Part shown: piece after piece, positions 1 to 64,000 of the stretch
How the letters are laid out: each line of letters opens with the position of its first letter
How positions within the stretch are numbered: the stretch's first letter is position 1
Origin: Deuterostichococcus epilithicus
Taxonomy: Eukaryota; Chlorophyta; Trebouxiophyceae; Prasiolales; Stichococcaceae
Direction of reading: 5' to 3'
Assembly: GCA_033439295.1 (NCBI GenBank)
Contig: JAVTLE010000016.1
Coordinates: forward strand, 2,170,001-2,234,000
Length of the DNA: 64,000 nt
Made by a program: the position numbers and the translations under genes
The notes under the pieces: model-generated
The model's input: the letters and a program-made list of their open reading frames with translations, nothing else
The model's database searches: none
Told to the model about the DNA's origin: nothing

Positions 1-1805
1 CGGCGGCCGCTGCAGGCGAACACGCAGGAGCTGCTGGGAACTGCTGTGCCGCTGCCTGCTGCGCTGCATCCAGCTGCCAGCACCTGCCCGGTGCATCGAG
101 CCCGTGCACCATGGCCAGCTGCCGTGTATCCTTTGGCTGGTACGCAGGAACCCCAATCGATGCGTCACCTGCTGCCGGCATGCCGCCTGATCCGGCGCAG
201 TCGGCTGCGGCGCCCTGCCAGGGCCCGTTGGCGCCGTCTGGCGGCAGCTCGCCGTCAGACCAGGAGCCGCCATCGGCCGAGGAATGCGGTGGTGGGCCAT
301 CAGGCCACCAGCCGCCTGCGTCGTCTGGCGGGGCCTTGCTGTCTGGCCTGATGCCGGCTGCGCCGCCCATCTGATACCCTTGGGCGCCGTCGTGCCAGCA
401 GCCAATTGCACTGCCTCGCGGCAGCACAATGTCAGGCCTGCAGCCGCCTGCACCGTCTGGCGGCAGCTCACCATCGGACCAGAGTCCGCCTGTCGCCGCA
501 TCCGGCCGCACCTCGCCATCAGACCAGGCGGCGCCATCTGCAATGTAGTCTGGCGGCGCAGCGTGCAGGGCAGCCGCCTCCTGCAGCGTGATGAGCTCGA
601 CTGGCGGCAAGTAGTCACCAACTTCCGGTAGGGACTCGGCGTTGGGGTCCAGATATCGCGGATCTGGCACCGTCGCAGCGGCCGCCACGGGGCCGCTGGG
701 TCCGGCAGGATGAAGGTGGATGCCACGGAAGAAATGGCCGCTGGGCGGCGATCGCTGCGGCATCATCGCGTGCGGCCGCCGCACGGGGACTGCTGCTGCT
801 CGAGGCAGCGGCCTGACCGCAGGCCTGTGCGCAGGTTGCGATACATGCCCGGCGATGTCCTGCTGGTGCAGCCGCAGTGGCGGCAGCGTGCTCAGGTGCT
901 GGTGCACGGGCGGCGGGCCGAGCGTGGATCCGACCCGCCGCAGCTCGTGCCTGCCGTGCGCGTAGCTGCAGCGCTCGTTGTTGCAGCGGCCCTGCGCAGT
1001 CCAATGCTGCATCGTTCCAACATCGGATCGGAAGGAGGCAGTCGGGCAGGGAGGGCAGCACTACTCTCTGCTAAGATCAGGGGCGATCATCTTCCAAACA
1101 ATGTATCAGTGGCAGAGCGTCACACTGTCCATTGACGGAGAGTTGATTGACATCCTGCATACTATGCGGTTGCCTGCCTAAGACATGCCACCACATTGCA
1201 TGCCAGATGCGCTTTGCCGCGGCGTTGCACACGTAATCATGGAGATACACAAGAAAGTTTCCAGTCGACTAATATTGCGGATACGCACATTTCTCATCCA
1301 GAAGGTGCACAGCTGGGTCTTGAACCTCGGGTTCTGCCAGGGCTCCAGGTCGCTCAAATGACATGGTGCTCCATCGATTTTCGCGATGGGTCTGCACATG
1401 GCAGCGAGAGCAGCAACTCGCAATGGCATGAAATACATAGTTCACACATTTATCAAATTTGTTTTTATGATCCATCCAAAAGACATTGGCATACGTCTCC
1501 ATCGCTGCTCCTGCACTTGACGATGATTCGGCAGCTTTCAATTCTGTAGCGAAGCCGCATGGCGCATTTGCGCCGCACCTGCTGGCATTGCGCTCATGTC
1601 GTGCGCTTGTCTCATCTACTTCGGCTCCGAGACGGCCTAGATCCCACTCCGGGCTGAGGCTGTGCGTAACTTCGCGGCTTCTGCGGTGTCTGCTGTTGTG
1701 GTCGGCATGACGATGGCCGCTTCTATGCCTGCGCCCGCGGCTGCGGCTCCTGCTGCGGTGCCTGCTCGAGCGAGGCATGGTGAGCTGCTCCGAGGTGAGC
1801 TGCAC
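1..1805 (-). CDS. RS-rich CCCH zinc-finger protein (partial, cut by left edge)
   Basis: I assembled this from three splice-compatible blocks on the minus strand. Exon 1 (1805 or 1778 down to 1495) starts with an Arg/Ser-rich stretch (RHRSRSRSRGRRHRSGHRH) and ends at a GTATGC donor. Exon 2 (1391-1289) reads NPRFKTQLCTFWMRN, the opening of a TTP-type CCCH finger. Exon 3 (from 1006 to the window edge) reads HWTAQGRCNNERCSYAHGR then HELRR, which matches the second half of a TTP-type finger (C-x5-C-x3-H followed by HELR). The rest of exon 3 is an open frame of more than 330 codons rich in Pro, Gly and Ala. Known family members bind AU-rich or other RNA elements and control mRNA decay or splicing; that role is inferred here. 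Oddity: joining exons 2 and 3 directly gives an atypical C-C spacing, so a small exon may be missing between 1288 and 1007. Confidence 0.68.
225..545 (-). repeat. W-S-D-G protein repeats in the CCCH gene
   Basis: Inside the long third exon, four imperfect copies of a 15-residue-class repeat lie in the minus-strand frame: AAWSDGEVRPDAATG, GLWSDGELPPDGAGG, GWWPDGPPPHSSADG and GSWSDGELPPDGANG. They are separated by Gly/Ala/Pro-rich spacers. The Trp-x-Asp-Gly core is preserved while the flanks drift, which supports this frame as coding. I do not recognise the repeat. Confidence 0.6.
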
Positions 1806-2458
1806 CTGGCGGCAGGATTTTTACTAAGCGAGTCTCTGCTGCATAACGTAGCCTGGCACACGATCAAGTGCTCTGCCCGTGACAAGACTGTATGGTGCTT
1901 GCTGTAAAGCTGACGATGCCACCATCGGGAAACGAGTCTAGATCGGTTGCGCAGCACCGACCACCTGGCTAGCAACGTGTAGTTTGCCCCTGTCAACAGG
2001 CGATTATTGGGTGCTAATCCCTCATAAAACGCGGTGGCGTCAAGGGGCCTGGGTCACGTGCCTGTCGACCACCTCGCTGCCGCGCAACAAGCCGCTGCCA
2101 CTTGCCCGGGCCGTCGCCTGCCGTCCTTAGGGGTGCTGCTTCATCAGCGCGCATGCCACAGGCGCGATCCGGCAGGCGATATCGAGGTCGAAATTGACAC
2201 AGGTCAAGTACTCATGTAGCAGACAGCACGTGTTACGCAGTCAAGCCGCGAGAGCAGCTGCACATGCAGCATACAGGTACTAGACCGCCTGCCTGCGGCA
2301 TGACGGTCATTAGTGAATCAACCTGAGGGTTTCAAAGTTCAATGCGTAAATACGTCGCCCCTCGTACAGACAACATAGCTGCTTGAAGATGCCTGCGCCT
2401 CTGGTGACACCTGACGATGCAGAGCCACTATGCAGGTGGAAGTCTATGAACTACCAAG
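1806..2458. promoter_or_regulatory. Divergent intergenic region between the CCCH gene and the left B3-like gene
   Basis: About 650 bp separate the start of the minus-strand CCCH gene from the first supported exon of the plus-strand B3-like gene, so both promoters should lie here. I see no convincing TATA box, no long ORF and no repeat. Confidence 0.3.
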
Positions 2459-5400
2459 ATGACGGAGAGGCAGGGTTCATTCGCAGGCAGCAAGCACGCA
2501 CCATGTGGCGGCAGCGCCACTGCAGCAGGAGTCGCACATCGCTGGGACAGCCCAGCACAGCCAGCGGCGCACCATATGCCGCTGCAGTCGCACCTGCCAA
2601 TCCATCCACCGTATCTGCCGCTGCAGTATGCAGCTCCCGCAGGGTACTCTGATGCGGCGCAGCCGCAGCCAGTGCCTGACTGGCAGTCTTACCCGCCGCT
2701 GATGAAGAACTCAGCGCAGCGGCACTCTCTGCAGCCGTCGGACGTGCCACAGCCGCAGTGGCAGATGTGGCCGGGTCCCATACTGGAGTCGACCGTGCTG
2801 CACTTCGGTCGGCATGATGCGAGCCAGCGGCGTCCTGCTCAGTCGACAGATGGTCCGCCGCCGCCGCCGCTGCCGCCGCTGCCGCCGTCTCCTGACTATG
2901 ATGAACCGCCACCATTGCCTGTGGGTGCACCGCCGGCTCCACACATGCCAACAGGTGCCCCTGCCACCGTCTCCTGAGCCAACTTTGGCTAGCTTCAACT
3001 GCAGCGTCCGCACGGCTCCTCGCCCAAACTGACGTCCAGCAATACTGCTGTCGGAGGTGCCTGCTGAGCGTGTTGCCTTCCCTTCACACACTGAACGAAC
3101 CAATGACAAAGTTCAATGCGTGCATCGCCATCATTCGCGAGGGCACCGCCTGTCGCAGCAGCTCCTGAGGCAGTGTCCCGGATCGCAGGTAGGACTGATG
3201 GGACCCCATCCGCAGACGGCTTGCCCATGTCATCGGAGCTGCCCCTCTCGGGCCTGAGCGTCTCGCGGCTGGAGGCGGCAGCCGAAACCCTGTTGCATCA
3301 CGCCAAATGCAGGTCCGCCGAACTGCAGCATGCAGCAGCCGCAATGGTGCCGCAGGTCCCTGAGCCGCCGCAAGCCAGCCCCTCCGCGCTGCTGGACGGC
3401 AGCCGGGCGGAGGTTTCATTGGCGGCAATTCCCGCACGGGTCAGTTGCGTCCAACAAGCTGTATTACTCGGTGTATGGAAACTATTAGTGCAAAGGCGTC
3501 ATGCCAGTTCGGAGGCGAGTTGGCAGGGAGTCGTGAAGCTTGGACCGCAGCCCCAGCCACGTACTGCTAGTAAGCTGAGCTGATGACGCTGACGGTCAAT
3601 CCGCTGTGCAGGATGTTGCGGAGGCATTGCCCCCGCCAGCTGAGCGGCCGGCCCCAGGGTCCCTCCCTGCAAAGCTCGTTCCGGCCGCAGCCTCTAGCAG
3701 CCGATCGAATTGCGCCTCATGGGCACAGGTCGCCATCCAGAGCTGGTAACAGACATGTAGGCAGCACGAGCAGTCGCCAGCGCGCTGGCTCGCGTGCAGG
3801 CAGCGAGCAGGCTTGCAAAGAAGCTTGCGCCGGTGCAGCCGCAGCCGCAGCCGCAGCCGGGCATGCAGCCGGCGGCGCAGCCGCAGCTGTTCTCGCAGCG
3901 GTCGCCGCCGCAGCAGGTCGCACAGCCGCAGCAGTCACGGCCGCCGAGGCAATGAGGGCCAGTGCGGCTTCATGTCTGGTCTCGAAGCTCAGCATACCGC
4001 TGCACATGTGGGCGCGGCGGTAGCAGAGCCTGCAAGCCTGCGGCACAGCAGCCGCGCCGAGCAGCCAGCAGCCCAAGGTGGACTGCTGGTGGCGCCGTGC
4101 GCCTCCTCGGCAACTGATATGCCCGAGTCTCGGCAGCAGCCAAATGGCGATGAGCCACATAAGGACGGTGCCGGAGCCAGCTCGCTAGCGGCACCCTGTC
4201 TGACTGCGCTCGCGCTGCCGCCCCTGAGCCTGCCGCCGCACGTCAGCGGTCTGCAGATGGCCGCAGGGACACGCACAGCGGGCATCTCTTCTGGCCCTCC
4301 TTCCGGGCATGCCTTGGCCGGCCAGGCGACAAATGGCGGCACCAGCGCCGGCTCTCTTGCTGCAGGCTGCGCTGCTGCGCTGCCTGCCCTGAGCCTGCGA
4401 CCGCACATGCAAGTCCTGCAGCCGATAGCAATGACACGCACCAGCGCTCCCGCCGGGCCTCAGCACCCTCAGGCGGCCGGCAGCGGCGCAGCCGGCCACT
4501 CATTCGCAGCAGCCTGCGACGCTGCGCCGCCTGGCCTGGCACTGCCGCCACACCTGAGCCGTATCCAGCCGACTGCAGCAGAGGCTCGCACAGCCAGGAC
4601 TCGGCTGCGCAGCATTTGCTGGAGCGCATCAGCGGCGGCGCTTTAGTCGACAGCAGCAATTAAGAGGAGCGTTCGGCGTCTGCAGGCGCAAATAAGGCTG
4701 AGGCCAACACTGCAGGCAGGAGCGCCGCTGTGCAGGGCACGACGCAGCAGGCCGCCCTGCAGCAAGTGGGCAGCAGCACGGGCAGCGCAGGCCCGGCCGC
4801 TGCTCCACGTCCGACTGTTGTTCAGCCGGGAGGGGCCGTCCTCAACGGCACGGGCGCCGGCACCTCTGGCAGCAGGAGGGAGCTGCTGCTGCCCCCGCTG
4901 CTGCCGCAGCCTCTGGGCAAGGCTTGTTCGGGCGGGCAGGCGGATGCTGTCGCTGCTGGCCCCGCCGCATGCGAGCGGCACGCCGCCGGGGCGGGTGCGC
5001 CGCAGGGCGCCGGCGGCAGGAATGACTGGCAACAGGGCGTCCGGCTGTCGGCAGCGCAACAGCGGCGGTCGCCACAGACGGGGCTGCAGGCTGCAGTCTC
5101 GGCTGCAATGGCACCGCCAGCGGCGGCAGCCCACCCAATGGCGGCGTCTTTTTCAAAGGCGGCAGCAAACCCTTGTGGCGCTACCGCAGGTCCGACCGCG
5201 GGCACAGCTACCGTAAGCGGCGCCACAGCCGCCGCCCCCACAGCTGGCACCGTACAGCCGGAGCCGGAGCACCATGATGCTTTCAATCTGGCTCAGCCGC
5301 CACCGAGCAGCGAGTGCCGGCGCCCGCGGCAGAGCTCGGCGACTGTGGCAGCAGCATGGTCGGCGGCGCCAGCCGCCGGTGACCAGTCCGTGACAGCGCC

Positions 5401-7322
5401 AGCACGGCCGCCAGTCGCACGCGTGACGTGTTCAGCACCAGCATGTGCCCGCAAGGCGGCCCGGGCGTGCACCAGCACTGGCGGGCCCAAGTGCCAAAGC
5501 TGCTGCCGGCTTACGACCGTCGGGGACTTCAATTGCGCCTTGCGTAACCACAGGCCGCCAGCAGTGGCGGCAGCCCCTCCCACCCACTTCCCGGCACAGC
5601 GTCCGCCGCCGCAGCCCGCGGCCTCTCCGACAATGGTGCCATCGACCGCAGCAGCGCACACACAGCCCAGTCCCGCTTCCCTGGTGCCTCGCCTGCCCTA
5701 TACCTCAGCGCCTTGGGCATCGCTGTTGGGCGCTGCCACGCCCCCAGTTGGCCAGTCACCCTGCCTTCCATTACATTGGCAGTGCTGCCGCTGCAGTCAG
5801 CCGCAGCGCCGCCCCCGGTTGGCCTCTGCCAGCTGCTGCTGCAGCCAGATTCGGAGACGCAAGTCGAAGTTGCGCACAGGGACATCGAGCTTGATGTCGC
5901 AGTGTCACAGATGTGTGCTATTACCAATGGCACACATTTTCTGCAACTCACTCCTGCCGGAAATGGGCACGATTGCTGCGGCAAACATGTGACGGGGACT
6001 CACGTTAATGACGCTTGGACAGACGAACACGGATAGCTGAGAGGCAACACCCGTCAGTTCGTAGAGGGAGAGCATTTCTCCTGCCCCACCTTGGCAGCTG
6101 CCGCCATTGCCTCGCTGGCCGAGCGGCCCTGCCAGCCGGCGACGCTGCCAGGAACAAGAGCGGCCGCCGACTTTTCAGCCAAACCACCAGGTTTATGTCC
6201 GTGTTCGAGTCGTCTCATCTGATGGTATCCCGTTGCTGATTGCAGGGCTCCCCCGAGTTCGAGGTGAAGTTGGAGGGCGACAATGCCCCCGGCGCGCAGT
6301 TCCCCATCTTCGAGCGCTGTGCCGCGGCCAACGCGGTGCTGCCGAAGCTGGCCTGCTGGGCGGCGCCGCCCAACGCCTGGGGCCTGAGCGTGAGCTAGGA
6401 GGCACATACTTTGACGCTGGTGCACCCAGCGCTGGGCATCGAGCGCCGCTGCCGGCTGCAGGTGGGGCGCTCCACGTGGTGTCCGGTTCTGAGCTGTCTG
6501 CCGTCATGGCGGCAGGCGGCTGTAAGATTCATTGTCGGAAGCTCTTGCGGCAGGCGCAGCAAGATCGGCTGGTGTGACGTTGTGCACTCAGGAGCACACT
6601 GTTGCCCAGGCCCCGCACGTCACGCGGCCTGCCAGTGACTTTCATGCTTGAGCACTGCAGGGGGTTGCATATGCATGGCACAGGCTCCAGGCCACGGTCG
6701 AAAAGTTGCTCAACAGCTGCTCACTGCGATAGGCAAATGCTGGTGACCGACGAAGAACATAGCAGCTCCTCTCTGCAGGGCCTCATCGACTACCAGGATA
6801 GGACGCGGCACTGGTTCCTGGGTGACGGCTGGCCGCAGCTAGTCGAAGAGCTGGGCCTGGCGCCGGGCGACGGCGTTGTATTTCAGCAACACGGCGCCGA
6901 CCGCTCCAGGTGACGGCACCACGAGCTTATAGTGTGAGTGGTTTGGTTGACGCATCACATCGCAGGCCCGATAGTCGTTCAAGGTCGAGATGCCACGCAT
7001 CAGGATGCTGGATGGTGCAATTGTCCGTGCGTTTGCCCTGCTGTTGATGCGCGTTGCATGCAGTGGTGCACTGATCGTGAGCAACGCTTGGGATGCGAAG
7101 ATAATCGCTGCTGGGCGGCAGCGTCTGGCTTACAGCATCTCTGGTTGTTTCACCGGCAGATGCTGGGGACCGCCTGTCAACGACACACGGACATGCGTAG
7201 CGGACAGATAAAAATCCACGTGTGGCTGATGCGAGCGCAGTGTCGTGTGCAGGCTGTACATCCGCCTGAAGCTGCCGCCCGGCGGGGCTGCACACCTGCC
7301 GCCCGCTGCAGATCCGGCGTGA
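2459..7322 (+). CDS. B3-like domain protein, shorter paralogue of the 8.1-14.8 kb gene
   Basis: Multi-exon gene. Best supported exons: 2459-2954 (Pro-rich), open frames across 3813-4646 (RS-like start, then three repeats) and from 4730 (zinc-finger-like cluster at 5429-5551), then 6246-6461, 6779-6909 and 7253-7322. The last three encode a split B3-like domain: PEFEVKLEGDNAPGAQFPIF, then RHWFLGDGWPQLVEELGL plus APGDGVVFQ, then RLYIRLKLPPGG. They match exons 11936-11718, 11235-11105 and 10882 onward of the minus-strand paralogue in order and phase; the middle exon is 131 nt in both. B3 domains bind DNA in plant regulators, so a nuclear role is inferred. Oddities: an in-frame TAG (6393-6398 area) sits inside exon 6246-6461, and the protein stops soon after the B3 block where the paralogue continues for hundreds of residues. 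The middle exon structure is uncertain. Confidence 0.55.
4190..4600 (+). repeat. Three protein repeats (LxLPPHxxxLQ type)
   Basis: In the open frame 3813-4646, three copies of a block recur about 50-60 residues apart: LPPLSLPPHVSGLQMAAGTR, LPALSLRPHMQVLQPIAMTR and PPGLALPPHLSRIQPTAAEA. The periodicity supports this frame as coding. Function unknown. Confidence 0.5.
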
Positions 7323-8119
7323 GGGCGGCAGCTGCGGCTTGCCCACATTGCCTGAGGAAGTGCGGGCAGGAGACGTTATGAAGGCTGAGTAGTACATGAG
7401 GTATCAAAGCGAGCGTTGGCAGAGAGCAGTGCGGCAGCGGCAGTTCAGCGGCAATGCAGAGCTCCATGCGGGCAGCGTGGCCTACAGGTTTCCATTCGCT
7501 GCTTGCCGCTTGCTCGGAAGGACGTGCAGATAAGAAGAAAGGCAGTAGCAGCTAATTGTCCGACATCAAGCAACCTATGCATCAAGCGATGGCTGCCGCG
7601 GAACACCTGGCAGCGTCAATAACATAGCATTCTCCCACCCGCACGAAGCTACTGCCCGAATCCGTTGCAAGATGCCCGAGAGTCACTCCTCTATTACGTT
7701 CGCTAGTCCAAGCGACGATACTCGTCACGTCGCACACCTATCTACTGCTTATGCCTGCACCCTAGGGCTGCTGCTGTCATTTCACTGGAGAGCCGCTTCC
7801 GCCTGCTGGCACCGGAACAGTCACAGCAATGGTGCTGGCTTTCAGTGACCCGCCCGCTGGCTCGACAGGACCCAGCGCTGGTTGCCTTGTGGGGGCGTCC
7901 ATACCTCATGTGGCCCCCTCCAACACAGTAATAACAGAAGCTTTCCACCTCTTGCAACACAAAGTCGAATGACACGATTGTCGCCAGATACACGGACACA
8001 TATGCGCATTGCACTGTCTGGCTGTAGCGCAAGGTGGAAGCACGAGCCTCGAGCATGTTACTTGTATTAGTTGTGCACCTTGTTAGGCGGCTCACAGTGG
8101 GCTGGTTGCTGCACGCCGC
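7323..8119. other. Convergent intergenic region
   Basis: Lies between the 3' ends of two convergent B3-like paralogues and should hold both 3' UTRs. Only short unsupported ORFs are present. I see no gene or repeat. Confidence 0.4.
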
Positions 8120-11100
8120 CTAGCCACCGCTGCCGCTGCCACCACCAAGGCTAGCAGCTTGCGCTGCAGCTGTATAATCGTCCTTGAGGATGTCACGCAT
8201 AGAGCTCCACCTGCATTGGAAAAGTCAATTTACCTGCCACAACATTCCATCAGTTGTTGTGTCCAGCAAGCCTGAGTTGGAGTGAAAATGCCATGAGCAA
8301 CTACGGACTCACCTGCGGATCGGCAGCATCGTGGTGGGGTTCGCTGCGGCGGCGAGCCCGCTGAAGCCTCGGGACGCACGGAGCGCCGCCTCCGGGAGCA
8401 GGAAGTTGGTGGGCATGAGCTCTGCAGCGTCAAGCGCAGCGCCCGCCGCCGCCACAACCCGGCCGCCCGGCTGCCGCGCCAGCACCAGCGGCCGCAGCTG
8501 CAGCGGCACGGCATCCGACTCGTGCGGCTAAGCTGTCTTCCTGCCACCCCGGGGAGCGAGCACGGCAGCCTCATAGATTGCGGCGGCGGCGCCGCTGCCG
8601 CTGCCGTGCCTGCCGCCATGCATGCCGGTATCCTGCATTGCCGCAGGGCCTGTCGTGTCGCCGGTGGCAGCATCCTCGGCGGCGACAGCGTCCTGATGCT
8701 CGCTGGTCAGGGCGATCATGCTGCCTGGCTGCAGGCCAAGGGACATAGCCAGACTGCGCCAGCCGCGGCTACTCAGGCTGCCGCTGGCGATTGTCTAGTA
8801 TGTCCTGCAAATGACAACTACGGACATATCGGCTGTGAAGAAGATCATCCCTCAGCAGCCCTGTCGCGAGAGTGGCTCGCTTCGTGCACATTGGCCAGCG
8901 CGATCGATTGTCATGGCCTGACATTCCGAGCAGCTCAAAAGAACTCCCAGATAGACCGTCGTGTAGCAACACTCACATCGATGCTCCGAAAAGTAAGACT
9001 ATCTGGCGAATCGCCGGCATCTGTTCACCTGGCAGGGCCGGCTGCAGGCTGCAGGGCCAGCGGCAGCAGGTCACCTTAGGGAGTCCTGACCGTCGGATTC
9101 AGCGGTGTCTGCCCACCATACAGCACCTGCATGTCGTGACAAGATCCGCAGCTGATTATAGATGACGGAAGCCCATGGTCACTGCCGCTGTCAGATCATT
9201 CGGAGACTGGCAGCAGTGCAATATCGCCATCCACTGGTAGAGCCAGCACAACAGCGGCAGCGGAGCTTGTCTGGTGCCCCTGCAGGGCAGACGGGGCCTG
9301 CTGGCAGCCGGAAGATGACTCCTGAAGCCCTCGGGCTGCCTCTCCCTCGAGTTCCTTGGTCGAATCTATGCAAATGCAACAGACACTAGCCGAAAGCAGA
9401 AGGCGGAATGCATAGCGAGGGAGGCAGGCATCTGCGTGCGCGCCTGCATCAGCGGCGCTGGGATCACGAACTGCTGGGTGCTAGCCACCTTCACGCACAC
9501 TGTCACTGGCCCTTCTGTGTGAACGGTCGACGCCTTTGTCGCCGCGCCCGCCGGCCCGCGGCTGCCTGCTGCCGCCTGGTCCTCTGTGGCCGCAGCACCG
9601 GCGGCGGACCTGCCGCTGGCGCCGCCGAATTGTGCAGGGGCGGCAGCGGCTGCGGCCGACCGNCTGCTCTGCGGCTGACATGCCGCTGCCTCTGGCCACG
9701 CCGCTGCGGCGGCGCTTCGCGATGCCGCCCGCCCGCCTGCGAGCGGGGGCGCTTGCGGCTGGCGGCGCAGGCCGCACACTGCTGCCGCCGCTGCCCGCCG
9801 CCATGCCATTCCCGCCGGCTCTGAATGCGGTGGTCGACCCCAGCTCTGACGCTACGTCAGCGGCTGTGCTACCATCGGCTGGCTGGCCACATGGCCGGGT
9901 GGCAGCTGCAGTTGAGCCGCTGGCAGCTTCCCTGGCAAATACCTCCACCTCCGCCTCCACCCCGGCCGCCGGCGCTGTCACCCTGGGATCGGGCGGAGCA
10001 GCAGCAGTGCCGGTGCAGGCGCCTTCGGCTGGCATTGTTGGAAATTCCTGCACGCCAATTGGGCCCTGGGCAGGGGCAATGGGCGCCCGCTCTGCTGATG
10101 CAGGGCTGCTCTCCTCAGCGTCACTGTCGAAGCCGCCAAACAGGTCGCCAAATGTCACCGCCGTATCTGTCACATACACCTTGCCGATCTCTGACGACCC
10201 TGCTGCCGGCGGCTCCTGTGGCAGCCGCGCGGCGTGGGACCGGGGCTGTGGCCCATATGTTGCTGCAGGACTGGCTGGCGGACTGTGTGCTGACAGATCC
10301 CCGCCGCTGACGTAGCTGCCGCGGCTGCCGCGGCCAGCGGCATCGCCATGCGTACCGCCGGCCCCGCCGCCAGCGACAGGCTCGTCGCCGCTGCCCCCCC
10401 TGCCACCGGCGCCGGCGCCGCCACCGCTGCGCCCCTGGCTGTGCAGGTCAGGTTCGACGGCGTTGGCGGCCCTGGCGGCGGCCGCCGCCTCCGGCTCGGA
10501 AGCGCTGCGGAGTGCAGTGTGCGTCCTGATCATGTGCGCCAGCAGCGGGTGCTCGTCTCCCAACGGCGCCGCGTCACTGTTGTGTGAAGATGGCGAGCAC
10601 GACGGCGTCACGGGCCGGTGCGCCGGCGCCGGGCCTGCTGCGTCCGCCTGCGGCTGCGCGGCGGGCTGCAGCAGGTGGGGCGGCAGTGACGGGTCTGACA
10701 CTGCCTGCAGCGATGCCGCGGCAGCAGGGCTGGCAGGGTCGTGCACCCTCTGGTGTGCCGCAGCCTGTTGTACGGCTGCCTGCGTGTCAGTGGCGGGCTC
10801 GGCGGCCGGCAGGCATGGCGACAGGAGCAGCGGCGGCGGCGGCGGCGACTGGTGGGGCGCTTCCCGCCGGACGAGCAGCCTGCTGACACTGAAGGTTATG
10901 CCAAGGATATGTCAGGCTCATATCGGTTCACCTTGCTAGAGGTGCCGACGCAACATCGCAAATAGTGCCATACCGCTTGTGGCGACCGGAAGTCAGAGGC
11001 TGACTACCAGTGCGAGCCGGGCAGTCACTGCCAGGCGGACACATGAACGAGACACGGTGTGTCGCATTTTGGACATGCCATGAGCCATGAGCAAGGTTCC

Positions 11101-14100
11101 GGACCTGCCGCCGTTGGCGCCGTCTCGAGTCAGCACCAGAGTGTCGCCCGCCAGGGCGTCCAGCGCGGCAGCTGCCCCCTGCCAGCCGTCCTGGATGAAG
11201 CAGTGGCGGCGGCCGTCCTGTAAGTCGACGCAGCCCTGCGGCCCATTTGCAAACAAGGTGGCGAAGGAGATCCGGGTGAGCTCGTGAACTGTGGTTCAAG
11301 CTTTGAAGGGTTGCCCATGGTGGCAGCGTGCATGGAGCTGCTGCACTGATCGGGAGGCAAGAGCACTGCATGCTGCACACTGAGCAGGCAGCTGATGTGC
11401 TGACCTTGTTGTTAATCAGCATGCATGCCCTGCCTAGTGCCGGCATGTGTTGCACGCAGCAGGGTGTCGCAGTCATCGGACCAGTAAGTCAAAAGCTGCA
11501 CCTCTGCCAAGCAACCCGCTGATGATGGACAGTGAACTCGCAATCGGGGTACCAGGCCTGGGTGGAAGCCAGCGCCTTCAAGCCGCAGCAGGTTGCTGGC
11601 ATAGGTAGTCGCATGCACAACAGCAGGTGCTGGCTGCCGAAGTAAGGCTCAACAAGGAGAAGGACGGGAAAGGGGAAGCGGCCACGCAGAGAAAGCATAG
11701 AGAAAGCTCGTCCCTACCTGCAGCATGCAGCGCCACTCGCCACCGCTGGGTCCTTCAACCACCAGCACCACCTCCGCCGCCGCCAGCGTCACGGCCACAT
11801 CCGTGGGCCCAGGCGCAACCTCCCAGCTGGGCAGCGGCAGCAGCACGGCGTCCGACGCGGAATTGGAGGGCATCACCAGCGGCGCACCCGGCGCCGGACC
11901 GCCCTCCAGCCGCACCCGCAGCTCGGGCTGTTGAGCCTGCTGATTTGCATGCGAGAGTCTGTCGGAAAGGAGTCAAGAGCGATGCGCGCCCATGTCTAGC
12001 TGGGCCGGCATGTGCAGGTCTGTAGCAGTCAGCGTTTGCAATGCAACATAAACTGTCAGATCAAGGTGCAGCGGCGCAGGGGCAGGGGCCTGGACGAATT
12101 CCCTCCAGTTCCCACCCACTTTGTGGTTGGCATCTGCACCTCTGGAAGTCGCCGGCAGAAGCTTGGCGCCAACCGAGGATGATCGCAATCAGCCCCGCCG
12201 GCAGCAATCAGATAGCACACCTGCTGCGGCTCTGTCAGAGGCGGCAGTTGCTCCGTTGATGGGCCTGGGGTCTGCGCCTGCTGCTGCGATTCGTGGGCGG
12301 CCGCTTCCTGTGCTGCTGCGCCCAGCTGCTGCGCCGGCGGCGCAGGGGCCACAGGCGAGCTGACAGGGATTGCGAATGCGGCAGCAGCTGACCAGGGTGG
12401 CAGGCGGCCCGGCGGAGGCTGCGTGGAGGCGCCAGCGGGTGCCCATGCCTGTTGCTGCGGATCAAGCCTGGCTGCTTGGTCTTCTGCCTGCTGCGCCGGG
12501 AGTACAGGGGCTGCCAGCTGATGGCTGGCAGGGTTCGCAAAAGCGGCGGCGGCCGACCATGGCGGCAGGCGGCCTGTCGGCAGCTGGATGGCCTCGCCAG
12601 CAGACGGCGCAGGCGACTGCTGCTGGAGCGCTGGCGCTGTGTCAGCCTGTGCATGTGCGATGGTGGGCACGGGCTCCGCCGGCTCAGTGAGCATCGTTTC
12701 CAGCAGCCATGGCTGACAAGGGTCTGCACAACGCATGAACCAATGAAAGAGCTTTTCTTGCATCCAGTACGAGTACTCGTGTGGGTGCCTCGCTGACACA
12801 CCAACATACTGCAGCTTCAGGACAATTGGCAGCTCTTCAATTGCTTGACAACCACTGTGACTCAAGTAACATTCTGGGGAGCGAGGGTTGGATCTTCAGG
12901 AAGGCTCACGAGAAGATATCGTGAAGCATGGCACCACCGCATCGCATCACCTGTCGGCGCCCAGTCCGGCGCTGGCGGTGACACCGGCTCGAAGCGTGGG
13001 GCGGCCGGTGCGGCGCCCGCATCCGCCAGCGAGAGCGGCGTGTACTCCGGCGAGTCCGTGCGGCCGTGGCGCGGGCTTACAGGGGAATGCTGGCGATCCG
13101 GCTGCTGCGTCCTGCGACCCCCTGACACCTGGTGACGCCTGTCCCTGCAGATTGTAGGAGATCTTGTGTGGCTGTGGCTGAGCGCAGATGCGGTAGCTTC
13201 CCATTGGGATAAAATCTCCGCCAGAGACGAGCTGCCAAAGCACCTGGCATGGGCGAGTTCCAACGCCATGCGCTGGGTGGGCTGCTTCCCCTCAGCCGCT
13301 GCACTGGCTGGAGGTGGCACCGCGGCTGCCGTTTCAGTGGAGGCGGTGGCAGCAGCGGCAGTGCAAGCGGCAGCAGCGGCAGTGCAAGCGGCAGCAGCGG
13401 CGTCATGCTGTACAGCAGCAGGCGCTGCTTCCCTTGGCAGCGGCACCTCAAAGACATGGCCCTTGGCAAATGGCCTGCTGGCAGCGGCGAGGCCCGATGC
13501 GACCGCCTTGGCCATCACGATGTTCAGGCCCCCCAGCTTGGGGCGGCGGCTGGCGTTCGGGATCGTGTCCGGCGGCAGTGCCGATGCCGCTGCTGTGCCG
13601 CTTGCTGCGGGGCCTTGCTGCGAAGGCTTGAGGGCATTTTCCTGAGGTGCCTGCATGGCTGCGGCCGCCAGCGATTTGGTGGCGACAGCACTGGCGACGG
13701 TGCAGGCGGGCGCCGGTGCCAGGTGCGGCGCCGCCGTCGGCGCCGCAGCATAGGCTGCTGGGGCCTGCCTCCCTGCTTGCGCCGCTGTGTATGCTGCCGG
13801 GCCCGCCGGGTATGCCGCATTGGGATACCATGTGTGTACCGCCATGTGAGGTGCCTGCTGCTGGGCTGCTGCTGCTGCTGCAGCAGCCTGTTTGAAAGCC
13901 GCTGAACGACAGTGCTGCCAGTAGGCGTGCTGCAAGGCTGCAACTGGAGCCTGCTGCGGCGGCATGGCCTGCTGCGGCAGCATGGGCCAGGGCGCCATGA
14001 GGGTGCTAGGATGAGGCGCCGTTGGCGGCTTGGGCGGAAGCATGGGCTGCATGGCAGCAGGTGGAACGGCATAGTGCGGCAGTGCGGCCAATGGCACCAG

Positions 14101-14763
14101 ACGAACCCAGCCGCTTTGGCTAGTCGCCTGAGCAGCAGCTGTGCCTGCCACCGCCAACGGCTGGAATGACTGCTCACCCGCTGCCTCTGCAGGCTTTGGC
14201 TGCGGGCCGTTTTGCAGCGTCGGCTCCGCTGCTGCAGGCTGGGGCGGCTGAGGAGGTGCGTTCGTCGCTTGTGCCCCCTGTTGCAATCCGCCTGCAGCCG
14301 GCACATGCTGCTGCTGCTGCTGCTGCGGCTGCAGCTGTGCTTCCGGCTGCGCTTCCGGCTGCGGCTCCAGCGGCAGCGCCCGCTTAGCTGCGCGCGGAAC
14401 GTGTGCCTCTGCGGCAGGGCGGTCCGGCACGGCCGAGGCTTGTGGCAGTGCTGCAGGCGGCTGGTGTGCAGCTGCATGTTCTGCGGCATCTGACTGGGCG
14501 GCTGCGGGAGTCGCTGCCGCCACCACCTTTGGGCATGAGTTGCACGCGGCAGGAGGCGCGCTCGGCTGCGCTGACGTGAACCCCTGACCCGCCGTCGGCT
14601 GCAGGGAAAGTTCAGCGCCTGACAGACTCTGCGCTGTGCTCCGCTGCGCTTCCGCGGACGCCACGGCGGGTTCTGGCGCCGGTGAACCCGGTGATGCTGC
14701 GCCATAATGCAGGGCGGGTGCGTCCGCAGAGGCCGTCCCATCCACTGATTTATCGCCAGGCAT
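8120..14763 (-). CDS. Large Gln/Pro/Ala-rich protein with two B3-like domains
   Basis: Starts at 14763 with a 600-residue low-complexity region (a six-Gln run, YPNAAYPAGPAAYTAAQ), followed near 12.8-12.1 kb by two GRLPPWSAAAAFA repeats. B3-like domain 1 is split over 11936-11718 (PELRVRLEGGPAPGAPLVMP; EWRCMLQ) and 11235-11105 (FIQDGWQGAAAALDALAGDT). The exon from 10882 carries an acidic patch (FGDLFGGFDSDAEE) and a basic patch (ARRRAGGIAKRRRSG). B3-like domain 2 starts at VTVCVKVASTQQFVIPAPL (about 9.5 kb) and continues at SSRGWRSLAMSLGLQPGSMI (about 8.75 kb). The tail is exon 8509-8313 plus exon 8210-8120 (WSSMRDILKDDY, then TAG). Likely nuclear DNA-binding by domain inference. Oddities: an N at 9663 sits where the frame changes, and an in-frame TAG at 8528-8530 separates domain 2 from the tail. 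Confidence 0.6.
9663..9663. other. Ambiguous base inside coding sequence
   Basis: Single N in the minus-strand B3-like gene. The frame with acidic and basic domain patches is coherent above it; the frame leading into B3-like domain 2 is coherent below it, and the two differ. A miscounted homopolymer or short repeat at the N would explain this. Confidence 0.7.
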
Positions 14764-16104
14764 GCCGGCAGCTTCGGATTCAGCTGTCTCTGGCGCCAGT
14801 CCCTCAGAAGGCCGCCCCTACTGATGTTGCTGACTGTGCTCGCCCGTCACAGCGCCCTCGATGCTTTCTGCGAGCATGCAGTGGCCGCGCGTGGGCTGTG
14901 TCTCCATTATGAGAGCGGCGGCGGCGGCTGACGCCTGCTGTGAAACTTCTAGCTGTTGCAGCGGTGACATTCGCGACGTTTCGCCATGGATGGCTGCTTC
15001 GGTAGGGCAGTGTGGCCCTTGTCGGCTGAGATTATGCCGCCTGACTGCCGCGTCAGCAGCGAGAAGTAGCAGACGCAGAGTCACGCTTCCCTGCAGTCAG
15101 CAAGTCGAACGACTTGGCAATGCATCTGTTGCCGCGCCTGGCAGGCAGCAGCTTCAAGAGAACGGCCCAACTTTGTGCAGGACAGCAGGAATGGCGGAAT
15201 TCAGGCAGGGCCTGAGCTCGAATTTCAGACGCACCACTGCCAGCCTCTGTGCGTATGCCGGTGCCGACAAATAAAGCAGACTGGAGTGCCTTGAGTGTGC
15301 TCTGGAGCAGCAGCAGCACCAGCATTATGCTAGCCTCTATAGAGCTCTACTAGTGGGGGCGGCAGCCATTGGCCTTCAGGCCTTGGGAGGGTCTTAAAAT
15401 CGCCTACCAAATTGTGGGTTCGGAGACTACAGCAAGCAGCTCAGAATCAAGCAAAGGCGCAATGTGGTTGCGATCTGCTCATGACAACTCAGAAGAGCAC
15501 CGAACGTTTCGAGACGGTCGAGGTTGTCGACAGGGTGCCGTCACAGTGCCGTCACACTTACAGACCACGCAGGTGCAGTCCAGCAGGCTCACATGGGGGG
15601 TGCGAAGGGGCAGGCCTGGCGGCTTTCCAGGCGGAAGATCCCTGGCGGGCTGTGCCAGCCTTGACAAGAAGTGCAAGCACAGCAGGCCGTTCGTCCGTTA
15701 GGCCGATTTTGCGCAAGGGCTTACGATCGGGACAAGCGCTCAGCGCGCAAGACACAAGATACAAGACACACTGACGAATGCTGCACAAGTCCCGCGCGCG
15801 TTAGCCTTGCTTGTGCGCATGAGGTAAGTGAGGTTTTTGGGTGATGGTTGACGGCGATTCGTCCCCACAACCCCCGGCTTCAATTCAAAGCAGCATCCCC
15901 TATGGAAAGAAACATCCCCAAACAACGAACACCTACATGCAGACGCATCGCGGTGGGCATGTCTGGCAACCGACTGACGACACAACCAACCTAGATACCC
16001 ACGTCGCGCCTCCCTGAAGTTTAAAAACGTCGTTGCAGCATCGGCGGCGTCCAGCAACACAACATGCCTTGACACCAGCCCCTCCCAGTCACCTGGCCGC
16101 CTTG
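14764..16104. other. Upstream region of the large B3-like gene, with an in-frame upstream ORF
   Basis: Holds the upstream ORF 14818-15084 (listed separately) and otherwise no supported gene. The stretch 15100-16100 has only short ORFs on both strands. It serves as 5' region of the 14763 gene and as 3' region of the short gene ending at 16105. Confidence 0.4.
14818..15084 (-). CDS. In-frame upstream ORF or extra N-terminal exon (88 codons)
   Basis: Opens with ATG at 15084 and ends at TAG 14818-14820 in the same frame as the 633-codon ORF that starts at 14763. The residues between the TAG and Met 14763 (GRPSEGLAPETAESEAAG) continue smoothly. It contains SPLQQLEVSQQASAAAAALI, compositionally like the downstream protein. 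It may be a true N-terminus broken by one stop, a spliced exon, or a regulatory uORF. I cannot choose. Confidence 0.3.
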   Translation of the reverse strand: MTLRLLLLAADAAVRRHNLSRQGPHCPTEAAIHGETSRMSPLQQLEVSQQASAAAAALIMETQPTRGHCMLAESIEGAVTGEHSQQHQ

Positions 16105-16946
16105 TCAACATCCACTCATCAGCTGCTGCCCTACAAGGCAGGTGAAGCAGCTCGAGCGCAGAATTCTGCGATTCCTACACAAACAACCAGTAGACAAACA
16201 CTGATGGCGCCACAGCTGACTCGGTGCAAACACATGCTCCGCTGCCTGACATGCATTGCATGCCTCAGATGCATTGCATGCCAGGTCAAAGAAAGACCCC
16301 CAAGAAAGCACGGATTGCTGCAGCAGATCTGCACCTCGGCATGCATGTGCAGAGCAGCCCGAACATAGCATGGCAGCGCCGCCGCCCGAGCCCCGGGCCA
16401 ACCCTGCTGCGGCATAGTCTTCCCAGAGGATGTTGCGCAGGGAGCCCCACCTGCATCAGACCCACGATGATAGTTGCAAATCACGTTGGAGAAAGTCTGT
16501 AACACTCTGCCCGGCTGCCTGCCGCAATGTCCCAACAGAGCACGCAGAGAGCAGGTCATCGCGTTGTGCAATGCTTGTGTTCCGGCTAGCAGACGAGACG
16601 AGACAACAGTACAGCAGCAAGAAGCAGAGGATCACTTGCGGACCGGCAGCGACGTGGCAGGGTGCGCCACCGCAGAAAACTCGTTGGCGCCGCGGGATGC
16701 GCGGAGCGCCGCCTCCGGAAGCATGAAGTTGGTGGGCACCAGCGCCATAGCGTCGAGAGCCGCGCCAGCCGACGCCAGGGCTCTCTCGCGTGGCTGCCGA
16801 GCCTGAGCCAGCGGCCGCAACTGCAGTAGCGGCGCGCCCAAACCATGCCGCTGGGTCACCTCTCTGGCGCCTCGACCGGACAGCGAGGCAACCTCTGGCC
16901 CGTGGGTGCCGGCGGCCTGCACAGCAGGATACCCATGCAATTGCAT
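16105..16946 (-). CDS. Short gene duplicating the tail of the 8.1-14.8 kb gene
   Basis: Two exons: 16946-16636 and 16450-16105, joined in phase 2, giving 218 residues. Exon 1 contains PLLQLRPLAQARQPRERALA and ALVPTNFMLPEAALRASRG; exon 2 begins WGSLRNILWEDYAAAG. The corresponding tail of the larger gene reads PLQLRPLVLARQPGGRVVA, ELMPTNFLLPEAALRASRG and WSSMRDILKDDYTAAAQ with the same intron position and phase. The tail domain is not one I recognise. A TATATA-like box (around 17011-17018) lies about 65 bp upstream of Met 16946, so this may be an expressed minigene; otherwise it is a duplicated 3' fragment. The second exon reads past the position where the larger gene stops. Confidence 0.45.
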
Positions 16947-17472
16947 CCTGCATTCGACAATCGATCGACCCGCTCGGCAAGCAAGAGGAGGCAGCAGAGC
17001 ATGAGCGGGCTATATATGAAAGCCGCTAGCTTGTGCACTTGCAGGCACCACTTGCTCGTGGCACGTTTTGCTGCTGGTAAAGAGACTTCTGCTGGAGGAC
17101 TTACGAAGGACGGCATTACATTGCCGTTGCATTGCAGAGCCAGGGGGCTCTTCAACCAAGGTGCTCTAACAAGTACGACGCACGTGCGATGCGTAGGGTG
17201 ATCTGACGTACGTGATTGCATCCAGCCGGGGCAGTGATGTCAATGGACGACGCTACCATCTGATAAGCTGGCAATATAAGCCGCGCAGCAGGTTGCCTCG
17301 GAGCTATTCATCTCCTTTCCATTCTCTTCTTCAGCCGCCTCCCTCTGTTTCTTGCACGCAACCTCTCTGTGCTCGCTGGTGTCAATCAATCGCCCGGGTG
17401 TGCCTGGTGCACTTCACTCAGCGGCTGCTGTGAATAACGCAAATTCGACCAAGTCATCAAGACGTTGTCAAC
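16947..17472. promoter_or_regulatory. Divergent promoter region upstream of the acyltransferase gene
   Basis: About 530 bp between the minus-strand minigene and the plus-strand acyltransferase. A TATA-like AATATAAG lies at 17273-17280, about 190 bp before the acyltransferase ATG, followed by a pyrimidine-rich leader (17311-17365). A TATATA-like box near 17011 faces the minigene. Confidence 0.4.
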
Positions 17473-20400
17473 ATGACAGGTGAGAAACTTCAGCAACGTT
17501 GCGGCCCATGTGAGACTCTTTCTCCCGGGATTGCTTTAATTGAGTTCGAAGGTGCGGGCATGATGATGCACGTGTCAGTGCAGTGTTCGCGCCGCCTAAT
17601 CAGCTGATGCTCGTTCGGCAAAGTCTCAACAATTACGATGGGCTGCGTGCGGTGCAAGCGGTCGTCTTCCTGTACCTGGTGCCCGCGACAAGCAGTTGCC
17701 TGCTGAAGGGGTTACACATCCTGAGGTTGCCGCTGCACGCAGGTGCTGACTCAAATGGCGCTCTGAGCCGTCTAAGGCCTGAAAAAGCCCGGTTGCTGGC
17801 TCCGCTTGATGGCGTCAGGGTGCTCGCCAACATCGGCATCATGGTGCGGCAGCGTTCAATGCGACACCACAGCCGCTGAGTACTGTAGGAATTCGTTGCT
17901 TATCGCACGAATGTTCTCTCACCAGCCTTGGCGTCGTTTTCGCAGTTGTGGCACTTCCTGTTACTACACGGCCACTTTGGGCCAGCGGCCGCCGCATCCG
18001 CCATCAAATTCCCCAACATATGGAACCTGAACATGCAAGGCGGCATGGTCAGCATGGTGCGAATGCATTGTTGACGTTCGCCGCCCCAAACGTCGCATGA
18101 ATAGGTCTTCGCATGCAGCAAGCCCTGATGTTTACAAAGCCTGACGGATAGCCCTGCACTCCCCCACAGGACCTGCTGTTCATCCTGACGTCCTTCTTCG
18201 CTACGCTGTCCCTGGTGCCTGCGCTCGCCTCCGGGCGTCCCGTCAAGGTGCGAGCACTACATCATGGACCAGCATCCAGCAAGCACTGCTGCCGGCTGTT
18301 AAATCAGCTAGGTTCTCAAGCTGTCAAAATGCAGACGGAAAGCCGGAGTGGGGTTGGCGCAGCAGCGTAGCTGGCTGTAATATGCCTATGCAACGCTCTA
18401 TGCGAGCATGTCAATCCTTCAGCTTCATCGAGTTAGTGACAATGTGGACTGGTAGTCTCCACGGTGCCTGCCGAATGGTAAATCACAATTTGAACGCAGG
18501 CTGTGGTGGTGTACTGGGCGAAGCGCATAGCGCGTGTGGGTCCCGCCTTCTGGGCAAGCCTCGCCGTGACTCGCCTCTTCGTGATTGGCACCTCCAGGGT
18601 GCACCCCCCCCCCCACCCTCCTTCATGTGACTGGTTTGTGCACTCATCACTTGGTGGCGGTCAGCGCCCAGGTGCCTGCCAGCTTCCATTGCGCACTTCC
18701 TGCAGTGCCCAGCAAGGTACAAAGTACGATTGGTAACGGCTCTGATGTAATCGCTGGTGCAGTGGGGCGGGGGCGCGCCCGAGGCGGACTTCGTGTTGGC
18801 AGCAATGTACCCGGCAGACCAATGCACGGCAGGCAAGCGCTGCCTCGCATCATGTGCTGACACAATGCATCCAGCAGAGCCAGCGGCGACCAAAACGCAG
18901 CGTCTTGCTGTAAATCAAGTTTGCGAGATGTAAATAGCACGACTAGCCACTTGCTAGGCTCTGAATATCGTGTATGCCCACGGCTGGGGTTGTCTGGCTC
19001 ACACAATTGCACTGCATTCGTTGCACGCAGGGGGCCTCCTGGACGTTGCGGCGTTTGGGGGCCGCTTCCGGCCGATGGGTGGCTGCGGCCTGCAGCTATG
19101 GTCGCAGTCTACCATGATGCACTACTGGCTGCTGGCGCCGCTGGCGCTCCTGTGTATGCGCCCTCACCTGCCCGGCTTCCGCCGCCGCGCCACCATTGGC
19201 TCAGGTGTCCAACCTCTTCTAACACTAGCAATTAACACTAGCAAGTAGTCACTGCAGAATTTGCGGGCGTCCTTGCAATCGGCACTTCGACTGTGATGAA
19301 CGGATCAGAGTCGCCCTCGCATGACGATGGCAATGGGCTGCAGACACATATGCAACAGTACGGGACAACAGCCCATTTGATCTCCATTGCGCTGCTGCAG
19401 GCGCCATTGTCGCGTTGAGCACGGCCTACCGCGCATACGCGGTGGTGCAATACCGCTTGAAGCTGCCGACGCCCTTGCTGACGGATGTGCCGCAGGAGCT
19501 CGCGAAATTTGGCACCTACTTTGTGCGCCTCCTTTGCCGCCCCCACCCGCCACGCCCTGTGCGAGATCGCCGTGCACACAGATGCATCGTGATTGTCTCA
19601 CGGCTGGCTTTGACAGGGATCTTCACACAGGCATTTTGACAAGCTTGCACAAGCCAGTCTACACCAACGAAAGTCGGTGCTTGAGCATATCCGAAGCGCC
19701 ATGATTCATTTTCCCTGCAAAGCCTGTGGATGAGGATTGCTGCAACTCTGACGTCGGTGCTGTGCCATCACAGCACACAATCCACATGCCGCTGGCGGCA
19801 CGCGCAGCCAGCTTGGCCATCGGGACACTTCTGGCGCTGCCCTTCCTCGGGACAGTCCCACGCACGGGGCCGCGTGCGCCAGCTGCCGCCCCGCCTGTTG
19901 AGGCCTCGGCTGCCGGCGGCGGCAGCGCGGCACGCAAACCGGTGCACATGGCGCTTGCCATTGCCGCGATCTTCGCCGTTTACTGGTGCGTGTGCTGTGC
20001 GCTGGTGCTCAGAGGCTATCTGCACGCCTGCAAGGATTCTGTGGCTGTGACGTTGAACCCAGATGCAGTCAGCAGAGCATGTCCTGGGCCGACGGCATGC
20101 ATCGTAATGGCATATATATGCTGCCATGTGGCACATTTATGACTTTTCTGTATCGAGATCGCGTGCGTTCTGAGACCTGCAGGCAGCAGCCTGTCATGGG
20201 CGGACTGAACATCCCTTCATCACCGGCGATCCGCGCATGGCCATACTTCATCTTCATGCTGCAGGCGCGGTCTCGCCCACCCCCCCCTGGCCATTGTTTC
20301 CCCATTTTTTGCAAAGGTGCAACCACGCAAAAGAGGGAAAAGAGAACGAGGTGTTGTCTGGCTGGCACTACAGAAGTCTCAGCGGTTGTGCCACGCTCAA

Positions 20401-21060
20401 TTGCTGAGCTGAGCTGTGGGTGCCTGGAACGGCAGGGCGGCCCGGTAATGTGCGGCGCCCTGGCGGCGACGCTGCTGGCACTCTTGCGGCAGCGCACCCC
20501 GTCGGCGCGCCTGTTCTCGCGCGCACTGTCTGGCCCCATCTGGACGCAGTTGTCCGACCTCTCCTACTCGGCATACCTCTACCACATCCAGGTTGGCCCC
20601 CCTCCCCCTGCGCGCCCGTGCGCACGCATGATATTCTCCCTCTTTCTGTCTCTCTTGCGATCTGATCCGCGCAGATGACACGGTTCTCACCCTCCTGCAA
20701 AGCACCCTGTGCAGCTGGCCTCTGACCACCTTGAATGACCAGCCATCTTATCGCCTGGTCTACGGCGGCAGAAGCCAGTCCTCCTGATCCGGACGCTGAG
20801 CGGCCTGCCCGGTCCCGCAGGTCCAGTTCTGGATGTGGCGCTACGGAGTCTTCCCGCGCGGCATGGTCACATCAGCGACCGACTGGAGCGGCACGGCGCT
20901 GGAGTTCGTTGGCCTGCTGGCGGTGACATACGCGGTGGCGGCGGTGAGCCGCGCCGTGGTGGAACGCCCCGCCGCGCGTCTCGCTGCCCGCCTGCTGCCT
21001 TCCGGCCGCCCCGCTGTGGCAGCAAGCACCCTCAAGAAGCCACAGGCGGTGGCGAAATGA
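17473..21060 (+). CDS. Acyltransferase-3 family multi-pass membrane protein
   Basis: Thirteen exons with consistent phases give 563 residues: 17473-17479, 17584-17843, 17946-18056, 18170-18247, 18500-18598, 18672-18716, 18763-18853, 19031-19204, 19401-19522, 19774-20004, 20187-20264, 20436-20591, 20821-21060 (TGA). Family marks appear in order: APLDGVRVLANIGIM and LWHFLLLHGHFG (the usual LDGLRGLA..H region), SMDLLFILTSFF, YWAKRIARVGPAFWASLAV (RR..R..P.YW region), CGLQLWSQSTMMHYWLLAPL, and the C-terminal signature QLSDLSYSAYLYHIQ. The family (OafA/NRF-6 type) transfers acyl groups to carbohydrates or lipids across membranes; the substrate here is unknown. Many hydrophobic segments fit an ER, Golgi or plasma membrane location. 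Exon 11 (20187-20264) is the least certain and implies a GC-AG intron. The short first exon encodes only M-T and part of the next codon. Confidence 0.88.
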
Positions 21061-21751
21061 TGGCACACTACCTTGCATTCTGTCAAGTATCTGCTGTCTG
21101 GTATATATTCGCCAGCCCTCAACAAAAGCACGAAGTTGTGAAGCTGTGTCGGCGCCCCTGTGGAGCCAACAAGGTGGTTGCTTTTCCGCGAAATGACGAT
21201 TGAATTAGATTGAAGAAACCTCGAAATTTGAAAACCGCGAAAATTGCCCAAACATGCATGTACAGAAAGCTTGGAAAAGCACCTCAGTCCAATACGAGAA
21301 TAATAAATCCACCGACAAAACGTGTGGCGGAGGACCTTCATTCTGCGGGTAGCTGCCTCGTCCGTCCATGGAGAAGGCCCTACTCTGCTTACCCACTTCA
21401 CGAGTAGGGGCGTGTGGGCGGAGAAGGTTGGCGGCATGCCCAAACTTCCTTGCTTCATCGCGGCGGCACTGGCGCGCTCTGTCTGCTCTGCGATTTTGCA
21501 TGAAAGTGGCAGCGCCTAGCCGTAGGGGTGCTGCCCTGGTGCCTGGCTGCCTGGACCGGCAGTGGCAGGGTTTCCGCACGCCCAGAGCCTGTGTGAGGTG
21601 TATACATGTGCCGGCACATTTGCCACTGCTGCTCTACATGCAACATCTGTAGGAGTGCGAATTATTCTGAAATCCAGAACACGTTGACCCTGGCTAAGCT
21701 CTATGAGCGAAATGCTGCTTTTGATAAGAGCAGATTGATGGCTCCTACTAT
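21061..21751. other. Convergent intergenic region
   Basis: Between the stop of the acyltransferase gene and the stop of the coiled-coil gene. Locally less GC-rich than the genes around it. Only short ORFs; I see nothing further. Confidence 0.4.
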
Positions 21752-23600
21752 CTACTTCGTTGCCAGCAGCTGCAGGACCCTGTGCAACAGCGCCTCTGCC
21801 GTATCCTTTCGCTGCCGCTGGCTGGCGGCCAGCTCCCCAGCAGCGGCGACCCTGATGTCGACCGTCTCCCCGCACCTAGGAGTGCGCCCGCTTGGAAGCG
21901 CGCCCCTGCTCTGCAAGCCGGTCGTCTGCAGCGGCCAGGCGGCTGCTCAGCCTGTCTGCCCTGCACTCCTCACCGCTGCCCAGCGGAGCGCCGCCGCCAG
22001 CGCCGTCTTCATGGTGGCCATCACAGCGTCGGCGGCCTGCTCCGTCTGCTTGCCCGCCGCTTGGTCGGCCGCCTGGGCGGCTCTCTGACATTCTGCGTCC
22101 TCCCGGGCCTGCCGCAGCTGCCGTGTCAGCTCTGCCGCCATGGCCTCTGCCGCCTGCATCGTTCGAAGCGCAGCGGCAGCAGCAGCTCTCTGGCCATCTG
22201 CGTCCTCCCGGGCCAGCCGCAGCTTCCGTGTCAGCTCTGCCGCCGTGGCCTGTTCCGCCTCAGCGGCCTCCTCCGTGTCCGCTAGCGCCGCCTTGTTGCG
22301 GCGAGCTCCTTGGCTGCCGCCTGCGTTGTGCGGAGGGCAGCGGCAGCGGCTTTCAGGGCAGTGGCTCCCAGGGCAGCGGCTCTCTGGCATTCCACGTCCT
22401 CCCGAGCCTGCCGAAGCTGCCGCATCAGCTCTGCCGCCTGGAGCTTGGAGTCCGCCAGGTCCTGCAGGCGGCGGCCCAGCAGGTCAGCACAGGGACAGCT
22501 GTGCACGGCCCGCACTTCGGATGCATGCAACTGCCAAATGCGATGATCGGCGGGATCCCAAGCTCCATTTCCGTTATGGCACTGCCAACACCGCCACCCA
22601 ACCCCACCATGGTCAATCAACAAAGCAGGCAACAGGTGGGAAATGGCAACCTGACACCTTGACCCAGATACTACAACACTCAAGTCCTCACTCCATGCCG
22701 TCGCAAGATAAGAACACACGCTACCAGTGCCGGTTGCTGGCAGGTTGCATGAGTGTTTGGGTCTGGGACGCACAGCTGCAGATTGCCGCCGCTTTCTCAG
22801 CCAGCGCCTGCGCCTGAGCAATGGCCGCGCCCATGGCGGCTGCCGTGCCGGCAGACCAAGCACAGCGGCACTCACAGGATTCATGTGATTCAGGAAGGCT
22901 CTCGGGTATTATTCTTCCTTTTAATAATGTTTTCACAAGTACGACGCACGTGTGACGCTGCCACGAGGTGCCTTTGGTCGGCTGGCCACCACCCGGCTGC
23001 TGTGAAGGGCCACCAGCCTCACGCGCAGCACCGATGCTGCAGGTCGGTAAGTCCTGCGGCCGCTGCCATGGCTCCTGCAGCCACCGCCGTTGCTGCCGCC
23101 GCCCCTGCTTCTGCTGCTGCCGCGGCTGCTGCTCCTGCAGCTGCCTTCACTTCTGCTGTTGCTGCAGCTGCATCTGGCTGCTGTGATGGCTGTGCGCACA
23201 CTTTGCCACCATTGCTGCATCTGCTCCCATCAGCGGCAGCGCCATCGGCAAGGTTGCCTTTGCCGGTGCCGCCACTGCTGCCAACCCAACTGTCCCTGTG
23301 CTCCAGGACGAGGCAATGCATGTCGTCTGGCTCCGCCGGCGGCATCCGCTGATCCGCTGCCATTGCCGCTTCCGTGGCTGGCACTGCCTGTGCAGCTGAT
23401 GCTACCGTTGCGGATGCTGTTGGCGCCAGCACGACTGCAGCGTTGCCAGCTGCTGTTGCGACGGCCATGTCAGCCGTTGGTGGCATTCCAGGATGTGCCG
23501 TCCACATGGCATTCGAGAGCAGCTCGCCTGCCGCTGGCGCTGCCACCAGCTGTTCAGCAGCACCGTCGGCTCCTGGAGGCAGGGAGCGGGCCTCGTGCAT
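21752..23600 (-). CDS. Ala-rich coiled-coil protein with a frame break
   Basis: A minus-strand Ala-rich N-terminal exon starts near 23600 (MHEARSLPPGADGAAEQLV). Further exons near 22.8 kb (GTAAAMGAAIAQAQALAEKA) and 22.62-22.30 kb (HASEVRAVHSCPCADLLGRR) lead into a coiled coil with three copies of a heptad-like block: AAELMRQLRQAREDVECQRA, AAELTRKLRLAREDADGQRA and AAELTRQLRQAREDAECQRA. The C-terminus reads GELAASQRQRKDTAEALLHR and ends at TAG 21752-21754, reached through a likely short intron with a GTGAGG donor near 21965. Between the first and second block the frame shifts at about 22292-22302 while the coiled-coil sequence continues, so there is either a sequencing slip or a real disabling change. 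No enzyme domain is seen. Possibly structural or a partner of the neighbouring chromatin genes, but this is only positional. Confidence 0.45.
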
Positions 23601-23738
23601 TGCCCAGGGACGGATTCCTTGTCCTGCATTGCAACGTCACAGCCGCTTTACAAACTCTACACCAAAGGATTGCAGGGATGCCCGTGACGTTGCAGCGACG
23701 GAGGCTGGCACCGCGACTGTCTCTTTCGGCAGATCCGT

Positions 23739-24400
23739 GTATGCTGGCCACAATCGTGCGCACCCAAAAGCCGAGAGAGAGAGAGATATCAGAGGATGGG
23801 TTGCAAGTTCATGGACATGCCCCATTTGGCGTGCATGTAAATGATCGGTCTGGCAGAGGTTGGCAAATTCGACGTGTGGATGCAGTGTCCGGTGATGGAT
23901 TGAGCATCACAATGCCAGGCGTGTGCAGGCGCCTGCCACCTGCTCACCTGGGCGGACTTGTGGGACACTTCACCAGCACACAGGATTTCCAAGCCGGCGC
24001 CCTGACGCCCGCAAGCCTCGCCAGCGACGATATCGCGGCGATTTCTGTGATCCGAGTACGGCAGCGCGAGTTTGCGTGCATCAACGATGCAACGTCCATC
24101 AGGGTGCCGGAGATCAGGATCTCCAACGACACGACATGCTCCGAGCACGTGATACTGGCGGACTCAGTGGCGTCCAAACTGAAGTTTGTAGGCACTGTCC
24201 CTGAAGAAGAACAACCCGGAAGTCGGACGATTGAAATGAACTTATACGGGGACGATGAGGCACGGACACAGCAAAAGTACCTGGTCTGGGGAGCTGGCCT
24301 GCAAACCAGAGTGGACGCAGTTTACAAGGTGGAAAGCAGTGGCACCCAGCCACGCTTGCAAAGCATCTGTTACCACAGCCGTACCACAGCCTCGTGGTAA
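23739..24400 (+). CDS. Uncharacterised single-exon ORF (220 residues)
   Basis: Open from ATG 23739 to TAA 24400 without introns. The sequence is low in repeats and has a balanced, globular look, unlike neighbouring proteins: GRGWQIRRVDAVSGDGLSIT, DDIAAISVIRVRQREFACIN, LVWGAGLQTRVDAVYKVESS. It is less GC-rich than its neighbours. It lies 138 bp from the divergent coiled-coil gene and converges on the B3-SET gene. I do not recognise a family. The frame extends further upstream, but that part is antisense to the Ala-rich exon of the neighbour. It could be a non-conserved ORF; confidence is limited. Confidence 0.35.
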
Positions 24401-24597
24401 CCGACTGCACGGCTCCGATTCGACAAAACCTGTCAACATCTCAGGTTCAACCCAGGTCGGGATCTTGTTGAAAATTTGCTGTGTACTTCACGCCCGTAAC
24501 CGGCAAGTGTTGCTGGGGCCGCTGGAGCTGCCATCGGGCCTGCGTTCCAGAGTACTTGCCCTGAGACCTCGGAATGCAGGCACGCCAGCGCAGCGCG

Positions 24598-27500
24598 TCA
24601 GCACGTCCAGCCGCGGCAGAAGGGCGAAAAGCAGAGGCACTCCTTCATGCCCCTCATGCGGCGGGCCTCCGCCGCGCTGATGCGTTCCATGTCCCGCTCC
24701 ACCTGGTAGTCGATCACCAGTTCTTCACCCTCGTGCACGCGCCGCGTGGTCATGAACAGCAGCCGCGGCGGCGCGCCTGGGTCCAGAGACACTGGCCACG
24801 ACACCATGTTGCTGCCGCTGCACGAGTGGTTGAGGAACCTGCGCAGGAGCACGCTATCTGAAGGCTGCTGCAGTGCATCTGTGACAGCAAGCACCAACGA
24901 GGCAGCCATGTCAACGACCGAGCTGCTTGGCACTGACAGAGTCAACGTGTTTCGATCATTGCATGGCACCTTCTGAACTGCGCAATGGTGTGCGGTTTCA
25001 ATGCTGCCCGATCCAACCCCGAGCATGCATCTACAGTTGTTCCTGAAGTCCCTGCCACGGCATTGCAAGGTCTAGAGGATGACCGGCACCTGCTGATGTT
25101 GCCCAAGTGACGGGCATCAAGGGCGGTCTTGTCGCCGCCGGCCGCCGCGACGCCCGCTGCGTCGCCGCCGCCTGGTCCATCGTGACCCTTCAGCATCTGC
25201 ATGTAGCAGCGCGGCTCCCGCGCTGCGGCTGCCGCAGCCTCGCGGCTCTTGCGTTCCGCGTCCGTCAGCAGCTCTCCTGCACATGGAAACCATCTTGCTT
25301 GATTGCAACTCAGCTATGCCCAGTCTTCTACCCCTTCAGCTGCCAAAGTCGTGGTTTCAGACTCACGGCGTCATCACAATGTGCACTTTAGCAGTGCAGA
25401 TCTTCGGGAAACAACTTCGCACCAGCCCGGTGCTTCTGTGCCAACTTCTTCAGGCAGCAGGCGCACTTGAGATGCACGAGACCCGTCCAGAGAGTCTTTG
25501 CTTACCTACGAACTCAAACACGTAGACCCCTGCAGGCAGCGGCTCCAGCGCAAACACGCCGGCGCCGATGGGCGCCCGGTCGCCGTTACACAGGCCCACC
25601 CACACATTGTACTGACAGCCATATGCCAGCACCGCTAGGGGGCTGCCGCGCTGCGGCGGCTCCATCTCTGCCGCCGCCGTCGCTGGCGCCGCTGCCGCCG
25701 CCGCTCCGCCGTAAAGCACCAGGCTTGCCAGCGTGTTGATGCGCGCCGACTTGTACCGCCAGCTGGGGAACAAGAGACCCAGCTCCAGATACACGCGCGG
25801 CTCCGGGTTGTCAGCAGCAGCCAGCGCAGCCTCAGTCGGCAGCACAGGGGCGGCTGCACACAGCATGTGGCCGAAGGTTGGCGGGCTTCGCAAGTCCCCT
25901 GGGTCTGCAAAAGCAGCAAGCCGCTTCCGAAGCAACTGTGCAGTATGCCCTCGCAAGCGTCCAGCACTGCAGAAGAGCATCTGTGCATAATGCGTCCTCT
26001 TGATTGAAGAGGGATGGCTGCTGTCTGGAGGTTGAGGGACGCTTGGTGTGCCAGTCACACCTTCGTTGCGGACTGCGGCTGCGAGTGCTTCCGCCTGGTC
26101 GAGGCTGTTGAGTGGCATGCCCGGGTCGACGACTTGCCCTGTGCATTGCGACAGCACGAGAGCTCGTCTGGCATCTTGAGCATGAGCCAATTTACATGGC
26201 AAGTGATCAGCTGGCGGCATGCAGCGATGGGGCTCGGCAGGAGGCTTGCACATCCATGTAAGCTGACTCATGGGCCACAGATACCACCACTGGTAGGACA
26301 GTCAAAGCAGAAGCACCTGCTGAGGAGCCCTGCTGCATCGCGGCATCTGCTCCAGCGGCAGCGCTCCCTGGGGCTGCAGGGGCCGGAGGCTCCGGCGCTG
26401 GCTGCGGCGGCAGCTGTGCCAGTTTACCGTCCGACGCCCGCCCCCTGCTTCTCCCTCGGACTTCCGGCGGCCTGCAGACAAATTTTGACCGGTCCAGCTC
26501 TCGCGAATACGCAGCTCTGGAAAACATGCCCTTCCACTAGCAAGGAAGTCCCACCGGTTTTTCTTTCGTGTAACGTTGCCACACGAAGCACAGCCAGGGA
26601 ACACCGAGTCGGACTCGGCATCTTCTGGCATAGCAGTGGTGATTGCGTTACGAGAGCAGGCCCAAAGGAGAGTTGCAGGCTCAGGCTTACCTGCAGGGCG
26701 GAGCATCGCTGCCAGCTGACTGATGTGCATCCTGCGGCAGGGCGGCATAGACGCCGGCGCTGTCCGCCAGCAGTGCCGCCAGCTCGCGGCTCAGGCGCTG
26801 CCGCTTGGCGGGCGGCTTCGGCCATGCCTGAGGCACCACAGCAGTCGCATCAGCGGTGTGGTGCGAGACTGATGAGGTACTTGACACCGTTGAAAACTGG
26901 TATGCCAGAGAGGACTCGAATAGGGTGCCCCTCTCCCCTCTTTACTTTTCGAGGCGCCTGATGATGCACCACAGAGTTCTGCAATCCGAAGTGATCAGGC
27001 TGGTTCTGCACAGCTGGGGTACAGGACGGCACCTGAGACCGCTGCGCCCGCTTGCTGCTGCGTGACTGGCTGGCCGCTGTGAACCTGCCAGAGGCTGACC
27101 TCTGCTTTGCCGCCGGGCTGCTGGCATCAGAGGGACCGGCGGCAGCTGCCCCGCCGCCAGGCTTCCGCGGCGGAGGCTGCAGCGGTCCCGCGACTGTGCC
27201 GCTAGCCCTGCCGCCTGCCCTGACTGGACCGGACCTGCTTGCGTCGGCCGCGACCGCCGTCGGCGCTACTGCTGTTGTGGCTGACGTCCTCGGGGCTGCA
27301 GAGCTGCCGAGCCGGCAGCTGTGCTGTGCGGTCCTCTCTGCCAGCATGCGTGAGCCAGGATGCCCTGCAAGAGGCACGTTGGTTGTAGCATCAGCCATTA
27401 GACTCTTGAGATGACAAGGAGAGGCAGTCAGGCTTCGATCTTCCACATATGCAGAGCCAACTCACTGATCCGCGATTGCAATTGGGCATTGAAGTAAAGA

Positions 27501-30500
27501 TCTGCCGAACGAACAGGAGAAACACTCTGAATTGCAGACTAGGAAAAGAGCGCGAGCAGATTTGCACCGTTGACTGCCCAGATGCAGGTCGGTGCTGGTG
27601 TCCATGCGCGTCACCGCCAGGATGTTGCCGGGCCCCACGTCGAGCGCGGTGGCCAGCCTGCGCCAGTCTGCAGGCCGCACCGCGCCGCTGCCGGGCTCAA
27701 AGCGCATCAGAACCGCCAGCTCGCTGCCGCCGCCGTCTGCCGCCCACTTGGGGAGCAGAACCCGGCAGCGCGCCGGCCATGTCGTCGTCGCCGGCGATGC
27801 CGCCGCCGCTGCCGGCGACCTCGTGTCTGGCGGCGGGTACAGCAGCCGCATGAGACAGGGCGGCAGCTCCAGCGCCGCCTCGTCCCGCACCACGATGCAG
27901 GCGGTCACAGAGCCGGTGACGTGCGTCTGCGCTGGCGGCTGCCTCCGCCCGCCGCCGGCGCCGCCACGCCGCCGCTTGCCGGCGGACGCCACCGCCGCCT
28001 CCGGTCTGCCGGCGCCCGGGGCCTGCCCGGCCGCGGCTGCCGCCGCCGCTGCTTGCGCCGCCGTAGCAGTGCGCGCGATGTGCACTCGGCCCGGGGCGGC
28101 AAGGTTGCTGCGCAGACGTATTGTGTCACCCGCCTCCAGGCTCAGGGCCGACCACACCGCTGCCCAGCCGCCCTGGAGCACGGCGCTGCGGCGGCCGGGG
28201 CGCTGCTCCAGGCTCAATTCAAACTCGCGGCGCTGCGGGCTGTCGGCCACGAGCGTGAGCCGCGGCGGTGGTGGCGCGTCGCCGAGCAGCCGCTTTGCTG
28301 CGGGCGGGGGAACGCGCAGGCGTCGCCGGTCGCCGCTGCTGATGTCTAGATAGACGGTCCTCAGCCTCGGTGTCGTCTGCAAGTTCGAAATGTTTCCATG
28401 AGGTGAATGCACATTGGCTGGCAGCAAAGGGCAGGAGGACTCTGCCTACCAGACATGCACGCCTGGCTACATATGACTGTCACCGCTGGCAGCCAGCCTG
28501 GGGTGAGCGCATGTTGTGCACAAGCGAAATGGTGCCAGGTCAGAAACCCCACGAAGCCTTGTCTGAATGCAAGCAGATGTAGCAGCCGATTCACCACCGC
28601 TGATTCAGCATCCAGAGCATGCCTGTCACCGGGAGGCTGTCACCTCCCGGGCAGTGCTATGGGTGTCACATGGGTGCACGCCTCTACTCCTGTTGCCTGC
28701 AGCAAGGGTCACCTGAGAGGCAGACAGCTTAGCAATGTGCAGCATGTCGCGGGCGGCGCCTGTTGTCAGCCGGATGCGATCGCCAGCCTGCCATGCACAT
28801 AAGACATGCTTCAAGGTCGCAAGACAGCAGGAGACTCCTGAGGTCCGTCACCACGACAAGCAGCACAGCACTAATCCACTTGCACAGCGCGAAGATGTCC
28901 CAAGCGAGGCGTGCAAGTTTGCCAGATAGGCTTCCAGACAGGGACAAGAGGCCAGGTTGCAGTTGGGCTCGCGACTGTGGCGTGAGGCACGGTGCATGAG
29001 CATGCCTGTAGGTCGAGAGCTCGACGCAGCGCCGGCCAGCCCTTGTGGAGCCGCAGTCCGCCATTGCGGACGACATTGCTGATACAGTAGGGCGGGTCGC
29101 TGCAGCCTTCCGCCGTGAGGTGCAGCTGCTGGAGGTCGGCCCCCCCGCCAAACAGCTGCGCGGCGGCGGTGGCGGGGATGTACCCATAAGTCTTGACCCA
29201 GCCGCCGAGCAGCACAGTTGCGCTGACCGGCTCCGCAGGCCCGTCCTGTGGGGAGAGACCGGGCAATCAGAAGGTATCTTCCGAGGCTAGCGAAGATGAG
29301 CAGTCTTGCCTGCCGGCAATGTGCATCAGGTGAGAGGCGTTGAGACTTCAGGGTTTGGGGTTCAGGATTTAATTCACGGCTCGCCCCCTCAGCCGTGATC
29401 CAACACGGTGATTCAACACGGATCCGACGCCCTCTGTGCCCGGGCCATGCTGCGGCTGAGCAAGATGGCACAGGAAGTCCTGTAGCCTGCGGCAGTGTGC
29501 ACGTGACGGAATCCACGCCTGACCTGGGCCTTCCGTACATGGTGGACACTGATCTCAACCTCTCCCGCAGCGTCCGCAGCGTCAGCAGCTGTGGCCCGTC
29601 CTGAGCTCGGCGCTGACGGCAGCGCCACCTCCGCCGCCGCCGCCTCTGCAGTTGCCTCTATGGCCGCCGCTGCCTCTGCTTCGGCTTCTGCCGCTGCTGC
29701 CTGTGCAGCTGCCTGTGCCGCCGCCGCCGCCGCCGCCGCTGCAGCCTCTGCCTGCGCCGCCTCGGTTGCTGCTGCCTCTGCCGCCACCTCCATTGCAGCT
29801 GCCTCTGCCGTTGCCTCTGACGCCGCTGCTCGTGCAGCTGCCTCTGCCGCCACCTGCGATGCTGCTGCCTCGGTCGCCGCAGCCTCGGTCGCCGCTACCT
29901 CTGCCTGCGCCACCTCTGCGGCTGCTGTCTCTGCCGCTGCCTCTGCCGCCGCCGTCTCTGCTGCCCCTGCCGCTGACAGCTTGGCGATTGACACGCGCCC
30001 GGTCGCCAGGTCACCTGTCAGCTGCACCTCGTTGCCAGGCCGCAAGTCGAGCACCCGCCACAGGAGTGGCCAGCCGCGAGTGGCGATGACGCTCCCTGGG
30101 CTGGTCTGGGGGTGGCTGCAGCCGACTTCAAGTTCCAGGTCGAGATCTGTAGCGGTAAAGACCACTGTGGCGGGCAGCGGCCTAACGCCCAGCAGCTGCA
30201 TTGTCGCGGGTACAGGAATGAGCAGATAGCCAGAGCTGTTGTTCAGTGTGACAGCCACGCTGGGCAGACCGCCAGGGGACACCTGTGCAGGCACCAGAGC
30301 AAAATTTTGTTGAGCAAACAGTGCGTCACAAGGCAAGGCACAATCGAATCGGATGCAGAACAGCAGACCACACACCGGCTGTGACAGCAAAGGGACAATG
30401 CCGCTATGACTGCTATGCCGTGACAACGGATTAGTACTCCAGGGAAGGTTCGATTGCTGAGCACTGAGGTGGCTCACCCGGCTCCGGGCCTGCCGCCGCC

Positions 30501-33422
30501 ATGGATCACCACAGGCTGCCCTGGCCGCAGCCTTCATCGCTGCCTGTCTCGCCACTTTGGCCGCCGCTGCTGCTGCACCCTCCAGCTGTTTGGCCGTCCT
30601 CTCGCGCTTGCGGCGCAGCGAGCGAGTGCCAGTGGCAGCAGACCACGGCAGCTCGGCACCAGTCGATGGTGCTGCTGCCACTGCTGCCTCTTCTTGCGCC
30701 GCCTGTGCCGCTGCTGCCTCCGTCGCCGCCTCCGCTGCCTCACGCGTCGCCAGCTTGGCAATTGACACGCGCCCCGTCGCCAAGTCACCTGTCAGCTGCA
30801 CCTGATTGCCAGGCTGCAGGTGCAGCGCCCGCTGCAACAGTCGCCAGCCGCGAATAGCGCTGACACTGAGGCTCTTGGAGCGGTGGCTGCAGCCGACATC
30901 AAACTCCAGGCCGAGATCTGTGGATGTGAAGACCACTGTGGCGGGCAGCGGCCGGATGCCCAGCAGCTGAGCTGTCTCGGGTGCAGGAATGAGCAGGCAT
31001 TGGGCGATACTTCTGTTGAGTGTGATGACTGCGCTGGGCACACCGCCGGACGCCTGCATGGGCGTCACAGCAATTCCGTCAACAGCCACCATGTCGCTTG
31101 CGGGCAAGCGCTATTGGGTTGGATGCAGCAGGGGACGCAGCAAGATCTCGTGTCAGGGTATGACGGCAGAGGGAGACACTGGAGAACGGATTGCAGCACG
31201 ACGACAGCACATTTGATTCCCATGCAGTCTTAAGTGCTCAATACGAAGGAGGAAGGAACGCAGCGATTCAGGAGCGAGAATACTCACCCGGGTGGCGGCC
31301 TGCCAGTGTGCGCCACGGGCTGCCTTGTCCACAGCGCGTGCCGCCTGTTCCACCACTTTGGCCGCCGCTGCTGATGCCCCCTCCAGCTGCTTGACCGTCC
31401 TCTGGCGCTTGCGGCGCGGCGAGCGAGTGAGGGAAGCAATAGGTCCTGGCAGCTGGGCACCTGTCGGCGCCGCTGCTGCCCTGCGTGGCTGCACAGGCGC
31501 CTCTGTGGTCTTGCGCTTGCGCGACAGCGGCTCAGCAGCTGCCAGGTTGACAATGTCGCCGATGCTGCCTGCGGCGCTGCCGCCACCGCCGTCGCCGCCA
31601 CCGCCGTCGCCGTCGCTGCTACCGCCGGCGCTGCCTCCGCCGCCGCTGCCGCCGCTGCTGCCGCCATCGTCTACGGCAGGGCGCCCACGGCCGGTGACCC
31701 AGGTGCGGATGTCGCAGCAGCCGGCGGCGCTCTTCTTCGTTGTCTGCCGCTTGGCAGGGGAGCCACCGAAAGGCATGTGCATGTCCTGGCAGCGCCGCTC
31801 CGGGCTCAGGAACGCCCTGGCGGCCACTGACGGCCCCGCCTGTGCGCGAGCGGCCAGAGAGATCTTGGCAAAACACAAACAGATCACAGGGTGCATGTAG
31901 TTCCTCCAAAAAGCGAAGTTCGTGTTGCCTTGGCGCTTGACCAGGCTGCAATACAATGCAACACCACAGCTGTCATGCCGCGTGCTGGCAACGCCACACA
32001 TGCCAGGCGCGACCACATGACACCAACTCCCATGTGCTGCTAGCACATGCACCACCTGCTGGACGATGTCGGCGTCTCCTGGTGCGCCTGTCGGCCCTGC
32101 TGCGTCCGCCTCAGCCGCTGCAGGCTCATGTGCATCCGCCGCTGGTGTCATCGCCCCGCAACCAGCCCGCGCCGCTGTGCCGCCTGCTTCTGGGCCCGCA
32201 CGCGTGAGCCCCGCCTCGGCATCTCGCAGTGCTATGTCGAGTCCCGCTTGGGGGGCCTGCCGCGCCGCCGCTGCGATTGCCGGGTTGTCATCCGGCGCTG
32301 GCGCTGCTGTCTCATCTGACGCGCCGCTGTGGGCTTGCGCCGCCTTTGGCCCGGCTGCCACCGCCACAGGCACCGCCTCGGTGTGTGCTTCAGAAGCCGC
32401 TGCACCCTGCCCTGAGCCGCCGGGCGCTGCGGTGTGCTCCGCCTGGTCGGCCGGATCCGCGGCTGCTCTTGGACAGGCTGCTTCCGGTCCCATGCTGGCG
32501 CCCGCTCCTGCCTCGGCACCGGCAGGGTGCTCGACAGCGGATGTGCGTGCCAAGTCTGGCGTTGCTTCCGGATCGCACGACAGAGTGCTGGCAGCGCTGC
32601 CGGAGCTGGCAGGCGCTGCAGCCGCCGTCACCACCACCGCTGCTTCTGCTGCCACTTCGCCTGCTGCAGCCGGCTCACACGACTGTGTACACGCGGTGTC
32701 GGCCTGCAAACCCCGGATTTGTGATCAGGAAGGCCTGCTTGGCAATGCTCATGCAGACACTGCGACTCACGATTAGCACATCTGGGCAGGTGCACGACTG
32801 CAACGCATCTGCTCTTAGAGTTCAAAGTGCAAGCCGCTCTGCATCTGTGGGACATTTGGCAGTGGGGAGGGGTCTGCATCGCCGCACGCACCTTTTGTAG
32901 ACTCTGCAGAGATTGCCAGAAGCACATTTGCCGCTGGCGTTGTGCCGCCATTTGGTCGCCCGGTGCAGGGTTGCATTGCGCAGCGCTTGGCTGCTTGCTG
33001 CACATGCCGCTGTCGCCGGCGCCAGTCCCTTCAGCCGGCATGCTATCGGGTTCACCCTCTTCGTTGCTGTGGCCTCTGCTGTCACCGCTCATGCAACCAG
33101 CGCTAGACTGCGATGTATGCTTGCCCGCCGCCGGCACTGCCGCTGCCGCCAACAATGCCAGTGACTTGGGACCCAATGGCACGGCGGCTGCCGGCTCCGG
33201 CCTGCCTGCGCCCTCGGCAGCGGCTGGTATGGAGGCTACTTCGGCTTTTGGTAGGCTGACGGCCTCCTCTTCGGTTTGGTTGGTCGCCAGTTCAGCTGCT
33301 GCCGCCGCTGCCTCCGCGGCATGCGGTCCTGGTGTGTGGCCTTCTAATACGGTCTGGCTACGGAGGTCATCAATTCGCCTCAAAATTCGCTCCATCACAC
33401 CGCCGGCCGTCGCCTCCTCCAT
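24598..33422 (-). CDS. B3-repeat / SET-domain fusion protein (putative lysine methyltransferase)
   Basis: Exons with consistent phase 0 joins: 33422-32892 (helical start MERILRRIDDLRSQTV), 32703-32056, 31839-31288 (module AGPSVAARAFLSPERR to GCCDIRTWVTG, then RKRQRTVKQLEG), 31053-30478, 30282-29524, 29245-29006, 28787-28713, 28376 to about 27570, less certain exons over 27.45-26.2 kb (NLS-like KPPAKRQRLS), up to 25506, then 25276-25090 and 24838-24598. Five B3-like repeats: LLIPAPETAQLLGI with GWRLLQRALHLQPGNQVQL; LLIPVPATMQLLGV with GWPLLWRVLDLRPGNEVQL; GYIPATAAAQLFGG with GWPALRRALDLQ-AGDRIRL; LRVPPPAAKRLLG with GWAAVWSALSLEAGDTIRL; RVLLPKWAADG with DWRRLATALDVGPGNILAV. The SET core reads GAGVFALEPLPAGVYVFEFV, GELLTDAERK, ALDARHLGNISRFLNHSC, GEELVIDY and a C-rich tail CLCFSPFCRGWTC, so the catalytic signatures are present. 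Expected role: nuclear DNA-targeted histone or protein lysine methylation. Confidence 0.75.
29600..29960 (-). repeat. Ala/Glu-rich helical linker in the B3-SET gene
   Basis: Between the second and third B3-like repeats, about 115 residues consist almost wholly of Ala, Glu, Thr and Gln (for example AAEVAQAEVAATEAAATEAA). This predicts a long helix or a low-complexity spacer. The opposite strand is also open here for 212 codons as a consequence of the codon bias. Confidence 0.6.
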
Positions 33423-34370
33423 GCTGAGCCGGGCTCAGATCGTGCACTTCGTGTCCGCGATCAGAAGCCGTTCTTGTGTTGAAACGATTGCTGATGAGCT
33501 TGACATGCACTTTATGGCTGTATGACCTTGTTTGTTGCAAACTGCGCGTCGAGGAGTGCAGCATACCTTACCTTTGTGTCAAGAGGGGTTCTTGAAGGCA
33601 CTGCCAAGCTGGCGAACGATCGCCGGAAATTGTCCATTGCTCTTTGCTGCCTTATCGAAGAGCCCATTGGCAAAATATGACTCTGGTGGACTGCGTGGAT
33701 GGAGACGCGCTTCGATCTATCGTGCGACGGCATAGTCCGCGCACAGCTTTTCGTCCCGTGCGTCACAATGCAGATGGATGCGGCTGGCCAAATGTAACGG
33801 GGCAAGGACGGCCTTTACACGAGTACGAGTAGCCACTGCCGCTGCCTGGAGAGGGCTCAGCTTGTGCCTGTTATTGTTAGCAAGCGCCACTCTTGCCCCT
33901 TTGGGTGTCGGACAACACGTGCCGAGAGTTTGCCGCAGATGAACCAACAGGCGGTGCCCGGCAAATGATTGCACACAATTCAGAGAACCAGCTGACCCAG
34001 AAAATTAGAGACAGAACACCCATTTCATAAAGAGCAAGAAGCAAAAATTCGAAAGTCGGTCTGCTTCCCACGCACAGCGCCAAGCAAGCTAGGCGCCCAT
34101 ACAAGGCTCCAGACTCACTGGAAGGAGCTACTTTTATACACGACTCAACATAGAAGAGCTGTTCACACACTCTTGAAGTCACAAACGAAGCAGAAGTTGC
34201 AGAGGTTAGCCGCAGCACTACCTAAGGAGGCCGCGTCGTCGCAATGACGCGCCAATCCTTTGATAGCGCTCTGAATTCGTCAACGGTATGAGGTGTAGCC
34301 GAATACACCAGCACTCCATAACCCTGAGTGTAGTCCTCGCCGCTCTGCTGCGTGTCCTATATCTGCAAAT
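33423..34370. other. Region between bZIP gene end and B3-SET gene start
   Basis: Mostly without supported coding sequence. One minus-strand candidate exon, 33667-33572, begins with ATG, reads MGSSIRQQRAMDNFRRSFAS and ends at a strong GTAAGG donor after 32 codons. Its phase does not fit a direct join to Met 33422, so it may be a 5' exon with an unseen partner or chance. The rest (33.7-34.37 kb) shows nothing clear. Confidence 0.3.
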
Positions 34371-37300
34371 CTACGCTGCCGCTGCTGACGCCGCGGTTCT
34401 GGCCGCCATGGATCTTGCAGACGAGCCGGCCATCCTCGCATCTGCAAACTTTGTGTGGCGAGGCGGCACGACAGCAGCGCGTGGGCCTGCTGTCATTGCT
34501 GCTGCCATGTGCGCCTCCTCTGCCTCTGACACCACGGTCACCGGCGGCACCATGGTCGGCAGGCCGGCCGGCGCAGGCGCCGGGGCCGCCACGCCCATTG
34601 CTACTGCACACACCGAACAGGGGATGCTTCAGAGGAGATGTCATGCTACCGACAAGGCTGGCTGTGCCAGGTCGTGCAGTGCGTGAGTCTCGTGAGCATG
34701 TTGCTGCTGCATTGCTGGGAAGAAGGCGTGCATATGCAGTGCTGGCTGCGGCATGAGGCTGCTGAAGTAGAGCCTGAACCACTACACCCGGGACTCCTGT
34801 GGCGCTGAGGGGTAGGAAATTCGTTCGTACGCACCTTCAGTCGGCTCGCCCTGGGCATCCACTAGCTGCTGCTCGAGGGCGGCTGTGCAGGGGCGCCCGG
34901 CGGCGATGGCGAGGGCCTCGGCGCAGACCAGGGCGCTGGGGTGCAGCTCGAATGCAAAGATATGCATATTCGCGAATTGCGCAGGCACCAGCACCTTGGT
35001 CCAGATCGCGTGCACCGTCTGCGTACAAGGATGCGGACCACACATCAGACACGAGGGCTGGGGCACGCTTGAGCCTGAGGCAGTAAGGTGGAAGGGCACA
35101 ACATGTACCTGAGGCAGTAAGGTGGGAGGGCATACCATGTCCCCGAGGCAGTAAGGTGGGAGGGCACAATATGTCTCTGCAGAACATGAGGCACAGCACC
35201 AACAAAACGTCCAGACTGCTAAGCAGACATTATCGTGACAGGAGGCCTTCCTTTGCCCTTTCAACCGCCCCCTGGGATGCACCGGCGCGACCGGCGCCAA
35301 TCGGCACAGGCATTGTGCGAGGTGCTCGCTGACTTCGCATGGCAGCCAGGTATGAATCGTACCTGCAGAAAGCAGCTATGCTGCTGGATCAGCGTCTCCC
35401 GGATGTCGCCCAGGACCTCCGCCAGTCCGTCCACTGCAAATGTGACATCGCCAGCAGCAGCGTCGGCATCGGCGTCGGAAATCTGCACGGGCGCCGCCAC
35501 CTGCGGCAGCAGCAACAAGGTGTCAGGCGGTGGATTGACACAGGAGCTCTGTCGCCGTCGAGGTTTCAAACATTTTCACAAGCTTCAAGATTGCTTGCTT
35601 TTGCCCGGCTGCCGTCATATCAATTGCTCTGCTGCTGGTCCCGGATCAGGGGCACGATTGCACCAGCGACAGAGCAACCTGCCATTGCAACAGACAGGTG
35701 GCTGAGTTCAACTGTAATACTGGAGAACCGCACGAGAGCGACACCTGCGGCAGGGTTGCTTCCAGCGCGCGCCGCTGCGCAGCCAGCCCGCACGTGCTAG
35801 ACAGGTGCTCATCCCGCAGTCCGATGATGGTCGCCTGCTGGTGGGGGCTGAGTCCGGCACTCTCGATCACCTGTGCCGAAGCCGAGTAGCAGTGAACGAG
35901 CGCTGCCATAGGCGCTGCCGACAGGCCCTGGGCTGCAGCATGGTTGCGATCGGCAACGCTCTGCACTTGGCAGGTGGATAAGTGCAGAATCCCGGCAAGC
36001 AGCACCGCTTTTGAGCTGGTTTCAGTGGTGTTGTTTTCTGAATGAGCTATCAACGGGGGCTGCTGATCCAGGCTGCACCTTCCACCAGAAGTCGTCAGGC
36101 TGGTTGCCGTCGACTGCTGCCGCCGCCTCCGCAGAGTCGGCGCTGGGCGCCTGCTCAGCAGCCGCCGCCTCGCGGGCTGGGCTCGCCACCAGCACCGCCA
36201 TCTTCAGGTGGATGTGCTCGGACACCAGCTTTTCCTGCGTTCGGTGCAGCCGCCCACCTTCGCAAATGCTAAACATGCTGATGCACTTGACGCCACCACC
36301 CCCGTCAGCTGCAAGTGTGCAGTCACCCTTGCTGCTGCAGCGGAGGTGGCGCAGAAGCAGCCACAAACCACGGCACAGCTGTATTTGCACGCCCCTGCCG
36401 TATGCGCTTCTGTCTGACCGGCGGCCCTCTGCAGGCTGGCCAAGTGGTGCGCGCCAAGGAGGGAACGAGTCAGGGACTCACCAGACGCGAGGCAGTCGCA
36501 CTGTTGCCGCCTGTGCCTGCAGCGCCACCGCCACAGCCGCCGGCGTGCAGCAGGTACAGGCAGCTGGCCATCGCTTCGGTGTACTCGCGCCACAGAGCCG
36601 TCAGCTCCTGCTGCGGGGATGCCGCCAGCTGCAACACAAGCGGGCGGCTGATTGCGATTGATCACGACAGTGCAATGGGCACCTCGAGCGTGCGGAACCT
36701 GGCGCAAGACAGTTGTGGAGCCTGGCACAGCCTAGCAAGGTCATGCAAGGCAAGGAGGGTTGTATGGCTGGCACATCCCTCGAAACTCTTTGCGAAACTT
36801 CCGCTGGCAGTCAGGAGCGTCTGCCAGGCAGCAGGGTGTTGCAGAGCGGCAATAAGGGCACCTGTGCACAGCTGGCGACAAGTGGTTCGCCTGGGCGCAC
36901 AGAGATGACCAGCTCCGTTGGCAGCCCCAGCTCTGCTACCAGACGGTCCTGCAACATGTCCACCCAATCGCAGCTTCAGGCACACGCAGTGGCTGCGAAG
37001 GGCTGGATTTGCGGCTGGCACTCAATTGCACAGTGCTGCTCGCAGCGTGCTGTTCAATACTGCTGATCACAGGGTGCAATCTCAACCTAGATCCCCTTGG
37101 CACAATGCAATTGACCAACGCCGGCACATCAGCAGCAAAGGAGGGGTTGCGCGTCGGCCATTGGGCCAGGGAGATTTGGGTGAGGCAGGCATTTGAAGAA
37201 GCAGCAGCTCTGCAGCCGATCTTGTGTGGACAACCAGAACACCCAAATACCCTAGACAGCAAAGTGCAGGGTACTTCATTTAGCCAGCCTGTGGACTGAC

Positions 37301-38949
37301 CTGCGCCGCCGCATCGAGCCACCAGGCGACGTCTGGCGGCACGCCGCCGGCGACGCGCATCGCCCGCTGCTCTCGCGCCAGCAGGGGCGTTACCCGCGCC
37401 ACGGCGAGCGCCTGCGACATCGCCTGCTGCCCCGGCACCGCCTCCGTCGCCGACGCCAGACGCTCCAGCACCGTGTTGCGGCTCCTCAGCACTTTCTGCG
37501 TAGTTACAAGTGCACATGAACCTTTAAATGTGCCTGAATTTTTGGCATTCGCTGGCATGGGTGGTCTGGAGGCAGCCAGCCGGCCTGCATCGGAAATGCC
37601 TGTCTGGCGAACATGCATCAGCTTGCAGACCGACTCGAAAGTCACCCGATCATGCAATCGGCACTCACAATTGCCAATCTTGTTTGCTGCAGCTGCTTCT
37701 CCAGCTCGCCACTCTCGCCAGCAGCCTGCCGCTCCCGCTCCTGTGACATGACGGGGTGTGAGCATGAGCCGATGAATGTCCCAGCGCATCACACGCAGTC
37801 CGTCAGCAACGTGCAAACTGGTCACACCTGTCGGCGCCGCCGGGCAAAGACTGCTGTGCAACTCCGCTACCAAGCTCACTGATGGCACACCAGCTGCGGT
37901 GATCAAAGCTACGCTCATACAGGGTTTAGGGTTTGGCACACACAGCGCACCTTGCGCCGGTCACGCCACCGCTGCTGCGCGGCCCGATTCGCCTCCCGCT
38001 TGTGGACCAGCCGTTGTGCCTTCACAGGTCGGCAGGCGCGGCTGCCTCTGCCGCCGCCGCTGCTACCGCCACCGCCGCTTTCGCGGCCGACGGGCTGACT
38101 GCTCGCCGGCTGGGCTGCCGCCTGCGCATGAGTAATAGTGCACTGTTGCACAGTACATGTGCAGCCCGGATAGCAATCCGACTCACGCGAAGGCGATGAG
38201 GCTGCCACAAGCGCATCAGCAGAAGGGCGGAGTGTGCACACCGACGCCAGTTGCAGGGATGAGGCGTTGGGCAGGATGGCCGCGCCGCAGGTGTCCCTCC
38301 AAGCGCCAGCCTGGCGGCAGTCGGCGACGCTGCCGCCTGCGCAGGTGCTGTCGCTCTCGCCAAGCTGCGGCCGCGTGCATTTCGTCGAGAAGAGCCGGTG
38401 CGGTGGCCCAGGCTCTGCCACCGCCTGCTGGGGCTGCAGTGCCGCAGCATACGCTGCCGGCTCGCCGCCAACCATGACCATGGTACCCCCACAGCTGTCA
38501 ATAGAGTTGCTGCGGAAGGCGCGTGCGGCCGTATCTGTGCCACCGGACGTGCCGCTCCATACCAGAGTCCCATGCACGCCGGGGCTTAGGTGTGCCACCA
38601 TGCTGTCCGAGATGCCGGACTCTGTCGGGCTTGCACTGACCTACGGTGCACATGCCAGCGGTCGTTCACTGCGCTGCATCATAGCAATGAGCGAGCTAGT
38701 TTGTCTGATCGCCTTTAAAGGCTGCGACCATGCCTGCCAAGGACGGTCGCACATGTCCACGCGGTTCGTAGTACGTCCGCCTTGTACTTATATGCTGCTT
38801 GTGGGGCTTACCAGGCCGAGGCAGCAGGCACTGGGCTCCAAGTTGAGGTTGCAGTTGCTGAGAGATACATCGTCCAGGCCGCCATCAGGTGGAAGGCGTG
38901 GGGTCCAGTCCGGCTGCAGCGCATCCCAGTCGATCGCACAGTCCTCCAT
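34371..38949 (-). CDS. bZIP transcription factor
   Basis: Eleven exons join in frame to 751 residues: 38949-38812, 38640-37951, 37740-37669, 37495-37301, 36948-36862, 36628-36482, 36234-36079, 35960-35745, 35500-35363, 35018-34835, 34603-34371 (TAG). The N-terminus is acidic (MEDCAIDWDALQPDW). The basic region at the end of exon 2 is VHKREANRAAQQRWRDRRK, matching N-x7-R. The zipper helix follows in the next two exons (GELEKQLQQTRLAI, VLRSRNTVLERLASATE). Downstream helices (SPQQELTALWREYTEAMASC; GLSPHQQATIIGLRDEHLSS) resemble the C-terminal regions of other chlorophyte bZIP proteins. It should bind DNA as a dimer in the nucleus; the target genes are unknown. Met 38949 was chosen because a GTAAGC donor ends its exon; an earlier in-frame ATG at 39048 is possible. 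A Trp in the basic region is unusual. Confidence 0.85.
35074..35175. repeat. 34-bp minisatellite, three tandem units
   Basis: Three consecutive 34-bp units (35074-35107, 35108-35141, 35142-35175), each containing gaggcagtaaggtggg with few substitutions. They lie in the intron between the bZIP exons 35500-35363 and 35018-34835. Each unit carries AGGTGGG, which resembles a splice donor on the plus strand but is in the antisense orientation to the gene. Confidence 0.85.
37921..37934 (+). repeat. Interstitial telomere-like motif
   Basis: Two partial units of the plant/algal TTTAGGG telomere repeat (agggtttagggttt) lie just inside an intron of the bZIP gene. Too short to imply a former chromosome end; it could be a telobox-like site. 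Confidence 0.4.
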
Positions 38950-40171
38950 CCCTGTACACGCAAGACCGCTCGGACCAACAGGTAACTGAAGTTTTGTATC
39001 ACCGAAACGGCTGCTGCGGGAACGTGAACGAGGTGGTGCAAGGGACACTGCAGACTGCCGAAGATCTTTCCCGACAGTATCTCTTGGTTGGGTACGACAA
39101 GGTCTGCGCTAACACGGGACGGCTGCAGCCCGGCGCACTGGCTTCATCACACGTCTCTTTCTGATCGTCCAAATTTTTATCAATGCATTGAGTGAATTGT
39201 TGCGGGTGTGCTTTCCAGAGAGAAACTTTTCAGAAATTTCCTTCTGTTTTTCTTGCGACCTTTTTCAGAGTGAAAAGTGGTTATGGCAATATGGAGACAG
39301 TAGCGCGCCATAAGGCGCGCAGCGTTTGCCCCTCTGACTCAACCCTCCTTTACTAAACACCGAGCATCTGAAAGCTTCTAATGGCTGGCTAAGGCCTTCC
39401 TGAGCGAGGGCAAGCGTCCACAGCAATGAGAAACTTACCACCGTCATGCAACCGTGAGACCACCGTCGCATGCCTCAAGGAGGGAGGGGCCCCCGACTCC
39501 TGACTTTGACATGGCATGCACCGAAGGTATCCATTGCAAAAGCCCACCGAGCACCTCGCGGCCGTGTTGCCGCCTCCTGCCGCCGCACCCTGCCGCCGCC
39601 GCGGCTGCCAGCCGCACATCACTCCGAAACCAGCTCCTCCTCAGCAACGGTGTTCTGCTCTGCATAGCACACCAGGCGGTGCTGGACCGCGACGACCGAC
39701 ATGCTGGCGTTGCCGCTTGCGGATCGCCGCACGAGCCTGCAGCAGGGGCGCGGCGGCGATCGGCAACTCCACAGCGCAGCAAGCGCAAGATCCGGCCTGA
39801 TGGCTCAGAAAGAGTGCGAGGCCTGTGATGCCCGCAGATGGTCACGCTCAACAAACGACCCTGGCAACGGTGAATCGCTGTGACCGGGGCGGGGGGTTTC
39901 CCTGCTGCAGTACTGCAAAGTCAGATTGGTCTGGCAGACTGGCGGCGACGCACAGGGTCCATACGTGCCCACCTGCTGACGTTGCCGGCGGCTCTGCAAT
40001 TGATCACCATGGGCCCGCCCTTCTCGCCGCTGCCGCTGCCATTGCCGACGCCGCCGCTTGAGCTGGAACCAGCCTCCGCCTGGCCGCCTGCCGCCGTGAC
40101 AGCGCCCGATTCCCCTCCAAGCAGCGACGCCGCCAGGCCGCCTGCCTGCGCGGCTTAGGCTCGCTGCATTT

Positions 40172-40420
40172 TTACCCCGAGCTGCGTCGCCGCCTCAGCG
40201 CTGCCGGCCGCAGCTGCCCGGCTGGCGCTTGCGCCCTGCTGTTGGCGCCGGCTGCCGCCGTGNCGGCGCCGGCACCCTGGCCCAGCTGATAAGCAACGGC
40301 CGGGACAGCAAAGCGTTTGGCATTTAACCACTGACAGGTGCCACCGTCGCTGCCAGTGAGGCGGGCCGGGGCTGCCGCCGGAGCCGCATGTGCAGGTTGC
40401 CGCAGCCAAAGTAGCGCGTC
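40172..40420 (-). CDS. Possible B3-like fragment
   Basis: An open minus-strand frame reads LTGSDGGTCQWLNAKRFAVP then AVAYQLGQGAGA, resembling the FVIPAPLMQ and LLIPVPATMQLLG strand blocks of the B3-like repeats nearby. It carries the N at 40263 and ends at TAA 40172-40174. No matching GW..L half was found, so this may be an exon of an unresolved gene or a relic. Confidence 0.2.
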   Translation of the reverse strand, partial: DALLWLRQPAHAAPAAAPARLTGSDGGTCQWLNAKRFAVPAVAYQLGQGAGAXTAAAGANSRAQAPAGQLRPAALRRRRSSG

Positions 40421-40510
40421 ACGGTGTCAGATGGTGGGAACGAAAAGAGAAAAGGTACAGTTCAGTGAGAAAAGTCACGACCTATCAGCGTGGAACTGCA
40501 AAACAACGGC

Positions 40511-40586
40511 CGACAAGTGGCCCGCATTGCGGCTCTGATGGATCTCGCCGACAAGTGGCCCGCATTGCGGCTCTGATGGATCTCGC
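40511..40586 (+). repeat. Perfect 38-bp tandem duplication
   Basis: Two identical adjacent 38-bp copies (40511-40548, 40549-40586) starting cgacaagtggcccgc. Non-coding context; probably a recent slip or an assembly duplication. Confidence 0.9.
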
Positions 40587-40874
40587 CACATGGAATGACC
40601 CCACCACCTCACTTACACGTCAGCACAAGCTGACAACCTTGACGCATCACCTGCCAGGTGATCAATGGCGTATTGGCAATTGCAAACTCCACCAGCAGTG
40701 CCGTGGAACACCGTCCACTACAGCTGCAACAGAGCTGCGCCAGCACAGGGCGTATAAGCCGCCGCATCAGGGCGGCCGGCCACTTTCAAGCTACGTCACA
40801 AGCCATGCGATGCGCGCCGCCAGCAGCCATGAGTGTGTCACTCCACCCTTGACAGGGACCTAGTCAGCGATGCC

Positions 40875-43800
40875 TCAAGGCAGACGCAGGTAGTCTCCAC
40901 GTGCCAATGGCCGCGTGCTCATGTACAACAGCCGCGGGTACTCATGATGGGGTACGAGATTTGCCGCAGCCCCGCAGCCTTGACGCACCAGCCTGTACAC
41001 ATCAAGCAAGCGCATGGCTGCATTACAAGCGTTACAGGACGATGCGCCTTGTCCACGCACCCTTGTCACACCACCAATTATCCGTGGTTGCCCACCTTTG
41101 GCTCGTCCCCTCGCTGACACACATCGGGCAGCGGCTGGGCGTCACTGATGCACTGCAATGCTGTTTCAGTCTTTCCGCTCACCGGCAAACGTTCGACGCT
41201 GCGCTGGTATCGGTGCCGCTGGGGACACGTCCCTGAACGCCTGCCGGCGGCGCGAGGGCATGCACATGGGTGTGCAGCGGCGAGGGGCGGTAATGGTAGA
41301 CACCTTTGGAAAAAGTCTGAAGCTCAGCGCCTGAAGGAGGAAGCTGCAGCTTAGCTTCATATATCCGCCAACAGGTTTGCAAGCACAGAACTGGGAGGCC
41401 CCTGCTGGATTGTCAAGCCGGGCAGCAGAGGGTCCGCTCCCTCATTTGCCTCCCGTCTGCCAGACTCGCAGCTGTATAAGGCAGAATGAGACAGTGCGTA
41501 CCCGTGCACTCGAAGAGGTATTTCGCCGCCGGCACGTCGGTGAGGGCCTGCACCTGCCACGCCCCGTCCGCCTCTTTGAATGCCCGCAGCTTGAACTGCA
41601 CTGCGTCCTGCACATGCGCAGGGTGCAGGTGCAAGCTGAGTCGGGTCCCGTGATGTCGGCTCCTACGTCAGGATGACTGCTCCGCAGAGCATCGGAAAAG
41701 CAGTCAGCGTCTCAATGTACCAGTTGGACATCATGGCGCGGTGCGCAGATCGGCTGTGCACACCGCCGCAGGGCACCCCGCCCGCCCCTGTGCTGGATTG
41801 CTCGCCTGGTGAGGTGCTCCCTGCTGCAGGCCGATCGAAGGGCCGCAGGCAGCATGCGCTGCGTTAGCTGCTGCATCTACGCCGCCAGAGCACCACTTCG
41901 GGCCTGGTGGTGGGAGGCGCTCACCCGCAGCAGGGCCTTTATGTTGCCCAGCGGCAGCGGCGCGACGTCCAGCCGCACGGTCATCTTCTCGCGCTCGCTA
42001 AAGCCCATCGCCTCCGTCGCATCGAGCAGCATTGAGGCCTGCGCACAACATGGACTGAGTTGGTAATGTCGTTCGATATAGGCCTGGTGCTGGACGGCAT
42101 CCTGCGCCGCTCCCAGATCGAGCCGGGAGAAACTGATTGCCATGTTTCCGGAACTGCAAATGCAACTTTCTGTCTAGGCAGCGTCAGGGGTTGCCTCCCT
42201 GATTCGACGATTGCTGCTCGCATGTGTAAGCGCAAAAGGGGCTCACCTTGTAGGGTAGACAAGGTCGCTCTGCAGGAGTACCCACCCGCCGTCTTCCACC
42301 GTGCGCCCCAGCTCCGCATTGCATGTCGGCAGCCGCCCACGGCCTGCATCGTGCAGGGCGATGGGCCACCATCAGACCAGCGTCCACAGCAGCGTCCCTT
42401 GCAAGCTGCATGCGACGCGCCGCATCAGCTTTGCAGCTTGGGAACTGAATGCAATAACAAAGGCTTAAGGGAATTGGAAGGCCAGCACAGGCGTTGTGAG
42501 GATGCAAGGCAGCCTTGTGCTGTGGCCGAGGCCGAGAGCCCACACGACACTGACCTGGGTCCTGTGGCGCTGCGTGCCATGTCTTGTAGCGCAGTGACTG
42601 CGGTGTCGCCACTGCTGCCGCCGCCCCCGCTCCTGCATTTGCACACGGCACATGTCTCAGACCTCTCGCAATGCGGGCATGCACTGCCATGCCAAATGGG
42701 CTGCGCACCGGATTGAGCGCGTCAGATCTCAACGGAGGGGCGGCAGTTGGGGCTGAATGCAGCGCTGACCCTGCGCTGACCCTCATCCGGGAGCTGATGC
42801 GTTGAGGCTCAAGGCTCCATGAGGAGCATGCAGGTGGTGAAGCAATTAGCATAACACATAGCGAGGGGGCAGCACAGGCCAGCAAGACCGCAATATGCAT
42901 GTTTGAGGTACCGGCCCATGTCTGCGGCCCACTGGCAGCTGAGCAGGCGCTGGCGGCAGACCTGGTGCCGCAGGTACAATGCCGACGCCAGCCGGCAGCG
43001 GCGCCGAGCGGAGCCGTGGCTGCTCTGGCAGGCGCAGTCGCCGCCGGCTGCGCCGTCGGAGTCGCCTGCCGTCACCCTGCCTCCGGCAGCGCCACTGTGG
43101 CCGCTTCGGCGCACACCGCGTGCGCCGGAGCCTGCTGCGGCGCCGCAGCTGCCCCCAGAGGCCTCAGGGCCGCTTCCTGCGGCAGCAGAACCGCCTGCTG
43201 CGCTGCTGCACCCTCCGGCACCATGCGGGCCGTTTCGGCTGGTGCAGCTGCCGCTGTTGCCCGCCCCGTCGCCGGGGCCGGTCTCTGCGACGGGGCTGGG
43301 CCCTCTGCGGCAGTTGTGGTGTCCGTCACCGAGATGAGCCGGCGCCGTTTGCTCCTGATCAGCAGCCCGGCACCGCCGCCGCCGCCGCCGCCGCCGCTGC
43401 CCTGGCCCGCTCCAGCTGCTGCTGCCGGAGCTTCACCTTGCCGCCTCTTACCCCGCCGCTGCTGCCCTGCTGCTGCATCACTGCCGGCCGCGGCCGCCGG
43501 AGTTGGCCGCCGGAACCCTGGTTGGCTGCGCATCGCTGCCCAGACCGGAGAGGTAGGCCCGGGCTGGCAACCAGCTGCGCTCGTGGATTGTGGCAGCTAG
43601 CGCGGTTGCGGCAGGGCTGTCGCTGACACGGCGCATGTGCAGGTCGTCGCTGCCTTCATGCCGCGAGAATGCCAGCACGCTGCGAAAGAGGAGCAGGCAT
43701 CGCATGGGTGCTGCGAGTCAAGACAGCCGCTCAGGCCGCGACCCGCTCAAGCCTATGGCGTATGCTGCCGTCGGCACGTCCAGCCTGATTAACGATGAAG

Positions 43801-46800
43801 GCTTGTCCATAGTTACTATGAATGAATTTCATGCCGCCAGTACAAGTTGGCCATGCGAGACACTTTCGGAAGTTGCCGGCACGCCTCACCTGCCGACCTG
43901 TGCGCTGAGCGCGCTGGCAATATCTCGCCAGCCGGCCCTGTACAGGAAGTAGGTGACGTCTGGGTTATTGAATTCCACCGGCACACGTATCCCGTCTGGC
44001 AGCACCACGTCAAACTGCGACAGACACACCTGCAGTCACACATGTGGCGGTTTGTGCCACCCCACGACCATGGAAAGACAAACAAACAAAGGCACTGCCA
44101 GACCTTACACCTGTCTGCAAAATAGCTGCGTGGCACAGCCTTCTCAAGCAGCAGCGCTGGCGGCTGGGCTGTATCTCGTTGGGATGGCTCACTGTGTTTC
44201 AGCCTGAAACATGTTGCGCCAACAAACAGCCTAAGCCCGTCTGTGTTTGTTCTCACAACACAGCAGCACGAGCAGTGGGAGCGTCACGAATGCCAGAATG
44301 AAGAAGTGTCATCTCACACAGCACTCCGCACCAGGCTGCTGAACGGCGTCCGCATCATATGGTGCATTAGGTGCAGCCACTTCATGTTGGCCACCGACAT
44401 GCACATGGTGACGCTGCCCGCTATGGTCAGCGGCGATGCCCGCGCCGCAGAGCGCCGTGGCGGCGCCTGCCGCGGAGGCGGCCGCGCCTGCCGTGGTGCT
44501 GCGCCCGCAGCGGTGCCGCCTGCGGCGACACCTGTCCCTGGGCTGTGCCCGCCGCCAGCCGCGAGCGCGGGCGCGGGCACGACGTCGAGGATTGGCCGCG
44601 TCTGGGCGCCGTCGGCCACTGACAGCTGCACATTCGACTCTTTCGGCAGGCGCCTGTGGTTCCGCACCTTGAATCAATGCCTGCATGTGTTACTCAATTT
44701 GAAATCATGAAAGCCGTTCCTGTCAGAAGCAGCTTGATCAGACATGGATCGACAGCTGCACACCAGGTTGGTGGGTGGGCATTGTGCTCTGCGGCTTCCT
44801 GCAAGAGTTTAGAGGCCTGGCGATCAGGAACTGAGCGCTGGGACGTGAGATGGAAGGTGGCTCATGAGCGAGTTTTGACAAGTACAGCCGGAAAGGGCGG
44901 CACCGCACCGGCGCGTCTGGTAGCAGCTGTTGTGGAACTCAATGTCGAATGTCTTGCCATCAGGGGTGCGCAAGGTGACGCTGGGGTAGCGGGGCCTGCT
45001 GAACATCTGCTTTGCATCCTCTGGTTTAACGTGCAGGAATTAGCTTCCCTTGCCCTTCGGTCTCTGCTCCCCGGCAACCCACACGCGGCCCTGCAAACGC
45101 GGATTGCGGTCACTGTAAAATCATTTCTTCCTTTCTCCGTGGAGTGCGGCCTCATCGTTGGCGCCACTAAAAGTGCTGCAGCTGCTTCGCATCATGACTG
45201 CTGCATGTCAGTTGCTGCCAAAGAGGTTTGACTGATGCAAACGCCCGGTACAAAACAGCAAAGTGCTGCACTGCCAGTCAAGACTGGGAAGGGATGGCTG
45301 TCATCTGTTGCACTTGAGGACCTCCTATGTGCAGCTGCATTCTGCCTGTACCTGCGCAGGTGCTGCGGCTGGCGCCGCAGGGGTTGCAGCCGACCGGCGC
45401 CCTGCCGCCGCCGGCTGCTCTGCCGCCACGGGCCCCGGGCGCCACGATCCGTCGCGGCCCGCTGCCGGCCTCCGGCCGGCGGCCCGCTGCCGGCCTCCGG
45501 CCGGCTGCCGCGCCCGGCAGGCCGGCGGCGCCGCCGCGCGAGCGCACGCTGCGGGGGCCGCCCCCGGCGNGCGGGCGCCGGGCCGCTCGCGCCGCCAGCC
45601 CCTGGCGCGTGCTTTACGTCAACACTCGGCGGCGTGCACCCGGCGTCACCCATGGACAGCAGCACCGACGCCTCCCGGGAGATGCCCAGCTGCGCGCGCG
45701 GTGCCAGTCATTGCGCTCGCTGGAACCAGTGGCGGATCAAGCGGTTGCGAAGCAGGGTGTGGAGGCTGCCTGGGCGTCCTGACTGTGCAGGCAAAGGCAT
45801 GATTAATTTTTATTCGGTAGACGAGAACACGCCATGGATTCTGGATTGTGCACAGGGCCCAAAGTTCCGATCACACCTGTATGACTGGAGCGACTCAATC
45901 CCCGGTCTGAAGCTGACGGGGAACCGGCTGCCGTCCGGGGTGCGGAGAGTGATACACTCTGGGTGCGGGCCGCCGCAGAGCAGCCGGGTGTCGGCCGCCG
46001 ACAACCTCAGGTAGCCGGTGCTCCGCTGCGTTGCAGTGAACGATTGGCGACCCTCCTGCGGTGCACTCCGCACTTCTGTTTTGGTAGCGTGTAAGAGACC
46101 TGGCAGCGCTGCACACGAACCTGATTGCACTGTTACTGATTGCTTTTACGGCCAGCCCCATTCAACTCCAGGTTGGGTCACTGCGGAGTTTGAACGCCCA
46201 GCCACAATGTGCACATCATCCCACCCACCGTCTTCTTTCCATACTGGCTGGACTGCCGCCGGAGGCTCGACAACGAAGGCTGGCGGCTCGCTGAGTAGGT
46301 CAGGGGACGCGCCTGCAAGTCCTGGTGCGGGTCTCTGCCTGCACTGCCAGCCGTCCGCGAATGTGCAGGTGCGGCGGCAGGCCTCGCAGGGGGCTCAGCC
46401 TATGCACTTGCAGCCGCCGCCTGCCGTTGCGGCGTGCCGCATGGCCACTCCTGGACGTTTCGACTGGCATCGGAATCGGCCCCGCTGCCACTTGACGGCC
46501 GACCAGAACCATCCTGTGTGTCCAAGCCTGAAGCAGGCCCCGCTGGCCGCCGCCTACTCGGCGGCAGCCGGCGTGCTGCAGCCGCGGAATCTGCATCTTC
46601 ATCGCCGGCGGGATCATAGTCTTCGTCGATGGAGCTACGTGTACTCGCAGAGAGCAGGCTGCTGCCCTCGGACTGCAGCAGCGATTGCCGCGGCTCTGGC
46701 TGCGTCGCCTGCCTCGGCACATCTGCCGGTGCCGCTGGCTGCTGCTGCACTGCCGCAGCGGCCGCCGCTGGGTTGGGCTGACGCGAGGGCCGCTGGAAAG

Positions 46801-46903
46801 CGGCGGGGCCCGCCGACGCATCGCTGGCAGGGTCAGCTGCCAAGCATGCCTCAGGGCTGCGGTGTGCGCCTGGGAGTGCCTGGAAGTGCACCATTGCAAT
46901 CAC
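40875..46903 (-). CDS. B3-like repeats with degenerate SET domain
   Basis: Starts near Met 46903 with an acidic/Pro-rich region (STRSSIDEDYDPAGDEDADS). B3-like blocks follow: exon 46025-45877 (GYLRLSAADTRLL; CITLRTPDGSRFPVSF), about 45.0-44.9 kb (VTLRTPDGKTFDIEFHNS), about 44.65 kb (NVQLSVADGAQTRPILDVV) and about 44.03-43.88 kb (FDVVLPDGIRVPVEFNNP; LYRAGWRDIASALSAQVG) continuing in the exon near 43.7 kb (SVLAFSRHEGSDDLHMRRVS). A basic patch is IRSKRRRLISVTD. A pre-SET segment (EKMTVRLDVAPLPLGNIKAL) lies near 42.0 kb. SET-like exons end at 41502 (FKLRAFKEADGAWQVQALTD; YLFECTG), 41330-41183 and 40992-40875. The NHSC motif is replaced by RQGC, the GEEL-DY motif by ARGDYLRLP, and there is no post-SET Cys cluster, so catalysis is unlikely. 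A TAA interrupts the second B3-like block, so it may be a pseudogene or a binding-only protein. Confidence 0.6.
45464..45515. repeat. GC-rich tandem/palindromic repeat
   Basis: The string gctgccggcctccggccgg occurs twice in tandem with a further partial copy, each unit self-complementary (ccggcc...ggccgg). It lies next to the N at 45570 and inside a region where the frame of the degenerate SET gene is hard to follow; a likely source of sequencing error. Confidence 0.7.
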
Positions 46904-47628
46904 TGTGTCCGAGATTTACCTTGCCTTCAGAAAAGTTCAATGGAAGTTTCCGATGCATTGACGGTTGCTTCAAAGGCTCCCCTGTGGACCCATGCAGGCG
47001 TGCAGCGCCAAGCTCTGCTCGACATGCTGTGAGCCGGCAGAGGAGGATGAGCCCCGTGGCTGTCACGCATGACCACCTTCGCATACAGCCTAAACCCACA
47101 GTTAGCTCAATCTGCGGCTCACGACGGCGCGTGGAAGGCTGCTTCATGGGCAGAGTCTGGTGCGCCGCACCTGCGAAGGTCCCGCTCCTTGACCAACGCG
47201 GCGCCTGACGGTTCTGGACTCATGTTCGCAGGTGTAGGCGCTCCGGACAGCTTGCGCAGGGTGCCGATACCGAGGCGATTTCCTGTATGCCCCAAACTGT
47301 GTAGCGATGAGGCTGCCTAAGAAGACCTTTGCGGAAATGGCTTTGGGGCAAGCATGATCGCTCTCTGGTAATGAAGAGGCACAGCAGGCTATCAAGGGCG
47401 TGTCTGAGTTTCCGAGCTCTGTCTCGAGCGCTGGTCCTGTGAAGAAACGTCACATGCCGGCACGTGGTTTTGAAGGTGCTCAGCATTTACCGGACAGCGA
47501 ACCATGCGACGTCGCATATACAAGAGTTTGGACCTTACCACACGCTGCACCTCCCGCTCTGTGCCAGCGCTGATGCTGCTGATTTGATTTTGCATGCATG
47601 CATGTAGGTCGCCCAACCGAGTGCAGCC
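46904..47628. promoter_or_regulatory. Divergent promoter region
   Basis: About 725 bp between the start of the degenerate SET gene and the first methyltransferase-like gene. ATATACAAG at 47516-47524 is a weak TATA candidate about 110 bp before ATG 47629. No gene is supported inside. Confidence 0.3.
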
Positions 47629-49983
47629 ATGATGCCATCAGGCGCTGAGCGCCCTTCAACTAAAGCAGTCGCCGCTGTTAGCGCTGTCATCGCCGCGCTG
47701 GTGTTGCTCGTCAGCCTCCACAGGCCAAGCCGGGCGGCAGTGATCTCAGGTGATCCAAGCTGCTTCTATGAGGACACTTGATCCAGAGGCAAAATCAAGC
47801 AGCACTTTGATGATTAGGTCGGTGCATCCGCTCGATTGATAGCACGATCCGACGCAGGCGTCAGGAGGCATGCGGTATTGCGGCCGCCAGTGGGCAGCGG
47901 CGGCGCGGCATGCAGCCTCGAGTTCCTGGGCTACGAGCCCAGCCAGTGGGAGACGCGCTGGAAGGCGCAGGCTGAGGCGCTGCAGGCCAAGGCTTGCGCT
48001 ACCATGCTGGAGGACAGGGATCTCGTTGATGCCTGGATGGCGCCCATGAACGACTCCTTCGCAGCCGGCGTTGCCGCTGCCGCGCTTCCGGCCATGCACG
48101 GCAACAAGGTAGTGCTGGGAACGAACTTGATGCCCGTTCGTCGATGATTTAGGTTATGCGTGTGATCTGCTGACATGTGCCGGCAGGTTCTGTCCCATGC
48201 GCGCCGAGCGTAGCGACCCACAACTGCGCTCCTCGCACGGCATGCAGGGACCCAGACTCACATTGCGAACGTTCACCAATCGTGCACTGCGGCTCATGCC
48301 AGCTATGTGCTTGCCGTGTCGCGCAGGTGTTCTCCCACTTCCGGCACCGCGACAGCTGCACCGGCAAAGTGGTGCGCACGCCCATCGAGCCTCTGGTGGG
48401 CACCCTGCGCCACCCCGCGGTGAATGCCGAGTGCGGCCGCCCCGACCGCCCGGACTTCACGGTCATGGCGCACAACAAGCCGGGCAACGTACGGGGCTGC
48501 GCCGCCGGGCGCCTTGACTGCAGCAAGCCCTTTGGCAAGGTCCACATAGAAAACAAAGGGTGCGGGACTGTTCATCTTGAAGCAGGACGAACGAGCCTAG
48601 CTCTGCTCACCCTTTGCTGCCGTGCCAGCAACATCCGGGCTCGAGATCTACCATTCTGCTACACGCCGTACTGCCAAACCTTTGTTGCCGTTAGTCACGT
48701 GCCTCTTGTGCTGGCCAACCCGATACATCCTTGGGTCCTTGAGCAATCAGCCCTCGCGATCTGCTGCCGTTCTCACTCACTGCCCGACCTTTCACTGCAT
48801 CATGCGTGATTGCGCAGCCTGGTGTAGATCGTGTCCCAAGATGCCGAGCCTTCGGATGCGACGCCAGGTACATGGTCATCCAGCCACTGCCGGCGGCTGC
48901 GGTCCAGCGGCTGTACCCCGGGCGCAAGGTGCTGTTCGACCTGGGCTCCGGCCGCTTCAATAGCGGCAGCCTGCCCTGGTTCCTGGAAACCTTCCGGGCC
49001 AAAGGCATCGAGTTTGACGACATCTACGGTGCGCATCTCAGAACCTCGGGCGCACGACTGCATTGCGCATCAGAGGCCAGACCATTGCCGGCTGGCTGGC
49101 AGTCCCGCTCCAGTCGCAGACTTGACCAGGCTGGGTCGCTGGCCGAAAGCGATGCTTTACCGCGCTGGCTGCTGTACCATGGATGGCGATGCATGACACA
49201 TGAGGCTCTCTGCTGTAGGGTGGGAGGTGACGCAGATTCCACCCAAACAGTACTGGAAGATGTTCCCTGCCGACGTCAGGTGGGCTTTCAAGCGCCGTGA
49301 CTGTGCTCCACCCGCATGTACTCGCCGCCAGTCTCCAGTATCCGGCCGCATTGACTGGAGCATCAGCGGATGATTATTGCTTTCAGCACCTGTCTCCGGC
49401 CAGTTTCAACTCGAATCTCAACTTGACTATGTGGCTGCAGTTACCGAATGCACTTCTACAATGTGCCGTGCGAAATCGAGGCAGACAGCCTCCGCAACCC
49501 TCTGAACATTGCCCGCAAGATCTATAAGCCAGGCACGCCTTTGATCGGTGCTTGACATTGCCGTTGAACTGAGGTGTTCTCAGCTTTCAACCGTCAAATA
49601 TGTTTGTGGCCATCGGGAGCCAGTCGAGGGGGAAAGAGGAGGGCCCACATTGTATGTTGCGTGTCCGGCCGCTGCAATCTGAGCTGACGGCTTCGTGAGT
49701 CCCTCGGTCCGACGTGATGACCTTTATGCTGTTGGATGCAGGTGATTACATAGCGTTCAAGCTTGATATTGATAATGAGCCCGTCGAGCAGGCCCTCATG
49801 GCGCAGCTGGACGCTGACACGGCGTCCATGATCGCCGAGTTCTTTTTCGAGCAGCACTATGACATCCCGGAGATGCGGAGGTACTTCAACACAGATGACA
49901 CAACACAGACGCGGTTGCCGCAGGTGCTGGCGATGTTCTTCGCGTTCAGAGAGCAGGGTTTGCGGCTACACTACTGGCCTTAA
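47629..49983 (+). CDS. Membrane-anchored methyltransferase-like protein, copy 1
   Basis: Seven exons: 47629-47749, 47858-48108, 48327-48559, 48868-49028, 49219-49279, 49441-49532, 49742-49983 (TAA), giving 386 residues. The N-terminus has a short charged head then a hydrophobic segment (AVAAVSAVIAALVLLVSL), typical of a type II Golgi/ER anchor. The core has GRKVLFDLGSGRFNSGSLPW, which resembles SAM-binding motif I of Rossmann methyltransferases, then FDDIYGWEVT, YRMHFYNVPCEIEADSLRNP, and AFKLDIDNEPVEQALMAQLD, reminiscent of the KxDxExxE block of FkbM-type enzymes. The C-terminus is MIAEFFFEQHYDIPEMRRYF and ends LHYWP. Methyltransferase activity is inferred from these blocks only; the substrate is unknown. 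The last intron starts with GC. The adjacent second gene has the same exon pattern. Confidence 0.85.
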
Positions 49984-50380
49984 ACTGAGCAGAGAGGAAC
50001 CGACTGTGCTGCTGGGGTGGGGCTAACAGATAACAAATTTGTTGTGTCGTGGCCTAACAAACTTGCAACACAAAGATGGTGTTGCATGCCAGTTGGCTTC
50101 GTGATGACTACGACCCCGCCCCTTGTTAGGGTAATTGACTCAAATGATTGAATCGTACGGGCAGTCCTTTCGAGCCTCATCCATTACGATTTACTGACTG
50201 TCGATACTGCAAACGAAGCTCTGCTCTGTGCGCGAACATATCAAGCACATCCCGCTCGTGGCCTCACAGCCAGTCACGCGAACCTTTCTGCACCTGCTTG
50301 GAGATGGTGTGATGGCCACGCTGCAATCCTGATCAGCTGTACAGCTCAGGCCACCGAACATCTGATTTATCTGGACAGTA
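49984..50380. promoter_or_regulatory. Spacer between the twin genes
   Basis: About 400 bp holding the 3' end of copy 1 and the promoter of copy 2. Relatively AT-richer than the exons. No ORF of note, no clear TATA box. Confidence 0.35.
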
Positions 50381-52937
50381 ATGCGTCCAGATGTTCAGAG
50401 CAGGCAATCGCGCGTCGTGGCACTTGCAGCTGCAGGATTCTCACTTGTGGCGTTGGTGTTATTAGTAATCAGCTACCACCAGCCAACAAGTCACGCCGTG
50501 GCGGTCGCAGGCAAGAGTGGATGAGAGGGAACCCTCAATCGTGTGTGGAATCGCCAACGGAACAGCATTATCGATCCGCAGCCACGTCTCACGCGCACCG
50601 TGCCCGCAGGGCTCGAGCGGCACTTTGTGGCCAGCCGCGGGGCGGCATGCAGCCTGGATTTTCTTGGCTACGAGCCCAGCGAGTGGGAGGCGCGATGGAA
50701 GGCGCAGGTAGGTACTCTGCAGGCCAACGCCTGCGCCACAATGCTGGAGGATCGCGACCTCGTCGACGCCTGGATGGTCCCCATGAACGACTCCTTCCGG
50801 TCGGGCGTCGCCGCGGCACAGCTGCCCGCCATGCGGGGCAGCAAGGTGACGCTTTGGACAGCTCTCCACACATCTAGATCCAGGCAGGAGCCTCGCCTTC
50901 GAATCCCTGGCATGTGGCGGACGGCCGTGCTGGTCTGGCGGCGTGCAGCGCGTGACATGCGGCTGAGCAGGGCGGCCACAGACGGCTTGATGCAGTCGGC
51001 TCCGCAGCTGGGTACATAACAGCTACGCATACTCATTCCGCGACTGATTAAAAGGATTCCATCCTCGAAAAGCGCACTGCCTTTGCTGCATGTGCAACCG
51101 TTCCTCATGTCGCGCCGATCAGGTGTTCTCACACTACCGGCACCGCGACAGCTGCACCGGTGAAGTGGTGCGCACGCCCATCGAGCCGCTGGTGGGCACC
51201 CTGCGCCACCCTGTGGTGAACGCCGAGTGCGCGCGGTTGGACCGCCGCGACTTCGTGGTCACGGCGCATGATTCGCCAAAGATGGTGCGGGCCTGCCTGG
51301 AGGGGACCCTGCGCATGCCATGCGACGACCCCTTTGGCAAACCTCACGTCGAGAACAAAGGGTGGGTGCCTCCACCTGGCCCTGTGCCTTGCTGCTGCCT
51401 TTCCCTCCTGCCGCTTCGGGGTTGGATGTGTCTGCACAGGCCACGTTGTCGCCTGCCTGTCGTCCTGCTGAGTGGCTTCGCATCTGGAGCCCCGCCCTCA
51501 GCGGACTGTGCATTCCGCCTGGGGCGCCTCGGATGCAGCGCCCTGCCTCACCGTACAGTGGTGCTGCCCTGCTCTCCTCAGACTGCGTGCCCTGTGTCGC
51601 AGCCCAGCCTCAATGGATTCCTTGCGTCTTGTCAACCCCAGGTACATGGTCATACAGCCGCTTCCGACAGCCGCCATTCGCCGGCTGTACCCCGGGCGCA
51701 AGGTGCTGTTCGACTTGGGCACCGGAAAATACGACAGCGGCAGCCTGCCCTGGTTTTTCGACACCTTTGAGCGAAAGGGCGTCATCTTCGATGAGATCTG
51801 GGGTGCGCCGCAGCGGCACCTCGTGCAGCCATGCACCTGGCGGCAAATACGTGCCCGCGTCCGAACACAGCCTCACGGCTGGGCCGCTACTGATCCGATG
51901 GCAGGGGCAGCCAAGTGCTCTGCTGCGTCAGCTGGGCCATCATCCGCCCTTCTCCGACGCGTGGGCGCTGTGTGCCGCAGGGTGGGAGGTGACGGAGATG
52001 CCGCAGAATGAATATTGGGACGCCTTCCCGCCCGACATCAGGTGGGGCTGCTGCGCAGAAAGTAAGTTTGCCTGGCGCGCACCCAGTGCTGCGGCCCTGC
52101 TGCGCTCCATGCAGGGTCCTCAGCTTGCCCGGCAGTGTTGGCAGCCGCCATGGCCGCAGCGGCAGATCGACGAGCAGTTGGCCCACCTGCGCGTTGCCGA
52201 CCTGCAGCCGCTCCTGAGCATGAAGCTCTGAACACAATGTGCTGAGCCTCAAGGCTGGCTCAAACAGAGCAAGCAAAGCGCCGGCAAATGTCCCTCCCCG
52301 CCACTGCAGCTACAAGATGCACTTCCGCAATGTGCCGTGCGTGTTGGAGCCGGAGAGCCCGCGGAATCCGCTCAACATCGTCCGCAAGATCTTCAAGCCA
52401 GGCAGGTCTTGAGCCGACAGGGTTGGGTCAATAGCCTGGAGCACATCTCGGTTCGTCGCGCAATGCGGCCCGTGTGTGCTCAGGTGACATGTCAGGCTGC
52501 GTCCGTGCTGCAACTCGAACTGGAGTGAGCATGAGTGGCGGCTGTTCAATGGCAGGAAAGAGAGCAGCAAGCACTCACCGCCGCATACTGCTGCAGTGTA
52601 ACAGGCACGCAGGTCCAGCTTCAGACTTGCAGCCACAGCAGCACTGCCCACGCGGCATAACACACAGATAACATAGGGTTGCCCACGACCCGCAGGCGTC
52701 TACATCGTCTTCAAGCTTGACATAGACGACGAGCCCGTCGAGCAGGCCCTCATGGCACAGCTGGATGCCGCCACAATACCCATGATTGCCGAGTTCTTCT
52801 TTGAGCAGCACTATGACATCCCGGAGATGCGGCGCTACTTCCACACCAGCGAGAAGAACACGACAAAGCTGCAGCACGTACTGGAGATGTTCCACAGCTT
52901 CAGAGAGCAGGGGTTGAGGTTGCATTACTGGCCCTGA
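50381..52937 (+). CDS. Membrane-anchored methyltransferase-like protein, copy 2
   Basis: Seven exons: 50381-50510, 50610-50845, 51123-51361, 51642-51802, 51981-52041, 52310-52401, 52696-52937 (TGA), again 386 residues. Exons 4 to 7 have exactly the same lengths as in copy 1 (161, 61, 92, 242 nt) and all intron phases agree. It shows the same anchor layout (VVALAAAGFSLVALVLLVIS), RKVLFDLGTGKYDSGSLPWF, MHFRNVPCVLEPESPRNPLN, VFKLDIDDEPVEQALMAQLD and the LHYWP end. The first exon and the signal-anchor have diverged most. Introns 1 and 6 begin with GC (CAG|GCAAGA and CAG|GCAGGT). Function as for copy 1: methyltransferase-like by motif, unproven. A tandem duplication is the simplest origin. Confidence 0.86.
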
Positions 52938-53806
52938 GTTGCGCAGTCAGAGTCTTCAGCGGCTTCAGGTTTGCTTTCGGGCCTTGCCAGTGCACATGAC
53001 GGCGTGCTGTCGCTTCGACTTGTTCTTGTTGTCCCCACTGTGGCCAACGGCCTCCAAGCCGGGAAGAGTGACATCAGTGGGATTCAATTGTGACATGCTT
53101 GCTCTACAATCATCAGACTGGCGGCGCAAGGTGTCTTGTGATGCTGCCTACATGTTGCACATCCACCAAAATTCGTGCATTTGCCGGCGGCGACACATAA
53201 AACCTACATAGCAGTGTGCATACCACCAACGATGAGTGAGGCACTGCTTTTGTAAAATGCCACTCCATGTGGATTCCTCAAACTCCTCACCGTGGCAGAT
53301 AGGGAAAGGGCATTGACTTCACAAGTTGCTTTGCGTGCCACTTGCATTGGCATCGCCGTACCTGATTCTCGCGCACACACTCTACACAACACAGCAGTTG
53401 GTAGCAATAGATACAGTCAGCAGACTTGTAGGTGGTCATACGTCGGATGGCATCGCACGCAGGTGTGTGCATAACGCGACTCTCAATATCGTGCCACACT
53501 CTATCTCTGAACTCACGACCGTCTGTCAGCAGACCACTGGCTTGCATCACCCCCCATTCCCCTGCTGTGGACAGGCGTCAGACTGATGTCTCATCGCATC
53601 GAAGCCTTGTGAGCGGCCCTCGCCACTGCCAGCAGCCGCCATCCATCGCCCTCTCTTCAGACCACCCCTGTCGCGGCCCCAGCTGCTGCCGCCGCCGGCG
53701 CGCGCCGGCGCCGGCGCGCAGCGCCGCCATGGCTGCGCCGCCCCGACCCCGGCCACCTCGCGGCATCTGCCCCCGGCATCGCAGCCGCCCCCGGCATGCC
53801 CGGCGG
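52938..53806. other. Convergent intergenic region
   Basis: Between the end of the second methyltransferase-like gene and the end of the third SET gene. Only short overlapping ORFs on both strands, none supported. The part 53.69-53.75 kb is a GC-rich Pro/Arg-coding-like stretch without splice support. Confidence 0.4.
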
Positions 53807-56800
53807 TCACAGCGTCAGGCCACGGCAGCTGGGCGTGCCGCACATGCACTTCTTGCAGCCCGCCTTCTCCTGCATCCCCTCCGCCGTCTCATTCGGCACG
53901 TAATCCAATAACAGCTCCTCGCCCCGCGCAATGTCCCGCACTGCAGAGAACACCACGCGGCTGCAGCCGTGCCGCTGGAGCATCTTGTGCACCTGCAGGG
54001 GGGAGCAGCGACGACCGTGTCCAATGCGCATCGCGATGGCGGCTGCGCTCACTGCGCTCACTGGTTCATGTGCATGCTGGCCGCAATGTGAAAGAGAGAT
54101 GACATGCAACAGTGCCTCTGGCTTGGCCCTCGCAGGGTCCAGGGCTGGCGGTGCATGACACCATGCGATCTTCGCAGACAATGCGAGCTCGTTTGCAGCA
54201 GCTGCGGGATCGCAGTTGCTTCAGCAAGGTCTCGCACCTGGAGGTTGGGCTCGCAGCTGTGGTTTAGGTACCTGTGGCACACAGATGCAACCCCTCAGAG
54301 GAGCGTGTTCCACAGCCGGCCACGGCAACAGGTCTGGCGTGCAGTCGGTGTCCTTGCACGAAAGAGACGCCACGGCAAGGCGCACGGGCAAAGGTCCAGG
54401 CATGAGCCGCATGCTCGGCTGCAGCTCGCATGCTCGGCTGCAGATCTCGGGCGCAGAGGCGCTGCCGCGGCTGCCGCACGGCCAGCCGCCATCCCCACGG
54501 GAGTTCGGCTGAGGGTCTGCAAGCTTTCAGCACAGAGCCGGAAAGCCACACCGCATCGTGTTGCCGCAGTAGCGGGCGTCAATTGCGAAGGCCCCGGCCA
54601 ACTTTAGCAGGTCCGACTTCAGCGCGTGCTTCAGCTCGTCCATCGTGATCAGCCCGTACATATAGCAGTGCTCAAACATCCTGCCATGCTCCTCGCGGCC
54701 CTCGCACTCCGCCTCGCTAAGGTACTCGCCTGAGGAGCGACAACACCCATGGCTTGGGGGGCCGAGCTGGACTGCCGGGTCGGGACATGCACATTCAAAC
54801 GAGAAGGCGAGAGGGTGCGGGTGGCAGGCGAGATGGTGTGGTATGAACCATCGCGGCGACAACCCACGTTGGATGCGTGTTGTGGTCAGTTGAGTCCTAC
54901 AGTTCAGGCACGGACTCTAGCATGCGCACACGGCAGTTTGCTTGTGCGCACTGCAGCATCACACAGACCTCCCCAAGCAGCGTTCATGAACATCCGCATG
55001 CGCAGCGGCGCTCACATGCGGCCACCAACCGGTGGGGACTTGTTGCCGAAGTGTGCATCACTGATAAGTGTTCCAGCATCGGGGTCAGGACGCACCACAG
55101 TACTCGGCAATGAACGACCCGGCGGGTATCTGCTCCAGGGCCGTCACCCGCATGCCGAAGGCCTTCCGCCTGTCGGTGGACTCGCTCACAAACAGCTTGA
55201 ACTGTTGGCCACCCTGGAGCACGGAGCCGGAGCCGGCCTCTGACGCGTGCTGCCGCCCGCCCTGCGGCGCAGAGCCGGTTGCAGATGCATAAATGATAGC
55301 GTGCAGCTGGCACTTCGGGGATCGCAGCACAGGGGTGTGCTAAGACCGCCCAGTGCCTTCTATGCATGTTTGAAAGGTGCATGGCGATGCAGAGACGAAT
55401 GGGCTGGCGGCACTGTTAGGTAAAGCGCGCATGGCTGTTTCCAGCAGAGCGCTGCCGGAGCTGCAGCAGTAGCCAGCAGCGCACTTCTGGCACGCGTGGC
55501 AGGTCTTCGAGAGCTAGGCATGCCACGCTCTAGCCCAGACCAGCCAGAGCGAATTGCCATATCACGGATCCTAAAGGTGACAGCAAGAACATGGAAGCAA
55601 GTAAGCTCACCTGCAGCACGGCGTGCAGCGAGCCGCGCGGCAGTGGTCGCCCATCCCAGCCGGGCGGCATCAGGTTTTCCGGCCTCACGCCCGGGCAGTA
55701 CTGCAGGCTGGGGTGCAGATTTGACGCCTGCGGCGCAGCATGCGACGACCTCTGATTCGCTCTTTGGACCTGCCATGGCTGGCCAGAACACACCCACATG
55801 CAGTGTGCAGGATGGACTGGGGTGTTGCCCGTATACAGGACTGCTGCTGTTGCAGCAAAGTTTCCAGGCCAAAACTCAGGATATGCCAGCAAGCTGTCAG
55901 ACGGCAATCACTGGGCATATGTGTCGGCACCGGCGCTCGGCAGTGAGCAGCGCACAGCTGGACACAGCTGCACGTGCGGCAATGGTGGGGTGAAGCCCTT
56001 TTCGGAGGCAGCGCAGCATGAACGGCGCAGTGCAGCCGGCTCCGCGGCAGTGGGCTGCAGAACAGGCGCCTGGTGCGCATGCAAGCGGTCTTGTGAAAGG
56101 CTCCAGGCTCCTCACGCAGGCCTGGGGAAAGGCTGGGAAGCAGGAAGCAGGGGGCGCGCCTGCCACGTGAGCGCGTCGTCAAGCCTGGTCGTCCAGGTTC
56201 TGGCGTCCAGGCGGAGGTGGTAGCGCGCCAGATCGCCGTCGCCGGGCGCGGGCCCAAATATAGCGCCGCGCGCCGTGCCATGGCGCCCTGCAGGCAGCGC
56301 GGAGACAGCACAACCGTTGGATCTCATCCATTACTGGTTCCAGTCTGGGTCTTCCGGATGGTGCGCCGCGCCAAGCCGCCGCCGCCGCGTACTGCGCGGT
56401 TGCGCCACGGCCTGCCTGTCTCACTCCCGAGTCTGCTTGATGCATGTGCACATGGGGCACGTTGCGCCACGCAACTGTGAATGTGTCCTCTGCATGAAAC
56501 GAACCTGCACAGGGTGCGGCAGCTGAAACGGCGCAGACGCGGTGCACAGCTGCCAGCAGGTGCAGCAATCTGATGTTGTTGTTGGCCGGCCAGAGACATC
56601 GACAGCCTGACAAGCACAGCCTAGGCGATCCTTGACAACCGTTTGGTTGTCATTCGCCTGGCTGCCTGGAGTGTTCCCGCAGCAGGAAGCTGAAAAGTAA
56701 AGCAGCACCTGCAGCCTTCTGCGCCTTCTGCGCCGCTTCTTGGGCATCCGCCTCGCTGGCCGCAACCGCTGCTTCCCTGGCCTTCGCCGCTGCTTCCGCT

Positions 56801-59800
56801 GCCTTCGCCTCCCGCTGCTCTTCTGCATCTCGCAGAGGAGCAGCTTGAGCCAGAGACCGGGCCGCGCGCGCCACACAACTTCTCAAGCCAGGAAGGGTGT
56901 ACGTTTGGGGGTGGCTGCCTCGTCTCAGTATCGGAGTGCGGGGCACAACGCAGCCCCAGCCCTACAGTTGCGGCATGCACGCCCGTGCTGATGCTTGGAA
57001 GCTCGCGAGCGGGTACGGGTACCTGAAACAAAACGTTGCAAGAGAGAGCAACAGCAAAAACCAAGTGGCACACTGCGGTCGAGATGCGCGGAGGCGAGGG
57101 CCGCGTTCTTCTGCATGGCGAAATCCTTCGCCTTGCGCTTGGGCCTGCCGGCGGGCGCGGCGTCCGGCGCCGGCACAGCCGCCAGTCCGCCCGCAGACGC
57201 CGCGGCAGCGTGCGGCAGCGGGGGTGGCTGCATGCGCTGGCCGAGGAAGCCGGGCACCAGTGGCTGGCCGCGGGCGCGGGCGCCGCTGGCGCCGGAGCTG
57301 CCGGGGTCACTCCTCAGGCGCTTGTGCGCCTGCGTGCGAGGGGTTCAGTGCGGCATGGCACCAGGTCTCGCAAGAGCACAGGATGCCTTGAGGCAGAGAC
57401 GGTGCGGCAGTTGCAGCACATCCCAGCCTCGCCCTGGCGCTGGCAGCAGACCGGAGCAGGGACTGTGTGCACTTCACACCAGAAGGCTGCGGCACCAGTG
57501 CCTGGGAGGGCTGTCGGCATGGGCCAGGAGATGCTCCCAAGAGAAGACAGCGCCAGGTCTCACCCCGGGCTCCTCTGATCGCGGTGGCGTGCCCGCACCC
57601 GCCGGCTCGCCGGGCCCGCAGCGAGGCCCGCCGCCTTCGCGAGCCGCCGCCGCCGCCGCTGCCGCCGACGCTCGAGCGTCTCGAGCAGTCGAGACGTGGC
57701 GTGCCCCGCCACCGGCCGACTTGCGCGCCGTCTTCTTGGTGCGCTGACGGTGCGTCGCGGGACCAGCCGGCCCGCCGCCGGGCCGGGCCGGCACCTGTTC
57801 GCGCGGCGCGTGGGCGGCGCTACCAGCGGCACCGGGCTCCGCCGGCGCCCGCACCGGTGTCCCGAGGGCATAAGGCTCCGGCCGCATCGCGGCCGCGGGA
57901 GGCGGCACAAACCGCAGCCGGGCCGGCTGGTGCGCCACAGCGGACTCGGCCTGGGGAGCGGGCTGAGGCGTGGCCGCCTGCAACACAGGCAGCGTTGCCG
58001 CCGGCGCCGCTGCCGCCTGGTGCGGCGATGCAGCAGGCGGCGTCGCCGGCGCTGGCGGCATGGAGGTGCCGATGTCAACGTCCGAGCCGCTGGTGCCACA
58101 GGACGATGCGGCGCCGCCGCCGTGGCAGCAGCCGAAGGTCCTGTCTCCGCCGCTCAGGTCGATGACATCGACATCGTCCGACCCCGCCGCTGCCGCCGCT
58201 GCTGCTGTTCCTGCTCCAGGGTCCGGAGACGCACGGACAGGAGCAATGAGCGCCGTGCGGCCAGCCTGCGTCGGGCCGCCATGACCACTGTCGCTGCAGC
58301 CGCTGGAGCCGCCGCCGCAGCACCCTGGCGCGCTGCCGTTGGCTGCACGGCTGCCTGGAAGCTCCGCCTCGTCATCGCTGCTGAGCAGATCGACTTGCTC
58401 CTACATGTCATTTGGGCAGCGGCAGTTGCCATTGGGAGTCTGTCCACGGAACGGCGGCTGCTGCAGCGTGAGTGGCAGTGTGCCAGAGGCCATGTATGAC
58501 ACGTTGCCACGAGCCAGATCGGGCACATAGTTCTGGTCGCGATCACAGCAACGCCACCCTTGCAGGGGAGTGCACAATGTCGTTTGGGTGGCGGAGGTCA
58601 CACCCCCACTGCAACAACTAGCATGATGGCATGCAAGGTGTCCAATTTTGATCAAAGGCTATTTCAAGCACTGGAAGGGGGAATAAATTTCGCACGAAGG
58701 GCACGCCGCCGTCAATGACGGTGCCCAGCCGCAGCGCCGGTACAACAGCCTGCCGCAGTTTGGCAGCAAGCTGCATTGGCGCCGCCGCCGTGGGCAACGG
58801 CGACTGCGCATCGTCTGCAAGCGCCTGCAGATGGTGGTGACCATGTTGCAGGATCGACAAGGTTGAAAGATCTTGACAGTCGCGGCATCGCAATCTCTCA
58901 GCTTCTCGGCTGGCCAAGGTACAGGGCGGTAGCTTCACGCATGCAGACGAGGAATGGGGACGGCGGCTGGGAACGAGATACAGGCTCAACAGCGCTCAAC
59001 TCCCCCCAAACATGCAGAATCAAGAGCGCTCGGTCCTCCGAGCACCGTTTGATCATGACGTGCCAGCCAGCAGCCCCCACCTGTCCAGGGTGCTCCCCAA
59101 GGCAGATGACGTCACTGTCGTCATCGCTCGCAGCCTGGCACGCCAAGCTGCCGGACCGGCACGTCTGCAGCGAGCCGGACGACACCCGGCTGACCGGGCT
59201 GCCGCGCTGTGGGGGAGCGTCGCCGCGTCGCGCTGAGCTGCTGGCGACGCCCGCGTCAGGTGCAGGCACACCATGCGCAGGCAGCTCGAGCACGGCGTCG
59301 AGCCTCTGCAGCGTCTGCTTCACCGTGTCCACCTCCCGCATGGCGGCACGCACTACCTCGCAGCCCGCCGGGTCGGTGCCCTTGGCGGCGCAGCTGCGGG
59401 CGTGTAAGCAAGGCTTTCAGCATGAGTTGCAGATGTGGCCACGGCAAGAACGGTCCGCCGCCCATGTGCGTGGACAGTCACTCTTCAAGAATCAACATAA
59501 GCGAGAGCATGACGATCGCTATAGTATGAGATGCAGCAACACCGAAAACACTCGCAAAGCAAGGCGCTTTGGCCACCCCTCTGGGAATCACCTGGCCATG
59601 GCATGCAACGGCACCAGCACCTCCACGGCGGCTGCCTGCAGCAGGTCGGCCGCCGGCACATCAGCCCGCACGCCGCTGCCGAACCGGAAGGCCTTGAGTG
59701 CGGTGTCTGCCGCCTGGCTGACCGGGAACGCCGTCGCTGCTGCGGCGCTGTTGCCGGCGCCGCTCCTGCCGCCGCCGGGCTCGTCGTGCGGTGCCAGCCA

Positions 59801-60412
59801 GGCCCGGCTGCACCGCGCCGCGAGCACGAATACCAGCATGGAGTGGGCGCACGCATGCCGCAGCGCCACTGGCTCCGCGCCGCCGCGAGCCGCCTCGAGG
59901 TAAACGTCTGTGCCCTCGCGTCGCAGGACCGCCAAAAAGGAGCTGCCGCCAGGAGTAGCGCACAGAAGGCCGGCCCCTTCGCCGCCGGCGCCCGCAGCGG
60001 CGAAGCACGCCTCCGGCATGGAGCCCAGCGGCAGCAGCTGCAGCCGGCCACTGGTCGCCGAGCCCGGAGCGAAATCGGCTTGCGCCAGCGCCGCCACCAC
60101 GGTGCACGGCGCTGCTGCAGCGCTGGCGTCGCAGAAGTCGAGGCGCCGTGCGGCGGCTGGCTGTTGCGCTGGTTCCTGTTCTGACGCCAGCAGGCGCGCC
60201 GGCGGCGACGCTGTCAGCCGCAGGTGAAGCGACGGCGGCGACAGCCCTTGCTGGGAGTGTGTGTCTGGTGTGTCTGCTTCCTGAGCGGCCGACCCTTGCC
60301 GGTGCGCCGGCGTTCGTGCAATCAGGCTGGGCAGTAACCCCGTTGGACCGTCGTCGTTGCTGGCCATAGCGGCACTGGGCCGCCCGGGCCGGCTCACTGC
60401 CATTTGGTGCAC
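53807..60412 (-). CDS. SET-domain protein with intact catalytic motifs and SIM-like motifs
   Basis: Exons: 60412-59592, 59393-59081 (helix VRAAMREVDTVKQTLQRLD), about 58824-58664, 58400-57564, 57329 to about 57080 (NLS GRPKRKAKDF), about 56.85 kb (Ala/Glu helix), about 56291-56160 (pre-SET DLARYHLRLDARTWTTRLDD), 55727-55611, 55312-55096, 54729-54552, 54271-54238, 53992-53807 (TGA). The SET core reads FGMRVTALEQIPAGSFIAEY, GEYLSEAECEGREE, AFAIDARYCGNTMRYLNHSC, EPN, GEELLLDY and post-SET CKKCMCGTPSCRG; all key signatures are present. Three SUMO-interaction-like motifs stand in acidic context: VDLLSSDDEAE, DDVDVIDLSGGD and DDDSDVICLGE. No clear B3 block was found, unlike the other two SET genes. 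Expected role: nuclear lysine methyltransferase. Parts of 59.0-58.6 and 57.0-56.2 kb are uncertain. The intron after 56160 needs a GC donor. Confidence 0.78.
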
Positions 60413-61731
60413 GGCGTCACATGAGCTTCCTGGGCATCACGCGTGCAGAGATGCACTTGCGACTTTCCTTCAGCAGTTCACCCTAAATTTCGAGGCAGTC
60501 CCCAGCAAGACGCTGTTGCATCCGTGCAGGTTGACCTTGGCGTCGCTGCACAGCAGCGATGAACTGCCCGTCAGAAAGTACACGGGAATGCACATCAGCA
60601 TGGTCGCTCAGGCACAGCAGGAAGTCTGGTCAGCTCCCTCTTTCGGTATGCAGCAGGCTGTTCGAGAGTCTAACCTGCCTAGGACAACGCACCAGGACAC
60701 TACATAGCACACCCAGCTTCCAGATGGAGCTGATAAGGCCGCCGGATGGTAGCGCGCGCGGCTGTGCGAAACTCTCTGAGGTGGGTCAATGCGTCAATCC
60801 TTCCTCCGAGCTGATAGAGAAAGTTCAACGACTCGAGATGCCCCGCAGGCCGGTTCGCGGAGAGCTCTAGGGGCTAAGTGCTCATCGATCGGTGCTTTTG
60901 GTCCCAGGCAAGAGTAGGTGCGGCACCACAGAGTGTGTTTTGCTGTGCACAATCATGCACGGCAACCTGCATTTCCGTGCAGGGCGGCGAAGTTTGATGC
61001 ATGGAAACCTCAGCGGCCGAACAAATGTTTCCTGCATGCTTGAGTAGCCGTCTTAATCTTCCCCTTTGCTGTCCCGTGGACGGAAACAACTTACAAAGGG
61101 CAGACGGGAGAGCATCACTCAAGTGAAGCCTGCAGCTGCGCTGCATGTAAGGCCTGCTTGGCATGGCGTCTAGCAGCGTACAGCGTACGGCTGCGTGTGT
61201 GCAAATGCTGCGGTGGATGTGTGTTCTAGCGTCTGGAACTCAGACGCAGGTGTTGCTAGCGGATGCAGTTGCCGTGCTGCTGTACCCTCCAGTTTCAGAG
61301 TGCAGCCTGCCTGGCAGGCGGGTGGATGCACTCAAGCGGGGTCGGTCAAACATGGTGCAGTTGCCTGATTGCGAGCTAGGTGATGGAATGGTGCATGAAC
61401 ATGCGCCTGCGAAGCGTCACATATTTTGCAGGCAGACTGCTGATGGCGAAGACGAGAAACTCCTTACGAACCAGTGGCTGAGGCAAAGGCCTGGCCAGGG
61501 CTGAGGCAAAGGCCAAGAAGAACACATCAGAGCGTTTAGAACTGCCGTGGCCAAAGGCTTCGGCACCACAGCAAAGTCAAGCTTGTTGTCTCAATACTAG
61601 ATCGCAAAGTTGCATGGGCTGGAGCGCGTCGAGCAGCAGCGAGGCCGCTGCCAACATCGCAGTTGGCGGAGTCGCAGCCCGGGACCTCTGCAAGTGCGGC
61701 AGGTGGGGGAGACATGTCCTCCAGTCTCTTG
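60413..61731. other. Region between the SET gene start and the next gene
   Basis: Promoter side of the SET gene. It includes a plus-strand ORF at 61163-61504 (113 codons, MASSSVQRTAACVQMLRW), which has no recognised domain, no splice support and only modest codon bias. Otherwise I see nothing. Confidence 0.3.
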
Positions 61732-62400
61732 TCACTTCTTGCCGCCAAATGAGCCTGGGCCGCCACCAGACTTCTCCTCCTTCTTGGCCTTTGCCGCCGC
61801 CCTCTTGGCATCCTTTGCCTTGCCGCCTGCAGATGTGGAGAAGGTGTTGAGCATAGCGCATCAGCCACAGGCGGCTAGCATATGTGTCTCAGCACGCCAG
61901 ATCACAGACAACTAACCGCGCCGACCGTGTTAGCAAGACAAAAGTACTGCCACGCTTGCAGGAACCAGGGAACTTCAGCAAGTGCGCACCCTTCGGCGCA
62001 TTCATGACCTGTGCAGACAAGCACGACTCTGAGACATGCCGTCACGCAAGAACGGCCATCGTAGCACTGTTCAGCAACTGTGTGTGCATGCATGCATCCT
62101 TCGCCAGCTCAAGAGAAGGGGGACACCGATTTTGCATTGGACTTTGGTTTGAATGCTTCTTTCGGTGCCTGCAGATACACAGCACCCATAAGCTTGAAGC
62201 GCCAATTTATGTCAGTGAATGAACAATTGCAATCATCACAGTGCCTGCTCTGATGGAGCCTTCATCAATTGCTCTACCATTTGGTCAACAAACCTGACGC
62301 CTAGCAAACACTTCAGGACACCGCGTGTCTGCGCTCACCATGATGTCGCTCTTGAGCGTGGACGCGTCTACAAGTACGAACAGATGCTCGACGTGATATC
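61732..62400 (-). CDS. 3' exons of an unidentified gene with Lys/Ala-rich tail
   Basis: The last exon 61826-61732 is well supported: a CAG acceptor, then GGKAKDAKRAAAKAKKEEKS and GGGPGSFGGKK, ending in TGA. Likely upstream pieces on the same strand are VMNAPKGAHLLK (about 62.0 kb), APKEAFKPKSNAKS ending at a GT donor (about 62.13-62.17 kb) and HVEHLFVLVDASTLKSDIM ending at a GTGAGC donor (about 62.34-62.4 kb). The 5' end was not found; it may lie toward 62.75 kb (MDVYLVLAQEIASL). The basic tail suggests nucleic-acid or ribosome association, but the family is unknown. Confidence 0.35.
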
Positions 62401-63197
62401 GGCAGCGGAAATGGCAGTCGTGCCCGTGAGCTGCTACTTACTGCGGCTTTCGGTGGGGCCTATGCAGCTCAGATAGTTCGAGCTCGAGGTGGGTAAACCC
62501 TGAAATCCAGGAGGATGACGTGAAAAGCCCTAGGCGTGCTCTGCCTGCTGTGCACCCGCTTGCACACACGCACAGACCCAGCCTGTTTTGCAGACTCTAG
62601 CAAATCGGAGCTCGCCATGTTGTCAGTGTCCTGAACCTTGCAGCGTCCGCGCAACCTTGATTGCCTGCAAGAAGCACCGCACGTACCGGAAGAAAATGCA
62701 CAAAGAGGCGATCTCCTGCGCTAATACCAGATACACATCCATCATGAGGGAACTTACATATTAGCTTTCAGGAGCTTTGGCGGTTGCTCCATCTTTGCTG
62801 AGACAAAGTGAGTCCAAAGACATCCCTTGCAGAAGGGCTTGTGCACGTCCATGTGCGAGTGAACGTGCTATGGCAAGAAGAGCTGGTGGTCTCATCATGT
62901 ATCTATGTCATATCAAACACATACATCATGATTGTACCCTGAACAGGCCATATGCACCAGCATGGCAGCCGCGTCCGCATGTGACCCGCAGCGCTCGCGG
63001 CCGAAAGTCACACGGGGCTGCCGGGCAGCGCGGGCCAGACAGATATTTATACACAGGCGGGCTCGCAGCCACCTGCACTTCCGGCTGCGCCTGCGCCTGC
63101 GCCTCTTGGCGAGCACAGCCCGCTGCTGCAGCCATTGCTCGCCCTGCGGCTGTCAGCCTCGCTAGCGCCGGTGCTAGCCACAGCCACAGCCGCGTCA
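62401..63197. other. Region between the unidentified gene and the right-edge gene
   Basis: Probably holds the unresolved 5' exons of the minus-strand gene and the promoter of the plus-strand gene. AGATATTTATACA at 63040-63052 is a TATA-like string about 150 bp before ATG 63198. Confidence 0.3.
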
Positions 63198-64000
63198 ATG
63201 CAGCACACGGGCGCGCAGCAGGCGTCAGCGCCAGCAGCCGAAGCTGACGGGACCCCGGCGGAGCATGGCGGCAGTGGTGGCAGCAGCAGCGACAGCAGCG
63301 ACAGCGGCGATGCCAGCAGCAGCAGTGAAGATGAGGAACACTTGGGCGCGACTCAAGATAGCTTGGACTCGGATGGCGAGCCACTTTCGCCGCAAAAGAA
63401 GATGCAGCGGAAGCTCCAGCGGTGGCGCGAGGTGAGACTGTGCACCAGCTGCAAGATGCCTCATCGTCGACTTCGTTTGTTCAGCCCGAGGAACTGCAGA
63501 CCTGTGGAACATGCATCCGGGTATGCAGAGCAGGGGAATGCTTGAAGGATTATTATTATTATTATCGTTCAACTGAATGGTACCACTCCAGTGATCTGCC
63601 AGCATTGCCTCGCTACAAACTGCCTTGTGTGTAGGCGGGCCCGTCAGAGGCGGCAAAGGCGTTTCTCAGCCCTGACCGCCCCAGAGAGACCGTGCACGTG
63701 CTCTTCTTCAGCAGCTCCCCTGCAAAGCGACAGTTGCTGCAGAAGAGCGCCACTGGCTGCTGCGACATCAGAACCTGGATCGCAGGCCCTGGGCGGGCCA
63801 GAGTCTCCCGCTACTCTGGCGCCCCAGAGGCTAAGGCACGGGACCAGCAGCTGCCGCGCGGGTGCATCGTGCGCCAATCACTGCTCCACTGCACGATCGT
63901 CGCCATGATGGTGTGCCCCGGCCCACGCTGGTGCAATGCCGCCACGCACATATGTGTACGCCCCGGCGATGGCGGCAGCAGGCAGGGCAGGTATGTCATG
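63198..64000 (+). CDS. N-terminal part of a gene sharing a module with the B3-SET protein (cut by right edge)
   Basis: Exon 1 is 63198-63431 (78 codons) with an acidic Ser-rich stretch (SSSDSSDSGDASSSSEDEEH) and a basic end (SPQKKMQRKLQRWRE), ending at a GTGAGA donor. Exon 2 starts at 63635 after a TAG acceptor, phase 0, and reads AGPSEAAKAFLSPDRPRETV, SSPAKRQLLQKSATGCCDIR, TWIAGPGRA. The B3-SET gene has AGPSVAARAFLSPERRCQDM, GGSPAKRQTTKKSAAGCCDI, RTWVTGRGR at an exon that also starts with AGPS in phase 0. The two are therefore homologous here, and this is probably the start of another family member. The module itself is not one I recognise. Confidence 0.6.
63549..63565 (+). repeat. (ATT)n microsatellite
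   Basis: Five and two-thirds ATT units in the first intron of the right-edge gene. Confidence 0.9.

Follow-up and report, generated by a model that had tools for sequence, protein, structure and literature searches.

Gene model of the locus

The window analysed in this study is a stretch of 64,000 nt (C14:2170001-2234000) from a probably green-algal genome of 46.8 Mb in 21 contigs. Genes were predicted with a two-strand hidden Markov model that started from generic parameters and was self-trained on C14:2140001-2244000 (104 kb). This yielded 12 genes, among which a urea transporter that looks complete and a urea carboxylase of 26 exons were named from reading of the sequence. On the minus strand the gene finder placed one gene of 13 exons, with its ATG at 33422 and its stop at 24598 (window numbering), the same ends as those given in an earlier note on this DNA. 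Manual addition of a GC-AG intron brought the model to 14 exons, encoding 1842 aa and free of stop codons before the terminal one. The predicted product of 24598..33422 carries B3 repeats, basic linkers and a C-terminal SET domain, and the domains lie on the DNA in this order. Pfam analysis of the full protein detected B3 (E 1.8e-9) and SET (6e-16), while on open frames SET was found at 24601-25071 and B3 at 27465-28445.

The earlier note described phase 0 exon joins running through the repeat part, and indeed joins 1-7 of the refined model are all in phase 0; the later joins are in phases 2, 0, 2, 1, 1 and 2, with no break of frame. Coding potential was scored after training with the locus left out. 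Of the three frames on its own strand, the model frame scored highest in every one of the 14 exons, at -4.7 to +9.2 per 100 nt, and the 13 introns scored between -10.3 and -23.1 in their best frame. In exons 9 and 11 an antisense frame outscores the model frame. Linker exons 9-11 (26317..27303, minus strand) reached -0.3, +6.1 and +1.7 per 100 nt, compared with -10.3 or lower for the introns. The nuclear localization signal (NLS)-like patches mentioned in the same note were recovered as basic patches in the protein sequence encoded by exons 3, 4, 8, 9 and 10, and the linker stretches measured were strongly basic by charge count.

B3-like repeats

Five B3-like repeats had been proposed for this gene, of which four were recovered with confidence, all on the minus strand: R1 (31050-30730), R2 (30276-29956), R3 (29242-29006 and 28787-28713) and R4 (28376-28053). 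They are mutually similar in all six pairs (E 7e-8 to 2e-43, BLASTP in a four-sequence comparison), with R1 being 69% identical to R2 and 33% to R4. For R1 and R2, dN was 0.20 and dS 0.43 (NG86), i.e., a dN/dS of ~0.47. When searched alone, R4 passed the Pfam B3 cut-off (E 3.4e-8), R1 gave a weak B3 match below it (E 0.31), and the individual Pfam searches of R2, R3 and R5 returned no B3 match. Both halves of R3 match the R1-R4 profile, at 1.3e-33 and 7e-9, with R3 itself included in that profile. R3 needs the GC-AG intron (29005-28788), whose junction was read from the sequence by eye; the gene finder with GC donors allowed ended the exon at 29033 instead and skipped the 75-nt R3 exon.

Structure prediction of the repeats is in agreement with a B3 fold for part of the array. 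The predicted structure of R2 adopts this fold, with a seven-stranded pseudobarrel and two helices, and that of R4 (block pLDDT 69-90) has its strands and helices in the same order as R2, while for R5 (AlphaFold) the block pLDDT means were 34-50. R5 (27929-27576, minus strand) scored against the R1-R4 profile at a level reached by 1 of 2000 shuffles, a test whose strength is overstated, here and for the paralogue and neighbour domains below, by the candidates having been picked beforehand by eye. Together with the domain of a neighbouring gene it aligned to a B3 alignment with an hhalign probability of 62 over 34 columns. Given these values, the lack of a Pfam match and the low pLDDT, we count four B3 repeats and one probable one.

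Concerning the relationship to known B3 structures, a profile of eight domains from the local cluster matched TEM1 (6.4e-8), NGA1 (5.2e-7) and RAV1 (9.6e-7) in the PDB. Since R4 and two neighbour domains with Pfam B3 matches of their own contribute to this profile, narrower ones were also tested. With R1, R2, R4 and only the initial segment of R3 in the profile, the best PDB match was again TEM1, at E 0.051. R1-R3 without R4 aligned with a hhalign probability of 51 (E 1.6e-4, 28 columns) to an alignment of the RAV1, NGA1 and TEM1 PDB fragments plus one B3 match of this genome, and the SET domain, used as a control against the same alignment, gave 0.3. As a single sequence in phmmer, R4 had 26 PDB matches up to E 5, mostly Src/Fyn SH3 domains and none of them B3, so that a profile is needed to see the relationship. 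Searches for mobile counterparts gave no match for 75 aa of R2 among plasmids or for R1 among viral contigs; the SET domain gave one 24-residue match in the latter.

An alternative would be that the gene is a single fusion in which the B3 repeats are degenerate protein-protein or structural modules, recruitment being left to partners or to the basic linkers, and the SET domain methylating a histone or non-histone target without sequence guidance. The YWNSS stretch that precedes the TKGW motif in the RAV1, NGA1 and TEM1 fragments is absent from R1-R4. R1-R3 contain 9, 6 and 10 Lys+Arg, compared with 14, 14 and 13 in the RAV1, NGA1 and TEM1 fragments, and the net charge is -1 for R2 and 0 for R5. 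The weakness of R5 and the strongly basic linkers point in the same direction. However, R4, the most basic repeat (+9), is on a par with the RAV1 fragment (+8), R1 and R3 (+4 each) equal NGA1 (+4), R4 passes the Pfam cut-off and the fold appears to be kept in the predicted structures. We regard this alternative as improbable. Because R1-R4 lack YWNSS and R2 has a net charge of -1, not all repeats need read DNA. The absence of YWNSS also means that the repeats are not placed in the RAV/NGA/TEM group, and any specificity would differ from that of its members.

The SET domain

The SET domain and its post-SET Cys cluster are encoded by exons 12-14 (24598..25853, minus strand). After splicing, the domain covers Pfam profile positions 1-105 of 105 (E 1.1e-17), and the motifs NISRFLNHSC, GEELVIDY and C-L-C-x4-C are all present, the last as CLCFSPFC at the C-terminus, in keeping with the post-SET pattern C-x-C-x4-C. 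The SET domain with NHSC, GEEL-DY and a Cys-rich end reported earlier is thus borne out. In phmmer against the PDB, 80 sequences matched at E <= 0.001, and among the best 60 of these 80 the first was EHMT2 (1.7e-13), followed by EHMT1, SUV39H2, Clr4, SETD2 and KMT2 chains. No match to pre-SET, SRA, AP2, CW, PHD or zinc-finger Pfam domains was found in the full protein up to E 1. By its sequence, the domain is a SET plus post-SET putative lysine methyltransferase with matches to several substrate classes, as EHMT, SUV39, SETD2 and KMT2 chains all match it.

One gene or two

A central question is whether the repeats and the SET domain belong to the same gene, as the earlier note assumed. The full model gave a probability above 0.999999 (forward algorithm) that the stretch from SET to R5 contains no intergenic state, and with the locus masked from training this value was 0.9989-0.9999 under three priors. 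The masked model also merges neighbours into a single gene at 21947-42032, its own best parse missing the ends at 24598 and 33422, and its one-gene call is thus a lenient one.

A split can also be written down in full: a B3-array gene would run from 33422 to ~26687, its TAA stop overlapping the donor GTAAGC, and a short SET gene of ~262 aa would follow separately on the same strand (25866-24598, ATG at 25866). The fusion would then be an artefact of the gene model, although the adjacent genes could still cooperate. This parse is open throughout, and the phase pattern shifts after R5. Moreover, with the R1-R4 profile no B3 above chance was found around the cluster's remaining SET paralogues, L012 among them. 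The 463-nt gap at 25854..26316 (minus strand), which is intron 11 in our model and belongs to the gene boundary under the split, holds TGTAA at 26196, and the longest gap of L012 holds one too (67423, window numbering). In green algae TGTAA serves as the poly(A) signal. It was rejected here as evidence that a gene ends, since it is not enriched after predicted stops: it occurs less than 500 nt after the stop in 1 of 12 predicted genes, the B3-SET gene itself, with ~1.8 expected by chance.

As an end signal TGTAA is unreliable in this genome region. In four settings, a forced split cost 15.3, 13.4, 8.7 and 6.4 nats relative to one gene, and the resulting stop-to-start distance of ~820 nt is below that to the neighbours predicted on the same strand at either side (1111 and 948 nt). 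Linker exon 11 would sit inside intergenic space, and the L012 gap contains a further exon-like stretch. We thus consider it likely, on the basis of the gene models, that the B3 repeats and SET form one gene, with a single transcript predicted for both, while two adjacent genes are the less likely reading. The single-gene claim of the earlier note is therefore favoured by ab initio modelling, tempered by the coherence of the split parse and the over-merging of the masked predictor.

Local cluster and genome context

The locus sits among B3-like and SET genes that form a local cluster, a setting to which the earlier note does not refer. A six-frame Pfam scan of the whole genome revealed at least 16 SET and at least three B3 matches, one of the latter being the gene described here. 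The other two B3 matches are on contigs C5 and C19, for which the sole SET among the matches listed is on C5, at a distance of 1.5 Mb. Within ~91 kb, the strand of the B3-SET gene carries three further SET genes, at C14:2143907 (L009), window 53807-60403 and C14:2234704-2243825 (L012). The second of these (minus strand) belongs to the same family and shares an intron position, its 3' end having been misplaced by the gene finder. All three modelled genes (the B3-SET gene, L012 and the 54-kb gene) have a phase-1 intron following E(F/Y)(V/C), and the B3-SET gene and L012 also have a phase-2 intron just before NHSC (two of three, the model of the 54-kb gene being incomplete).

L012, ~31 kb from the B3-SET gene, has the same predicted order of B3-like domains followed by SET, with a one-gene probability of 0.91-0.999. 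Its B3-like domains are weak, the scores of domains A, B and C (again pre-picked by eye) being reached by 3, 1 and 19 shuffles, each of 2000. They had no Pfam B3 match and were not above chance in a six-frame scan with the R1-R4 profile. The exon-like stretch in its longest gap is ~30 codons long and bounded by AG and GT. The recurrence of the architecture in the L012 prediction and the sharing of both SET intron positions speak for the B3-SET reading.

Among the neighbours, two predicted genes carry B3-like domains, one at window 2459-7322 (plus strand; Pfam B3 4.7e-4, under the cut-off) and one at 8309-14763 (minus strand; 1.5e-6, under the cut-off), and they match each other at E 4e-5. Shuffle tests of the neighbour domains D, E and F, with the same pre-selection by eye, gave 0, 0 and 6, each of 2000. 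A predicted gene at 34371-46894 (minus strand) shows a domain resembling R5 and a basic stretch that is bZIP-like by eye. At 47454-53903 (plus strand) the predicted protein consists of two similar halves of ~260 aa each, and the part of it that was searched gave no convincing NCBIfam match. Elsewhere in the genome, three weak R4 matches (E 0.045, 0.081 and 0.19) fall within ~2 kb at C13:1389390-1391510, perhaps another B3-like array. Chlamydomonas and Volvox are reported to carry one B3 gene each (PMC2688026); a local cluster of B3-like genes would thus be unusual if this genome is that of a chlorophyte.

The weak B3 domains of the local relatives, along with a gene model that is ab initio only, could also suggest a decaying or pseudogene tandem array without function. 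Such a fate is hard to reconcile with 1842 open codons across 14 exons, intact catalytic motifs and the R1/R2 dN/dS given above, and we consider it very improbable.

Relation to known proteins

Combining DNA recognition with a SET domain in one chain is not without precedent. In Arabidopsis, SUVR5 carries sequence-reading zinc fingers and SET in the same protein (PMC3469426). The candidate resembles it in having a putative DNA-binding part of a sequence-reading type and a C-terminal SET in one plant-lineage protein, with local histone marking as the expected outcome, while it differs in having B3 domains in place of three C2H2 zinc fingers, with no zinc-finger or pre-SET match up to E 1. By analogy, the B3-SET protein would probably act like SUVR5. 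A second comparison concerns VAL1/HSI2 and VAL2, B3 repressors that recruit the SET complex PRC2 in trans (PMC8948837); there B3 and SET reside in separate proteins, whereas the candidate joins them in a predicted single chain.

Its SET domain has EHMT as best PDB match, and no other VAL-type domain was matched in it. VAL/HSI proteins combine B3 with CW and PHD-like domains, and for the CW zinc finger the full protein gave no match up to E 1. RAV, NGA and TEM proteins provide the best sequence-profile matches of the cluster's B3 domains in the PDB; the candidate differs from them by having no AP2 match, no YWNSS and several divergent B3 repeats with SET. With the SUV39/SUVH/SUVR group it shares the post-SET C-x-C-x4-C but shows no pre-SET or SRA match up to E 1. 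To our knowledge, none of the REM-family multi-B3 proteins, nor VRN1, carries SET. PRDM9 and SETMAR also unite a DNA-binding domain with SET in one chain, with zinc fingers or a transposase where the candidate has B3. No B3-SET fusion was found in the open-access literature searched and, within that literature, the statement of the earlier note that it knew of no described protein with several B3 repeats and SET holds. B3 and SET are each known; their combination would be new within the literature searched.

Proposed function

The reading that we favour, with a probability of roughly 0.55, is that of one nuclear B3-SET protein in which B3 domains, R4 above all, dock on DNA and the SET domain methylates nearby histones. 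In ~1842 aa it would comprise an N-terminus of low complexity followed by four to five B3 domains, basic linkers resembling nuclear-import signals and a C-terminal SET plus post-SET, with at least two of the B3 domains arising from duplication of a basic-linker plus B3 unit. R4, foremost among the repeats, would dock on DNA either sequence-specifically or via chromatin, and the remaining repeats may add affinity or bind partners. The tethered SET domain would then methylate lysine on nearby histones, bringing recruitment and catalysis together in one chain. We infer DNA binding, a histone substrate and a silencing role from these features, and the protein could reasonably be a self-contained DNA-targeted methyltransferase, as the earlier note suggested. 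More tentatively, and with a lower probability, the locus could represent an algal family of self-guided B3-SET lysine methyltransferases, clustered locally, in which varying B3 arrays give each enzyme a separate DNA address.

If the two parts form one protein, this would be the first B3-SET fusion in the literature searched, and natural B3 recognition and histone methylation would be united in cis. It would do in one chain what VAL1 and PRC2 of land plants do in trans. As B3 proteins of land plants recruit a SET complex in trans, a fusion in cis would suggest that the link between B3 and SET evolved repeatedly or is old. The cluster makes it testable whether the B3 array sets where the mark goes.
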